Shown here: in pieces, positions 1-64,000 of the stretch
Numbering within the stretch: position 1 is the first letter of the stretch
How the letters are laid out: each line of letters starts with the position of its first letter
Assembly: GCA_034440575.1 (NCBI GenBank)
Contig: JAOTOL010001604.1
Location: 689,001-753,000 of the forward strand
Length of the DNA stretch: 64,000 nt
From: Imbricaverruca yamaguchii
Taxonomy: Eukaryota > Arthropoda > Thecostraca > Neoverrucidae
Direction of reading: 5' to 3'
Notes under the pieces: generated by a model
Database searches by the model: none
What the model was told of the DNA's origin: nothing
Seen by the model: the letters and a program-made list of their open reading frames with translations, nothing else
Translations under genes and position numbers: made by a program

Positions 1-295
1 GGCATTTTGTGGGAAAGCGTTATAGTTTAATGCAGTGGCAGGCATTCATGCTCATGCCTGGTGATGTACGACTAGCCGTACGAACTATGTTAATTCCAGG
101 AACGCCTTGCTGGTTACTGGAGGTGCTTCGTGAGTATTCTGGGTGAGAGCGAACAGGAATGAAGCTAGGTATGTTAAGATTAATTTCTTACTGAAGTATA
201 CGCTTTTCCTTCCATGTTTGAAAGCAGGACCATATAAATAGGTAAAGTCACTAAGGGATTTTATCTTCGGACGGATTGATCGTGGCATCACCAGT

Positions 296-356
296 TAAAG
301 TCATAAAGTCATAAAGTGTTAAGGCTTAATAAGGGCCACAAGGGCCCATCTGGGTC
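296..356 (-). repeat. 3' end of a CR1/L2-like retroposon with (TTTATGAC)n tail
   Basis: Read on the minus strand this is a GGGCCCTTGTGG core followed by a short tandem tail of TTTATGAC units. The same core and a closely related TTTATGTC tail terminate the CR1-like copy at 32.6 kb and a solo 3' end at 10.33 kb. Octamer-like tail repeats are typical of CR1/L2 3' ends. No coding sequence upstream of it could be recognised, so this is a 5'-truncated insertion or only the best-preserved part. Confidence 0.6.
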
Positions 357-364
357 AAGCCTGT

Positions 365-1190
365 CTAGAAGATATTAGAAAGTACATGTTCACACCTATC
401 AATTCCAAACCCATGCAATCCCTCCACCTGTGCCACCACAGCCAATCTCATCAGTATGACATCGCAAAGGAAGTTGCCAAATCCACTGCTAGGTACACCC
501 CATATAGTACAACATAATACTAGCATAATGTTATACCCTATATAGCTAGTGAAAATACTCAATATCCCATGCATCACAAGTTAGAGATTCAAAAACAACA
601 TTTTCCTGTCTAAAAAAAATTATCCACCCTACTTTTAAAGACATTCAATGAGGGACTCCCCACCAGGGTGGGTAGTTTGGGCCTCTCCTGGAAGATATGG
701 GAAGGGGACCTAAGGACATTTTATTCTCCAGGATTGTGACTGCTTGTGTAAATGTTGAACTATTACTTTGTTATTCTCCGAATGAAACGTGCCATTTATG
801 GATGTTAATTTGCTGCCAGGATCTCAGTACAGCTCCAACAATGAGTTGCAGTTTCCAGTCCATCATACAAATTAGAAGCCTGACAACAGAACAGAAGAAT
901 TGGCTGTGGGTATTGTTAGAGGTCATAAGGCATGAAATGCAGGTTGCAGTCAATTGCTCCAGAAATCATATCATGTTATGTCAGAATACCACAAGTTTGT
1001 GGTGGTTGTTTCGTTGATTGTGCATGTGTCAAGCAAACTATGTCCTGGCTCAGTCTGGCCTCAATCAAGGTGAACTTGCGGGGGTTACTCAGGTAATCGT
1101 TGGTTTGGAGGGATGCCTGAAATCTGAATGAAACAAAAGCATCGACATAGCATAGAAACAATAGAGAACAAAATAATATAATTTCGGAAC
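365..1190. other. No recognisable gene
   Basis: Only short open frames occur here (for example 697-1017 on the plus strand), without a recognisable family, good codon texture or splice context. The sequence GTTACTCAGGTAAT occurs at about 1085 and again at about 1197, just outside the CR1 ORF2 stop. It may mark a repeated 3' tail of that element. Confidence 0.4.
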
Positions 1191-1339
1191 TAGTTGTTAC
1201 TCAGGTAATTACTCTCCAGGGTATGTAACACTGGCAGGCGGCCCAGCAATCACTCTGTAACCACAGATGAATCGTTATAATAGGGCTTGCCAAAATCCAA
1301 GCAAATAACAAAGATATGAGGGTTAGGTTGCGTGTGTTT

Positions 1340-4153
1340 TTAGAATTTTGTAGAAATATCTGCATCAGCAGGCAGCCTATTCCATTGGTCAACAACCCTT
1401 TGACTGAAGACCTGTTGTCGTTTAACTGTCCTGCACCTCATTTTGTCTAACCTGAATTGATGACCCCTATGGGATACTCTAAACTGCAGAGCATCATTCA
1501 AATTGACCTGATCTAGCCCTCTAACAATTTTGTACATTTCAATCATGTCTCCCCTTAATCTCCTATACTTGAGTGAGTACATATCTAATGCATTAAGCCT
1601 TTCTCCATATTCTAAGTTACTTAATCCACTGACGAGTCTAGTGGCTTTGCGCTGGACTCTTTCTAACATATCTATATCCTTTTCTAGGTAGGGGCTCCAT
1701 GCTTGTACAGAGTACTCCAAGTGGGGCCACACATATGCTAAGTACAGCTTTTTCATGACTTCCCTGCTCTTATATTTCACACTTCTATTAATGAGTCCCA
1801 GCATTCTGAGTGCCCTATTTCTAGCTGAGATACATTGTTTTTCTGCTTTAAGGTCTTTTGAGACCAACACACCTAAGTCCCTTTCCTCTTCAATAACATC
1901 CAGTTCCCTCCCTCCCATTTTATAACTGAATGTCTCGCCTGCAGACCCTATATGCATAACCTTACACTTATCATAGTTGAAAGTCATCTGCCATTGATCA
2001 GCCCACTCTTTTAGGTCGTCCAAATCTAGTTGAATATTACTAGATTGATCTCTGCTGTTAGCCACTCCTACCAGCTTGATGTCATCAGCAAATTTGAACA
2101 CTCTATTCCTCAGCCCTACTTCAATGTTGTTCACAAAGATGATAAAGAGGAGGGGCCCTAGAACAGAGCCCTGTGGCACTCCACTCAGAACATCTTTCCA
2201 ACCAGATTTACATCCATTCAATACTACCCTTTGTTTCCTTCCCTGCAACCATGCTTCAATCCAATGTAGAACTTTTCCTACAATCCCATGTTGTTGTAAT
2301 TGATGAATTAACCTTCCATGTGGAACTTTATCAAAAGCTTTGCTAAAGTCCAAGTACACAACATCCATCCTGCTTTCATTGTCTACTTCTTTGGTAACAT
2401 ACTCAATGAACTCCAATAGGTTAGTTAAACAAGACCTTTGAGATCGAAATCCATGTTGAGTATCCCTTAAAAGGTTGTGCCTATCAAGATGAATCTGAAC
2501 ATTCTGTTTAACCAGCTTTTCTAGTACTTTGCAAACTAATGAGGTCAAACTGACTGGCCTGTAGTTTCCTACACTCTTCCTATTTCCCTTTTTGAAAATT
2601 GGTACTACACTTGCATTTCTCCAATCTTCAGGTACTTCTGAATACTCCATAGATCGCCTGAAAATGATACCTAGGGGAGTTGCTAAAGCTTTAGCACACT
2701 CTACTAAGATCCTAGCATATATTTCATCTGGTCCGGAAGCTTTATTAGGTTTTATATTCTGCAACTGCTTCTCTACGGCTTCTGTAGTTATTGTAAGATC
2801 CTCCAGCATATCACCTGCCATGGCATGGCCTACAGATGTTCCTATTGTACCATAATTATCTTTAGTGAAGACTGATGAGAATTGCTTGCTTAGGGATTCC
2901 ACAATGTCGCAATCATCAACCACTATTTCCCCATCTACCTCCAGTGGTCCTACACTACACTTTTTAGCCTTAAATTTATAGAAGCTAAAGAATCTCTTAG
3001 CATTACCTGCTGAACATTCTCGAGCAAAGTTGATTTCAGCAAGTCTTTTAGATGCTCTAACACACCTCCTAACTTTATTTCTAGCTATTCTATATGATTC
3101 TAGGTTTAACCCAGAGTTAGTATCTTTTAGTTTCTTGAATGCTTGTTTCTTTGAGTCCAGTAATTGCTTAACTTCCCTAGTCAGCCACGAAGGGTGCTTA
3201 ACCCTGTTTGATCTAATTTGCCTACTGGGAATGAACCTATCCTGACCCTGAAATAGCTTATCTTTTATCATTGTCCACATTTCATAAGCATCTAAGCCAT
3301 TCAATATGACTTCCCAATTAATTTCACTTAGGAAGCTCCTGAACTCACTGTAATTCCCTTTTGTAAAATTCGGAATCAATGTTCTGTTGGTTGCTACCCT
3401 TCCAACATATAATGAGAAGCGTATAATGTTGTGATCACTATTACCAAAGGTCTCTCCTACGTTAACATTTTGCACAAAATTTTCCTCATTAGTAAGCACT
3501 AGATCTAATATTTTATTTTCCCTTGTAGGCTCGTGTATCATTTGAAAGAAGAAATTGTCCTCAAAACAAGCCATGAAACATCTTTCTGATTTGCTTACAC
3601 CTATTGTTTTGTTTCCCAATCCTGCTATGTTGAAATCCCCCAACAAAATAGTTCTCTCCTGTACTCTCCTACTTATCTCTTCCTGCATCAGCCTGTCAGT
3701 GTTTTCATTCTGGTCTGGAGGTCTATAGAATGCCCCAATCCTAAATTTTGTTCCATTCTTCAGAATTATATCTAACCACAAAGATTCTACTCCTGCACTA
3801 TGTACTCCATCCTCTATGGAATGACATTTCATTACTTGCCTAACATACAAGAGAATGCCACCTCCTATCCTTGCCTCTCTTTGATAGGCATGCATGTTGT
3901 AGCCTGTCAATTCAAATTCTTGCAAGTTGTCTCCAAACATGCTTTCGTTAACCCATGCTTCTGTTATGCACACCAAATCTAGCTGTTCAGACAACATATA
4001 TGCATGCAGTTCCCCAATTTTGTTCCTAACACTTCTGGCATTGACATAAAAACATGATAAATTATTCCTTCCATTGCTTGCTATGCTTCTCTCTTTATCA
4101 GCTACATCCCCCCATGTCCTGCCTAGTTTCCCTGTTTCCTGTTGAGAGCCTCC
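1340..4153 (-). CDS. CR1-like ORF2: AP endonuclease plus reverse transcriptase
   Basis: This is the replication protein of the element: it nicks target DNA and reverse-transcribes the element RNA. The frame is open from just after a TGA at 4153. The first Met that gives the 885-aa product is at 3997, but homology begins earlier (NARSVRNKIGEL). Counting from that Met, the endonuclease shows GDFNIAG near residue 117 and GNSDHN near 186. The RT shows YLDFSKAFDKV near 550, GVPQGSVLGP near 605 and the catalytic FADD near 635, followed by the CR1-type C-terminus (RPHLEY-like, QAWSP, LERVQRKATRLV). It overlaps the end of ORF1. The last residues (after DQWNRLPADADISTKF) run into a stop about 20-30 residues earlier than usual for the family, perhaps by a late frameshift. 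The copy looks nearly intact. Confidence 0.9.
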   Translation of the reverse strand, partial: GGSQQETGKLGRTWGDVADKERSIASNGRNNLSCFYVNARSVRNKIGELHAYMLSEQLDLVCITEAWVNESMFGDNLQEFELTGYNMHAYQREARIGGGILLYVRQVMKCHSIEDGVHSAGVESLWLDIILKNGTKFRIGAFYRPPDQNENTDRLMQEEISRRVQERTILLGDFNIAGLGNKTIGVSKSERCFMACFEDNFFFQMIHEPTRENKILDLVLTNEENFVQNVNVGETFGNSDHNIIRFSLYVGRVATNRTLIPNFTKGNYSEFRSFLSEINWEVILNGLDAYEMWTMIKDKLFQGQDRFIPSRQIRSNRVKHPSWLTREVKQLLDSKKQAFKKLKDTNSGLNLESYRIARNKVRRCVRASKRLAEINFARECSAGNAKRFFSFYKFKAKKCSVGPLEVDGEIVVDDCDIVESLSKQFSSVFTKDNYGTIGTSVGHAMAGDMLEDLTITTEAVEKQLQNIKPNKASGPDEIYARILVECAKALATPLGIIFRRSMEYSEVPEDWRNASVVPIFKKGNRKSVGNYRPVSLTSLVCKVLEKLVKQNVQIHLDRHNLLRDTQHGFRSQRSCLTNLLEFIEYVTKEVDNESRMDVVYLDFSKAFDKVPHGRLIHQLQQHGIVGKVLHWIEAWLQGRKQRVVLNGCKSGWKDVLSGVPQGSVLGPLLFIIFVNNIEVGLRNRVFKFADDIKLVGVANSRDQSSNIQLDLDDLKEWADQWQMTFNYDKCKVMHIGSAGETFSYKMGGRELDVIEEERDLGVLVSKDLKAEKQCISARNRALRMLGLINRSVKYKSREVMKKLYLAYVWPHLEYSVQAWSPYLEKDIDMLERVQRKATRLVSGLSNLEYGERLNALDMYSLKYRRLRGDMIEMYKIVRGLDQVNLNDALQFRVSHRGHQFRLDKMRCRTVKRQQVFSQRVVDQWNRLPADADISTKF

Positions 4154-4999
4154 TCATACCTATTGCTGAGCAATTCCACTCCTCTCTTGCTCAGATGTAA
4201 TCCATCTAAAGCAAACATCTCCGTCCTCCCCCAAAACTCCCCCACAAATCCAAGAACTGCACCCCAAGCTCCTTACAAATGTTGGCCACCCTGGTATTGA
4301 GCCCAATGGCCCTCGAATACCACTCCATGCTTGCATGGACCATAGGGAGGATGGATGTCACCACTCCTCTTTTCCTACTTCCTGCTAAACTACCTATCAA
4401 AGCCCTATAGGCTTTCATTGTTTCCTCTGTATTATTTTTTTCCTACATCGTTAACTCCAACCTGCACAATTACCGTTGCACCCTCTCCACTTCCCCTCAT
4501 TACTCCCTCCAGCCTATCCCTAACATCTTTCACCTGCGCTCCCGGGTAGCAAACACGCATCCGTCTGCTGGGGTTCTTGCTACAAAATGTTCGATCCATG
4601 TACCGAACCCTGGAATCCCCTATGACTAAAACCTCTCTCTCTCCATCTCTATCTTCAGCCATCTGGTCATCCCCACCTCCGTCCCTCTCATCATTACCTT
4701 CCCTCTCCTCCAGTGCATCAAACCTATTTTTAATTGGGACGCCCATGTCCACCTTCCTTAGCGCCAGTCGGGTGCTATGGCGCCTTGCCACCTTCCAACT
4801 GCCACCATCCCGGACCAAGCCATCCGAACTCCCATCAGTCCTCCGCTCGGGCACCCGAGTTGCCTGGCTGGCACCTCCCATGATGGGTCCCGCCACCAAA
4901 CACTTCAAGCGCTCCACCTCCCCCCGTTAACATATCTAACCTCTTACTCAAGTCCCCAATGATTCCCACACACTTACAATTCCCACAGTCTCCTTCCAT
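4123..4999 (-). pseudogene. CR1-like ORF1 with SGNH/GDSL esterase domain, frameshifted
   Basis: Translation from the ATG at 4999 begins MEGDCGNCKCVGIIGDL, a short CxxC/heptad leader. It continues in a second frame (4917-4432) with the SGNH block I VLVIGDSRVRYMD and block III VGVNDVG. It then shifts frame again (4418-4206), and once more to the block V residues DGLHLSKRG, ending at a TAG at 4123-4125. Each break sits in a homopolymer: a G run near 4925, an A run near 4436 and a G run near 4245. Esterase-type ORF1 proteins are known from CR1-clade elements. Either this ORF1 is dead, or the breaks are homopolymer sequencing errors, because ORF2 next door is open. Confidence 0.8.
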
Positions 5000-5004
5000 T
5001 TTTG

Positions 5005-5480
5005 TTGTTGTTTTTTTTTTCTTTCTACTCTTAGTACTAAGTCTAGTTACTGTAAGCTTGTAAGCCTACAAGTATCTACTGTAATATATCTACAGTAATA
5101 CAGTAATATAGCCTATAAGTATCTACAATACACTATAATCCCGTATAATTACACTAGATATGAAGATACCTACTGTAATTTATGCCCACTATTTTAGTCC
5201 TAAAATCTATCTTAAACTTACACACCAATTTGACACAAACTTATTCACTACAGAAGCCTACACTATAGAATTATACACTCTAGAATTACACACTACAGAG
5301 CTCACACCACACAAATATACACCACTGAATCAAACACTGTAGTACCCGTCCACAACACCCAACAATCCTGCAGTTACACTAGGATATGAAGATATACCTA
5401 GTGTAATGCTATGCCTACTATCTTAGTCTTAAAATCTATCTTAAACTTAAACACCAAATTGACACAGCCAACACCCTTAG
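5005..5480. repeat. AT-rich region with a ~226-bp tandem duplication
   Basis: The block around 5157-5255 (TATGAAGAT, then CTTAAAATCTATCTTAAAC-like text) recurs about 226 bp later at 5383-5470 with small changes. The first part (5040-5130) is built from overlapping TATCTACAGTAATA-like words. No coding potential is apparent. The same type of sequence precedes the related block at 29.6 kb. Confidence 0.6.
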
Positions 5481-5840
5481 AACTTAACAAAATGGCGCTG
5501 GGCAGCCTCCCTGGGTTAATATAGCCTAATTTGCTGGTCAAAAATACTTATTTGATAAAAACTGTTGAAATATACGCTCAGAAGCAACCGCTAAATATCT
5601 ATACACAATTTATCCCAGTACACCGTCCTTTTCCGCAACACTTAGCTCGTATGTAGTAGCCCCACCAAACACGTGTTTCCTCCTCAACGCCTGGCGGCAG
5701 ACATGCTCCAATACCTCCACTGGGAGAAGATTCAAGTGATCCATACCAACGATGGTATATAAAATGTTCACTTTTAGCAACCACGCGCTCGCAGGGCGAC
5801 CAGTCACCCAACGGCCTTGCAACCCACCAGTTCAATGTGG
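5480..5840 (-). repeat. Dispersed repeat/gene tail, paralogous to 29.57-29.96 kb
   Basis: This segment and 29570-29960 share AATGGCGC, GGTTAATATAG, GATAAAAACT and the spacing between them. Both then give a minus-strand reading with CRQ followed by a conserved ending (HVCRQALRRK here, IVCRQVSRW there). They appear to be two diverged copies of the 3' end of the same gene or element on the minus strand, with the coding end near 5600 and an AT-rich trailer to the left. The family was not recognised. Confidence 0.5.
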
Positions 5841-6123
5841 CTCTTTTCTTTCAGCTTCACACTGTGACTTGTCAGCAAGTACCTTCTGCATCTGAATTGT
5901 TTTTGGCAGCTGCTCAATGCATGTTTTTGTGAAAAGTATACATGCCTGGATAGCAAGCCGGTATACTGTCTCTGGAGCATACATGCTAAGCTTGACTCAT
6001 TCTTTTCCTGATGGCCTCCTTATCCACAGTGCATTTTGGCCACATGCTGCCTTTCCTCTTCTATTTTGGTTTAGACTCCAGATCCTTGACATGGGAAAGC
6101 TCTGTGTATGAGATGTCCCTGTT

Positions 6124-6420
6124 TCAGGCAAACTGCACCTTGTAGCTGGTCTTGCTCAACCCAGACAGCTCAATTGTGCATGCCTGTTGATCATGTTCCA
6201 GATGCTTTCCCACTTCCACTTTAAACAGAACTGCAGCAACATGACAGCATGCTTCACCAATGCCAGCCATGCATGTGCAATGAGCACTAAGGATGGCACC
6301 ATTGTTAGGGTCCACCATTGCCCATACAATATAGGGCTGGTTCTTTGAAAGCCTCTGGCTTGGCATCACTTTATTTTTCACAAACATTGCAGGTGTTTTG
6401 TCCAGATAGATAGCATACCT
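6124..6420 (-). pseudogene. SWIM zinc-finger protein fragment
   Basis: The minus-strand frame contains a SWIM-type C-x-C-xn-C-x-H finger, AHCTCMAGIGEACCHVAAVL, preceded by YIVWAMVDPNNGAILS. This local sequence is characteristic of a widespread family of animal repeat-associated proteins in which a SWIM finger precedes a YqaJ-like exonuclease domain. No YqaJ part can be traced downstream here. The frame closes at 6124 and the upstream end is lost near 6420. I regard it as a remnant of a mobile or multicopy gene, function unassigned. Confidence 0.6.
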
Positions 6421-6424
6421 TGAT

Positions 6425-7870
6425 CTCTTTCACATGTCCTGACTGCACAAAGTTATGTTTCCAAAGACAGATAAGCACATAGGGGAAGCAGGTGGGTTGA
6501 CAAACACTTAAGACATCGTACATTGAATGGCCCTACCGCTGCTTCTGTATGGCCGAACCAGTAAGTGTATGGTGCTTACAGGATGCAAAAATGAACAAGC
6601 TATCCATATTTATGCAGTTCCTTTCGATGAAGATCCTCTAACCACTCAAGAGAAGCAGCTGAAAAACTGGCGATTATTTTGTGGTGGGGTGCGGTATTCC
6701 GAACTAAAAATGCTGCTGTCGTGTATTACGAACACCAGGTGTGTAGTTTCCCGAACACTTTTATGAATCAATTTTATCTCGCACATTGTTTTATTTGCTT
6801 GTGATGGAAGTTCATTTTGTGGTTGCTATGCATTTTTGTATTATAATCCTTAACACATTTATTTATGAACAGCTGTATATGGGCTGGGTATGGGCGGATA
6901 TAGGAAGTTTGTTAGGCAACATAGTGTTCATTCTATTTTATTGATTTATCTCATCGAAGGAAGCATACCTGATTAGACAACAGTCAGAATGGTGGCTTTT
7001 TGCCACTTCTCATTCAGACAATACTTGGAACCGATCCACCAGTGGAAATTTCAGTGGTGGCAGGGGCGGATCCAGCAATATCGTGTCGCTCGTCCGAGTC
7101 ACTATTTTCATCGAGGGGTACCACCATGGATGTCCCTGAAGGGGTGCGTCCAGAAAACAATCGTGTATCCATTCCTGATTGGAGGAGCGAACAGCCCCTG
7201 GCACTGGTCATTACATATTGTCGCGTATTACTGGGGGCGGGGGCTTGGTTAATCCTGTTGACCCCGCATCGCTAATGGATCTAGCTGTCCCGTCATAATT
7301 CTTCCACAGTCCAGTTCATGAGCAGGTACATCCAAAGGTATTCTTGTATTAATGTTTCACGACGGCGTAAAAATACGTCACAATGCGTGTCGGGTGGTAT
7401 TTACGTAGTAGCGATACCCAGCGCTCGAACAAGTTCTCGATCACGTACTGAGCAAACCCTGATTCAGCACAGCCATTGGCACGAATGAGCATCTTGAATT
7501 ATTGGCATTGAACACAACCAAGCGTCATACGGAGAGCTTGACTAGATCATAAGATAAATATATTCCTCGCAAGGCCTCTGGACATCGGGGAGGACTTGAC
7601 CACAGCATACGCTCAGGCAATGCCCCGCAACGCTTCTTGACACCGGGGAGGGCTCGATTATGTGATGCGTTCAAGTAATGTCCCGCAAGGGTTCTGGCTA
7701 CCGGGGGAGGGCTCGACTACCCGTCTCTGCGCGCGGACACGGCGGCAACGGTCGGTACAGACGTCACTGCGGTGAACGACTCGCGCAGGCACCCAAGCAG
7801 CGTCGCTCAAGTCACCCTTACACACACACACACCAAACAAGGCTAACCAGCAAGCAACTGACAAGTAATT
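6425..7870. other. No recognised gene
   Basis: A plus-strand frame at 6527-6766 has some protein-like texture (a C-x4-C pair, then AVPFDEDPLTTQ), but no family is recognisable. The stretch 6990-7275 has overlapping open frames on both strands and none convinces. Between 7560 and 7720 a phrase like TCTGGACATCGGGGAGGACTTGAC recurs about every 60 bp in degraded form (near 7575, 7635 and 7690). Confidence 0.35.
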
Positions 7871-7874
7871 GAAA

Positions 7875-8811
7875 CTAAGCAGGCACAGCGCCGGTACATG
7901 CCTCGCACACGAAGTCTGCGAAGGCCTCTTCTTGGTCACTGTCGTCGTCCAGCAGATGAGCGTAGTTAGCCCTCACATAGGGCAATGCGCACAGGATGTG
8001 GACCGTTGCGGGGCAAGTGTCGCACTCAATCCATGCCTTGTCCACCCCGGACTCGTATTCTTGGCGCCAGCTGGCTGAACATCTCACACATGTCCAGTCC
8101 GATTCCTTCCTAAGCGCTGCTGCGCGAGCCGACGTGCGCCGGGGAGCTGGCGGAGCCTGGGCTGCATCAGCAGCCGTCTCGCGCCCAGCAGGCTGGGCCG
8201 GCGGGGATACCGCTGGTCCGCACGCCGTTGTGGGCCGGGGAGCGGGCGGAGCCTGGGCCGCATCAGCAGCCGTCTCGCGCCCAGCCGGCTGGGCCGACGG
8301 GGATGCCGTTGCTCCGCACGCCGGTGTGGGCCGAGAAGCGGGCGTAGTGTGGGCTGCATCAGCAGCCGTCTCGCTGCGGGGATGCCGTTGCTCCGCACGC
8401 CGGTGTGGGCCGAGAAGCGGGCGTAGTGTGGGCTGCATCAGCAGCCGCCTCATGCTCAGCCGGCTGGGCCGTCCGACCCATTCTTGCCCGGCGACGCCCT
8501 CGGGACAACCGACTGCCGCGACCTGGCCGACGTGCCGTCTTCCGCTCTCTCTGCTCCTCATGGTAGCGGCGCCAGGCGGGCGCCGAGATGCAAGCGGGAA
8601 GGAGCTCCGTCCTTTCTTTGCCACTTGGCGTGTACTGCCTTGTGGGCATAAACAGATGTTTGGCGAATGCTTCCGCTGTTTGCGCCTGCTGCTCCGGCCG
8701 TACAGGGTGCGGAGGATGGCACGTGGCAGACCTCACTGGTATCTGGCTCGTGGCCAGTGGTGACGGTCGCCTCTGGCTGGTCGTCAGTCTGAGCTCGAGT
8801 TCACCCTGCAA
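7875..8811 (-). pseudogene. C-terminal part of a pogo/jerky-like (DDE_1) gene with PHD-like finger
   Basis: The minus-strand frame from 8811 carries FMPTRQYTPSGKERTELLP and SAPAWRRYHEE, the kind of linker found after the DDE_1 core in pogo/jerky-like proteins. A Pro/Ala-rich repeat follows. After a frame change the end is a PHD-like zinc finger: CVRC, then AWIECDTC, H-x-x-C and FVCEAC. The catalytic core is absent, so this is a 3' fragment or last exon. The frame change is explained by a 17-bp deletion in one repeat unit near 8370. The very high GC of the coding part contrasts with the flanks. The pogo/jerky link is inferred from arrangement; the zinc-finger residues are visible directly. Confidence 0.5.
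8100..8460 (-). repeat. 96-bp coding minisatellite (Pro/Ala linker)
   Basis: Four units, marked by GCATCAGCAGCCG at 8164, 8260, 8356 and 8435, encode a 32-residue repeat (ETAADAAxxxPAxRP...). The first two spacings are exactly 96 bp. The third is 79 bp because a unit lost 17 bp, and this shifts the reading frame. A period divisible by three suggests the array expanded while under coding constraint. Confidence 0.75.
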
Positions 8812-8829
8812 ATTGGTTTTGTCGTGAAG

Positions 8830-9536
8830 ACTGGCATAGTAGTCGGTGGCAAATAATGGATGGGGATGTGGAGCAGAGGGTTTTCAAATGACTGTTTGAA
8901 TACTGTGCCACAGGCGTAAGATAGATGTAATGTTCTTACGTGAGATAGATGTCATAACCACTGTATCCGCCCCTGTCAGGCGCAACCTTATGGGCTTAAA
9001 CGTATAATTAAGTCAGTGTTCGGAACTCGACACACCTGTCTTAGCGGGCGCAGGTACACGTGCCGTATACCGAACACTGCTGTTCGGTTCAGGGAACACG
9101 CGGAAATTGGCCTACCTCGTTTGCCGAACACCTTTCTGAGCCGATAAAGACGGTGTTTAATACATTTCAGCCGAATAAAACATGGTTCCACACAATCACA
9201 ACACTTCACTGTAGCTGTTGTGGTACAAGTTAATAGTATCCACTGGAAACTATCGGTATGATTGCAAAAAATATCGGAGGTGCCTTCCTTACGGTTTCCT
9301 TAAGCCAACTGCCCTCAAAAGGTTGAAAATGGCGTCCGCGGGCTTCGTTAGCTCCGTACACAAAGAATCGGTGGAACTACGCGATCGGTTCTACGTATTC
9401 CGGTAGAGAAAAGTTCACTGTTTACGAACTCCGCCATCTTCTTGTTATTCACGGGCTACACGTGACGCGAGGGACGTCCAAAGGTGTCTGTTCGGGAAAC
9501 GAAACGTGTTCGGATACCCCCCTCTTCCCCTATATA
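8830..9536. other. Non-coding stretch with CCGAACAC/GTGTTCGG motifs
   Basis: No gene was recognised. The heptamer CCGAACA or its complement occurs repeatedly (near 9017, 9069, 9082, 9124, 9493 and 9508) in both orientations. A related GTTTCCCGAACA lies at 6747 in inverse orientation to the one near 9490. This may be a decayed DNA-transposon end or a binding-site cluster; neither is proven. Confidence 0.35.
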
Positions 9537-9594
9537 TGGGTGCTGTATGACTGAAGCAGTCGATGCACCCCTAAGCCCAAATAACCAACCAACC
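9537..9594 (+). mobile_element. 58-bp hairpin retroposon, copy a
   Basis: A compact unit starts TGGGTGCT, passes through ATGAC and GTCGATGCACCCC, continues CTAAGCCCAAAT, and ends in an (AACC)3 tail. The 5' TGGGTGC can pair with GCACCC and ATGAC with GTC.AT, so the whole body folds into one stem-loop. Three other copies with the same 5' start and the same type of tail are in this window (10486, 15499 and 31735). No clear target duplication is left at this copy. Confidence 0.6.
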
Positions 9595-9599
9595 TCACT

Positions 9600-10325
9600 C
9601 ATATACTGGCTCACTGTGCACAAAGTAATGATACAGGCTTGGCCACTCAACAGTCGGCCAGTCCTTTACCTGCACCAACCACAAACCATCATTAATGGTA
9701 TATGGATCAGAATATTTGACCCCTTTGTGCTCCAGTCTTGTAAAGTGGTCCTGTCCTCAGCACTGAGGGTATCAGTATACTTAGACAAATCCATTGTTCA
9801 CATTGGCTATCTCACTTTTGAAAAAAAAACTGCCATATTACCATTGAAAAACACCCAATATTGCACAGCTTCTCCACTGCAAAACAGGCTAAACAATAGG
9901 GAAGTTCAGTATCTATGCTGTGTGCTGCAAATGTATCCCTCCACACCTAATAGCACCCCTAGCGGCGAGCAGCAGAGGACGAATCAGTCTCTTCCTTTGC
10001 TGTGCAGGAAGCTACTGCGATTTCCAAAAACCCATATATCTGATATTATTCCAACAATCTGCATGATTCCAGCACTGAAAGAAGGCTTGTTTCATTATCT
10101 TTCACCAATGTGTGCCACTTTTTGTCTGGTGATCCAATCTATCATGGTATAAGAGTCAGCTAAGTTGTTTTGAAAGGTGTTATTTTTTTCCTTTGGAATT
10201 ATTCTTTGAAATGCCATGGTGGGTGAGTAAGGTGAGTAAGATAATGGAACCTTTTTTGTGCAAATGCTAACTTTTGAACCTAAGCTAACCTAGCCTAACC
10301 AATGAATGTACTGGTCCAGTACATT
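9600..10325. other. No recognised gene
   Basis: The plus-strand open frame through 9484-10152 includes the hairpin retroposon and has no family resemblance, so I do not call it a gene. A palindrome with two 10-bp arms (AATGTACTGG/CCAGTACATT) lies at 10305-10325, directly before a CR1 3' end. Confidence 0.4.
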
Positions 10326-10327
10326 CA

Positions 10328-10392
10328 CCAGTACATACCAAGAAGGCCCCTTGTGGCTCATAGTAGCACTAATCTTTTATGTCTTCATGGTC
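10328..10392 (+). repeat. Solo CR1/L2-like 3' end
   Basis: The stretch matches the 3' terminus of the CR1-like copy at 32.60-32.67 kb almost word for word: ACCAAGAAGG, CTTGTGGCTCATAG, GCACTAAT, then TTTATGTC. The octamer tail is reduced to one and a half units. No RT sequence precedes it, so this is an extreme 5' truncation. Confidence 0.7.
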
Positions 10393-10399
10393 TAAGGTA

Positions 10400-10700
10400 A
10401 GTTGGCTTTTAATTAAAAATGATGCTTTTTGATGGGATTGATACTGTGACCACTTAGTTTCTCTATAAATGATTACTTTTAAGTCTGGGCGCTAAATGAT
10501 CTTGTAGTCGGCGCGCCCTTAAGCCCAAATAATCAATCAATCAATTACTTTTAAGTCAATGGTGATCAGTGCAATTGATGATGTCATAGACACATGTCTG
10601 CAGCTTGTAACCCAATGTTTGAAGAAGGAACTGGAACCCCATGGTAGTGAAATCCAGCAACACCAATTTGATTAAGGGTGTTTTCGGAGCTGACACAGAA
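10400..10700 (-). repeat. Diverged copy of the ZSWIM-family 5' block, split by a retroposon
   Basis: Text around GATTACTT.TAAGT followed by GTCAAT(A/G)CAATTGATGA and a CACAGGCAC-like word is shared with 20890-20990, 35140-35260 and 39610-39690. Those copies lie next to ZSWIM-like coding segments. The 10.4-kb copy has no coding part that I can trace. It is useful mainly because the other copies give the empty site for the hairpin retroposon inserted at 10486. Confidence 0.55.
10472..10557 (+). mobile_element. 58-bp hairpin retroposon, copy b, with 14-bp target duplication
   Basis: The body at 10486-10543 (TGGGCGCT ... GTCGGCGCGCCC ... AAGCCCAAAT plus an AATC-repeat tail) is flanked by a perfect 14-bp direct repeat, ATTACTTTTAAGTC, at 10472-10485 and 10544-10557. 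The paralogous sequences at 20.89 and 39.62 kb contain the uninterrupted site once. This proves insertion of a 58-bp unit with target duplication, as expected from LINE-type retrotransposition. Confidence 0.85.
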
Positions 10701-11079
10701 TATTCTATTTTATGCGATGTCAGGTAGATTCTTTGCTGAATGTGTTCGCAGCAAATTACCACTGTTTATAATAATGGTATATTGTTGACGATGACGAAAG
10801 CTGCAAGGTTGTCAGGATTTGTACGTTACCAGGATATTTTGATAGCGCACTTCATTTCTCAATAACCAGGTGAGTACAGGTGTGTTGGCATTGTTGCTGT
10901 TTTAATCACCGATGTCTGAAAAGGTGATTTTTGTTCAGGTATGTGAACGTGAGCTATGAAAATAATGCACCAAGTATTTTGTGAAGTTTGTGAATTAATT
11001 TCCAGAGATTTTCACCAAACATTGCCTTAATCTGTTCAATATATGTATATACAAAAATTAAATTAACAGAAAGGAATTA

Positions 11080-11165
11080 ACTAAGTTGGTTAGAGTGCTG
11101 AACTGCATAATCTCCCTCGTTCTGGTGAGACAGGTTCCAATCGCTTCACTTGATTTTGCTTTTGC
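11080..11165 (+). repeat. Decayed tRNA-derived SINE head
   Basis: AGTTGGTTAGAGTGCTG resembles a Pol III A box region, and GGTTCCAATCGCTTC lies where a B box is expected. The spacing and intervening words match the SINE head at 25233-25305 (AGTTGGTTAGAGCGCTG, then GGTTCGAGTCGCTTC). No body or tail can be followed. It is not a tRNA gene, because stems do not close. Confidence 0.55.
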
Positions 11166-11328
11166 TTAACCCAAATCTAAAATTTCTTGTTTCATCTGTG
11201 TATTTTTCGTTCTTCATGTGTGGGAATGGCCCCAGGCCCTCCTTCACTGCACCTCAGCAGCTTCCAGTGTGGTTCTAAGCTGTCGCTTGGCCTTTGCACG
11301 CCTGTTACGGTTGTCCGTTTTCCTCGTG

Positions 11329-11700
11329 CTACCGCCAGCCAGTGATTGCACTACTATCTCCCCTTCCTGAGTGGTTGACGGCCAGGGGTTTGCTCGGATC
11401 AACAGCCTGCAATGCTGGCCTTTTCAAAGGATTGGTGCTGATTTTGATAGCTGGGTTGATGGCTGGATCACTGCCAAGGCTTGCATCCATGAGTTCATAA
11501 TGTTGCCAAAAATTTATTCCTGCACCACTTTGCCACTGCTTATCTTTCATCTTGTACTTTTGTACAATATTGTACCATTTTTTTCTCAACACATCAACAT
11601 TCTACTCCATACCGATGACCTTCAAAGGATGAGAGGACAGCGTTCCATCTTGATCGTTTGGCAGAGTTGCTGTCACATGGTCCCATCACATCATGTTCTG
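11329..11700 (-). pseudogene. Myb/SANT-like DNA-binding domain fragment
   Basis: On the minus strand the reading LRKKWYNIVQKYKMKDKQWQ is followed by GAGINFWQHYELMDASLG. It aligns with LRKKWYRMV ... VVWEWFDDMDRLLG in the gene at 45.1-45.9 kb. This tryptophan-spaced pattern is that of Myb/SANT-like domains found in Harbinger-associated and other transposon accessory proteins. The frame is broken upstream near 11595 and no other domain is present. Confidence 0.5.
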
Positions 11701-11709
11701 TGCAGGTAG

Positions 11710-12180
11710 CAGTGAGAAGCTTGACGGTCTCCTTGTTCCATTGCAGTCAGACATTAAAAGCACTAAGCTCGGCCGCGTTTAGACGAGGTGTTATGGACAG
11801 GTCAGCACCAGTATGATTCGGGCAGTCTAGAGCAAGTTGTTCTTCTGGAAAGTAATGGTCACAGGCATAGGCATAGTGATTTGTTGGAAGTTCCATAATG
11901 TAACTGCAACAAAACAAGGCAATATGTCGAGGAGCTAGTTGAGTTAAGCCCAGATGTTTCGGATGATTCCGGGTTTATTTTTTCCTACTTAGTCACCCCA
12001 AGCTCTTGTTATTCACAGGTAACTCACCACAGTCAATCCACTACGCAAACTTGGCGCCAAGTTCACATACGAAACGTTGCGCCATTTCTGTCTCATTCCG
12101 ACCAAGTACGGGAAAAGATTCTATGCGTCTGGCAAATATTCTATGTGACGTCACGTAGATTCTACGTCGTCCGGTGCCCT
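11710..12180. other. No recognised gene
   Basis: Mostly non-coding. The 12050-12180 part contains GACGTCACGTAGATTCTACG-type partial palindromes, and the GC content rises towards 12180. Confidence 0.35.
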
Positions 12181-12182
12181 GT

Positions 12183-12497
12183 TCACGGGGCTTGCGGCTG
12201 TCTGCGGCCGTCCGAGTCTCTCGCGGTCAAAGGGGTGGAGCTTAGCCGCGGCCAATCAGCAGTGAGCAGGATGACGTCACATTGTCTGCGGCTGTCTGCG
12301 GTCGCTGGTACAGCAACCGCAGCCGACCGCAAGACCTGAGGAAGCTTATCTGGCGCGGTGGTGTTCAGACTGTCAATGTCCTCATCTTCGTCGTCTATGC
12401 TTTCATCACTTTCCTCAATTCCCATCGCAAGTTCTTGGACAAGCACCCCTATGTCATGCGGATCCAAAAATTGATCATCAATTCGTCCTTCGTCCAT
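12183..12497 (-). CDS. Acidic N-terminal fragment, unrecognised
   Basis: The minus-strand frame begins MDEGRIDDQFLDPHDIGVLV and continues into an acidic stretch (ESDESIDDEDEDIDSL). This resembles the acidic N-termini of several DNA-transposon transposases, but no catalytic domain follows. Its upstream end is exactly where a LINE 3' tail has inserted (12497). The second half has compositional signs of non-coding sequence, including a TGCGGCTGTCTGCGG word repeated at 12189 and 12290. Confidence 0.3.
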   Translation of the reverse strand: MDEGRIDDQFLDPHDIGVLVQELAMGIEESDESIDDEDEDIDSLNTTAPDKLPQVLRSAAVAVPATADSRRQCDVILLTADWPRLSSTPLTARDSDGRRQPQAP

Positions 12498-13550
12498 GAC
12501 AAGTCAAGTCAAGTCAAGTCATTTATTAGGCACTGCCACATGGTGGAACTCACGAAATACCTAGTCAACTGATTACATTACTGTCATCACGTTAGATACA
12601 GTTGTAAAGCACCTAGCTACCTAGTTGATGCTGATTGCACGCACGAATGTTGCACGGCTAGTTGTGTCGCGTGCTTCACCGGCAAGCTAATTCTACTGGA
12701 GAGTGGAGCGGTAGGAGAAGCCCCGCTGGGTAGCTGTTAACCTACACCGTTGCAGGTGAAGTGCCCCAGCATCGGTAGCACGAGTGCTTCTCTCCGACAC
12801 AGCCGAGCGTTCAACGAACATTTCCCTGATGGCAGGCGGGCAGTTCGCGCCGTGTACGGCTTTGTGTGCGTTGCACAGGTCACAGTGTCGCACCATCTCC
12901 TCAATCTTATCCCAGCCCAACTCGCGCAGAGAGGACGAGATGTGGTCGTGCTTCCGTCTTCCAGTGACCAGCCTAGCTGCAAAGTTTATGCAATTCTGCA
13001 CTCGCTTCATGCGGCACGCATCTGCCCCACCCCATACGGAAAGGCAGTAAAGGATATGGGGGAACACATGGACTGGGATGAGGAGCTTCAGGACTTCAGG
13101 GGTGAAGTGCTGCCGGAATTTGAAGAGGGACACGATGATGGCGGTGCACTTCCGGATGATGGAGGATATGTGCTTTTCCCACGTCAGCTCCTGGTCGAGG
13201 AATACTCCGAGCATTTTCACTGTTGGGGCCGGGTGGATGGATTTTTCTCAGATCATGATGTGAAAACCTCAAGGTTTTTGTAGAGAAGATCTCGTGCGAA
13301 GAATGGTGAAGCAGGTCTTGTCCGGGTTCATTTTGAGACTATTGGACTGGAACCACTTTTGGAGTCCATGGAGAGATTCCTCGACCCGCAACCGGAGGTG
13401 GGAGAGGCTGACGACGTCAGGAGCAGAGTGGTCTAGGAGGTCGGTGTCGTCAGCGTAGGCCACAAGGCGATCGTGAGGAAGGAAGGAGGGTAGATCATTG
13501 ATGAATGGTCGGCTGACTATGGCTGCCACCACCTCCCCAACCAAACGTTC
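12497..13550 (-). mobile_element. 5'-truncated non-LTR retrotransposon with (ACTTG)n tail
   Basis: The minus-strand coding part shows RT motifs: FINDLPSFL, then YADDTDLL (catalytic YADD, within 13544-13269), and the post-RT region MLGVFLDQELTWEKHI ... ILYCLSVWGG ... RLVTGRRKHDH (13220-12693). A frame break near 13265 separates the two. The 3' end is a pentanucleotide tail, read on the plus strand as CAAGT repeated three to four times at 12501-12525. The 5' end is truncated near 13550, inside the RT. The clade is Jockey-superfamily-like, not determined further. Confidence 0.75.
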
Positions 13551-13834
13551 ACACCAAGGTGGTTGTGAATCATCTGTCGGAATTTATACGTATGCCGTGT
13601 TGGTACGTATTTAATTAATTTCTAAAAATATATTATTTCAGCGTAATGATGACGTAGCGAGACGCACACTTGACACACCACGTAATTCAACATGAATGAG
13701 AATTGATGGGCGGCGAAGCTGTCATGCGGGCGGCGGCGAAGCTGTGTCGACCGTCGTCTCATTTTATTCCTTGAGGGAGGAAAAACCTTCCAATATCTGT
13801 GATGCTGGTTCCGATCCCACCTGCTGTAATTCAG

Positions 13835-14365
13835 TCAATTACTCCCAATTCGACGGCAGTCCATGCAGTCCCACTCCACACACGACAGCTTTTCAATTTC
13901 ACGTTTATTGACAAAGCGTAACAGTGTGCCTTTCACGTGAATACCTGTTGTGTCGACATAACCCGGCTCTTCTGGTTTTATCTGTTGCGGTGTTGCGGGA
14001 CTGGCGGTGCCCGTCACGGCCGGCGACTCCGGGGACTCCGGTGAGTCGGCGCAGGATGTCTCAGCAGCAGCGGCCTCAGTTTCGGCGGCCTCGATGCTAG
14101 GCGTCGGTGCTGGTGTCGTTGCCGACATCGATGTCGGCATCCACCACGAGCATCCTGCTTGGGTCTCTAATGGCACCTGTGTGGAGGACGGCGACGGTGG
14201 CGATGCATCGGTCAGTTTAACACCGCATTTCTGTAAGAAAGTGGACTGCGCCTTTGCGTCGCGATCATCACGACCCCGCGCATCGTATTGACCGTTCAAG
14301 GCGAAAGGGTTGCCGCCTGCCGGCAGAAACGTTGAACTACAGTTGGTGGGATAAAAGTGTGACAA
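13835..14365 (-). CDS. Unrecognised 176-aa frame, divergent from the THAP gene
   Basis: The frame starts at 14365. It has a Ser/Pro/Ala/Glu-rich low-complexity middle (EAAETEAAAAETSC, SPESPESPAVTG) and ends with a more ordered KREIEKLSCVEWDCMDC. The family is unknown. It starts about 100 bp from, and points away from, the THAP exon at 14469, so the two could share a promoter. The intergenic part contains a duplicated TACTATTTCGGGTCCTTG at 14388 and 14412. Confidence 0.35.
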   Translation of the reverse strand: MSHFYPTNCSSTFLPAGGNPFALNGQYDARGRDDRDAKAQSTFLQKCGVKLTDASPPSPSSTQVPLETQAGCSWWMPTSMSATTPAPTPSIEAAETEAAAAETSCADSPESPESPAVTGTASPATPQQIKPEEPGYVDTTGIHVKGTLLRFVNKREIEKLSCVEWDCMDCRRIGSN

Positions 14366-14468
14366 ATCTGGCGCGCTATCAGAAACATACTATTTCGGGT
14401 CCTTGTAACTCATACTATTTCGGGTCCTTGAAATTTGAGAGTGTGAGGGTTCTTGCAAAGCTGTGAAC

Positions 14469-14690
14469 ATGATGAATCAAGTGGATAAGGTGAGCAAGTC
14501 CAATACATACTGTTGTGTTCCACAGTGCAAATCATTGCACAGGAGGGAACCTGAAGTCAGCTTCCATCGCTTCCCGAGAGATAAGTTACTTTCAAAAAGT
14601 GGCACAACATTTTAAAAATGGGCAAGAAAGCATCAAGGCACATGAAGGTATGCAGCAAGCACTTCAAGAATGATGATTATATACTTTCTG
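14469..14690 (+). pseudogene. THAP zinc-finger exon 1
   Basis: From the ATG at 14469 the reading gives CCVPQCK near residue 15, FHRFPRDKLL, the conserved Trp in KKWHNILKMG, and CSKHFKNDDYILS. That is the C2CH THAP DNA-binding finger (C-x4-C, W, C-x2-H). One base is missing in the A run after CTTTC near 14593, shifting the frame in the middle of the domain. The exon ends at 14690 before a GTATGT donor. THAP fingers occur in host transcription factors and in P-element-type transposases; which this was cannot be told. Confidence 0.75.
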
Positions 14691-15659
14691 GTATGTATAT
14701 ATGGATGAAGGCTTCATAAAACTATTGGTGTTACCAGCATGTAATTCAACCATATTGCTTTCATACACATAATAATAAACTGCATATCTGCATGTACAAT
14801 TAGCATGTAATGCAAAAGGTAAAATTAAGCAACCTTGAGGAATTGTCGGTATTTAAATCATGTGCACATAAGGGATGCGTTCAAATTTATTTGGTATTTA
14901 TATAAAGTTTTGTGCCAGTTTTGGACTCGTGGTGAAGCCTATTATGCAACTGACCATATTCTTCTGCATCAAATGAATTTTTTTTGTCTATCTTTTATTA
15001 TTACCCTTTTGATATCTTTTGCATACAATATCTTACCAGTGGCATCTTATGGACATCGCTAACCAAACACTTTCCAAGTAACATATATTCTAAATCTATT
15101 TTCTTACCTCTTAATATTCACTCTGAAGGTTCATTTGCTTGACAGTACATTAGCTTAGATAAAAACTGCTACATTTTGGTCTCATGATTCTTCGCTTTCT
15201 TGGTCTTCTTTCCAGAGTAATTCTGCTATTGGTGTTGCATAATCAGGGATTCACCACTATTGTATACCTAATGTTGGGTAATGTAGCATGCATACTCATG
15301 TTGTAATTGTTATACTTGTCCCACATTAATGCTGCACCAATGTCGGCAATCGCAGTGGTTGATGTATCCATGAACATGTGCCAGTGAAAATAGAATGATT
15401 ACTCTATAAATATTTAATTCCCATTTTTCTGCAAGCTAATATGGCATGCTTTGCTGTTATTTTTCGCAATTGCTATGAAATATAGGTAGGCACTAATCGA
15501 TTGATTGATTGGTTGGTTGGTTATTTGAGTTTTAGGGTGCATCGACCAGGTTTCGTCATTCAGTGCCCATTTACCCTTTTCAGGTCTCAGACCACTTACT
15601 GATCGGATGAAAGATGTGGCTCTCCATGCTCTTATGCTAACTTCTGTTGCTAATTGCAG
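14691..15659 (+). other. Inferred THAP-gene intron, 969 bp
   Basis: It begins with GTATGT and ends with a TTGCTAATTGCAG acceptor. Joining 14690 to 15660 keeps the frame (phase 1) and produces YILS-A-DPSKKPYLKRN, the sequence type that normally follows a THAP finger. The intron is AT-rich and contains hairpin retroposon copy c near its 3' end. Confidence 0.65.
15499..15569 (-). mobile_element. Hairpin retroposon, copy c
   Basis: Read on the minus strand it starts TGGGCACTGAATGAC, continues through GGTCGATGCACCC and AACTCAAAT, and ends in mixed AACC/AATC repeats. The body is 47 bp, the same length class as the copies at 9537 and 10486, with a longer tail. It lies in the THAP intron, 90 bp before the acceptor. 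No clear target duplication remains. Confidence 0.6.
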
Positions 15660-15899
15660 CGGACCCATCGAAGAAACCTTACTTGAAGAGGAACACCTTG
15701 CCTTCTCAAATCTGCCTGTTTTGAGCTGTTCTGAGCTACTTCTGCAAAGCAGAATGCTCAGCTTGATTTCCGCCGGTTGAGAAAACAACTCAGAGATGAA
15801 AATGTACAGGAACAGCATGAGGAACTGAGAGCTCCTCTTCCTGCATGGGGGAGCACGTCCACAGCATCTTTGACCCTGAGATCATCCTCCAGGAGTCAG
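15660..15899 (+). pseudogene. THAP gene exon 2
   Basis: The exon opens with DPSKKPYLKRNTLPSQ, corresponding to the AVP-box region after THAP fingers. It then needs a one-base shift at CAAATCTG to continue LPVLSCSELLLQ. A further frame (from about 15777) gives KQLRDENVQEQHEELR, coiled-coil-like. A CAG/GTCAGT donor at 15899-15901 would close the exon. With the exon 1 deletion this copy has at least two frameshifts. Confidence 0.6.
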
Positions 15900-15904
15900 G
15901 TCAG

Positions 15905-16910
15905 TGCCTTGATCAGAATTATGCTGTTAATTTTCCCATCGCATAGTTCAGATAATTGGCTGTGCCTTTTCTTGGCATACATTAGTCTTGCTATTGATAT
16001 CACAGCATTCAATACTATGCTGTTTGTAATATTTTAGCAGGTGTACAGGTGCGTGGCCATGCAATCTTCTGCACACTTGGCGTGGATAAATGAAGTTCTG
16101 TCAATAATAGCAATCATTCAACACTTCACTTTCCTCACCTGTTTAGGTATAGTAGCAGAGCAATGCAATGCTTGCAGCTTTCTGAGAGACCAGCTTTGCA
16201 GGAGCACTGTACCCAGAATCTTCCACACTCAACCACAGCATGTAGCTCATGGGGCTTCTCGCGTAGGTGGCTGGATTTTACGCAGAGCGCCTGCACTGTA
16301 ACCTTGCCAGGTTCTTTCCCAATCGTACCACAAGAAATTATGTGCCCTGCATCTAGTACGGCTTCCCCTCAATGGCACAACGTTTTTTATCGCCGATATA
16401 CTCAGATATTTGCACAATTGATACTTTAGGTGCAGTAGGATCCATCTCCTTTACCTTGAAGCAAGCTCCAGACAGTATCACTCAAACACCGTACGCGAAT
16501 TGTTTATCTCCGTTGTGGCCGCCATCTTTAAATTTTTGTCCTGCCATCTGGTGGCAGGTTGAACGGTCAATACCTTCTGGGGAACTGCGACACTACGCCG
16601 TCTATAGAAGGTGATGCATCCTTTTCTTGTTCTCCAATTGTATGCGATTCCGCCAGTTCCGCCGTTTGCACCGTATGGAAGCGGCGCGACACGTTGCCCT
16701 TGATGCTAGTAGCATAATCTATGAATATGGTGAAAACGTCAATCGGCCTTGCACTTGTACCTCTGAAGGCCTGGCATCAGGAGGCCTGTGTTAGTTCCCC
16801 TGGTCAGCACGGGCACGAACTTGCGCACAAAGTACATAGTACACTTTTCATCAGACATTGTCATTACGACAGTACTGCTGCCAGACCACTTTGTGGTTTT
16901 CCCCCGACAT
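15905..16910. other. No recognised gene
   Basis: Short plus-strand frames at 16041-16429 may be relics of further exons of the THAP gene, but I see no domain, no motif and no convincing splice pair. Confidence 0.3.
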
Positions 16911-16913
16911 GGG

Positions 16914-17402
16914 TCATGGTATAAACGTGGTCAGCTCTATGAAACCGTCGGTTATTAAACTCGTCAACACAGTCAACGCTGCCCAAATCCCAGTTCGGTG
17001 GCCGGCTAGCACAGCAAGTGTTACATAAAGTACCTGGCGGTATTTTACTGCCAGGCTGTGAATGTCCCTGGAAGTTGGTAGTGGTTCCATTGACGCCTTC
17101 ATCATCCATGCCAACCCGGCCTCCTGGATAATGGCGCGTTCTTGTGCTGTCAGAATGTCCTCTTCGTAGTTCTTGTCTGCCTTTGCTACTTGGTGCAGGG
17201 CAATGTGATGTTTTCCTTCTTGTAACACGTTGCGGGACATATCGCTCAGACATGTCAAAAGAGTCGACCATGTCGTCGCAAGGCCGTCGTGATGAAGCAA
17301 TAAGTTCCCTCTTATGGCGACAGCAAGGGATCTTACGGCCGCCACCATAAGCTGGCCGTTTGGTGGCTGTGATTTCATCGTATCGCCCATCGTCTCCTTC
17401 AC
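16914..17402 (-). pseudogene. Possible tyrosine-recombinase-like (Crypton-type) fragment
   Basis: This minus-strand frame is the best of two overlapping ones by composition. It contains LTAQERAIIQEAGLAWM and, near the end, VTLAVLAGHRTGIWAALTV. The GHRxGxxxxLT pattern resembles the first-Arg region of Crypton/metazoan tyrosine recombinases. The other catalytic residues (H, R, Y) are not visible downstream and the frame closes at 16914. The recombinase reading is inference from a single motif. Confidence 0.25.
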
Positions 17403-17499
17403 TTTTATTAGCAGATCTGCCTTGCATATAATGTATCGCCAGTCGGGGACGGCAATGTTGGCTGTAGTTTACGCGACAGAAAAAAAAAAACGGCAATGC

Positions 17500-17765
17500 C
17501 GGGACCGTCTATTCAACCACCTCACACTCGGACGGGTCGCCGCAACGCACTCGGCCCCCGCCGGCTCAAGCGCCGCCGCGCCCGTCTCCCCCACACGCCG
17601 TCATGCTCGCCCCGCGCGCCCATTGGCCCGTTCAAATCGCCACCGCCGCCGGAACCGGCCCGGCCGGCACACGGGCCGGTCACTTGCCTAAACATGGCGC
17701 GGCACAGCGCGCCGGCTCAACCGGCGGACATACCAACCGCGCGAGCGTGCCGGGCGCGGCTCAAC
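17500..17765. other. GC-rich CpG-island-like segment
   Basis: The composition jumps to very GC- and CpG-rich (for example CCGGCCCGGCCGGCACACGG) between AT-rich neighbours. Open frames exist on the plus strand (17496-17888) but have no recognisable domain. It could be a promoter island of the adjacent minus- or plus-strand unit, or part of a captured host gene. Confidence 0.35.
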
Positions 17766-18366
17766 ACACTACATCGGCCTTTGACAATATACCTCGGATG
17801 GTGTTCCTGTAGTTTGACCTGCTGGTTGTCCAGGTATCTTTCAGAACAGCTGACGTCCAGTCGACGCAAAACGGCCCGATGTGTTTAATGGATCTGTATA
17901 GCGTGGCCGCCTCATTGCTGGTCGATGCTACAGGCAGCCCAGGAGTCTGCGAACAAGGAATGAAATATTGAACAAACGTATATATATGCATACACCGAAC
18001 ATGCATATACATGCATATACATACATACAGATACATATACATACATATGTATACATTTGCATATATATATACACACACATGCATACATATGCATACACAT
18101 ATTTTATTAAAATAAAATATAATCCCCATCTTGCCATCTAAATACGTCTCAAGACGAGATGCGACGTTGTCGATGTAGCGGCGCCGCATTGCGACGGCGC
18201 TCGCGACTACCGCCTGTATACCTAGCAGGATGTCGGAACGAGCCCATGCTCTTTCCCGCACAGCGTAGCGAGTCGATTCCACAGGCTCCTGACTGGCAGG
18301 TAGCAACTCCCCATCGTTCGCCAATGGCAGCTGGTGGTTAATATCCTGCGAATTGGAGTTAAACAC
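17765..18366 (-). pseudogene. Two-exon unrecognised gene segment, duplicated at 21.05 kb
   Basis: A minus-strand exon (18366 to about 18133) reads ARSDILLGIQAVVASA and RRRYIDNVASRLETYLDG. A second exon (about 17948 to 17765) starts after a good acceptor (TTTCATTCCTTGTTCGCAG) with LPVASTSNEAATLYRSIKHI. The intron carries a TATACA microsatellite. At the donor this copy has GGCAAG, whereas the paralog at 21.05 kb has GGTAAG. Either a GC donor is used here or the site is dead. No family recognised. It belongs to the block repeated at 20.99-21.59 kb. Confidence 0.4.
17975..18105. repeat. TATACA/CATA microsatellite
   Basis: About 130 bp of alternating TATATA, CATACA and TGCATA words inside the inferred intron. 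It is open in one minus-strand frame, giving Cys/Tyr/Met-rich pseudo-protein, which I do not treat as coding. Confidence 0.8.
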
Positions 18367-18879
18367 ATGCGTCTGGTGCTACATTGCAGCGGCAGGATTA
18401 GACGGAATGGCAGAACCAAACACTTCTAAGACAAGAGTTCACCAGGGCTATCGACCACATTCGGCACGAATGCTGTGCTTAAGAACGAACAGAGGAATAA
18501 CCTCTTCCCCCAGGACACAGTAAGCATGAATAAAAACATAACACAGCCATCCAATAATTGGTTTCCTTTAAGTTATGATAAGGTTGTCTTTGTTTTGAAC
18601 ATGATGTTTTATGCTATATTGCCCACCTTCGAGTGATATTGCAGTTCAGGGTTGTTTGGTTTCCAGGTTTTCAAGGTACACTTTTACACCACACATTTTA
18701 CTTCCATGAGGCATATGGAGTGGATATATCTATCCACCCAGATCTGTCATGATTTGCACAGAAGTGCTCTCTGGTGTAAGTAAGGACCATCTACAGCACT
18801 GGACATTCAATCATCTTCACATGTCCTGTTGGCGGCATATTGTGGATTTGCATCAGGGTCATCAGCTATTGTGTCATCC

Positions 18880-20635
18880 AATTATTCAGCAATGACGAAG
18901 GGCCTGCCTTCCTGCAGACAATCCAGGACCAGCGTCAGGTTCTTTGCCAGGTCTTCGTGTTCCCGACCGGATAGCTCAGCTCCTACAGATGCTATTTGTG
19001 CAATTATAGTTTGGAGTTTTCGGAACCGTTGTCGTTCAGTTCTCGGAATGAGAGCCTGTGGAAGGGGTCGTGACGACACACCTGCAGTTGAGGCAGCGCA
19101 CGGTACAACCTGAGCCTGTAAATGGTCAGCTGTATAAGACAGGAGCCACTTGTTGCCAATGAGGTCCTGTGAAAGCAATGACATGCTTTGTTGCCGTCGA
19201 ACTGCGAATATGTGCTGACAAGGCATGGAGTACTGTCGATAAAACACGCACCCACATCCCGTTGGACTGACATCCACGTGTCCAGAATCGTCTCATGCAG
19301 CCTAGCGTCCACCTGTGACGGCACTCAAGGAAGCCGAACCAGCAACTTTCAACTCCTCCCTGATCAGCGAAAGAGCAAACGGCGTGACATGACGCTCGTA
19401 GTCTCCAAGTTCGCCGTGACAAGATGTCGGGCGCTTGCTGATTGCCGGGTGCATTTCAGCATTCCTGTCGGCGCGGATAGTGCTTAGCACAACAAGATAC
19501 CCAGACACACACTTTTTCAGGGTGTCCTGGGCATTGTACACAGACTTTAGATTGCCATGGAGCAACTCAAGATGGTTGTTGGTGAAGACACCAGACATGT
19601 CCCCCCCCCCCCCCTAGAGAGCCCTCGCACCCACTGATCCATGATTTCATCCTAGTTGTCCCTAAGGTAACATTCTGTGGAAGCATGTCTAATATCTTGA
19701 CGAACACGTTTATACTCTGCCTCTGATCTGGCATATACAAGCTGCTGTAGAGTCCGTAGAATTCGATCCCTCTCGGTCTTGGTCATTCCAGCGAGATTGA
19801 GCTCTCGCCGAAATGCCTGCAGCACATGGGATGTGCATAGGAACAAGTTGCAGTTTGGGAACACGTCGATAATCGCTCTGTTACTGCTTTGCCATAAGTG
19901 ACCTGCAAATGTTGCTGAAGGTTTTTTTGTCGGCACCTGATGGTGATATTGCCGTGCTTTGACCTTTGCTTCCTCCGTGAGACGACGATTTTCAGGCTGC
20001 AACAGAAAGTTTTCCTTGGATACTGGATGGCAATGGTTGAAGTTCACATGCTTCACTACAAGGCGCAGGGTTTTATCCAGAGAGACCTGGATGCTTGCAG
20101 CATATCCAGGTTTCTTAGTTGTGGCTCTCCTAACCCTATTGTCGTCTGCCTTATTTTGGTAGTGTCGGCCACCCTGAGTACAAGAGAACGTGATAGACTT
20201 GCACTTCTTATTTCCCAGAAGAGTCTCACTGCTTGCCACCAATTCTGACAGGAAATGGCCAGGACTAGTTTTCAGAAACTTGCTCAAAGTTACTGAGCTA
20301 GACTTGAAGAATGTCACATTGGTACAGTTTTCTAGCTCACGAATCCGAACACTAACTTCATCAAAGGAATCAGAACAGTCACCTTCACTCAGTGAGTCCA
20401 TCCTCGTTAGTGCCTTGAATCCCCAGTTCTCTGAAACACATTGCAGAAAATCGTCAGCAATTTGGTTCCTTCTTGCTTTTACTTCTATTTTAAGAATTAA
20501 GTTAATGGTTGGCATGGAGGTAGCATTCTGAAATCGCCATGTAGGCACATTAGCATCAGAGTAAGGTACATGATGCAATGATATGACAATGATGTAATTG
20601 GTGTTGGGGAGGGAATGGTCCATTAGACATTGCAA
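18880..20635 (-). pseudogene. MULE/ZSWIM3-like transposase-derived gene, copy 1 (core-deleted)
   Basis: Read on the minus strand: an N-terminal module (SLSEGDCSDSF, then FFKSSSVTLSKFLKTSPGHF), VKHVNFNHCHPVSKENF, and the late MULE segment AIIDVFPNCNLFLCTSHVLQ with FRRELNL. After a poly-C interruption at 19600 it continues to a SWIM finger, CGCVFYRQYSMPCQHIF (near 19250), and a C-terminal helix rich in RxFRKLQ. This is the ZSWIM1/3 order. The stretch that should hold the DDE residues, between PENRRLTEEAK and AIIDVF, is reduced to about 20 residues and ends in a frameshift. Copy 2 at 37.4 kb has the same deletion. The copy cannot encode an active nuclease. Confidence 0.7.
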
Positions 20636-20689
20636 ACCAGCTCACAGCTCACACAATTCCTTAAATGATGCCACAAGAGAGGGCAATAC

Positions 20690-21050
20690 GCACTGCTGGT
20701 AATATAACTGCATGTCAGCTACAACTGCAGGTAGATTAATATATGTGTCAAGGATCATGATCAGCAAATTCCACATGAACCTAAAAATGAGGTGCCATCA
20801 AATAAAAGGTAAATTTGGAGGTAAAGGTAATTTTTTAAGGGAATAAAACGTTTTTTTTTTTCATGTGGTTAAGACAATGTAACCATATCTTTTATCAGCG
20901 AATGATTACTTATAAGTAAATGGCAGTCAATACGATTGACTTCACAGGCACAATACAGAGACAATGTGCTACCATATTAATGGTATTTTGAGTTAATGCT
21001 GCTAGCAATTACATTTTTTTATTAAAATAAAATATAATCCCCTTCTTACC
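20690..21050 (-). repeat. ZSWIM-family 5' block
   Basis: This AT-rich segment upstream of copy 1 is nearly identical to 39430-39758 (shared words: GATCATGATCAGCAAATT, AAATAAAAGGTAAATTTGGA, TTATCAGCGAATGATTAC, TAAAATAAAATATAATCC). A diverged copy is at 35.0-35.28 kb. I take it as the 5' non-coding part of the family. It holds one of the empty sites for the hairpin retroposon found at 10486. Confidence 0.65.
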
Positions 21051-21587
21051 ATCTAAATACGTCTCAAGACGAGATGCGACGTTGTCGATGTAGCGGCGCC
21101 GCATTACGATGGCGCTCGCGACTACCGCCTGTATACCTAGCAGGATGTCGGAACGAGCCTATGATCTTCCCGCACAGCGTAGCGAGTCGATTCCACAGGC
21201 TCCTGACTGGCAGGTAGCAGCTCCCCATCCACTTCTAAGACAAGAGGTCACCAGGGCTATCGACCACATTCGGCACGAATGCTGCGCTTCAGAACGAACA
21301 GGGGAATAACTTCTTCCCCCCTCCAGGACACATTATGCATGAATAAAATCATAACACAACCATCTAATAATTGGTTTCCTTTAAGTTATGATAGTTTTTT
21401 TGTTTTGTTTTGAACATGATGTTTTATGCTATATTGCCCACCTTCGAGTGATATTGCAGTTCAGGGTTGTTTGGTTTCCAGGTTTTCAAGGTACACTATT
21501 TTACACCACACATTTTACTTCCATGAGGCATGTGGAGTGGATATATCTATCCACCCAGATCTGTCATGATTTGCACAGAAGTGCTCT
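20995..21587 (-). repeat. Second copy of the 18.11-18.77 kb block, left part
   Basis: Sequence from ATTAAAATAAAATATAATCC through AATACGTCTCAAGACGAGAT to GATTTGCACAGAAGTGCTCT repeats 18110-18773 with small differences. About 120 bp around 18311-18420 is shortened in this copy. It keeps the intact GGTAAG donor. The block is cut at 21587 by a 3.5-kb insertion and resumes at 25120. Confidence 0.75.
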
Positions 21588-21589
21588 TG

Positions 21590-21725
21590 TAGGGGTGGCG
21601 GCTCTGCCGTCGGTGGGGTGTGTGGGGTGGTGGCGGGTGTGCGGGGTGTGGGTGGGGTGGGTGTGGTGAGTGGGGTGGGGGTGTATGGGTGTGTGGGTGT
21701 GTGGAATGTATTCGTGATTGTGTAC
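21590..21725 (+). repeat. GT/GGGGTG-rich simple sequence
   Basis: About 135 bp of GGTGGGGTGTGTGGGG-type sequence at the very left end of the 3.5-kb insertion. Strong G/T strand bias; not coding. Confidence 0.85.
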
Positions 21726-23704
21726 GAAGTATTATCCATGCAGCCTAAACTAAACTGAAACTGGTATGGTGTGTGGAGTGGGTGTGGACAATTTATTCTT
21801 GATGCAGCCTAAACTCGAATGGAACTGATTGAACTACTTGAACTGACTACTAAACTTATTGAGGGCTTGACATAACTCACCCCTTTGTTCATTGTGTCTA
21901 TGTCAGTGGTGTATTATGTTCTTTTTCAACGCCAATTCCACCACACATCCCCAAACCCCAGCCGTCGTGATGTTGGTTTGAGTTGCCGTCCCTAACACGA
22001 ATTTATATATGTGCGAGGTCAAAGTGTTGGGAACACCATATAGGTAAGTGAGAGTCTTTAGCCAGATTATAATTAATACGTTGCATTAGAGAATTGATGA
22101 TAATGACATTCACCATTGGTTTAACTGACATGTCCCGTGTTGGGACTTTTTGGACGCTAGTAGTTGTATAATTTTGTGCAATGTTCCGCACGAAATAGGT
22201 GCCTGTGTTGAGCCCCAAGCGGCTTCCGCTGATCCTTAAATCTACCTACTCACGTTCATTCCCCTCATTCACTTCACATTCGCTCGCCCCATTCATGCTC
22301 TCCTTATCAATTAATTAATTGCTTGGCCCCCAAATTTAGCTCCCGACCCCCACCCCCCCCCCCCTTTCAGCGGTACACAAACACATAGATCGACAGATCA
22401 ATGCTCTAATTTTGATGATATTACCGGGCCGAACAAGTAAACCTTTCACTGCCAATCATGGCTGGCCTAGCCATTATTAGCAGCGTTTCTCGCCTGGACA
22501 AAGTCTTAACTGCAACGAGGGGGCTCATCGTACTGACTCCGAGGGCTGATACAAGTGCTCTGATGTCTTTGACCGACACACCTAACCTTAAGTTCGATCG
22601 ATGCCGCGCCGGGCCTTATTCGTCGTACACTTGCGACCAGGTCTGACATAACCAACGGGCGGGCACGGATCCCTACCAGGTTGGTCACGTACCCGGTCGT
22701 CTTTATATCCTAGCCGGCCCTATGAGTTTTGGCCTTGGGGTCTTACGGCATGCCAAACCCGTCCATCATGCCCCTCGAACTGTCTGCACCAACCGTGCCC
22801 ACGTGCAGGATTCGGGGGTGGATAAACCACCGGGCAGTGTTTTGCCAATACCCTATAGTCCGGCGTCAGACTTTCGGCGAACGCACTGTGGTGGCCCCTT
22901 TACCAGCCCCTCCCACATGCATACCATGTTCGCCACCTCACCTGCACCTCTGGATCGCAGAGGCCAGCGTGATTTTGCGGTCAAAGATCCAGAGCAGGTG
23001 AACTATTACCCCCGAAGTGTCCGTTCATCGCACCCTCTGGCAATCAGGCCTTAACCAAACGCGCGTTATATATATTACAGCAATAATGTTCTAGGCAATT
23101 CAACTGGCTTCAACATACACCACCATCGCTCGGAAATTTTCTGTCCATAGGAGGACGGCTCGCAGGTCGGCTGCCTCGCTTATAAATTTACCTCATCGTA
23201 CAGATTAATATCAGGTACGATCCAAGCATAACTGTGTAAGTGATTCCACCTTGTCGGGAAGTACTCATGGTACGATCTCCGTCTACGGGTCGGCAGTTGA
23301 TGACCCGGTCAGAGCGCGCGCACCCCGCATCATCCGCGGCACGGCCGCCATTTCAATTCTGGACGTAAATATCCTCCCCTCCTCGCGCCTGGTCGCTGAG
23401 GTATTTACTACGCGGGCACCGTTCGTTAGGGTCGTAGGTCTGACGTCATCCATTGCTGCTGGTCCCCAAGTAGGGTCTCGGACTCGGCCATTGGCTTTGG
23501 ACGTCAATGCCCTCTTGTTTATCCAGAAGGTCTCGCCACTCAACGCGTAGCTGGAGGGCGCCCCAAGAGTTGCTGGATTTTTAATTGGTTTGCACCACGG
23601 TGAGACGTTAGGCTATAATAACACTTGTTAAAGCTCCGGTTAAGGTGCGGGTCGAATGCTTAGGACGAGGAGAATGGGAGAGACAATGGTCTTACGACGC
23701 GTGG

Positions 23705-24125
23705 CAAAACCGGAACGAGAGATAGCCCTTTTCAAGGCCCACCCGTGTCCGGGGACCTGACAATGACGGATATTGCACAAACGCGTTCTCAGCGAATGGC
23801 ATACGGAACGGGAGATAGCCCTTTTCAAGGCCCACCCGTGTCCGGGGACCTGATAATGACGGATAGTGCACAAACGCGTTCTCAGCGAATGGCACACGGA
23901 ACGGGAGATAGCCCTTTTCAAGGCCCACCCGTGTCCGGGGACCTGATAATGACGGAGTGCACAAACGCGTTTCAATGGCAACGGAGGAGTGTTCAGGCCC
24001 ACCCGTGTCCGGGGACCTGATAATGACGGATAGTGCACAAACGCGTTCTCAGCGAATGGCACACGGAACGGGAGATAGCCCTTTTCAAGGTCCACCCGTG
24101 TCCGAGGACCTGACAATGACGGATA
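23705..24125. repeat. 93-bp tandem repeat, about 4.5 units
   Basis: GATAGCCCTTTTCAAGG occurs at 23721, 23814, 23907 and 24074. The spacing is 93 bp twice, then 167 bp, because one unit lost 19 bp near 23960-23985. Each unit contains CCCACCCGTGTCCGGGGACC and ACAAACGCGTTCTCAGCGAA. Because 93 is divisible by three, both strands stay open through the array, which creates long but meaningless frames (for example 23640-24179 minus). Confidence 0.85.
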
Positions 24126-24540
24126 TTGGGATCCGGTTTGGGGCGAGTATTCCCGCTCGTCAGCCCAAGCTATGCTCATCGACAGTCTGTGCCGACCGTT
24201 CCCTGTGCCGACCGGTCACAACATTTCCATCACGCAGGGTAGTATATTTACATATCTTTAAACGGTTTGACAACAGGGTCGGAGCGCAGTCCCGTCACAC
24301 GCATTCTCCATCCAACCCCCCAACCCCCTACATGTGTACCTACCGTGCCCTTCTATAGTAGACGTGCGAAGTTACCCCACTATCCCGTTCGTACATCCAT
24401 CCCCGGCTAATCACCCAATGAATGGCCTGGTGGCACCCTCGTGGGATGGGGCGACGGCGCCGGGCGGGGAGAGCCCGGACGGTTTTCGCGAAGTAAGGGC
24501 GCCATAGGATAGAGGGGAGGCGTCGATCGGCGACACTCAC

Positions 24541-24800
24541 ATTTTGCCGGTGGTTTGGGTGCGTCGTTGCACCTCGATCTTCTCGACCGCCTCGGACACT
24601 CTGAGTCCTTCCGGAGAGATCTCCCCAGCGCGTTCTTCTGTAGCCCTTTTTGTAGCCATTTTCCGAAGCCACGCCTCTTTTTCCTGTACCCACTCCCAGG
24701 ACTTCGGGGTGAGCTCGCGCTTTTGATTGGTTCTTGGCTTTTGCCGCCTGGGGCCTTCATGGCGTTCTAGATTTTGGGTGGTGACGGATCTAGGTCAGGG
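24541..24800 (-). CDS. Unrecognised coding exon with strong splice donor
   Basis: On the minus strand, a frame open from just after a stop near 24803 reads through NQKRELTPKSWEWVQEKEAW, then LRKMATKRATEERAG and EKIEVQRRTQTTGKM. It runs into a strong AAAAT/GTGAGT donor at about 24541. Its alternating charge and Trp spacing look like real protein, unlike the two other frames. A CTGACCTAG acceptor could open it near 24787. No family recognised. It is the best coding candidate inside the 3.5-kb insertion. Confidence 0.35.
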
Positions 24801-25119
24801 CACCGACCTCACGGGCCGATGTCCCTTCTTCCGGGGTTCCAGATGGTGTTTGCAGCCAGCTATTCGCGGGGCCGACCCGTTATTTGCGCTCGCCGTCTGT
24901 TATCGGGTCGCCCGTTTGATCTTGGGCGTCGGCGCCATTCGCAGGTGCCGCTTGTTGATGGAAACGCCGCGTTGATGTAGGCGCCGGCGCCACACGCGGG
25001 CGCTTTCCGGGCAAGTGTTTGTACGGGACGGGTAGGACTGCCAGGATCTGACTGGATGTCTGGCGACCTGTTCGGATAGGAAAGATATTATGGTGCCGAC
25101 AAATGTAAGCCTCCTTACA

Positions 25120-26205
25120 CTCTCTGGTGTAAGTAAGGATCATCTACAGCACTGGACATTCTATCATCTTCATATGTCCTGTTGGCGGCATATTGTGGAT
25201 TTGCATGAGGGTCATCAGCTATTGCCGCCCTGGTAGCTCAGTTGGTTAGAGCGCTGGCCTGCACCGGTCTCCCCTGTATTGGCAACACAGGGTTCGAGTC
25301 GCTTCGCGCGCTCGCATTTAGCCCCCGGCCGGGAGTGTCAGTTGGCAGCTGGCCGATAAGGCCGGGAACGAGCTACCGGGCGGCCGTGTCGGTGCATCGG
25401 CGGCACGTTAAACTTTCGGTCTAAATCCTGCCGTTGAACTGAAGCTGATGGATCGGGTGGTGGGGCCAGGGTTCACGCAACAAGCTCTGCTTAGCAATAG
25501 AACCCTGGCTCCTCAAGCCACCCCAGCAACAACTCGGATCAAATTTATTTATTTTATAAAAAAAAATGTGACATCCAATTATTCAGCAATGACGAAGGAC
25601 CTTCCTTACTGCAGACATCACAGGACCAGTGTCAGCTTCTTTGTCAGGTCTTCATGTTCCCGACCGGATGGCTCAGATCCTACAGATGCTATTTGCGAGG
25701 TCGTAGTTTGGAGTTCCCGGAGCCGTTGCCGCTCAGTTCTCGGAGTGGCAACCTGTGAAGGGGACGTGACGACACACCTGCAGTTGGGGCGGCACACGGC
25801 ATAACCTGAGCCTGTAAATGGTCAGCTGCATAAGACAGGAGCCAATGAGGTCCGGTGAAAACAATGACATGCTTTGTTGCCGTCGAACTGCGAATATGTG
25901 CCGGCTAGGCACGCAGTACTGTCGATAAAACACGCACCCACATCCCGTTGGACTGACATCCACGTGTCCAGAACCGCCTCATGCAGTCCACCGTCCATCT
26001 GTGGCGGCACCCAAGGAAGCCCCACCAGCAAGCTCCAACTCCTCCCTGATCAGCGAAAGAGCAGACGGTGTGACATGACGCTCGTAGTCGCCTAGCTCGC
26101 CGTGACAAGATGTTGTCGTGCGCTTGCTGATTGCCGAGTGCATTTCAGCATTCCTGTCGGCATGGATAGTGCTTAGCACAACAAGATGCCCAGGCACAAA
26201 CTTTG
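25120..26205 (-). pseudogene. Block continuation plus ZSWIM C-terminal SWIM region, third copy
   Basis: From 25120 the sequence resumes the block interrupted at 21587 (CTGGTGTAAGTAAGGATCAT) and runs into a second copy of the SWIM-finger part of copy 1 (18829-19500). On the minus strand it reads CGCVFYRQYCVPSRHIF near 25930, where the third Cys position has become Ser-Arg compared with PCQH in copy 1, and upstream FVPGHLVVLSTIHADRNAEM. A 30-bp deletion relative to copy 1 removes NKWLLSY. Homology stops near 26205. A SINE at 25225 splits the non-coding part. Confidence 0.65.
25225..25567 (+). mobile_element. tRNA-derived SINE with LINE-like 3' end
   Basis: The head has an A box (TAGCTCAGTTGG at 25233) and a B box (GGTTCGAGTC at 25291) in Pol III spacing. 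A GC-rich body and a T/A-rich tail ending in an A run follow. Copy 1 at 18.86 kb shows the uninterrupted site (GCTATTG joined to TG.CATCC), so the insertion limits are clear within a few bases. The last ~65 bp of the body (ACGCAACAAGCTCTGCTTAG ... AAGCCACCCCAG ... ACTCGGAT) match the 3' end of the LINE at 39757-39830. That LINE is its probable mobilising partner. Confidence 0.8.
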
Positions 26206-26780
26206 GCAGGGCAAAATCTCTGCCGCCCGGACGGCGTAGTTTGACGGAAGATGCGCGGACAAGAGTGCGAGTGGCGGCAGGAGGTCGGACGAGGAGGGTA
26301 GGAATGGGAAGGCGCGCGTTGCGGCCCACCCGGCCACCCCGGAAGGCGGGCAGGCGTGTTGTGGTCCCGTTGGAAGTGTTGAGGAGTGTTCAGGTGTTTA
26401 TGCAGTGTTCGTGTCTTCCGACTCCGACTCCGACTTCCGAGTCGAGGAGTCGGAAGATGGAGGTTAAAAGTCCAGGAGGACTTTCTGGCTAGTCTGACCA
26501 ACATTAAGATAAATGTTTTATTTTGTTCATTTATTGATACATGTGTGCTATTTACAATAGTCGGCCTCAACGAGGGGAATTAGTAGCTGTGATTCATCAA
26601 CACCTGTTGTGTATCGTTTCCGAGGAAGGCGTTGTCAATCTATTTCTTCAGGTAGTAATTTGGTGGATCGATATGTTGTTTGCACGGCTTTTTTTTTGGT
26701 CATGGTGCCAGCCAATGAGTGCCCTCGAAGTTGTCTTCCGATATTCCCGTGATGTTTGCAATTGATGGTACAGTGATCAC
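26205..26780. other. GC-rich fragment and 11-bp-arm hairpin; no recognised gene
   Basis: A GC-rich piece (26205-26400) adjoins the broken SWIM copy. At 26415-26456 two 11-bp arms (CTTCCGACTCC and GGAGTCGGAAG) flank a loop that is itself made of GACTCC/GAGTC words, so the hairpin is larger than the perfect arms. Nothing coding is recognised. Confidence 0.45.
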
Positions 26781-27330
26781 TTCGAGTGCGAGTTTGGTTG
26801 TCATGTGGGTCTGGAATCAGTGTTGCATCCGGGCCTTTTTCTGAGTTTCACGAATGTACAGTCCATCGCATGAGCATATGGCTTTTCGTGTTCAGCCAAT
26901 AACTGGTTTTCGGGTTGCGTGATTGTGTCCTCAGTGATACTTGTCCGTAGTTTGTCATGACGGACCTTCCATGGCCTCCCGTGTGAATCGGGAGTATGAA
27001 GTTGCAGTCAAATTGTGGCCCTTTAATTCAGAGTTTCTTTTGTATTCCATTGCCAATGATCTGTTTGTTTTCTGCTTTTGCATATTTCCAGTCCTGTAGC
27101 CATTATTATAAAAAAATGCAGTCACCGGCTGTCTTTTTTTCTTCATAGGGTTGACGCCATCCATTATTATAAACCTCCCAGGAAAAAAAATAGCAGCAAC
27201 GAAAAGAAGACATGGAAATGCAGACACCGACTGTGTTTTGGATATTATAAAACTTAACTGCGGCAGTCTGCGCATAAAATTGCGTCACGTTTGTAAAATA
27301 ACTCGGGCTCGTGTCGTGAAAAAGAAGCAA
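26780..27330 (-). pseudogene. Possible parvovirus capsid-like fragment, heavily decayed
   Basis: The minus strand shows frame-shifting pieces: AQTAAVKFYNIQNTVGV, then MDGVNPMKKKRQPV and NMQKQKTNRSLAMEYKR. In order and spacing these resemble the HPMQAVELHLLENTAQ and DGGKNPRRVQP segments of the VP-like frame at 36.3-37.1 kb. The similarity is weak, spans several frames and may be coincidental. If real, it is a second, older endogenous parvovirus-like piece. No intact frame remains. Confidence 0.25.
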
Positions 27331-27347
27331 GACAAGGAGCACCACAC

Positions 27348-28190
27348 GTGGGTCGTGTGGCGCCCCTCGGCCGTGGGTCATTTGGCGCTCCTCGCCCATG
27401 GGTCGTGTGGCGCTCCTGGGGCACTCCTCGGCCGTGGGTCGGTGGCGCTCCTCAGCCTCTCGGCCGTGGGTCGTGTGGCGCTCCTCGGCCGTCGGTCATG
27501 GGTCGTGTGGCGCTCCTCGGCCGTGGGTCGTGTGGCGCTCTCGGCCGTGGGTCGTGTGGCGCTCCTCGGCCGTGGGTCGTGTGGCGCTCCTCGGCCGTGG
27601 GTCGTGTGGCGCTCCTCGGCCGTGGGTCGTGTGGCGCTCCTCGGCCGTGGGTCGTGTGGCGCTCCTCGGCCGTGGGTCGTGTGGCACTCCTCGGCCGTGG
27701 GTCGTGTGGCGCTCCTCGGCCGTGGGTCGTGTGGCGCTCTTCGGTCATGGGTCGTGTGGCGCTCTTCGGTCATGGGTCGTGTGGCGCTCCTCGGCCGTCG
27801 GTCGTTCCGCTCGGCCGTGGGTCGTGTGGCGCTCCTCGGCCGTCGGTCGTGTGGCACTCCTCGGCCGTGGGTCGTGTGGCACTCCTCGGCCGTGGGTCGT
27901 GTGGCGCTCCTCGGCCATGGGTCGTGTGGCGCTCCTCGGCCATGGGTCGTGTGGCACTCCTCGGCCGTGGGTCGTGTGGCACTCCTCGGCCGTGGGTCGT
28001 GTGGCGCTCCTCGGCCGTGGGTCGTGGCTCCGTGTGGCACTCCTCGGCCGTGGGTCGTGTGGCGCTCCTGGGCTCCTCGCCATGGGTCGTGTGGCACTCC
28101 TCGGCCGTGGGTCGTGTGGCACTCCTCGGCCGTGGGTCGTGTGGCGCTCCTCGGCCGTGGGTCGTGTGGCACTCCTCGGCAGTTTGCGTT
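27348..28190. repeat. 25-bp GC-rich minisatellite, about 32 units
   Basis: Unit GTGGGTCGTGTGGCGCTCCT + CGGCC, with variants (GCACTCCTC, CATGGG for CGTGGG, GCTCTTCGG) and a few partial units (near 27420, 27470, 27805, 28028 and 28070). Since 25 is not a multiple of three and no frame of the unit has a stop, all three frames on each strand stay open for 25 residues per three units. This explains the 264-411-aa frames here, which I do not regard as proteins. Confidence 0.95.
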
Positions 28191-28570
28191 TCTGGCTGAA
28201 CACCAAATACAATTAAAACGCCATGCTCATTGTCTGTCATCTTGCATGCAGCAGCGAACAGCATCGGCATCAAAATATACAGCACGCCCGTTGACAACAT
28301 CGAAACGAATGAATCACAACCGGACCAGGAAGGGAGAACGTAACAGGCTGGGCATTGCTATGCTTAGGATCTTACATGCGAAGTAGTCGTATCTATAAGT
28401 GGTTTCATGAACTGGCCAAATGCGCGTGAAGCCTGCGTGCGTTGAGCATCGCGATGTAGAATGACTGTTGGAGAATGAAACCACGCACTGAATGACGTTG
28501 GGGCTATAGCCGGTTAGAATGTCGACCGCAGCTGCGTTGTCCCCGTGGCTCTCGCTTGGCTGGTGATGGC

Positions 28571-28645
28571 AATGCCAAGTGGCAAACGCTTTAGAATACC
28601 CGGTGCTACATGCTCGGTCTCACTCTGAATTGCAAATCTCAGATG
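28571..28645. repeat. ~75-bp block shared with 45948-46022
   Basis: ATGCCAAGTGGCAAACGCTT, CCCGGTGCTACATGCTCGGT and CTCACTCTGAATTGCAAATC occur here in order, and again at 45948-46022 with few changes. The 45.9-kb copy lies upstream of the Myb/SANT-like gene. The 28.6-kb copy lies downstream of the minus-strand frame at 28760. It is probably a piece of one transposon family present twice. Confidence 0.7.
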
Positions 28646-28759
28646 GCGCTTTCCAGCGGCGTAGAGAAGTCAGCACCGCCATGTCCACATATCCATCAAT
28701 AGCAGTTATGTCTGGGATTCTTTATTACGAAATGTGCTCATACCAGTATTCACAAGTTC

Positions 28760-29105
28760 CTACATGAGCGCGGTGAGCTGACCTACATCATTCGGGCTCA
28801 GGTTAGACTCGGAGGCCATGCGCTCAAGAATGCGCCCAATCATTATGTGCCGCACCCTGAGGCGCTCCTCGTCAGTCCTCTCCTCGTCTGGCACTGCCAG
28901 CAGGGCCCGATACCGGGCCGCTATATATAGCTCGTCGGACCATTTTTGTGTCGAGTTGACCAGGTCGCGGTCTTGGTGCCGGGTGACCAGGCCTCGTGCG
29001 TGAGGACACCGGTGTTGCTGCTGCTGCTGCTGCAGCCTCCCCGCCATTGCTTTCGGCAACCGCTGGTGGCCTGTTGCTGCAGCCTATGCCTAGATTTAGA
29101 TTCAA
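28760..29105 (-). CDS. Unrecognised frame with CAG repeat
   Basis: The 99-aa frame (28760-29059) reads DLVNSTQKWSDELYIAARYR, EERTDEERLRVRHIMIGRIL and SESNLSPNDVGQLTALM, with good helical texture. Its N-terminus includes six Gln codons in a CAG run, read on the plus strand as CTG repeats at 29015-29033. A competing frame turns the run into Ala. No family recognised. Its neighbourhood to the 75-bp block suggests it may be an accessory gene of the same transposon family as the Myb/SANT-like gene. Confidence 0.4.
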
Positions 29106-29569
29106 CTTAACTCGCTAAACAACCGACAAAAAAGCCAACTATCATTCACTATAAATCGCTACCTCCTATACTGTCAGTTAATTATCTGAGTACCTCAAGA
29201 AAAGCAGAAACTATTAAACAATTGTTTTTTTTAATGTTTTTTAAAATAAATAAATAAACAAAATGTCTAATATAATTGTCTTCCACACAAGTAGACAACT
29301 ATATGAATATCCCTTTTGATATTACTTATGGCTAGACACAAAAAATGAACAGTCACACAGCACTTATGAATACCCCCAACTTACTGCCAATTAAACCCTT
29401 TCTTAAACTTCAACACCAAACACACTATGCACAACAAAAAATAAATAAAGTATGTTAGGATAGTATGAGTGTTGTCTAATGTACTTATGAAATCTACACA
29501 CTTGTAATATCTCCTACTACAGAAATCGAAGCGTCGAGAACACGCTGAAAGCCACGCGCCCTCGTCTTG

Positions 29570-29960
29570 GCGCACACAAAGATGGCGCACGGCGGCGTCG
29601 CTAGGTTAATATAGTATAGTTTGCGTGCTACGAAAATGCTTATAAGATAAAAACTAATGAAATATAATCACATAAGTAATTGCTAAACACCTATCCACAG
29701 CTTAGACTAGAGTACTGCCCTGTTCTGCAACGACTTATCTGGAAACCTGGAGCTCCGACGGACGTCCTCCCACCTTGACACCTGGCGGCAAACAATGATG
29801 TGAATAACGTGAAATTTTGGCTTGTAATGAACTACACAATGTGTCCTGATGAATTGGCCCAACTGCTCAATCCCAGTCAGTGTTAGCAACACCCCCAGCC
29901 AGCTATAATTGAGTGCATGCATGTACATGCCAACTGTTGCGCTATGAAACAGCACAGCAT
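29570..29960 (-). repeat. Second copy of the 5.48-5.84 kb repeat
   Basis: It shares ATGGCGC, GGTTAATATAG, AGATAAAAACT, GCTAAAYAYCTAT and CTGGCGGCAAACA-type words in the same order as 5480-5840. The minus-strand reading (29955-29707) ends with VIHIIVCRQVSRWEDVRRSS. Function unknown. Confidence 0.5.
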
Positions 29961-31290
29961 GTGACTAAATGAATGGAAAATGCTCTTTCTGATTAACACA
30001 CACATGCCTCTAACTGTTTAGGGGGGATCAGTTGGCCAAAAATATTAAATAGACCGCATTATGCATGCTGTGCTGGAAGTGAAGGTGTTTTTGACCACAT
30101 GCCAGCCAGTCTGGTTGCAGGCAGGCATGGGCTCAGCCATGGCTGGAGTGGTAGTGGAAAGGGAGAGTGGCATGTTTTAGATTGTGTTTAGGAATTTAAT
30201 GTTATGCCTTTGCTCATGGGCATTGGATGGAACTAAAATGCACTAAAATTTGCATGTTCCTAACACTTTTGAGGACATGGTAGAGGAGCCACACACACAG
30301 GCTTAACAATATTGGGCTGGGGCAAGAATGGGAATGAGTCAAAACTGGGAACACTTTTGCATCTTATTGCACTACAAATAACCACAACCTATATTTGAAG
30401 CATTATAATACAAAAATCGACAGACTGTTCTGTCCTTGTGCCTCGGAACTATGACAGCCCGACAGGAGCGGAACTTTATGGGTTCAGTTGGAGATGCATA
30501 TCAACGGAGTCAGACTCATTTGCGGCAACATATTCTTGATCGCAAGGATGTTGATTTGAGGGAACACATTTATACTTCCAATGGTGTTGATTTTTGAAAA
30601 CGATTCAGATACCAATGCATGACGGCAATGGAGATGCACAAAGAATACGTGAAGGGACCACCATATAATGTGGTGGCTCAGACAATATCCACGTAATTCG
30701 CTGTACTGTCGATAATAATTCCGTCGCCAAACGCCGATTAAAAACACCAGCTGTTTAAAAGCAATATAACAATGTATTGCAACAGCATGATTGGCAACTG
30801 GGCTCATGAAGCATGCGGTATGTTCCAAGCCATAGCATGATTTCACTACATGTATATACACTGGGGAACGGGGTACCTAATGTCCAGCTCAGAAAAGGAA
30901 ACATTTAGGAGAAAATATAACAGTTGATAATTTTGCTGAGAGTTGTACTAAACATTGTTAAATGAAAGACGATTATGCAAAGTAACCAAATTCTAATATT
31001 AAGTAAAATATAATCACAAATTGGCCTGATATATTTCGAACATGACCCTTCTTCAGAGACAGAGTCAGTGTAAAATAATTGACAATGTGGCCTGGAAATT
31101 TACAGTTAATGGAATAGTGCCATTTCATCCTTGTCTTAAGTTTTTACCAATTTGCCACGTGATGTGTGGGCAGTCATTATACAAACAACAGCTAAATAAT
31201 GTAAAATGCATGTGACTGAAGTGAAATATGTGTATTACAACAGCATTGTGCTTTTTTAATCCTTAAGTGAAGATGCTTTATTTTCTTCCA
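29960..31290. other. No recognised gene
   Basis: AT-rich sequence with only short frames (for example 30484-30861 minus, which is Cys/His/Ile-rich and unlike any family I know). No repeat structure noticed. Confidence 0.4.
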
Positions 31291-31766
31291 ATCTTTCACT
31301 ATTCCCAAACAACTTCTTTCTTCATCCACACAGTTAACGGTGAAGTAATTTTAGGACACTGGACAGAGTACATACACAAATACATCTTATGCACATGCGT
31401 TGAAGCACACGCTTTATGGATCAGGTTGTCCACCAATATTGACAAAATGGTTTTAATTGTCAAGTCCAAGCATCGGCTGTATTTAAATACCAACCCAGCA
31501 ATGGACATGGCAACAAGTACATATGATCCGATCGTTACAGTAATAATGTTCATGGCTTCCCTAGACAACTTCCCTATATATCTCCCATATACACTATATG
31601 CCTGCATATCCATGATGCGTTATCATCTACTGCACTCGTGTTCTCGTGTGTGTATGAACGAGCGAGTGAATAAGTAATTAAGCGTACGTGTGAGGGACGA
31701 GTTAGTGGGTGAGTGCGTACCTGGTAAGTGAGTGGTTGGTTATTTTGGCTTAGGGGCGCATCGACT

Positions 31767-32561
31767 GGACAAGATGAGCATATCTCGCTGCAAAAAGATT
31801 TAGACGAACTTGTGAAGTGGTCCGAAGAATGGCAAATGAAATTTAATTTTGATAAGTGCAAAATCATGCATGTAGGTGAGCAGCATATGAAGGCTCCATA
31901 CTTGATGGGTGGCCAAGTGCTATCAGTGACTAAACAGGATAAGGATTTAGGTGTTATTCTAAACACAGAACTGGGGGCATCAGAACAGACCAAGGAAGCC
32001 AGGAAGAAGGCACTGAGAATGCTCGGGGCAATAAATAGGAATGTATCATACAGAAGTGAGGAAGTGATCAGGAAGCTTTACTGTGCATACGTCAGGCCAC
32101 ATTTGGAATACTGCATCCAAGCTTGGTCTCCTAGCTATGAAAAAGATTGTTGGCTTTTAGAGAGAGTACAAAAGAGGGCTACAAAAATGGTTAATGGCAT
32201 AAGCAACCTGGCATATGAGGAAAGATTGAAGAAATTGAATATGTTTTCACTTAGATATAGAAGGCTGAGAGGAGATCTCATCGAGGTCTTTAAATTTGTC
32301 CATGGTCTGGAGAGGGGATACCTTGGGGAAATGTTTGAATTGAACAGAAATGATGCAATTAGAGGTCATAAATTCAAAATTAAAGTTAACCACAGCAGAA
32401 CAAGGTTAAGGCAAACTTTCTTCACCAGCAGGGTAGTAGAACACTGGAACCAGCTGCCAGAAAACATTGTCAGTAGCAGCACATTGAACATCTTTAAAAA
32501 CAGCATAGACAATCATTATAAGAATAGAGGGCTTGCTTTTCAGTATTACAGGGAGGGCTGA
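31767..32561 (+). CDS. CR1-like ORF2 C-terminal part
   Basis: The 3' part of a reverse transcriptase ORF, without the catalytic FADD. It begins at ELVKWSEEWQMKFNFDKCK and continues DKDLGVILNT, RPHLEYCIQAWSP, LERVQKRATKMV and the terminal FTSRVVEHWNQLP. The frame is intact to a TGA at 32561. It is clearly related to, but a different subfamily from, the ORF2 at 1340-4153 (for example HLEYSVQAWSP there). It cannot be functional alone. Upstream residues in the same open frame come from the interrupted hairpin retroposon. Confidence 0.9.
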   Translation, partial: GQDEHISLQKDLDELVKWSEEWQMKFNFDKCKIMHVGEQHMKAPYLMGGQVLSVTKQDKDLGVILNTELGASEQTKEARKKALRMLGAINRNVSYRSEEVIRKLYCAYVRPHLEYCIQAWSPSYEKDCWLLERVQKRATKMVNGISNLAYEERLKKLNMFSLRYRRLRGDLIEVFKFVHGLERGYLGEMFELNRNDAIRGHKFKIKVNHSRTRLRQTFFTSRVVEHWNQLPENIVSSSTLNIFKNSIDNHYKNRGLAFQYYREG

Positions 32562-32680
32562 TTGACAGATTTGGTGGGCAACTGGTTCAGTGTACAGAGT
32601 GCAACCAAGAAGGGCCCTTGTGGCTCATAGTTGCACTAATATTTCATGTCTTTATGTCTTTATGTCAGTTAGTGTACTGT
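31767..32680 (+). mobile_element. 5'-truncated CR1-like retrotransposon
   Basis: The copy starts abruptly within the RT/post-RT region and ends with the family 3' terminus (CCAAGAAGGGCCCTTGTGGC ... then three TTTATGTC-type units at 32645-32667). It inserted into hairpin retroposon copy d. The 3' end defines the family of the solo ends at 296-356 and 10328-10392. Confidence 0.85.
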
Positions 32681-33800
32681 AGTGACATTAGGGTAGCGCC
32701 CATTGGTAAGTGAGTGAACTTCTGGGCAAATGATGGGGTGGGTGATGGTGCTGGTGAGTGATTACGAAGTGAATAAGTCGGCGAGTGCAAGTGAGCATGC
32801 AGTATCATGCTATATAGGGAATTGGTTTAAAGGGGCCCCAAAGCTACCATTGTGCTTAGGGTGCCTTTTGTTCCTGATTTCATTGGATTCTGCAATGTTT
32901 AGTTCTGCTGTCTTTACAAATCCGTTGGCTTGTGATGCTCAGAGTTGCACCATCTACTACGCTCAGCATCACAATCTTACAGATTTGTAAAGACATGGCA
33001 GAATGAAAAATTGCAGAATCCGTTGAAAAAGTCACCACTGACCACAATGGAGGCTTCATGGACCTTCATAAAACCAGTTCCCTATACAGCATCACACTGT
33101 ACATACATTGCCTGCACTTGCCGACTTATCCGGTACGTAATCACCAACCAGCACAATCACTCACCCAGTTCATTCACCCTCCCAGATACGTGCTCACTCA
33201 ATACTTCGTCACTCACTCACTCACTCAGTGACGTATTCACTTACGCGTCCATCACCACATGCGAACACTTCCAATTACAGTAGGTACAGGATAATTATCT
33301 AGGGAAACCACGAACATTTTTCCGTTAGTCACATCATATGTACTTGTTGCAATGTCTACTGTCATGTTGGTATTTAAATATAGCAGATACTTGGAATTGG
33401 GTGAGGATTAAAACACTTCAGTCAATAATGGACAGCCTAATACATAAAGCATGTACTACAAACCCTGTGTGCAAAATGGCTATGTATATACTTTGTCCCT
33501 GAAGAATGGCCATACCAAAACACAGACCAACTTGTGATTCTATCTTACTTAATATAAGCATTTGGTTAATTTCTATAATCGTCTTCAAAGTATCACAGCA
33601 CGGAAATATCAGTGGACACATCCACATGTAATCGTGCTAAGATGCAAGAACAAGATGACTAGACATGCATCTTTGCAGGTCATAACCAGATATCAAACAT
33701 TCCTCAGGCAATCCCCACTCTGCTGATTCCACACCTCAGGTACACATAACGCAAAGCATGTACACAATATCACACACTGCACTCATCAATTGCATGCTCT

Positions 33801-34424
33801 TCATGGTATCCTCTCAAGTGCACATGACAATTTGCACACGTCGGTTGGCGAGCCAGCGTCGTCGCCGCCGCCCCAGGTGTCCAGGTGGCCGGCCGTCAGT
33901 GGTGTCACGTAGTTGTCGAAGCGGCACCAGACGGACGGCGCGGCCTCCGGGCCGGTGGCGTCAGACAACCGCGCCACGCAGTAGTGGTGACCGGCGTTCA
34001 ACGAGCCGCCGCGGTGCACGACCAGCGCGTACAGCTGGTACTGGACGGCCGGACGGCCGCGAACTGGCACCCACAGCTGCTCCTTCAGCACCACGCCAGT
34101 CAGCACCATGCGGCGCGTGCCCATGCCACGCTCGAACATGAAGCGCACCAGCGAGATGACGAGGTACTGCGGCGGACGAGGTACACTTTGATATTGCTTG
34201 ACCCGGATAATTTCTCCTTTGTCAGCACTTTCTGATACAGCCTTTGCAATAAAATGGTCAGGATGAGTCTCTAGAAATTTTACCAAAGTGCAAGATGAAA
34301 GCTTAAAATACTTAGTTTGTTTCATCCTCTAGCCTCTGAATATGAGAACTCAAAGCTGCATAAGAATGGAAACAGTCACCTGCACTCAACGACATCTTCT
34401 CAGCTGCTTCACGGAGTAATCCAG
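33801..34424 (-). pseudogene. Chimera: ZSWIM3-like N-terminus joined to USP C-terminal catalytic segment
   Basis: On the minus strand a textbook acceptor (TTTCCTCCCTTTCCAG) ends at 34425. The exon then reads MSLSAGDCFHSY, a frame break near 34318, and YFKLSSCTLVKFLETHPDHF ... IRVKQYQSV, matching the N-terminus of ZSWIM copies 1 and 2. At that point homology switches abruptly and in frame to a ubiquitin-specific protease C-terminus: PPQYLVISLVRFMFER, YQLYALVVHRGGSLNAGHHY (His box) and WCRFDNYVTPL (Asp/Asn box). This part is GC-rich, unlike the ZSWIM part. The USP Cys box is absent, so no protease activity is expected. The USP35/38 type is my best match. It may be gene-fragment capture, as in Pack-MULEs. 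Confidence 0.6.
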
Positions 34425-34544
34425 CTGGAAAGGGAGGAAAAGTTCGAACGTTACAATAGTTATCACTACCTTCACCCATTTCAGAATCAAACAGAATAAC
34501 AATCACCTCACATATATAAAGAGATCCAGCTGAATAGTCACATC

Positions 34545-34925
34545 CAACCTGTCTAGCAAGAGTTCCAGCCTGGCAAGCGGGTCAGCCAATGTGCCCAGCG
34601 AGTGGGCCAGTCTGCTTGGCAAACAGGCCCACCTGTATGGCAAATGAGCCAGCCTGACCAACAAGCGTGCTGGCCTGAGCAACAAGTGGGCCAGCCAGCC
34701 TGCCCTGAAAGTGAACCAGCCTGCTTGGTAAGCAGGTCCGCCTGCCCTGTGAGTGGGCTACTTGCCATGCAGGCCTGCCATGCCCACTTGCCATGCGAGC
34801 AAGCAGGCTTGCCTGCACAGTAAGTGGATCCACCTGCACAGTAAGTGGATCCACCTGCACAGCAAGTAGGTTTGCCTGCCCTGCAAGTGGGCCAGCCCTC
34901 TTGGTAAGCCCACAAGCCAACATAT
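34545..34925. repeat. Degenerate tandem repeat of TTGCC/GGCAGG/CTGGCC words
   Basis: About 380 bp built from variants of CAAGTGGGCCAGCCTG and CAAGCAGGCTTGCCTGC at roughly 24-30-bp spacing. The only near-identical pair is the 21-bp unit at 34820-34861 (GTGGATCCACCTGCACA). Open frames on both strands are by-products. Confidence 0.7.
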
Positions 34926-34989
34926 CCAGCTATGTTGGTCCAGCATTCTAATATTTCTGAGGAAAATCTTCCCCATGTTATACTGAATA

Positions 34990-35280
34990 AATTGATCAAA
35001 TGTCACAAAAATCAAGGCTACAAAAAAATTGGTGCATGCAACCCTGCTTCAGCAACAAATAGGGGCAAATATATTGACAAGGGTAAGTTTTGATTCTCAG
35101 TGATACTTTTTGATGTGCTTAAGACAAGCAACCACATAATTTATCCACAAATGGTTATTCCTAAGTCAACAGTGGTCAATACAATTGATGACTTAATAGG
35201 CACAGGTTTGTGGCTTATAGCCCTGATGCTTCAAGAAGGAACTTTTGAATCCTGTGGCAGTGGAATTTGAGGAACAACTT
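34990..35280 (-). repeat. Diverged ZSWIM-family 5' block
   Basis: It matches 20890-20990 and 39600-39700 around TTATC.(A/G)C.AATGGTTA, AACAGTGGTCAATACAATTG and TGACTTAATAGGCACA. It lies upstream (minus strand) of the chimeric ZSWIM/USP exon, as the block does for copies 1 and 2. This supports it being the same family. Confidence 0.5.
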
Positions 35281-35435
35281 GAGGAAAAAAATAAACAAAA
35301 GGAACAGCATTGTTGTCAGAAAAATTATGAACTTGTTTGTCTTAAGAAGGCTTAATAACAATCTAAGATACTGCAGCACAACTGATTTAAATCACATGTG
35401 ACACACCATGTACTGACAATTATATGTAGAGAGTA

Positions 35436-35580
35436 CTTGATGCAAATCAAAGCCACCCAGTGTAGAGCACTCCATGCAAATCAAAGCCACCCAGTGTCTA
35501 GAGCACTCCATGCAAATCAAAGCCACCCAGTGTCTAGAGCACTTCATGCAAATCAAAGCCACCCAGTGTCTAGAGGACTC
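35436..35580 (+). repeat. 36-bp tandem repeat carrying the octamer ATGCAAAT, four units
   Basis: Each unit contains ATGCAAATCAAAGCCACCCA followed by GTGTCTAGAGCACTCC. ATGCAAAT is the classical POU/octamer element and is preserved in all four units (35441, 35474, 35510 and 35546). The first unit is 3 bp shorter. Regulatory use is only a possibility. Confidence 0.85.
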
Positions 35581-35728
35581 TAGCACCTCTCCAATTCCTG
35601 AAAGTGGTTTTATCCCCTTTAAAATCCTTAAAAATCCCATCACCTTACCACCTCTCTTCTTTGTTCCAGCAGTCTCGCGCCGCCGGAAACAACCGCCAGT
35701 TTTTTTCTTCTCAAATCCGTATGATCTA

Positions 35729-35940
35729 TGACGTCACTGGCGTGCGTTGATATACACAGGGGATGTATTGGTGTAAATCGACGCAGGCGTAGATTTACAC
35801 ACAGCTGCTCATTGGCGTAAACCTACGCGGACGTCGATTTACACTGGTGGAGGTCTCGGTGTATACCGACGCAGATCTACGTTGATTTACACACAGGGGA
35901 CTCCCTGTGGAAATCGACGTCGGCGTCGATATACACGCTT
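35729..35940. repeat. Array of four palindromic GTAAATC...GATTTAC units
   Basis: Four imperfect palindromes of about 26 bp follow each other. The first (near 35771) is almost perfect: GTAAATCGACGC, AG, GCGTAGATTTAC. The others carry CGACGT, TACGCG and CGATATAC variants. They are separated by ACACAG..G-type spacers, and a TGACGTCA element lies just before them at 35730. Subterminal palindromes of a DNA transposon or a cluster of dimeric binding sites are both possible. Confidence 0.7.
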
Positions 35941-36256
35941 CCATAAAATATATACTACACATATTACTAAAATTGAACGAAAAACATATTACTGAAATAT
36001 TTGTTCCGATCTATACTTTATATTTGTTGATGTATCGACCAATGAAACCTACAAGTCCATTGTCGTAAAGTTCTAGCTCGAATGGCGTCATACGGTGTGT
36101 CTTCTATTTTGGGAAAAAGTGCAGCCAATTGGAGAAAAAAGACAAGGTTTGACGCTACGGCGTATTTTTTATAATAATGGGACGGGTGTCGTTATTTTTT
36201 CACCAACTGTATTTTTATTTGCGGTCAGTGACGGCATTTTAAAAAAATAATAATGG

Positions 36257-37094
36257 CTACTGGACATAGTTTTCTGTTGGCGGTGCTGTTGCTTCTCGGG
36301 GTGCGATGTGCTCTTTGTCGAGGAACATGCACCGTTTGCTTTCATGGCGTGGTCCTCCGACCTGTTTTCTGTATGTTGGCCCTGTTTTCATACTTATAAT
36401 TTTTACAAACATTTGCAGGGCTGTTCCGTTCTTGGTTGCCCGGTTGCATGATGTCGAGTCCAGTTTCACACATCCATTTCTTCAAATTTGGTTGGACTCG
36501 TCTTGGATTTTTTCCTCCGTCGAGAGTGACGTTCATGATATGTTGTGCTGTATTTTCCAGGAGGTGAAGCTCAACAGCTTGCATTGGATGACGTACCGTG
36601 ATTCCCCTTGATGTATCGACCATTATTCCCTGTAGGTCGCCGATTTCCCAGCTGGCCTCTTCCATTCTCCACCTGTACCTTTGCCGTGCCATAAATTGAA
36701 GCCAGTTGTTGGTGAAGGCAGCTGGAGCGTAGTTATTTGATGGATGCATGTTGTATAGCCAGAACCACATACTGCAGATTACACAAGTATCTCCGCAGGT
36801 CAACTTGGTTGCGGCGTCCTCATCCATTTGACGGCTTGTCATGAACGTCGTGCGGAATGCTTTTTGCTGCATAGTATGGAAAATGTTACTTCTCGGTGTA
36901 ACAGTTCCATTTCCACTCCCTCCAGTGCTTTCGTCATGTCCAGTGTCCTTCTTGAGCCTCTTGGGCGTCCGTTGCAGGCCGGCTTTGGGCGTCGCCGGTG
37001 GCGTCCGATCCGTCTCCATCGAGTTCCTGCCAAGTGGCGAGCCAGGCATGTGCCGTTGTGCGACATGGTGGTTCGGGGATTCGACCCACTCCAA
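36257..37094 (-). pseudogene. Endogenous parvovirus-like VP fragment
   Basis: The minus-strand frame 37094-36342 has a Pro/Thr-rich start, then WFWLYNMHPSNNYAPAAF, a Trp/Arg-rich strand and QAVELHLLEN. These are arranged like capsid-protein beta-strands of invertebrate-type parvoviruses (HAQ-xVEVHxxEN pattern). After a frameshift near 36400 a second frame (to 36257) carries GPRHESKRCMFLDKEH. The frame overlaps the start of the NS1-like frame, and the order NS then VP on one strand is the parvovirus order. The call rests on motifs and gene order. No intact capsid gene remains. Confidence 0.45.
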
Positions 37095-37375
37095 TTCTGT
37101 TCCGTGTAGTCATGATTTCAGTGTTCAGTCTGTATGTCTTACACCTGCTGTTGATGGATTCCTTATCTCCTCCAACAGTCAGGTATTGCGCAATATCGTG
37201 GCTTGTCGTGATGATAATTGGCATTCCCCGCATGATTTCGTGTTCGTTGTATTTCACTGCAACCTCTTGTTCCTCTCTGCCAAGCAGTTTTTTTTTCGTG
37301 TCATCCACGTTTCTATCATTTACCATATTTTCTTCCAATAACCCGATATTGGTCTTGCACACATGCTTTAGCTTG
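36934..37375 (-). pseudogene. Endogenous parvovirus-like NS1 (SF3 helicase) C-terminal fragment
   Basis: The minus-strand frame starts abruptly with NIGLLEENMVN (Walker-B-like LLEE). It continues VDDTKKKLLGREEQEVAVKY, MRGMPIIITTSHDI (sensor/motif C of SF3 helicases) and SINSRCKTYRL. The spacing is that of parvoviral NS1 between motifs B and C. The N-terminal origin-binding part and Walker A are missing: homology ends near 37375, where a ZSWIM copy begins. No frameshift is seen inside this short piece, so the insertion may be fairly recent. Confidence 0.55.
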
Positions 37376-37382
37376 TCATGTT

Positions 37383-38330
37383 CGTGAGGACACCAGACAT
37401 GTCCCCCCTAGAGAGCCCTCGCACCCACTGATCCCTGATTTCATCCCAGTTTCCCCTAAGGTAACATTCTGTGGAAGCATGTATAATATATTGACGAACA
37501 CGTTCATACTCAGCCTCTGGTCTGGCATATACAAGCTGCTGTAAAGTCGGCAGAACCCGATCCCTCTCGGTCTTGGTCATTCCAGCGAGATTGAGCTCCC
37601 GCTGAAATGCCTGCAGCACATGGGATGTGCACAGGAACAAGTTGCAGTTTGGGAACACGTCGATAATCGCTCTACTACTGCTTTGCCATAAGTGACCTGC
37701 AAATGCCGCTGAAGGTTTTTTTGTCGGCACCATCATGGTATTGACGTGCTTTGGCCTTTGCTTCCTCCGTGAGACGACGATTTTCCGGCTGCAACAGAAA
37801 GTTTTCCTTGGATACTGGATGGCAATGGTTGAAGTTCACATGCTTCACTACAAGGCGCAGGGTTGTATCCAGAGAGACCGGGATGCTTGCAGCATATCCA
37901 AGTTTCTTAGTTGTGGCTCTCCTAACCCTATTGTCTGCCTTATTTTGGTAGTGTCGTCCACCCTGGGTACAAGAGAACGTGATGGACTTGTACTTCTTAT
38001 TTCTCAGAAGAGTCTCACTGCTTGCCACCAATTCTGACAGGAAATGGCCAGGATTAGTTTTCAGAAACTTGCTCAAAGTTACTGAGCTAGACTTGAAGAA
38101 TGTCACATTGGTAGTTTTCTAGCTCACGAATCCGAGCACTAACTTCATCAAAGGAATCAGAACAGTCACCTTCACTCAGTGAGTCCATCTTCCTTAGTGC
38201 CTTGAATCCCCAGTTCTCCGAAACACATTGCAGAAAATCGTCAGCAATCTGGTTCCTTCTTGCTTTTACTTCTATTTTAAGAATTAAGTTAATGGTTGAC
38301 ATGGAGGTAGCATTCTGAAATCACCATGTA
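37383..38330 (-). pseudogene. MULE/ZSWIM3-like gene, copy 2 (core-deleted, C-terminus missing)
   Basis: Nearly identical to 19595-20520: same N-terminal module (FFKSSSVTLSKFLKTNPGHF), KHVNFNHCHPVSKENF, the same short substitute for the DDE core, AIIDVFPNCNLFLCTSHVLQ, and FQRELNLAGMTKTERDR. It stops at GVLTN, just before the part containing the SWIM finger, and abuts the NS1-like fragment. A frameshift near 37730 and another near 38110 interrupt it. The C run that is 15 bases long in copy 1 is six here. Confidence 0.7.
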
Positions 38331-38475
38331 GCAATGTTAAATTTTTCAAGAAAATGGGTAGACAACACCACCTAATGGAAGTTCAATCGACCTCCCTCTC
38401 TATGGCTTATGTAACATCTTTGCGTACTGCTTGCTGATAATGAAAGTTTACATAAAAACACTTGACCCTTGTGGC

Positions 38476-38569
38476 GCCACACTGAGTGTCACAGGGACGC
38501 CACACTGAGTGCCACAGGGGATGCCACACTGAGTGTCACAGGGGATGCCACACTGAGTGCCACAGGGAC
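38476..38569. repeat. 23/24-bp tandem repeat, four units
   Basis: GCCACACTGAGTGCCACAGG + GGAT with alternating GTGTC/GTGCC and GAC/GGAT endings. The pattern is an ABBA-like order of variants. Non-coding. Confidence 0.85.
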
Positions 38570-39425
38570 GCGACACCGACTTCCATTATTACAAATTACA
38601 TATTACAGAAGAAGGTATTAAAGAAGAAGGTAGGCTACTACAATGAATAATTATCCATTATTGGTTTTGGATTATATTCCAAAACCAACTTGAAATCAAC
38701 TGAAGACATCTTGAGGCCTTCAACAATTCCAATATGCCACAGTTGTGGTGCATCAATGACCTCTGACCAGCATGACCACCACAGTCAATGTGCTCCTAAA
38801 CCCCCAACCTCTGACCAGGAAATTTTATGAAACCATATCACAGATCCTCCTCTGTTTGAGATAATCTACCTAGACACCTAGACCGTGCACAGCAGCGCTG
38901 TACCGGTCTCTCAGTGCGGACCGGCGCCTGAAGGGGATACATACGGTGCCGCTGCGGAGTCGCGTCGCCACCTCTGCCGGAGTCGCGTCGCCAGCGCCCA
39001 GTAAAACCACTCGCTGGGTCTGGGTACGAGAACTGCTTTATTGCTCACATAGCGGCGATTCATCCTGACTAGAACATACCTTGGGTTCTAGTTAAGGCAC
39101 TAAGGTACACAGCTATGGAAAAGTAAGTGCAAGTGGGTTAAGTATACATGTAAGTCGGCTCAGTGAAGTGGAAGGCTATTAAGTCAGGTGGCTGCTGAAC
39201 ATAGTGCATTGGAGATGAGCGGAGAAATAAGTTGAAACGGGCCTGGATGCATAATTCACAACACTGCCCTCTAGCGTCAATAGAGCGAACCACAAGTTGA
39301 GACGCTAGATGGCGGGCGCGCGCTCACCAGCGGCTACGAGTCACCAGCTGGCCGCCAGATGGCCGGCGGATCCGCATCCGCTACAATGGTGTTATGGTAC
39401 ATGTTTCTTTTCTGGAACACAGAAA
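38570..39425. other. No recognised gene
   Basis: A GGAGTCGCGTCGCCA word is duplicated near 38955 and 38979 in a GC-rich island. Otherwise nothing recognisable. Confidence 0.35.
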
Positions 39426-39429
39426 CAAC

Positions 39430-39758
39430 TACAACTGCAGGTAGATTAATAAATGTATCGAGGATCATGATCAGCAAATTTCACATGAATCTAAAAATGA
39501 GGTTTTGCCATCAAATAAAAGGTAAATTTGGAGGTGAAGGTAAAAGTGTATTTTTTGTGAATAAAGCGTTTTTTGCATGTGGTTGAGACAATGCAACCAT
39601 ATCTTTTATCAGCGAATGATTACTTATAAGTAAATGGCAGTCAATATAATTGATGACTTCACAGGCACAATACAGAGACAATGTGCTACCATATTAATAG
39701 TATTTTGAGTTAATGCTGCTAGCAATTACAATTTTTTTATTAAAATAAAATATAATCC
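39430..39758 (-). repeat. ZSWIM-family 5' block, copy 2
   Basis: Nearly identical to 20700-21035 and separated from copy 2 coding sequence by about 1.1 kb of unrelated DNA. It ends at TAAAATAAAATATAATCC, where the LINE 3' end begins. It contains the second empty site for the hairpin retroposon at 10486 (GAATGATTACTTATAAGTAA). Confidence 0.65.
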
Positions 39759-40585
39759 GAGTTTTTTATTGGGGTGGCTTTATGAACCAAGGTCCTTTTG
39801 CTAAGCAGAGCATGTTGCGCGAGCCCGCAGGTCTCGCGGGCTAGTGAGACCTTCGGGCTCACTATTTTAGTGACTTGGTGCTCACTGCCTAGTGGGCTAG
39901 GTAGTGAGCACTAAGTCTAAGCTGTTGTCTCTTGTAGCTTGAGTGACGTATTGGTGCAGGCCGTGGCAATCGCACGCTTCCAGGAAGCGGTTGGCTCTGG
40001 ACGTTGGTCTAAGCCTTACAGGGTTGGCCCAATCGGGCGCAGACGGTACCCAGCCAAGGTCAGGGATGTTGAAGTCGCCCAAGACCATCAGCCGGCGTCC
40101 GGGTGGGAGCTCGCCTAAATGTCGAAAGATTTGTGTAATGGCTTTGTCGTCTGGTGGCCTGTAGCACACAGCCACCGTCACGGTCGGATTGCCGGGCTCC
40201 ACCAACAACTCAGTGTCTGGCACCGTCGGCAGATGCCCGATCGGTAGCAGGGCGGCACGAACTGTACATGCTACACCCCACCGACACGCCCATCCGATCG
40301 GTGCCTGCGGAGCCGGATGTGCTTAGGCAGGAAAGCCTGCATCTCAGAATCTGACACCGAATCGTCCAGCCACGTCTCATTGTACGCTATGGTGTACCGG
40401 TCGTATTCTGCCGCGGCCGCCCGAAGCTGTCCCAACTTTCCTCGGACGCTACGGCAGTTCTGTAGGATCGCAGTTATTCCCAACGCTGCACTCCTTAGGT
40501 GACCCCGCTTGTCGGGACCGACAGCTGGCTTTGGGCGGCCGAGGCCTGGACCCGAGTTCGGCTCGACATCTCCTGAGGCGATGAG
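39757..40585 (-). mobile_element. Internally deleted non-LTR retrotransposon: 2A-like motif, AP endonuclease, 3' end
   Basis: Minus-strand order: LTRLIASGDVEPNSGPG, a 2A-like motif with Pro changed to Ser in the NPGP core; endonuclease start ILQNCRSVRGKLGQL and YNETWLDDSV (40483-40271); a frame change; YRPPDDKAI and GDFNIPDLGW; then ATRDNSLDLVLT (40223-39897). A 3' terminus with a hairpin (GTGCTCACT/AGTGAGCAC, 39869-39908) and a GCTCTGCTTAGCAA ... GCCACCCCAATAAAAAACTC end follows. The whole RT is missing, so the element is an internal-deletion derivative. Its last ~65 bp match the SINE at 25225-25567. Confidence 0.7.
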
Positions 40586-40589
40586 GCGT

Positions 40590-41165
40590 GTCAGCTTTCA
40601 AATAGAGCAGGATTTCGCGTCATGTTGTATTTGGCTGCGGGAATACTTTGCAGCTCTTCCAACAGGTGATGACCATCTTGGCAAGGGTGGAGCCCACAGA
40701 CGGCGCGGAGCCAACACTGTAAAGGCTTGGCTTTTAGCGGTAAACGTCACTGCGTGTCTTACTAACAAGAGTCCGATTCATCACTTCCCAGGCCTGAGCA
40801 ACGGCTAATACAGGAAGGGGCTAACAGCGACAGGAGTAGCTTTTGTTCAGAAAAGAAATTTTGTTCATGTGGGAGTGAAATCCATAAATCCAGAGCATTT
40901 CTTTTCTCCCAAAGCAGTTCTGCAATCCTTAAGGCATGACCATAGTTAATCGTTGGTTTTTTTTTCGCTACAACTGTGACGCTATCACAGCTGATGTCGC
41001 CGCTGTTCACCGCTGACCGTCTCGTGATGTGTTCCGCGGTGTCTTCAGGTGTCCGAAGAAGTTGCCGCAACATCGGCAAAATACATTTTATTGTTAAATC
41101 AAACGCGTACGTGCAATGTGACTGTCTAGCAGCACCTCAGGTGTGTCCATGAGGAAAGAGGACGA
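40590..41165. other. No recognised gene
   Basis: The minus-strand frame 40762-41079 has plausible texture (LLRTPEDTAEHITRRSAV, HALRIAELLWEKRNALDLW), but no family recognised. Confidence 0.35.
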
Positions 41166-41690
41166 CATTGACCACATATATCGACGTGCACCGCCAGGTG
41201 AATCCAGTTGGCGTGCTGATCATCGGCAAACGTTCTGATGTGGACAAGCTCCTCTGTGCGTCACACCTCACGGGATATTTTAGGAGTCTGAAAAGTGATG
41301 TATGGTTATTTACAATCAAAAGGCTTGATGCGGTTCTAGAAACATCCAACATCTTTACAAACACGCAGTGTGGGTTCAGGAAGAACCGCTGCACAATCGA
41401 CCACATCGTGTCTTTAGACACGGCCATGCGAACTGCGTTGAAGCGCGAACGACACATGGGTGCTGTCTTCATTGACATTTATGGCGCGTATGACACTGCC
41501 AGCCGCCAAGGCATCCTCTTGAAGGCTTTCATTGTAAGCACGGCATACATAGTAAAGTTGGAACATTCCTGCAAAACTGTTTAGCTGATCGGTCATTTTT
41601 CGTTCGAGAGGGCAACCAGCTCTTAGATCGATACCCACAGTTAAATGGGGTACCGCAAGGTAGCGTCTTGAGCGTTCCACCGTTTGAATA

Positions 41691-43020
41691 CAGGGTGCGC
41701 TGAAAGTCCTGGCGCTTTTCAACATTTTCGCAAACAAATGCAACTGGCTCATATATATTCAACAACAGGTTGTAACAGTGACTGGGAACAACAAGCCACA
41801 TCCTTTCACCAACCGCTCACTCGATGTAGCCGCCCTCGGCGGCGATGACGGCCTCGACGCGAGAGCGGAAGCCCTTGCAGGTCATGATGATGTAGGCCTC
41901 CTCCAGCGCCTCCCACGCCGCCACGATGCGAGCCTTGAGCGACTCCAGGTTGGGATGAGAAGTGGCCTGGACCTCATCCTGCAGAACGCTCCACACGCTG
42001 TAATCGAGCGGGTTGAGGTCGGGCGACTGAGGCGGCCACATCTCCTTCCGCCAGAAGTGATCTGGCCCGCCGAGCTCCTCTGTCAGCTTGGCTTGGATGG
42101 CGGTGACGTTGTGGACGGGCGCTCCGCCCTGTTGGAAGACAAAATTGCCCTCCGGGTAGGTCGTCTTGACCCAGGGGATGACGTGCGTGTCCAGGAGCCC
42201 TTCGTAGACCTGCCTGTTGATTTTCTCGTTGGCGTCGATGAAGATAATGGGGAATTTCTGCCCGTCGGACCCGACGACACACAGGACCATCACCTTCTGC
42301 GGGTGCTTGTTCACGGGGTTGAACCGAATCCGGGGGTCCACTTCGTCAACAGGCTGGTCGGACAGGTAGCGGGAGTTCCTCCGGTTCAGCTGGGCGTCGA
42401 CGTGGAAGAGCTTCTCATCGGAGAAGATCCGAACGAAGCCGGTGGTCACCGGGCTCTTCAAGAAGTTGAGCAGCAGCTTGCTCTTCTCCACATGGCGGAG
42501 ACGCGTGGCCTCGGTTAAACGCGGCCTGTTATGGATCACTCTGGACTCCATGTTCAAGTCTTGGTGGATCAATTCCCGCATTGATGTCTCGGGAAAGCTG
42601 AACTTCTTCGCCAGTTTTCTGATTGACTGCCGCGGATTTTCTTCGATTGCTTCTGACACGGCGGCCACGTTCTCGGGAGTTCTGAGCGACCGCGGCCGAC
42701 CTGACCTGGGGGCATCTTCTAAGGACTCCACAGATCGGATCTTCGCCTTTTTCCGCTGAACCGTTCGCCGAGAAACGCTGCATCGTTCCGCAACTTGCGC
42801 CTCGGTTAAGCCGGACCCGGCCGCCGCGCGCAGGCAGCCAGCGACAAGGTGCCGCTTCGTCTGTTTATCCATGACTGAACGCGATTCGAAGGTCATATTT
42901 GCAACCTCGGCTGACCGGGTCGGCGAGGGTCACGCCTGCGGCCATTGGCAGACTGGCCACCAATCACAGGGCGCGCTGGCAAGCATACCAGAAAAGCGCT
43001 AGGACTTTCCGCGCACCCTG
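41691..43020 (-). mobile_element. mariner-type DNA transposon, 1330 bp, complete ends
   Basis: Terminal inverted repeats of about 30 bp with two mismatches begin CAGGGTGCGC at 41691 and end GCGCACCCTG at 43020. TA dinucleotides flank both ends (41689-41690 and 43021-43022), the expected mariner/Tc1 target duplication. It sits inside the RT of a LINE, between GVPQGS and the VDD motif, and removal would restore continuity of that RT region. A single transposase gene fills the minus strand. Confidence 0.95.
41817..42896 (-). CDS. mariner transposase, full length, catalytic Asp changed to Gly
   Basis: Cut-and-paste transposase of 359 residues with no stop or frameshift. The N-terminal helix-turn-helix DNA-binding domains (AAAGSGLTEAQVAERCSVSR and SIRKLAKKFSFPETSM) are followed by the catalytic domain. 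The first Asp is in IFSDEKLFHVD and the third in SPDLNPLDYSVW. The second should be FQQDGAPxH but is FQQGGAPVH (codon GGC at 42128-42126), so the enzyme should be dead. The second-to-third spacing is about 40 residues, longer than DD34D mariners and near the DD41D (rosa-like) class. The long clean frame shows that loss was recent. Confidence 0.93.
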   Translation of the reverse strand: MTFESRSVMDKQTKRHLVAGCLRAAAGSGLTEAQVAERCSVSRRTVQRKKAKIRSVESLEDAPRSGRPRSLRTPENVAAVSEAIEENPRQSIRKLAKKFSFPETSMRELIHQDLNMESRVIHNRPRLTEATRLRHVEKSKLLLNFLKSPVTTGFVRIFSDEKLFHVDAQLNRRNSRYLSDQPVDEVDPRIRFNPVNKHPQKVMVLCVVGSDGQKFPIIFIDANEKINRQVYEGLLDTHVIPWVKTTYPEGNFVFQQGGAPVHNVTAIQAKLTEELGGPDHFWRKEMWPPQSPDLNPLDYSVWSVLQDEVQATSHPNLESLKARIVAAWEALEEAYIIMTCKGFRSRVEAVIAAEGGYIE

Positions 43021-44114
43021 TAATGATCAACGACATTGGTGACGATTTTCCAACTACGATCGGTCGATCATTGTTCGTGGACGATTTTGCAATTTGGTGT
43101 CCGGCTTCAAAGACTTCATCCATGGAGAGGCAACTCCAGGCTGCAGTTACACGGCTTGAACGATGGAGTGTGGGTAATGGTTTCTGCTTCTCGACTTCTA
43201 AGACTGTGTGTATCCATTTTTGTCGGCGACGACAGTGCTGCTGAAGCATATCGATGAACCTCTACAGAGAAACGATCCCGTGCAAGTCGATGGTTCGCTT
43301 CCTGGGAATTTACTTTGAATGGGCGACTCACATACGGAGAGCATTTCAAAACCATGCGCGAACAATGTTTTAAGTCTATGAACATCTTGAAGTGTATATC
43401 TCGCACTACTTATGGTGCGGACAGAAGAATCCTGCTTCTGTACCGATCTCTAATGCGATCAAAACTCGACTACGCCAGCTTTGTATACGATTGTGCAAGT
43501 GAATCCACTAAGCATACTCTGGATACCATTGAACATTCGGCTCTGCGCATTGCAACTGGAGCATCCCGTACCTCACCAACTACGAGCCTCCCGGTCGAGA
43601 CAAATGAACCGTTCCTCGCCGTGCGCCGGCAGATGCTTGGCATGCGGTATGCTCTCAAGCTGACAGTTTCCGGCTCACCCGACATACTGAGCGGTCATCT
43701 CACCCCACACCTTGCGGTTGTTCCACCACAGGCGGCCTCTGCACTTTGAGCCGTTCTGTGTAAAAGTACGTAATCTACTGCAAGCTAGTGCGATTACGTT
43801 GCGTGGTGTTCTCAGAACTGTACCGTCAGAGCTCCACCGTGGCAGTTGATTCCCCAAAAGTTGATCTGTCTGTAGCTGGGATTCACAAGTAAAGTGCCAC
43901 ATGCTCAGAACTGCAAGCACGAGCCCTAGAGATCACCCACTCGTACGAGGGATATACAGCCGCGTATACCGATGGATCTAAAACGGATACAGGCGTCGGT
44001 AGTGCGTTTGTATGTGATGACACTACTCACGACTCGGGGTTTTGCGCTGCCACCACATGCATCCGTTTTTACAGCAGAACTGGTGGCTATTGCCAAGGCT
44101 CTCTTTTATCCAGG

Positions 44115-45125
44115 TAGGGGACGAGGATTTACCCCCTAACCCCCTCTACGAGACATCTTGTTGCTTATTTCTTCCATAGCCCAGGAGGGGAAACGTAGGT
44201 ATTGTGCTGGATCCCAAATCACGTGGGCATTGTTGGAAACAAGTTGTGAATTATCCCAAATCACGCCCGTGCATCCTACTGACACTGAGCGTGTCCTCAT
44301 TTCCCAAATGCGGGCGGCTAGCTCATCGCGCTTCACACGCCCTTCGCCACCGTGTTCACGTCCCATTTCACCATCGATATCAGCCAGATACCCCGCATCT
44401 TGGGCACACTCATAGGATGCATCGCAGGTATCGCAGTACTTTCATGAGAAATGTCGCATTTCACGTATGCACAGGACGTCACCAAACTGGACAGTTTCTG
44501 TTTCACATATACTCGTATGTTGTTCGAACATTGTGTAATTTCTGAACACATACAGGCCACATTCTGTACTGCATGGTCTTGATCTTGGAGGTATGGTCCG
44601 ACCGTCTGCTGACTAGACCCACCTGGCGCCAAACGCGGCATCACATGACGCCACATTTCGAGCCGACTGCAACGGTAGAGGTCGCGCTTTGATAGAGGAG
44701 AGATGGAGGCCATGCTTAGCCGCCAGAGGGGTTGGGATGTTTCGGGCACCACCTTGTCGGTGGTGACCGATGGTCTGGCTGGCGTGGCTGATGTTAGAGA
44801 GGAACCTCCTTCGCTAACATTTTTTTAAAGGGTCACGTCTCATAAGAGACGTGACCCCTTTTCTGGCCGTAGCCTGATATGCTGCGAGCGGAGTGGCGTG
44901 CATTTTCCGCAATAAAAGTGTGACAAGAATGAACGCAAAAGCGAAGTCAGCGGGTGTAAAATGAACGGATGCATTTGTACCATGACATTCTTGGATAGCG
45001 GAAGATAAGATGCTTGTACATCGTAGTAGCTTAGTGCCGCAATGTTGGCATGTTAATCGGGGGCTTCTTGCCCTATTCACAATGACAGTTCACCGCGACA
45101 TATTTCTTGACTGATGTCGTTTTCG
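44115..45125. other. Mostly unassigned, with a 12-bp perfect hairpin
   Basis: A minus-strand frame around 44136-44450 (GYLADIDGEMGREHGGEGRV, then KRDELAARIWEMRTRS) has protein-like texture but no recognised family. At 44830-44857 a perfect 12-bp inverted repeat (GGGTCACGTCTC, loop ATAA) is preceded by an A/T run and followed by TTTT. In a bacterium I would call this a terminator, but here it is simply a strong hairpin. Confidence 0.45.
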
Positions 45126-45129
45126 CACG

Positions 45130-45872
45130 TCACCTCCGCTGCACAGTCTGTGTTGTCATCGTCAAGATCTCCAGCTTCTCCCGGCTGATGCGCAGTTTAT
45201 CTTCTCGATATAACTGCCTGCCGCGCATGTCCTCTGCCAGCAGTTGCTTTATGTCGTCTCCGCCAGATGTGGTGCGGGGAGGCTTCCTGGTTACTCCAGA
45301 CGGTGAGGGTGCGGGCGAGTGCCGTCTCCTCACCACCACTTGCCTCTGCCAACTTCCTCTGCCAACTGCCTCATTGTCTCCCGAATTTGTACTGGCTTGG
45401 CAGACTTGTGCCTGTTTGAGAGGAGCGCTGGAGCGGTGCACAGTTGCCAGGCAGGCGATTGGGGTTACGTTGTGGTCCAGCCCCAGCAACCTGTCCATGT
45501 CGTCGAACCATTCCCAGACCACCGAGCCTTCGCCGCTCGTACGTTTACGGTCCCGGACCGTTGTGTAACCATGCGGTACCACTTCTTGTCGACCATCCGG
45601 TACCACTTCTTGCGCAGTACCTCCCAGTCTGTCAAGTTATAGCCATGCTGTTTGAAAATCTGGAGAATATTTTGCCGCTTTTGTACCCGATCTTGTTTGG
45701 ATCCCACCTTCCCATTTATCTGCACACCGGTGCAGGACTCCAGTAGCGACTTTGTTGTGGCGACATTCCACTTCACTTGTTCCGACTCATCCACGGATGG
45801 CTTTGCATATGCAGTGGTTCCAGACTTGTGGGTTGTGAGTTGGACAGTGGTTGCTCTCCTCGCAGTTATCAA
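45130..45872 (-). CDS. Myb/SANT-like DNA-binding protein, one frame break
   Basis: The minus strand reads SEQVKWNVATTKSLLESC, QKRQNILQIFKQHGYNLTDW, EVLRKKWYRMV and, after a frame change, VVWEWFDDMDRLLG. That is the Trp-spaced trihelix/SANT-like pattern. A long Ser/Pro linker and a helical end, LLAEDMRGRQLYREDK and LEILTMTTQTVQRR, follow. The break coincides with a direct duplication of GGTACCACTTCTTG (45575 and 45599), which repeats KKWYRMV. Such proteins are typical accessory genes of Harbinger-type transposons, as well as host genes; no transposase is seen beside it. A related fragment is at 11.3 kb. Confidence 0.6.
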
Positions 45873-45947
45873 AAATTATACTGCATATGGAGCACATGAG
45901 TAACTGCTTGAAGCACAACATAAACATGTCGGATAATTATCGGAGAC

Positions 45948-46022
45948 CTATGCCAAGTGACAAACGCTTTAAAAGACCCGGTGTTACATGCTCGGTCTCA
46001 CTCTGAATTGCAAATCGCAGAT
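45948..46022. repeat. ~75-bp block shared with 28571-28645
   Basis: Matches the 28.57-kb block over its whole length (ATGCCAAGTGACAAACGCTT ... CTCACTCTGAATTGCAAATC). It lies 75 bp upstream of the start of the Myb/SANT-like frame on the minus strand, so it could be promoter or 5' untranslated sequence of that family. Confidence 0.7.
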
Positions 46023-46024
46023 AC

Positions 46025-46745
46025 CGCAGAAGGTTCGCAAACTCGTGCTCTTCACGAAGCAATGACTGGCGTGCCCGGCTGCTAGGTCGGACATCATCCA
46101 AGCATGAGTAAAAACAAATTGCCTTCTTCCATCTTCAGCACGTAACCCTCGACGCTTAGTTAATACAAGCCAACCGATAATTAAATACGCACAGACCAAC
46201 ACACCTCGCGTACCTCACACGCAGTGAGTGAGGCGCGCCGCTATCGTAAACCGGGCCTCGGCGGGTTCGTCCGTTGTTACCAATTCGCGTCTTGAAAATT
46301 TCCCATGTTACCATATGCCCAACTTTTGCCGTCCTTTTCGGTTTCTGTCTGTCGCGGTGTGAACCGAGCCTAACCCTCGCAGCCTGGGCCAGATGCGAGC
46401 ACGTGAAGCGACCCGAACCCTGCCTTGACAGAACTGGGGAAACAAGCCCTCTAAACACCCGAGTTACCGGGGTGGCAATTTGCATATCATGACTCAATTT
46501 TCTATGTATTTACTACTTTTCTACTTCGTCCCAAGACAGGCTTGTGTATGCCACTCAGTGCTCAGAAATGCTCAGAAGCCCGATAAAATTATCATTGTTA
46601 CTGGAGACATCTAAACACAGATATGATCATATCTAAAAGTCTAAAGAAGACTAGGGATGTAAATAAGGAACGATAGCAAATTATATGTACAAGAAACATG
46701 AAAAATAAAAACAAAAGGAAATGTTTGCACTCACTATGCATGACC
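46025..46745. other. No recognised gene
   Basis: Short frames on both strands; no motif, no repeat seen. Confidence 0.4.
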
Positions 46746-46748
46746 TCA

Positions 46749-47300
46749 GTAATTTATTTATTTATTTATTTATTTCACAGTGCATGTCCTCCACGTGTAG
46801 TGGCTTTTATGGACAGTCTGGGTATAACTCACAGATATTTCCAAAGAAAGGGTAGATTTGTGGTCAGTAGTGCCGCACGGCTTTCCCCCTCGTTGGACAA
46901 CCGCTGAGCATCCGTCCTCTCGGCACTGAGCGTTACTCAGTTCGTCCACGATCATGTTTGTAGACTTGTAGCCCCAGTCTTGGTAGGCTCACCATCCACC
47001 ATCTTTTCCCACCCGATACGATGACCACCACAGTCAGTATCGGATTCAGGACTCTTAGTTTATTACATTTTGAGCTCCAGGCACGTTGCCACTCTGATCG
47101 CATAAACGATGACGTAGATGGGTAGAAATCTCTTGGATAGAGTAATAGCGATACGACGCGGCCAATACTGATAGCGACATTCGCAGCCATGTCGGCAGCT
47201 TCATTCCCAGCTAGTCCCAGGTGACTGGAAATCCAGCAGAAAACAGTAACCTTGCCCATTTCGTCCAAAAATTCTACAACTTGTAGAATTTTGCGAATAA
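46749..47300 (-). mobile_element. 5'-truncated LINE: RNase H C-terminal part and (AAAT)n tail
   Basis: The minus-strand frame 47268-46933 begins VTVFCWISSHLGLAGNEAAD, the last conserved block of a LINE RNase H (W-x-x-x-H-x-G-x-x-GNExAD). It continues SEWQRAWSSKCNKLRVLNP, the usual following spacer. The 3' end is an A-rich AAAT repeat, read on the plus strand as five TTTA units at 46751-46773. The clade is I/Jockey-like with RNase H. 5' truncation is near 47300. Confidence 0.75.
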
Positions 47301-47304
47301 GTCG

Positions 47305-47660
47305 GTCATCCTGGTTGCAGTGTTAATGTGGATAATCATGATGCAAAACATCACTGATTTCACTGAAAAAAATCATTATTAAGGTTGCTGTAATGAGTCT
47401 CACCGTATTCTTCTTGTCCTAATGTTGGATTAAAAAATTTGCGTATGTTCCGAAGGACCGTCATCGCCATCGAACGTTGTTGTCACGACGATGCGGGTAT
47501 TCGTTGCTAAGGTAAAGTCACTTTCTCGTGTGTCCAGGTTGTGCCAAGTTGAATTTCTATGTGGAGCGGCACTGTCATTTTTGAGTATTCCTGTGTGACC
47601 GTATTCTCTTGTTTTTCTTCCGTTTCGTGTTTCATTTTATTTCCCTTGGAGAGAATACTT
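47305..47660. other. No recognised gene
   Basis: AT-rich; nothing recognised apart from a short minus-strand frame (47507-47704) of low quality. Confidence 0.35.
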
Positions 47661-47664
47661 GACT

Positions 47665-47994
47665 TCATGAGAGATGGGAAGGTGACCTGTGTGCTGTCAC
47701 ACACCCGCTACACAGCGATGCAGCATACCGCAGTGTTCGGTGGTGTTGCTTGACGCGGCTGGACCTAGCTGTCGACGTGGTCACCCAACACACTGACACG
47801 CACATGACGGCGCACACGTGGCCTCGATCATGGTACAGTCTGTACCTGAAAGCCGACGCCAAATCCCCCATAATGTCTACCAGACGCTCGAGCTGCCCAG
47901 CCGACCGCTCGGTGGCCGCCAGAAGACGCCGACTTGTTTCGAGCGCGGCCTCCTCTTGTTCAGCGTCCCGCTGCTGAGCAGCCTCTTCTTTCAA
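47665..47994 (-). CDS. Short Ala/Glu-rich coiled-coil frame
   Basis: It starts EEAAQQRDAEQEEAALETSR and RLLAATERSAGQLERLVDIM, a convincing amphipathic helix like the C-terminal tails of Myb/SANT-like transposon proteins. The second half of the frame crosses a repeat shared with 52.7 kb and is unlikely to be coding. Probably a truncated exon. Confidence 0.35.
   Translation of the reverse strand: MKEEAAQQRDAEQEEAALETSRRLLAATERSAGQLERLVDIMGDLASAFRYRLYHDRGHVCAVMCVSVCWVTTSTARSSRVKQHHRTLRYAASLCSGCVTAHRSPSHLS
47756..47825 (-). repeat. ~67-bp repeat, single copy; tandem at 52.73-52.92 kb
   Basis: Its reverse complement (GGCCACGTGTGCGCCGTCAT ... GACCACGTCGACAGCTAGGT) is the repeat unit present three times at 52727-52921. 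Monomer here, tandem there. Confidence 0.75.
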
Positions 47995-48239
47995 TGCGGT
48001 CTCCTTCCAGAGGGCGACCAGCGATTCCCACTAGAAGCCGTTGCCTTGGCACTGCTGGCGCCTGCGCACAGCACGTGGGGTGGCGCGAGGCCATCACTGG
48101 CGCGACTGCTGCCCGCCGCCCCACTGGCTGTTGGCCGCCGGTCACTGGGCGTGCTGGCGGCCGCTGGCGTCCAGACACCAGCGCTGGCGTCCAGACACAA
48201 GCGCTGGTTAGCCAGAGGCTGTCATGGTCGCAACCTCTG

Positions 48240-50100
48240 AGCGAACCGACAGCCGCTGGTGCCCAAACGCCAGAGGTGGTCGTGGATGAGCTGGACCCAC
48301 CACTCGTTACGATCAACGGCTGTGGTCTGAACTGTCCGTGCTAGCAGCTATCAAATGTGGGGAGGATATTTTTCTTCAAACCTGCAACATTAGTACCTTC
48401 GTTTGCACTTTCTATGGAACCTCGAGCACCTCATAACAGTGCAGTGAATTGCCAAACAAGCAATCAACCTCCACATGAGAAAAATGAGATAATTTGATGG
48501 AGAGGGTATTTCTCCTTGCAATCGTTAATCCAACTTCAGCCTTCTGGCTCCTACCTTCGGGTATGGTATTTCCAAATGCAACCTCGAACGTCGTGGCTTC
48601 AGTATTTGCCGAAGGTCTGATCCCCGAGAAGTCTTGGTGGGGCATCGGCTCCAGTGTCCCACCATTTGAAGCAGCGAGTTTTTGGCGGCGATTGTTGAAT
48701 CCCGGACCGCAAGTTCTTCAGCTTGAACTTGCACTGGTCTGCACTCCTTGCCACACGTCCACGTGATAGTCTAGGGCCCACGAACCTCGCCAGTTCAGGG
48801 TAATAGGCCCCAAGATGATCTGCTGGGCGAATCATGGTTTTGCCATACAGTGTGAGACTCACTTCCCCCTTTACTTTCACCGTTTGCTCAGTGGCCACGG
48901 GATAGACTTGATTGCCGAAGACTGCGGATCTTCGTTTTCGTCACATGCTGCATCTATTTCTTTATTTTCTTCGTCCACTTCACCCAGTTCTTCTACTACT
49001 TCATCTGGATGGAAATTGTTTTCGACCAATCTGTTTTCCTTTCGACTCCCATGGCTTTCAGTATTTTGCTTATCTCTGACAATCTCCGGCGACCATTGCC
49101 GGCGACCCCCGAAGTTCTTGCAATCTGCCGGCGACTGCCAGAGGTTCGCTGACGCGCCAGTCACTCGACCCCAGTTCAGACCGGCTCACACACTGGTCTG
49201 TTGTTTCGCTCCCAATGAAAGCAGGATCGGCGTGGTGATTAACTCGATGCCGTCGATTTGGTGTTGGTTCACTTCGAAGTGTATTGCGCCATGTTTCGTG
49301 TCGGAATTCGAATGTTTCCTCAGTTCTCAGTTCTTCGCCATGGTCGTCAGGCGAGAAACAAAATTGTTATCGACAAGTGTTTACCAGAGGCCTTCTTGTG
49401 GTTCCGAATCGATACTCATCGATGGCGGTATTGTCCAGGCAAGCATGATCATCGTCGGAGATTGTCTTGTTTATGTTGACGTCGACTGGAGTACAAAGAA
49501 CACTAGCATGCCTTTTCACGCCTTGAGGTGTATTTTTCGCATGGCCTATGGTGCAGGTCATGCGATGCAGGTTACTGTTATGCCGGTTCTCCATAGCTTG
49601 ATTACGCTTGCTTCATCTATGGAAGGGGCAGCTGTCACCAGAAAGCACGGTTCGCGCTCAGAACATCATTCTGCCGTCAGAATTCGCCACTGTTGGATTT
49701 CGTGCATCTTCGATTTCGAGTGTCCTCCCCAATGCGAGGTTGAGACTGTGTCGTGTGTGCAAACTGTCAATTTCCGGACAATCCAGCGTCCTTTCTCAAA
49801 CCCGTACTGTTTTCTAGAAGACTGACTGCCCCCACTGACACTTGTCGTATTCGTATGCTTGATCGCCTGGTGGGTGGTGCGTTCGACGGCGAGAAATCGG
49901 GAATGCCGATAATGCACGGAGTTCCGGCATTCCGAGTTCCCTGAATTCATCATGCCTGGGGAGCGCGTGCTCCATATGGAGGACTCCAGTCCTCGCATCG
50001 CGATGCACTTATCAGCAGTCGACGGGTTTTGTCTGTATTGATCTTGGAATCGAGTCCCTGGCATGGCCGCTTTCGTGTGGCAATTTTGTCACGGTTAGAT
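48240..50100. other. No recognised gene; one long frame of doubtful meaning
   Basis: A 336-aa plus-strand frame (48815-49825) is long, but its composition (Ser-, Cys- and Phe-rich runs such as SSSTSPSSSTTSSGW) looks like the antisense of an acidic minus-strand frame (48877-49164, with DEVVEELGEVDEENKEID). Further minus-strand pieces (48898-48599, LGAYYPELARFVGPRLSRG; 48734-48525) may be consecutive exons or frameshifted parts of one protein. I cannot name it. Confidence 0.35.
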
Positions 50101-50142
50101 GCTGATGAGTCACGAGGTTTCTGGCGGTGGCTACTCGCAGGG

Positions 50143-50275
50143 TTCCGGGCCAGCGGTGGAGGGCCCGGACCGCGGCCACTCACAGAGCTCCGGGCCAGCG
50201 GTGGAGGGGCCGGACCGCGGCCACTTACCGGGCTCCGGGCCAGCGGTGGAGGGACCGGGAACAGCTCTTCCGGAA
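50143..50275 (+). repeat. 45-bp tandem repeat, three units
   Basis: CTCCGGGCCAGCGGTGGAGG followed by a GGACCGCGGCCACT-type half, repeated at 50147, 50192 and 50237. The plus-strand frame reads SGPAVEGPDRGH(S/L)xx three times, 15 residues each. A period divisible by three would suit coding, but no flanking domain is seen. Confidence 0.8.
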
Positions 50276-50944
50276 CTGTGCGCTACACGAATGGAATATT
50301 TGTGATGCGGCCCTGGAGTCTGCCTCGTCTCCGCCGTCCTCTCTCCGTCAGTTGCGCCCACTATAGTCGTCTGAAGAGAAGTGCAGCTTTCATGAGGCGA
50401 TAGTCTAGGCCGAACTGGTGTTCACCCTGCTGGTAGGCCAGCATCCGCAGGGCATCCCCCGATTCCTGCCTGAGGTCGTTCTTGACCTCGGGCCGGTACG
50501 CTGCCCATCTCCGAGAGGTCGTGGCCCGGAGGAGAAGACGGCTGGGGAAGATACTCCGCACCGACCGTCACAGAGTTCGCCATGGGATGGCCTTGCGGTA
50601 AGTCTCTCACCCCCACCCCCAAGTATCACGGTGACATTGGTGTCGCCCTCCTTTTTTAAGAATGTTCTCAAAGATCTCCATGAATTTCAAACCCGCCCAG
50701 CGCTCTCCCTTTTTTAGAGAAAAGTTCGTGTATTCCTCTTCACCCAACATATGTAGTTTTTATTCAAACCGGGAAGGTGTCATTTATCCTGGTGCGAGGT
50801 CTGGTGTCTCAAATGTCGAGTTTCACTACGGCTTTGCCGGGAAAGAGGTGGTCGCGTTGGCCCTGCTACTCCTGCTAATGACTTGTCCTGATGCAGGGAC
50901 GTCAACCAGGCAGCGTCCTTCTTGGAAGACTGGCGGATCGTACA

Positions 50945-51110
50945 TCTACCAGCCCAGAGAAGGTCGATGTTTTGTGGAGCTCGCATCCCTCCAGTAGGGA
51001 CTTCGTCAGGAACTCCAGAGCCCGGCGGCCAGCCCAGAGACGTCTGTGTCTTCCGGAACTTGCATCCCTCCAGTAGGGACTTCGTCAGGAACTCCAGAGC
51101 CCAGGAACTT
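50945..51110. repeat. 80-bp tandem duplication
   Basis: CCAGCCCAGAGA at 50949 and 51029, and CATCCCTCCAGTAGGGACTT at 50986 and 51062, define two imperfect copies about 76-80 bp apart, containing CGTCAGGAACTCCAGAGCCC. No gene recognised. Confidence 0.7.
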
Positions 51111-51119
51111 TGTATCCCG

Positions 51120-51670
51120 TGGTCTCGTGCACGCCCAGGCAAGGATAACGTTTAGTTTGCAATAATGGTGTATGTATCGCAAACGAAATAAGTAATCAAT
51201 GTCTCTGCATACCTAACTTGAGGGTGCGTGCATGCATAAACAATCAAGACAATGTGCCTAACGCTGATGAGGGACGCCGGGGTATATTGACTGAAAGGTG
51301 TGGAATTGCAAAACTTAACATTTCCATTGATTCGTATAGTGTGAGCTCACTTCTCAAGATATCTCAGAAATACCTTTGGACAAAGGAGTGGTTTCAAATC
51401 CGGTGACTTTGAAACGATAGTGGTAATTTGTATCACATGCACAAAATAAGTGTGTCATTTGTTCAATGAGCCCCTTTGGAAAATTAAATATTGGTCCAAA
51501 TACGGTGCCGTTTAAAAAGAGGGCTAGGCAGGCATGTTCCAATTCCGTTCGTTTTCGCTGACACAAAACCTAGCTTCTCCCTCTAAATCGACGGGCTAGA
51601 TCCGTCAGTGATTGTAACTCACAATGCAACCGTCAAATGTCATAACACTCCGTTGTTAATCATTTCCGTC
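51120..51670. other. No recognised gene
   Basis: AT-rich sequence without motif, repeat or convincing frame. Confidence 0.4.
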
Positions 51671-51677
51671 ATATGTT

Positions 51678-51860
51678 GGCTCCGTTGTAGGTCGTTACCG
51701 TCGTGTCACCTTCGTTGTTGGTCGTTACCGTCGTTACCGTCGTGTCAGCTCCGTTGTTGGTCGTTACCGTCGTTACCGTCGTGTCACCTCCGTTGTTGGT
51801 CGTTACCGTCGCTACCGTCGTGTCAGCTCCGTTGTTGGTCGTTACCGTTACCGTGGCGTT
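51678..51860. repeat. 39-bp tandem repeat with GTCGTTACC words, about 4.5 units
   Basis: Units of CTCCGTTGTTGGTCGTTACC + GTCGTTACCGTCGTGTCA, with one short first unit. The period is divisible by three, so both strands are open (Thr/Val repeats TTVTTVTTNNGAD on the minus strand). Spurious as protein. Confidence 0.85.
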
Positions 51861-52105
51861 GTTGTCACATTGTATACTGGCCGTCAATTCAAAAGCATGC
51901 AGTAGCCAATCTATGTGTGTGGCGGAGGTTGCTGGGACAGGATTAGGAATAGGATTGTTTGCCCTTAACTCCGGGTTATCATGTCCAATGCATGTATGTT
52001 GTCTAACATGTCGCCTTCGCATGTAGATGTAATTTGTGTATTGGTTCTCAGACCATCGCTGATTTTCTTGGTTGCACTTGTTCAGCGCGCTTGCGCGCCT
52101 AACTT

Positions 52106-52720
52106 ATGCTACTCCCCGCCAGGAGAGGCGAGGCGAGGCGAGGCGATGCGTCATTTGTGGCGACAGCAGCGGGGAGATCGCCTCCGCCGAAGCCGCGTCA
52201 GCCGCGTCAGCCTCGTCAGCCGCGTCAGCAGGGAGCCGACGCGGTCGTCGGCCGCACTGGCCGGTGGAGTTTCCCGCACGTGACGGCTCGCCGGCCGGCC
52301 GAGGCGCGCCGCTCCGGGCCGCGTGACGTGTCGGACGCGCGCCTGGTGGCGCTGCTGGAACACTGCCGCGAGCCGGTCGAGGCCGCCATCCCGGCCGTCG
52401 GCGTGGAGCGGCTCTGCGCCGACCTGGACCTGCAGCCGGACCTGCAGCCGAAGGAGGTCCGCGTGCTCGTGCTGACTGGGCGACTCGGCGCCGCGACTAT
52501 GCGCCGCTTCAGTCGCTCCGAGTTTGTCTGCGGCTGTCGCGGTCTACGCGTGAACAGTACGCGCGCTGCAGACGCGACTGCCGGCATTGGTGGCCGAGGT
52601 AGCGGCGACGCGCGAGCATCGCGGACGAGCGACGCTCGTGGGAACACTGCCCGACTCTGTGGCGCGAGCGTGCCTCGGCCGCCGTCGCCGACGTGCCGGC
52701 CGAGTCACCGACTGCCAGTG
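52106..52720 (+). pseudogene. DCUN1D3-like (cullin neddylation, PONY domain) fragment
   Basis: The GC-rich plus-strand frame has a low-complexity start made of GTCAGCCGC repeats (RQPRQPRQPRQ) and then ALLEHCREPVEAAIPAVGVE, RLCADLDL, EVRVLVLTGRLGAATMRRFS and RSEFVCGCRGLRVNS. This matches the first half of the PONY domain of DCN1-like proteins, closest to DCUN1D3 (xEFRVLxLAWKxxAATMxxFxRxEFxxGCKA). One base later the homologous continuation LQTRLPALVAEVAATRE is in another frame (52587 on). The second half of the domain, which contacts cullin and the E2, is missing. The usual Ala-Trp-Lys is Thr-Gly-Arg. Either pseudogene or captured fragment. Confidence 0.6.
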
Positions 52721-52726
52721 CCGGCC

Positions 52727-52925
52727 GGTCCAGCCGGCCACGTGTGCGCCGTCACGTGCGTGTCGGTAGTGTTGACTGACCACGTCGACAGCTAGGTCCA
52801 GCCGGCCACGTGTGTGCCGTCATGTGCGTATCAGTGCGTTGGCTGACCACGTCGACAGCTAGGTCCAGCCGGCCACGTGTGTGCCGTCATGTGCGTATCA
52901 GTGCGTTGGCTGACCACGTCGAAAT
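52727..52925 (+). repeat. 67/68-bp tandem repeat, three units
   Basis: GGTCCAGCCGGCCACGTGTG at 52727, 52795 and 52862. Units include CACGTG and GTCGAC palindromes and end with GACCACGTCGAC. One extra monomer lies at 47756 in inverse orientation. Confidence 0.85.
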
Positions 52926-52929
52926 ACGC

Positions 52930-53300
52930 TGTTTCGACAAGAGATTTCGTTCGAAAGCAATGATCTTGTATAGGCGCCATTAGCCGTGAATGTGTGCAAG
53001 ATGGGTCGTCAATTATCCGTTCGCAAATGGTCTAGTCTAGCTTTGAATTTAGGTGTTTTTGTGTTTTGTTTTCTTTTTGTGCGTATGATAAGGCAAACTG
53101 TTCACCAACTGGCCAAAGCACTGTTGTAGAAATGTGGCTACGCGAATACAGTTTGATTTGTCATCGTATGAGATATAGTTATGTTGGGAAAGTAACAGAA
53201 GGTCGTTGGTGAAGAGGCTGAAGAACAAGCATGCTATATGTGGTGGCGGTTGTTGGTTTTACGACACCTCGAACGTTGAGTCATGTAGTGTCGCGAATCT
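52930..53300. other. No recognised gene
   Basis: Flank of the LTR retrotransposon; AT-richer, nothing recognisable. Confidence 0.4.
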
Positions 53301-53301
53301 T

Positions 53302-53569
53302 TGTGATGTGATGTGTGATATGATGACGCATCGACACGGCGTGAGTCACTGGCATGGCGTGATTCACGCGTAAGACTATACGCGTGGATGTCGGGTCGGG
53401 GTCAGAGGTGACGAGGGTGTGCTTGCACCTCTGACTCATAGTGGCTATGTAACCCGCGGCGCGAGGCGGGAGAGGGGCAGTCGGTCGCGACCTGAGCTCT
53501 CTGCAGGCTGCGCCTGGATGTGCCCTCGCTGTTGCTTCTGGCAAACTTTCTGACTTCACCACGAATATA
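53302..53569 (+). repeat. 5' LTR
   Basis: Starts TGTGATGTGATG and is identical to the 3' LTR except for a few sites, notably GACGAGGGTGTGCTTGCACC against GACAGAGGTGACTTGCACC, and GAGCTCTC against GAGTCTC. Shared identity ends at GAATATA, so the usual terminal CA is not conserved in both copies. No TATA box assigned with confidence. Confidence 0.9.
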
Positions 53570-53587
53570 CAAGCTATTTCGGCCAAG

Positions 53588-54373
53588 ATGCCTGAAATGT
53601 CAGAAGCAACCACAAGAGGCCAGGTGGCGACCGTCTCGGCCGGAGGTGCGGCGGCGCCCACGACGACAGGCGGTGAGACGACGAGGCGCGACGGAGGCGG
53701 CGCGTTCGACGCTCGTCTTATACCGGAGTACGACGGGTCGGCAGACGTGGTGGAATGGTTCACACGGGCTGAAGTGCTGTGCAAGCACCGCGGTGTGGAC
53801 CTGACGGGCGTTCTGCCGGCGCGGCTCGCAGGAGGAGCGTTCGCCGTCTGGATGCAACTGTCGGAGACGGCGCGGAACTCGGCGGATGCTGTGCGTGACG
53901 CACTCTACGACGCTTTCGCCATGGACCGGCTGGCGGCCTACGATGCCTACGCAAGTCGCCGCCTACAGCCCGGTGAGTCAGCGGACGTGTATCTGGCAGA
54001 TCTGCGGCGGCTCGCTACTCTCTATGGCGGGGTGCCAGAGAGCGCGCTCACCTGCGCGTTCATAGCTGGTTTGCCAGACACGGTCCGCATGACGATCCGG
54101 GCCGGCACTCGCGCGGAGGCCTTGGACCTCGCCAGCATCTTGGCGCGCGCGCGGGCCGTCCTGAGCGATGAGCGTGTCGCAGTGACGGCGGCCGCGGCGC
54201 GCGGGGAGGCATCTCCGCGCGCTCCCGCAGCGCCCCGGGCGGTGAGACGCCCGCCGCGACGCTGCTGGTCGTGCGGCGAGCTGGGTCACTTCGCGGCCGC
54301 CTGTCCGCGGAAGGAGCCGGGAAACTCGTCGGGAGGCGACGCGTCAGCGCAAGCGCCGTCTCCCCGACAATAA
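53588..54373 (+). CDS. gag: Gag polyprotein with CCHC zinc knuckle
   Basis: Structural protein that packages the element RNA, 261 residues. The capsid-like part has LIPEYDGSADVVEWFTRAEV near residue 40 and LQPGESADVYLADLRRL near 120, the usual Gypsy Gag retro-gag pattern. It ends with a knuckle, CWSCGELGHFAAACP, at about residues 225-239. The start Met is the first in-frame ATG after the LTR. The last 100 bp overlap the pol frame, which lies in the -1 frame; this suggests -1 frameshifting. The leader of only 18 bp leaves no room for a normal tRNA primer site. Confidence 0.93.
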   Translation: MPEMSEATTRGQVATVSAGGAAAPTTTGGETTRRDGGGAFDARLIPEYDGSADVVEWFTRAEVLCKHRGVDLTGVLPARLAGGAFAVWMQLSETARNSADAVRDALYDAFAMDRLAAYDAYASRRLQPGESADVYLADLRRLATLYGGVPESALTCAFIAGLPDTVRMTIRAGTRAEALDLASILARARAVLSDERVAVTAAAARGEASPRAPAAPRAVRRPPRRCWSCGELGHFAAACPRKEPGNSSGGDASAQAPSPRQ

Positions 54374-54969
54374 GAGGCGCGCTGCCCGTCACCTGGTTGG
54401 AGGTGGACGGGCGGACCTGCAGCGTGTTGGTCGACACCGGCTGCACAGACACACTGGTGCACATCGATCGCTGCCGGCAGTGGTCGTCGCGGTCGGTCAG
54501 GATGCTGACGATCAGTGGCGACGAGCTTCGGTGCTGCGGCACCGGCAACGTAGTGGTCAGCACCAACGGCCGACGGGTAAGCCTCGACGTGTTGGTGGTG
54601 CCGGAGCGGCCGCTGGGGGTCGATGTCGTGCTCGGTATGACCGGCATCGCGGCCCTGGGGGGAGTCTGCCTGCGGACGCCGACAGATGTTCAGTTCTGTG
54701 CGGCAGCGGCTGTGACTTCCCCGGGCCCGGCGGTGGACGCGACCGATTTCACGGCACGCTTCGACGTTGAGCAGCGGGCCTGGACAGTGGCCTGGAAGTG
54801 GGCGGACGGCGCCGGCCCGGAGTGTCTGAGGAACGAAGTGGCTGAGTATGCCGTCCCTCAGAGCGCTCGACGGGCGTACGACGCGGAAATCGACGCATGG
54901 ATTAGAAACGGCTGGCTGAAGCCGTACGACAGTGAGGTGGACGGGCCGCCGCGCGGGTTGGCCCTCTGA
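54271..54969 (+). CDS. pol: Pol part 1: aspartic protease and start of RT
   Basis: The frame overlaps gag and carries the protease active site VLVDTGCTDTLVHI near residue 53 and a flap/second block VVVPERPLGVDVVLGMTGIA. It then carries the pre-RT linker with EYAVPQSARRAYDAEIDAWI and NGWLKPYDSEVDGPP, where RT begins. It stops at TGA 54967-54969. The frame continues as RT one base earlier (-1), so either a one-base change split pol or the TGATG overlap is used for reinitiation. Confidence 0.9.
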   Translation: MRRAGSLRGRLSAEGAGKLVGRRRVSASAVSPTIRGALPVTWLEVDGRTCSVLVDTGCTDTLVHIDRCRQWSSRSVRMLTISGDELRCCGTGNVVVSTNGRRVSLDVLVVPERPLGVDVVLGMTGIAALGGVCLRTPTDVQFCAAAAVTSPGPAVDATDFTARFDVEQRAWTVAWKWADGAGPECLRNEVAEYAVPQSARRAYDAEIDAWIRNGWLKPYDSEVDGPPRGLAL

Positions 54970-57467
54970 TGGCGGTGCGGCAGGTCAACCAAGACAAAGT
55001 GAGACCCGTGCTGGATTACCGAGAATTGAACGGGTTTGTGACGGCCCACACAGCGGACGCTGACGTCTGTGCGGATCAGCTGAGGAAGTGGCGGCGGCAC
55101 GGCACGCGGATCGCAGTAGTGGACCTGCGAAGAGCTTATCTCCAGCTGCGGATTGAGCGTCGACTGTGGCCATATCAGACGGTGATGGTGAGGGGGCGAC
55201 GGTACTGTCTGACTCGACTGGGATTCGGACTCAACGTCGCTCCGCTGATCATGAAGGCCGTCGTGCGGGCAGTGCTGGCGGAGGACGCCGACATGCAGCG
55301 CGGCGTGCTCCCGTACGTAGACGACCTGCTGGTCGACGAAGACGTTGTCAGTGCTGACCGCGTGACGCAGCACTTCGCCCGCTTCGGCCTGGCCTGCAAG
55401 CCGCCGGAGCGCGCAGCAGACGGCGCGCGCCTGCTTGGCCTGCACGTGCAGCTGGTGGACGGTGAGCTGCACTGGACGCGCGACAACGCCATCGCGTCGC
55501 CGCCGGAGCGGGTCACGCGTCGCTCCGTGTTCGCCTGGTGTGGTCGGCTGTTGGCGCATCTGCCCGTCAGCGGCTGGCTCCGCCCGGCGGCTGCCTGGCT
55601 GAAGCGCCGGGCGAACGCCGTGACGCGCGGTTGGGATGATGTCGTCACAGACGCTGCTCTCCTGTCCCAGATCTCGCAGGTCAGAGACCGGCTGGAAGCG
55701 CACGACCCAGCGCACGGGCCGTGGCGGCTGACCGGTGAGAAGGTCACCGTGTGGACGGACGCCAGTGCGATCGCCGCGGGGGTGGTCATCGAGAGCCCGG
55801 ACGACGGTGTGGTTGAGGACGCCTGCTGGCTGCGGCCGGAGACTGCAGCATCGGCTCACATTAACATGGCCGAGCTCGATGCGGCAGTGCGCGGCGTCAA
55901 CCTCGCCGTCGCATGGGGAATTCGCGACATCGACCTCCGTACGGACTCCGCCGTCGTCCATCGGTGGATCAGCGATGCACTGACTGGCCGCGCGCGCCTC
56001 CGCACAAAGGCACACGGTGAGATGTTGATCCGGCGACGTGTCGACATCATCCGCCAGCTAGCGGAAGAGCTACAGCTGGAGCTGTCTGTCACGCTCATCC
56101 GGTCGGAGGAGAACAAGGCGGACGTGCTGACCCGCGTTCCGAAAGACTGGCTACGCGAGCACGAGCCGCCGGCCGAGGCGGCGACGTCGGCTGGAAGTGC
56201 CGCTCGCGGTGAGGACGGGCACGCCGGCGCGGCCGCGGCGGCCGCCGCAGTGCAGGACGCCAGCGATGACTACGCGGACACTAACATACAGGCACGTATC
56301 CAGACCGTACACGAGAGGGCGGGCCATCCGGGTATCCGTCGGACACTGTACTTCGTGAGACGTGACGTGTCCCGTGACGTGTCACGAGCCGACGTCCGGA
56401 CGGCCGTGAATCGGTGTGACGTATGCCGATCCATCGACCCCGCGCCGGCGCGATGGCAGCACGGCTCACTGGGTGTTCCGGATCTGTGGAAGCGGCTCGC
56501 AATGGATGTGACTCACTATCAGGGTGGATCATATCTGACTCTGATAGACTGCGGGCCCTCTCGCTACAGCCTATGGCGACATCTGGGTCGCCCAGACGCG
56601 ACCGAGGTCATCAGACACCTGGAGGCGATTTTCCGCGAGCGCGGCGCGCCAGAAGAAATTCTGGCCGACAACGATACTATCTTCCGCGGACGTCGGATGG
56701 CGGCGTTTGTGTCAGAGTGGGGTGTGGTTCTCCGCTTCCGGGCCGTCCATGAGCCGGGCGGGAACGGGATTGTGGAGCGCAGTCACCGTACCATCAAGGT
56801 GATCGCCGCGCGCCGCAGGTGTGCCATCGCGGAGGCTGTACACTTGTACAACGTCACTCCGCGGTCCGGAGACTCTGCCGCGACGTCGCCGGCTGCCGGT
56901 ATTTACCGGTACGCGGTGCGTGACTGCGTGCGACCTCCGCAGCCCCGTGCGCCCTCCGGCGCTCAGGGACCGCCGCCGGCGCCGGACGAGACGTCCGAGT
57001 TTCAGATTGGTGATCTCGTTTGGACGCGACGCCGGGGGACGCGTTGCACCGTACCGTCTGATCAGGGTATCGTGACCCGCGTCGTGTCACCTCAGGTCAT
57101 CGAGGTGGACGGAACACCCTGGCACGTACGCAATGTGCGGCCGCGGCACGGCGGCGCGCCGTCGGTCGCTAGCGCTGATGACAGCGACGGCAGCGAGGAA
57201 GACGATCCCGTCTACATGTCCGTCGACCGGCCGCCTGAGGGTCCAACCGTGGGCCCACCGCCTGCGGACAGTGGTGGCCCGGGGGGTGACAGGTCGGACG
57301 TGGCGGATGACGCGCCGCCGCCGGACGTGACGGTGGAAGCGAGCGTTGACAGCTCTGACGCGGCGGGACGGGAGATCGGGGCGACGCCTCTGCGGCGGAG
57401 CCAACGCGTGCGCCGGCGACCAGACGAGGTTTACGGACAAAGTGTGCCTAGTGCGTGGATCGAGTGA
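54969..57467 (+). CDS. pol: Pol part 2: RT, RNase H, integrase
   Basis: 832 residues, uninterrupted. RT: KVRPVLDYRELN at the start, LGFGLNVAP, and the catalytic LPYVDDLL near residue 115. RNase H: VWTDASAIAAGVV near 262 and a late TDSAVVHRW. Integrase: zinc finger HERAGHPGIRR...CDVC near 447-485, then the DDE triad MDVTHY, ADNDTIF and NGIVERS, with 35 residues between the second Asp and the Glu. A C-terminal GDLVWTRRRG/VRNVRPRH segment resembles the GPY/F module. It ends with an acidic, then basic tail. The ATG overlaps the preceding stop. All catalytic residues are present, so the enzyme may be active if the frame is expressed. Confidence 0.93.
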   Translation: MAVRQVNQDKVRPVLDYRELNGFVTAHTADADVCADQLRKWRRHGTRIAVVDLRRAYLQLRIERRLWPYQTVMVRGRRYCLTRLGFGLNVAPLIMKAVVRAVLAEDADMQRGVLPYVDDLLVDEDVVSADRVTQHFARFGLACKPPERAADGARLLGLHVQLVDGELHWTRDNAIASPPERVTRRSVFAWCGRLLAHLPVSGWLRPAAAWLKRRANAVTRGWDDVVTDAALLSQISQVRDRLEAHDPAHGPWRLTGEKVTVWTDASAIAAGVVIESPDDGVVEDACWLRPETAASAHINMAELDAAVRGVNLAVAWGIRDIDLRTDSAVVHRWISDALTGRARLRTKAHGEMLIRRRVDIIRQLAEELQLELSVTLIRSEENKADVLTRVPKDWLREHEPPAEAATSAGSAARGEDGHAGAAAAAAAVQDASDDYADTNIQARIQTVHERAGHPGIRRTLYFVRRDVSRDVSRADVRTAVNRCDVCRSIDPAPARWQHGSLGVPDLWKRLAMDVTHYQGGSYLTLIDCGPSRYSLWRHLGRPDATEVIRHLEAIFRERGAPEEILADNDTIFRGRRMAAFVSEWGVVLRFRAVHEPGGNGIVERSHRTIKVIAARRRCAIAEAVHLYNVTPRSGDSAATSPAAGIYRYAVRDCVRPPQPRAPSGAQGPPPAPDETSEFQIGDLVWTRRRGTRCTVPSDQGIVTRVVSPQVIEVDGTPWHVRNVRPRHGGAPSVASADDSDGSEEDDPVYMSVDRPPEGPTVGPPPADSGGPGGDRSDVADDAPPPDVTVEASVDSSDAAGREIGATPLRRSQRVRRRPDEVYGQSVPSAWIE

Positions 57468-57517
57468 ATGTATGTGCATATGGTGTATGTGTGTGGTTCT
57501 TGAGAACCAGGTGAGGG

Positions 57518-57783
57518 TGTGATGTGATGTGTGATATGATGACGCATCGACACGGCGTGAGTCACTGGCATGGCGTGATTCACGCGTAAGACTATACGCG
57601 TGGATGTCGGGTCGGGGTCAGAGGTGACAGAGGTGACTTGCACCTCTGACTCATAGTGGCTATGTAACCCGCGGCGCGAGGCGGGAGAGGGGCAGTCGGT
57701 CGCGACCTGAGTCTCTGCAGGCTGCGCCTGGATGTGCCCTCGCTGTTGCTTCTGGCAAACTTTCTGACTTCACCACGAATATA
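57518..57783 (+). repeat. 3' LTR
   Basis: Copy of the 5' LTR beginning TGTGATGTGATG after a weak purine stretch (AGGTGAGGG). A small hairpin, GTTCTTGAGAAC, lies just upstream at 57497. It ends GAATATA followed directly by a tRNA-related sequence. Confidence 0.9.
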
Positions 57784-57895
57784 TTTCACGCCGATTGGTT
57801 TCGGGTGAAGACAAGCGACAGGCGAGACTCGGACCCACAATCTTTCGGTTGTGAGACGGGCAACTTGCCCCTAGACTACCTGTCCCAAACATTCT
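57784..57895 (-). repeat. tRNA-derived SINE head, second family
   Basis: The minus strand reads GACAGGTAGTCTAGGGGCAA, then CACAACCGAAAGATTGTGGG and TCCGAGTCTCGCCTGTC. It has a closing acceptor-like stem (GACAGG/CCTGTC), an A-box-like start and a B-box-like GGGTCCGAGTC. The anticodon loop does not have a clean 5-bp stem with 7-nt loop, and the LTR element truncates the body. I therefore call it a SINE head, not a tRNA gene. It is different from the SINE at 25225. Confidence 0.55.
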
Positions 57896-57899
57896 ATAG

Positions 57900-58490
57900 A
57901 ATCTTAGGGGATGCCATGGGTGTTGGGACGGGTCTCAGAGCCCCCTCTCATCATCTGCCCCCGGCCACCCCCAGCTAACTGCGAAACCAGGTAGGATCGA
58001 GTCGGAACCGACTGAGTTAATGAGGATACCATGGTCCATGCTGTCAAAGGCTTTGCTCACATCTACTGATGTGCTGATTGAAAGTTGACCTCCGTCAGTG
58101 CTGAAGCTGATTCGTTAAAGACATCGAAGAGCACAGCGTCGAGCATGGCATTCTTCTTACAGTGGCTGGGCCTGTTTGCATATTGGTGAGGAAACAATGT
58201 TGTTTGGTGGGAGGTACTCAGCGAGTTCGCCGCACGAAATGTTCCAATTTTTAAGTGTGACAGAAGCGAGATGGGTCGAAAGCTTAGGATTATCTCGATC
58301 ACCTCGATCATATAACTGCAAGACAAAATGATGGCAGGAACAATATGAACGGCTTCGATTTCCAAACGCAAAGTCAAATGTATCCACAAGAAAATGGATC
58401 GGAGCTTCTAACAGTATCGCATAAAGTGTGGCTAAATCTTTCAGAGGTATATTAAACATCCCCGAGCACCGAGACATATTCCAGAGCCTG
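57900..58490. other. Left flank/5' part of the Penelope-like element, unassigned
   Basis: CTTCACTTGCTC-like spacer; 58010-58160 has TGAGGATACCATGGTCCATG-type text reminiscent of LINE RT in antisense (the usual GTKAVVLDFSKAFD region reads on the minus strand as SKAFDSMDHGILIN near 58020-58050), so a small minus-strand RT scrap is possible here. Confidence 0.3.
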
Positions 58491-58494
58491 CCAT

Positions 58495-60290
58495 CAAGAC
58501 TGCTATCGTCACCCTGAGCCAGCGCCCCTTGTCGGTCGGTCAGTCCAGCGTCCTAGAGCGTGGTCTGGGCTTCGTCCCTACTCCGAAAGAAGTACCGAAA
58601 GTGAAGATAGCCGCTGCCATCGAATATCTGGCTCAGACGATTCCCGATAAAGAGCAGGCTGATAAGATCCGCTTTGGACTGTCCAAGTACTTAAATCAGC
58701 CCGGCTTCAGAAACATAACATGTCCCCAGCTCAAAGGATGGAGTCTTCACCATCTGTCCGGCAGACAAGGGAAACGCTATCGTAATCATGGACACGACCG
58801 AGTGTAAAGAAAAAGTAAACATCCTTTCTGATTCTACATACTGATAACTCGCCGCTGACACCACCAATAAGATAGGGCGTAAAGTCACGAAAGTGATGAA
58901 GCATTCAGGCAGAATATGTCAGACTGAAGCCGATAAACTGAAGCCTTCACATAGCCTACCCCCTTGCCTCTACGCCTGACCAAAGATCCACAATGAAGGT
59001 GTGCCTGTTCGCCCTATCGTTAGCTGCATCGGTTCACTCGTGGAAAGGCTATCCGCCCACCTGACATACATCAACCCGATCCTGGGGAAAAGTGAGCACC
59101 AAATCAAAAATTCCGAGAAAAAAAATTGTACGTAAACTCCGCTCTAGCAATGCCACTGACAAAATCTTAGTTAGCTTCCACGTGAAAAGTCTATTCACGA
59201 AGGTACCGACCGACGAAGCCATCTCGGTATCCTGCGAGAAATTACGCCATGATCCGACCCTCTCCACACGCACTTTCCTCGGCGTCTCATCCGTGGAAAC
59301 TCTGATGAAGTTATGTGTCGGGAACGCCTACTTCCTCTGGGACGGGGACATCTGCGAGCAGGTGGAAAACTCTCCAATGGGGAGCCTTCTTACTTCTTAC
59401 TTGCTCCCCGTCGTCCTCGCTAACGGCTACATGCAATTTTTCGAGTAGAAGGCTCTCAGCGAGGCGGATAAAAAAAAAACAGACGTCTGGTTCCGTTTCG
59501 TTGAAGACTGCTTTGCCTGCTGGAGCCACCGACTCGAAGATCTTGACAAGTTCCTCGATCATCTCAACAGCATCCGACCATCAATCAAGTCCACCTTGGA
59601 GTTTGAGAGAAATGGATGTCTTCATTGCCTCCATGTCAACTTGCAGAAAACTGATGGACGACTCCAAACCCACGTCTACAGAAGGCCCACCCACACCGAC
59701 GTCTACCTGCGACAAGAGTCGAACCACCTCCAAAAGGTGAAGCAAGGTGTTGTGCGATGTCTCACTGAAAGGGCCAGAAAAAAATATGCGACGAGAACGG
59801 TATTAAGCTGTCCACTCGCGACAAGCTCTTCGCCGCTAGCGGCTACTGAAATAATAGCGTTTCGTCTGCTAAATGAAAACACAAAAATGGAAAAAGGGAA
59901 GAGGATAACAGGCTGAGATATATTCCATTTCCATATTACCCGGGCATTTGAGAGCGCCTGGAACGCAGCCTGAGGCTCATGGAAGTTGTCATCACTCATG
60001 CGTCTGGTCAATCTTCGCAAAGCAGACTGTGCCAACGTCTCAAAGACCGAAGAGATCGTGGGATAAACTCGGGAACCCATCCACCGCCTAGCGTGCGAGT
60101 GCAGCACAGCGTACATCGACGATAGTGGTCGGCCGTTGGGTAAGCGCCTGAAGGAAAATCGGAACGCTTTGTCCAAGGCCTAACCAGAAAGGCCCGCAGT
60201 TGCTGAACACGCTGTATACACTTGGCATGACATCCACTGGAATGCCGTAGAGATTCTGAGACGTGACACGTCTCAATATATAAATCTACT
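58495..60290 (+). pseudogene. Penelope-like element: RT and GIY-YIG-type endonuclease remnant
   Basis: The plus strand, across several frames, shows SVLERGLGFVPTPKEVP near 58545, CPADKGNAIVIMDTTE near 58755, PKIHNEGVPVRPIVSCIGS near 58980, ILVSFHVKSLFTKVP near 59165, YFLWDGDICEQVENSPMGS near 59330 and FRFVEDCFACW near 59490. The last stands where YVDD is expected, with Asp-Asp now Glu-Asp. The 3' part has YIDDSGRPLGKRLKENRNAL near 60112 and VAEHAVYTWHDIHWNAVEIL near 60200, the GIY-YIG-like endonuclease typical of canonical Penelope elements. Stops and frameshifts (near 58770, 58845, 58975, 59450, 59940 and 60180) make it dead. Confidence 0.8.
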
Positions 60291-60297
60291 TCTATTC

Positions 60298-60640
60298 TGC
60301 GTGGTATTCTGTTTGGATGTGTCTACATCATATTCTGCATGGTGTTCCAATTGGATGCATCTTCGTGCTATTCTGCGTGGTATTATGTGCGGTATTCTGC
60401 CTGGTATTTCGATTGGATGTGTCCGCGTCGTATTCTGCTTGGTATTACGATTTGATGTGTCCGCATCGTCTTATGCGCGGTATTACAATCGGATGTGTCC
60501 GCGTTGTATTCTGTCTGGCATTTCGATTGGATGTGTCCGCGTCGTATTCTGCCTGGTTTATGATTGGATATGTCCGTGTCGTATTCCGCCTGGTATTTCG
60601 ATTGGATGTGTCCGCGTCGTATTCGAGTCAATGGGCGCAT
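60298..60640. repeat. 38-bp minisatellite, about nine units
   Basis: GATTGGATGTGTCCGCGTCG + TATTCTGCCTGGTATTTC; starts at 60411, 60449, 60487, 60525, 60562 and 60600 give periods 38, 38, 38, 37, 38. The first units (from 60298) are more diverged. It begins immediately after the Penelope-like 3' end. Confidence 0.9.
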
Positions 60641-60644
60641 GCCA

Positions 60645-61510
60645 GTCGTCCGGTGCGGATTTTCGCCACATCCGTCGAACTGATAGAATGCATTACGGTT
60701 TGGTCGTAGTCCACTTATTGACATTTGCCTCGAGAGCTGCTCAACCTGTTTTACTTACTTGTTGCCACTTTCTGATTTCTTTCCGCTGCAATGTCAAGTA
60801 TAAACATGGCAAGCTGACAGAAAACATAGTGGTGCAACTCCGCACTCACCACAACAATGAAAAAGGAAAAGTCAAAATTACTGCTTGTATCTGCAACTTC
60901 AGATCGCCAGCACTTCCTAGGATCACCAGCATCGCCTCCCCGTACCGCTGCAACAAGGTACTCTCGTGTATCCAACGAATCGGTCACAGCTAAGACATCG
61001 ATGTTTAAAACAGCTTCGAATATCTGCAGAATGTTATGTTCAAAACTTTCCCAAGACCGTTCATCGGATGCTCATATTTTGTATCTCGAGCAGGTGAATC
61101 TAGGTGTAGGGTAAATGAAGTGCATGAAATATACCGTCTGCCGTTTGAGAATATAAAGGAGGTAAAATTCCGCTTGTCAAAGCATCTAAGAAATATGGTA
61201 AGCAAAGCACGTGAAGGTGAAAAGAGTGTGGGCCAAAAAGTATACAAATTATCGTAGGTAGGGTAACGATGCAGGGAGGCAACGTGAAATATCTGGAGGT
61301 AAGGTCGCACCCAACTCCCAGAGAAATGGAGCCGATAATGTCGACGGCGAATGGGCGGCCGTACGTCGACAAGGATAACGGCGGCAACCATCGCGCGCAG
61401 CCACCGGACGGAAGCCAGACCGGCAACACGAGCGGCGACGGCACGGCGCCAACTCGAGCGGATGCAACTCGACAGCGGCGCGCGAGCGAGCCGAGCCGGC
61501 GACGACTCCG
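60645..61510. other. No recognised gene
   Basis: Plus-strand frames at 61036-61257 (EVHEIYRLPFENIKEVKFRL) and 61269-61580 have some protein texture but no family that I can name. Confidence 0.35.
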
Positions 61511-61790
61511 GCGGCCTCAGGCCACCTGTGTGGCCGCCTCAGGCCACCTGTATGGCCTCAGGCCACCTGTGTGGCCGTGACCGACGTGGACACCCGCCGG
61601 CCGGCGGGCTCGTCGGTCGGCCGCTCGCCGGTGGACAGCTGCACCGGCGCCATCCTCTGCAGCAGCGACACCGGCGGCACTTCGACGCCGACGGAGCTGG
61701 CGGCCGCCGCGCGCCGCACCAGCGCCGTCGACACCCCGTGCGGCATGTCCGGCCGGCGCGGCTCGGCCGTCACCCAGCACGGCAGCGGTC
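61510..61790 (-). CDS. GC-rich frame end, unrecognised, fused to minisatellite
   Basis: The minus-strand frame ends HGVSTALVRRAAAASSVGVE, VPPVSLLQRMAPVQLSTGER and PTDEPAGRRVSTSV. This has ordinary protein texture, unlike the repeat-derived residues before it. A threefold CCTCAGGCCACCTGT repeat follows at 61513-61576. It may be a scrap of a GC-rich host exon next to which the minisatellite grew. Confidence 0.3.
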
Positions 61791-61794
61791 CACT

Positions 61795-64000
61795 GCAACA
61801 CGCCACACCACGCCTGAGGTACACGCCACACCGCGCCGAGGTAAACGCCACACCACGCCTGAGGTACACGCCACACCACGCCTGAGGTACACGCCACACC
61901 ACGCTGAGGTACACGCCACACCACGCTGAGGTACACGCCACACCGCGCCTGAGGTACACGCCACACCACGCCTGAGGTACACGCCACACCGCGCCTGAGG
62001 TACACGCCACACCGCGCCTGAGGTACACGCCACACCACGCCTGAGGTACACGCCACACCGCGCCTGAGGTACACGCCACACCACGCCTGAGGTACACGCC
62101 ACACCGCGCTGAGGTACACGCCACACCGCGCCTGAGGTACACGTCACACCGCGCCTGAGGTACACGCCACACCGCGCCTGAGGTACACGCCACACCACGC
62201 CTGAGGTACACGCCACACCACGCTGAGGTACACGCCACACCGCGCCTGAGGTACACGCCCACACGCCAACGCCTGAGGTACACGCCACACCACGCCTGAG
62301 GTACACGCCACACCACGCTGAGGTACACGCCCACCACGCCTGAGGTACACGCCACACCACGCTGAGGTACACGCCACACCACGCCTGAGGTACACGCCAC
62401 ACCACGCCTGAGGTACACGCCACACCACGCTGAGGTACACGCCACACCACGCTGAGGTACACGCCACACCACGCTGAGGTACACGCCACACCACGCCTGA
62501 GGTACACGCCACACCACGCCTGAGGTACACGCCACACCACGCCTGAGGTACACGCCACACCACGCCTGAGGTACACGCCACACCACGCCTGAGGTACACG
62601 CCACACCACGCCTGAGGTACACGCCACACCACGCCTGAGGTACACGCCACACCACGCCTGAGGTACACGCCACACCACGCCTGAGGTACACGCCACACCA
62701 CGCCTGAGGTACACGCCACACCACGCCTGAGGTACACGCCACACCACGCCTGAGGTACACGCCACACCACGCCTGAGGTACACGCCACACCACGCTGGGG
62801 CCTAGCACGCCACACCACGCCTGAGGTACACGCCACACCACGCCTGAGGTACACGCCACACCACGCCTGAGGTACACGCCACACCACGCCGAGGTACACG
62901 CCACACCACGCCTGAGGTACACGCCACACCGCGCTGAGGTACACGCCACACCACGCCTGAGGTACACGCCACACCACGCTGAGGTACACGCCACACCGCG
63001 CCTGAGGTACACGCCACACCGCGCCTGAGGTACACGCCGCACCACGCTGAGGTACACGCCACACCACGCTGAGGTACACGCCACACCACGCCTGAGGTAC
63101 ACGCCACACCGCGCCTGAGGTACACGCCACACCACGCCTGGGGTACACGCCACACGCCTGAGGTACACGCCACACCACGCCTGAGGTACACGCCACACCA
63201 CGCCTGAGGTACACGCCACACCGCGCTGAGGTACACGCCACACCACGCCTGAGGTAACGCCACACCGCGACACGCCACACCGCGCCGAGGTACATGCCAC
63301 ACCACGCTGAGGTACACGCCACACCGCGCCGAGGTACACGCCACACCACGCTGAGGTACACGCCTCACCACGCCTGAGGTACACGCCACACCACGCTGAG
63401 GTACACGCCACACCACACTAAGACTGTCTCACCACCGTCTCACCACGCTGAGGTACACGCCACACCGCGCTGAAACATACGCCATACCACGCTGATGTAT
63501 ACGTTTTGTCACACTGAAACACACGTCATACCATGTTGAGATATACGGCACAGCATGCTATGACACACGCCGAGGCACCCTGAGGACACACGCCGAGGAA
63601 CCCTAAGACACACGTCACAACACCCTGAGACACACTGCACAACACCCCGAGACACGTCTCACCACGCTGAGGTACACGCCACACCACGCTGAGGTACATG
63701 CCACACCACGCCGAGGTACACGCCACACCACGCTGAGGTACACGCCACACCACGCTGAGGTACACGCCACACCACGCCTGAGGTACACGCCACACCACGC
63801 TGAGGTACACGCCACACCACGCCTGAGGTACACGCCACACCACGCCTGAGGTACACGCCACACCACGCCTGAGGTACACGCCACACCGCGCCTGAGGTAC
63901 ACGCCACACCACGCCTGAGGTACACGCCACACCACGCCTGAGGTACACGCCACACCACGCTGAGGTACACGCCACACCACGCTGAGGTACACGCCACACC
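61795..64000. repeat. 22/23-bp minisatellite, about 90 units, running off the window
   Basis: The main unit is ACGCCACACCACGCCTGAGG + TAC (23 bp), with a 22-bp form (CGCTGAGG) and A/G variants (CCACG or CCGCG). Rare breaks occur near 62265, 62325, 62797, 63150 and 63260. At 63415-63660 the units are strongly diverged (CACACTGAAACACACGTCAT-like, then CACCCTGAGACACAC) before regular units resume. The minus strand is open for hundreds of codons as a pure by-product (23-residue periodicity from 3 x 23 bp). Confidence 0.95.

Follow-up and report, generated by a model that had tools for sequence, protein, structure and literature searches.

A 58-bp hairpin unit in the genome of Imbricaverruca yamaguchii is probably a promoterless, LINE-dependent retroposon

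The window analysed here, a stretch of 64,000 nucleotides from the genome of the thecostracan Imbricaverruca yamaguchii (contig JAOTOL010001604.1, positions 689,001 to 753,000), harbours a very small inserted unit that probably represents a promoterless retroposon depending on a LINE and comprising little beyond a LINE-type 3' stem-loop and its tail. Four full copies (a, b, c and d), all with a TGGG start, a hairpin and a tail of AACC or AATC units, are accompanied by a truncated one (e). There is good support for retroposition accompanied by target duplication, as three of the five copies are bounded by perfect direct repeats of 12-14 bp and empty paralogous sites exist for one of them; the common start of four of the five copies of the window supports a short template with a defined end. 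Statements on abundance and 5' ends refer throughout to this one window of 64,000 bases, with a GC content of 0.50.

Four copies had been reported in an initial annotation made from the letters alone, and all four proved to be where it had placed them. Copies a (9537..9594) and b (10486..10543) are full-length units on the plus strand with an AACC and an AATC tail, respectively; copy c (15499..15569) is a full-length unit on the minus strand, in whose tail AACC units turn into AATC units, both types occurring within a single copy. Copy d, running on the minus strand from 32702 down to 31735, is split by a LINE fragment: the 5' part of its hairpin, beginning with TGGGCGCT, occupies 32676..32702 (the inner boundary was set by hand), the 3' arm of the hairpin together with the AACC tail is found at 31735..31767, and the 5'-truncated LINE fragment sits within the loop on the plus strand at 31768..32675, both of its ends being approximate. 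From an alignment of the four copies (A1) we built a covariance model capturing both sequence and structure (R2); the row of copy d in the alignment, in the model and in the four-row loop test described below hinges on a hand-placed join at the CAGT common to both halves. Being training sequences of the model, the copies scored 81.3 bits (a), 75.9 bits (b), 71.6 bits (c, with a match at 15511-15569) and 29.8 bits (the 3' half of d). When the window was searched with this model up to E 10, 14 matches were obtained, namely the four known copies, copy e, a candidate copy f and eight weaker ones (E 0.35 to 9.7). The 20-base 3' motif GCRCCCYTAAGCCCAAATAA was matched four times in the window with at most three mismatches, as against zero matches in 100 shuffles, and a scan for the tail pattern gave five rows corresponding to four distinct tails, each of which (4/4) is attached to a hairpin body.

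Copy e (38771..38806, plus strand) is a 36-bp insert that is 5'-truncated inside the hairpin and has a shortened tail. The model detected it with 18.1 bits (E 0.023); the match spans 38757-38809, the insert proper being confined to 38771-38806 and beginning at the inner stem. Compared with part of the consensus, the repeats left aside, it reached a score of 30, the highest among 100 controls being 21, although the ungapped scan used for this purpose is insensitive, with the known copies b and d attaining just 21 and 22. A truncated copy of this kind fits target-primed reverse transcription.

The perfect repeats flanking copies b, d and e, all given here on the plus strand, differ in sequence. 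Those of b (ATTACTTTTAAGTC, 14 bp) are located at 10472..10485 and 10544..10557 and had been described in the initial annotation; those of d (TGGTAAGTGAGTG, 13 bp), which had likewise been noticed, lie at 31722..31734 and 32704..32716, outside the nested LINE; and those of e (ACCTCTGACCAG, 12 bp) are found at 38759..38770 and 38807..38818. Both the element and the LINE fragment lie between the repeats of d, which is most simply read as a later entry of the LINE into the loop of copy d. In this window, which is rich in tandem repeats, the repeat scores of b and of d were each equalled by 3 of 2000 random position pairs. The surroundings of the d repeat abound in GTGAGT-like words; 2000 random tries inside that stretch gave no shared 13-mer (close pairs were skipped and their number was left uncounted). 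No target duplication above chance was seen for copies a and c, 1099 and 1788 of 2000 random pairs being as good. The unit thus shares with classical SINEs the properties of being short, dispersed, non-coding and associated with target duplications, with five copies per 64 kb and perfect duplications in three of the five.

The target of copy b has paralogues in the window that align to it without the insert, at 20855..20939, 35104..35188 and 39569..39653 (all on the plus strand). Alignments to these paralogues scored 50, 59 and 77 with the insert omitted and 44, 55 and 69 with the insert retained; the flanks of b had been joined with one surplus base (the right flank was taken from 10557 rather than 10558), which introduces a one-base gap and leaves the conclusion the same. 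Two of the unfilled sites, near 20.9 and 39.6 kb, had been recognized in the initial annotation, and the one near 35.1 kb is a third. Together with the simple-repeat tail, the 12-14-bp duplications and the truncated copy e, the empty sites speak for insertion through target-primed reverse transcription carried out by a LINE protein.

The body of the element was originally described as folding on itself, and this is clear in copies a and b, with fold energies of -16.6 and -14.1 kcal/mol (z -3.12 and -1.87), but not in copy c, which barely folds (-6.4 kcal/mol, z -0.01). The joined halves of d gave -12.1 kcal/mol, a figure that comes without a shuffle control. The arms of a and c depart from GGGCGC/GCGCCC solely by changes of CG to TG or CA, of which CpG decay is a simple reading. 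Folding the consensus RNA had been suggested as a check; a hand-typed consensus with the CpG sites restored folds at -18.1 kcal/mol (z -3.96), with one of 200 shuffles being as good. CpG decay is uneven along the window: taken in 8-kb steps, the observed/expected CpG ratio itself lies between 0.44 and 1.13 (1-8000 versus 48000-64000). The four copies show no significant covariation, with one pair changed on both sides and the same result reached by 267 of 500 shuffles. Invariant columns are absent from the loop (0/8) and frequent elsewhere (31/47; p 0.0006) when all four rows are considered, and the same holds for a, b and c alone, which are free of the d join (0/8 versus 33/47; p 0.0003). The small number of rows and the uncertain alignment of the loop make this a hint that the stem and the tail are conserved rather than the loop. 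The arrangement expected of a 3' stem-loop beside a simple-repeat tail is found, with the fold being clear in a and b and weak in c, and the tail being present in all four full copies.

Since GGGCGC and GCGCCC are inverted repeats, one may think of a DNA-level element of the foldback or MITE-like type, bounded by short terminal inverted repeats. Beyond the 3' arm, however, lie about 24 bp of conserved flank and the simple-repeat tail, so that this arm is not terminal; the duplications of 14, 13 and 12 bp are not of one length, and one copy is 5'-truncated. Neither the terminal inverted repeats nor the fixed-length duplications of MITEs and foldback elements are thus found, and we regard such an origin as highly improbable.

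A further candidate copy, f (53248..53294, minus strand), was matched by the model with 17.3 bits and E 0.037, although E-values of this kind are rough according to the tool's own warning. Its outer stem, CGACAC/GTGTCG, differs from that of the other copies but is fully paired, and the core ATGAC...TCGA is kept and followed by TAAAACC. None of 400 Markov controls contained a strict pattern of this layout, written after f had been seen; in the window it occurs at a and at f (three matches in total, one at a and two alternative pairings at f). A loose structure scan yielded seven matches in the window (a, b, f and four others), with controls averaging 2.75 and reaching a maximum of 9, and taken alone it proves nothing. 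Candidate f adjoins a 118-bp direct repeat (53302-53419, with the second copy at 57518-57635) that flanks a reverse transcriptase-integrase element.

Searches for a promoter or a known RNA in the element were all negative. ARAGORN found no tRNA in the 64-kb window, Rfam gave no match in the window at gathering scores, and when the threshold was relaxed to E 10 for the region 9400-10700, three weak matches appeared, none of them on the element. The independence from tRNA proposed in the initial annotation accordingly stands by absence only, there being neither a tRNA nor an Rfam match in the window. Copies a, b and c were scanned with the A-box and B-box consensus; the best A-box match had two mismatches, a result shared by 1214 of 2000 random stretches, and the best B-box matches had three, five and two mismatches, respectively, inside the random range. 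The previous impression that no Pol III boxes are visible thus agrees with scores no better than random in these three copies, and the internal Pol III promoter of classical SINEs is not seen in the element.

An alternative source would be a small hairpin RNA of the host, snoRNA-like or of another type, that is occasionally retrocopied by a LINE and has no life of its own; such an RNA would naturally possess a defined 5' end. There is a precedent in the platypus, whose snoRNA-derived retroposon is likewise short and devoid of an internal Pol III promoter and is said for that reason not to have undergone multiple rounds (PMC3747384). Our element, unlike the platypus one, has no snoRNA or other Rfam match and ends in AACC/AATC repeats rather than poly(A), and the wide differences among the loops of its copies suggest several sources. 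We therefore consider the host-RNA origin improbable.

The TGGG start is found in four of the five copies (a, b, c and d), whereas e begins inside the hairpin, so that the common start initially claimed for all copies holds for the former four and fails for the latter. Copies a, c and d have an A before TGGG and copy b a C, and the start may hence be one base earlier in the former three. The upstream flanks of a-d are unrelated, with any pair sharing at most 4, 6 and 12 matches over 10, 20 and 40 bases, respectively. Were truncation uniform over a 58-nt template, the chance of four equal starts would be near 5e-6, and lower for longer templates.

The most serious competitor of a short defined template is that a longer LINE or SINE left the copies as its 3' ends, with reverse transcription tending to halt at the outer edge of the hairpin and thereby creating a false common start. 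Stringent-type LINEs are indeed described as requiring a 3' stem-loop bound by their protein (PMC4176376), and the truncation of copy e is in line with such an origin. Yet four of the five copies stop at one and the same position, past the hairpin that the enzyme would already have traversed, and no similarity exists 5' of TGGG between any of copies a-d. The scattered ends and the upstream LINE body expected of 5'-truncated LINE copies are not found within the window, where the start is the same in four of five copies. We judge this explanation rather unlikely, less so than the two alternatives above, and continue to favour a short LINE-dependent retroposon.

The LINEs of the window itself bear on the same alternative. 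A long LINE, which we take to be of the CR1 type from its 8-base tail units, extends on the minus strand over about 287-4926 and encodes an endonuclease and a reverse transcriptase in one open frame (1340-4153); its tail consists of TTTATGAC units near 296-317. A frame upstream in this element (4432-4926) resembles an SGNH esterase by eye. The LINE fragment in copy d exhibits 50% protein identity to the long LINE over 245 aligned positions and is itself without a Pfam match at E 0.001; it carries a tail of TTTATGTC units near 32646-32666, which marks it as an element distinct from the hairpin. The three LINE 3' ends examined in the window thus bear tails other than that of the hairpin unit, made of TTTATGAC, TTTATGTC and TGACT units, which speaks against the copies being ends of a longer element, and no partner LINE ending in this stem-loop and tail was seen in the window. 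Possible partner ends were also sought in the (AAAT)n tails at 29.2 and 46.75 kb, which were dismissed, as no YTAARCC string precedes them by eye. As a lead, the ends of many invertebrate LINEs comprise a stem, then a TAARCCC-like string and then a short repeat.

We also looked beyond the window. Scans of viral contigs with the hairpin pattern gave no matches, and the CR1-type protein had two pattern matches in viral contigs, neither of them confirmed. The lone pattern match in genome contigs, in a bacterial MAG (L001), lacks a tail and, by eye, a 5' arm, and was taken as due to chance. Against plasmids, the LINE protein matched 91 records, all with less than 60% identity; among the 20 plasmid matches listed, 11 are annotated, all of them as group II intron reverse transcriptases.

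Very short insertions in the window are not restricted to the hairpin unit. Among 57,849 unmasked bases, exact 12-mers recurring 30-300 bases apart form 11 pairs, compared with a mean of 1.03 and a maximum of 5 in 60 Markov control sequences, which hold no old duplications. Six of the 11 pairs enclose 29-58 bp; these comprise copies b and e and four inserts unrelated to the hairpin by eye, of 46, 50, 48 and 29 bp, residing between perfect 13-14-bp direct repeats at 7645-7716, 21738-21815, 27100-27173 and 44211-44265. On its minus strand, the one at 21738-21815 terminates in CAGTTT units resembling a LINE tail. Very short insertions with 12-14-bp duplications may hence be frequent in this genome, which fits either a machinery using or leaving short templates or the fill-in repair of staggered breaks. 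The four additional inserts of 29-50 bp, by suggesting that very short insertions are frequent here, also lend something to the idea of a longer LINE or SINE of which the hairpin copies are mere 3' ends.

Other repeats of the window include a frame for a DDE_3 transposase, presumably mariner-like, at 41689-43022, which lies between 32-nt inverted repeats that are 94% complementary and is apparently a fairly complete DNA transposon. Repeated fragments at 18870-20641, 25567-26113, 33801-34328 and 37368-38331 are 85-97% alike where paired by the repeat search, and the frame 19652-20641 has a FAR1 match under the cut-off of Pfam. The fragment 33801-34328 is tied to this group solely by similar protein text, judged by eye.

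At the level of titles and the beginnings of abstracts, no unit of this kind was found in the open-licence PMC literature. LINE-tailed SINEs of the stringent type (eel, zebrafish L2) are the obvious comparison, being likewise short and non-autonomous and having a 3' stem-loop and a repeat tail, which those SINEs have in common with a LINE (PMC4176376, PMC3747384). Unlike them, our element has no apparent Pol III head or body before the stem-loop, and its partner LINE is putative. In ZfL2-2, protein binding follows the loop (PMC4176376), whereas in our element no part varies more than the apical loop. The insertion chemistry is likely the same as that of the 5'-truncated 3' ends of CR1, L2 and other LINEs, from which the element differs in having a start common to four of five copies rather than scattered ones.

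SINE-like elements such as EhLSINE, EdSINE1 and SINEX-1, -2 and -4 are longer than 58 bp. These elements, from Entamoeba (the former two) and Chlamydomonas (the latter three), are listed with an unknown promoter and a 3' end shared with a LINE (PMC3747384), and the lack of a known head is therefore not new in itself. Tailless retropseudogenes of therian mammals, which were screened from a size of at least 30 nt, are also short inserts with target duplications; they are 3'-truncated copies of known RNAs and are tied to a relaxed L1 (PMC5322556), whereas our element keeps its 3' end and tail in the four full copies. Neither a match to a known RNA in Rfam nor the loss of the 3' tail, which is conserved in all four full copies, is thus observed here.

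How the unit might multiply can be outlined by analogy with stringent LINEs, whose protein binds the 3' stem-loop, a structure required for retrotransposition, and whose tail recurs in partner SINEs (PMC4176376, PMC3747384). The unit resembles the stem-loop and tail of such a LINE with nothing in front, and its link to a LINE would be of this nature. An RNA of about 58 nt would form an outer stem GGGCGC/GCGCCC, an internal loop, an inner stem UGAC/GUCG and a free apical loop, and continue 3' of the hairpin with YTAAGCCCAAATAA and the AACC or AATC repeat tail. After binding the stem-loop and the tail, a protein encoded by a putative partner LINE would nick the target and, with priming on the tail, copy the RNA up to its 5' end at UGGG, the insertion leaving target duplications of 12-14 bp. 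With no internal promoter being apparent, we infer that a few source loci may be transcribed from flanking or other, as yet unknown, promoters.

A LINE-dependent short retroposon would in itself be of a known kind; what would be new are the size, the absence of a body in front of the stem-loop and the free loop. Going one step further, one may tentatively envisage, as a possibility we rate below the LINE-dependent retroposon as such, that a stem-loop recognized by a LINE has turned into a replicator, 58 nt long, headless and promoterless, with a free loop and an outer stem that, as candidate f would illustrate, can change provided that it stays paired. If true, it would constitute a natural minimal template for target-primed reverse transcription. 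The unit would be one of the smallest jumping units if borne out genome-wide, and a promoterless unit raises the question of how its transcription persists. Should the TGGG end hold throughout the genome, the element would show how little RNA a LINE needs, would present the recognition element isolated from any carrier, and its natural loop and stem variants would reveal the requirements of the LINE protein.
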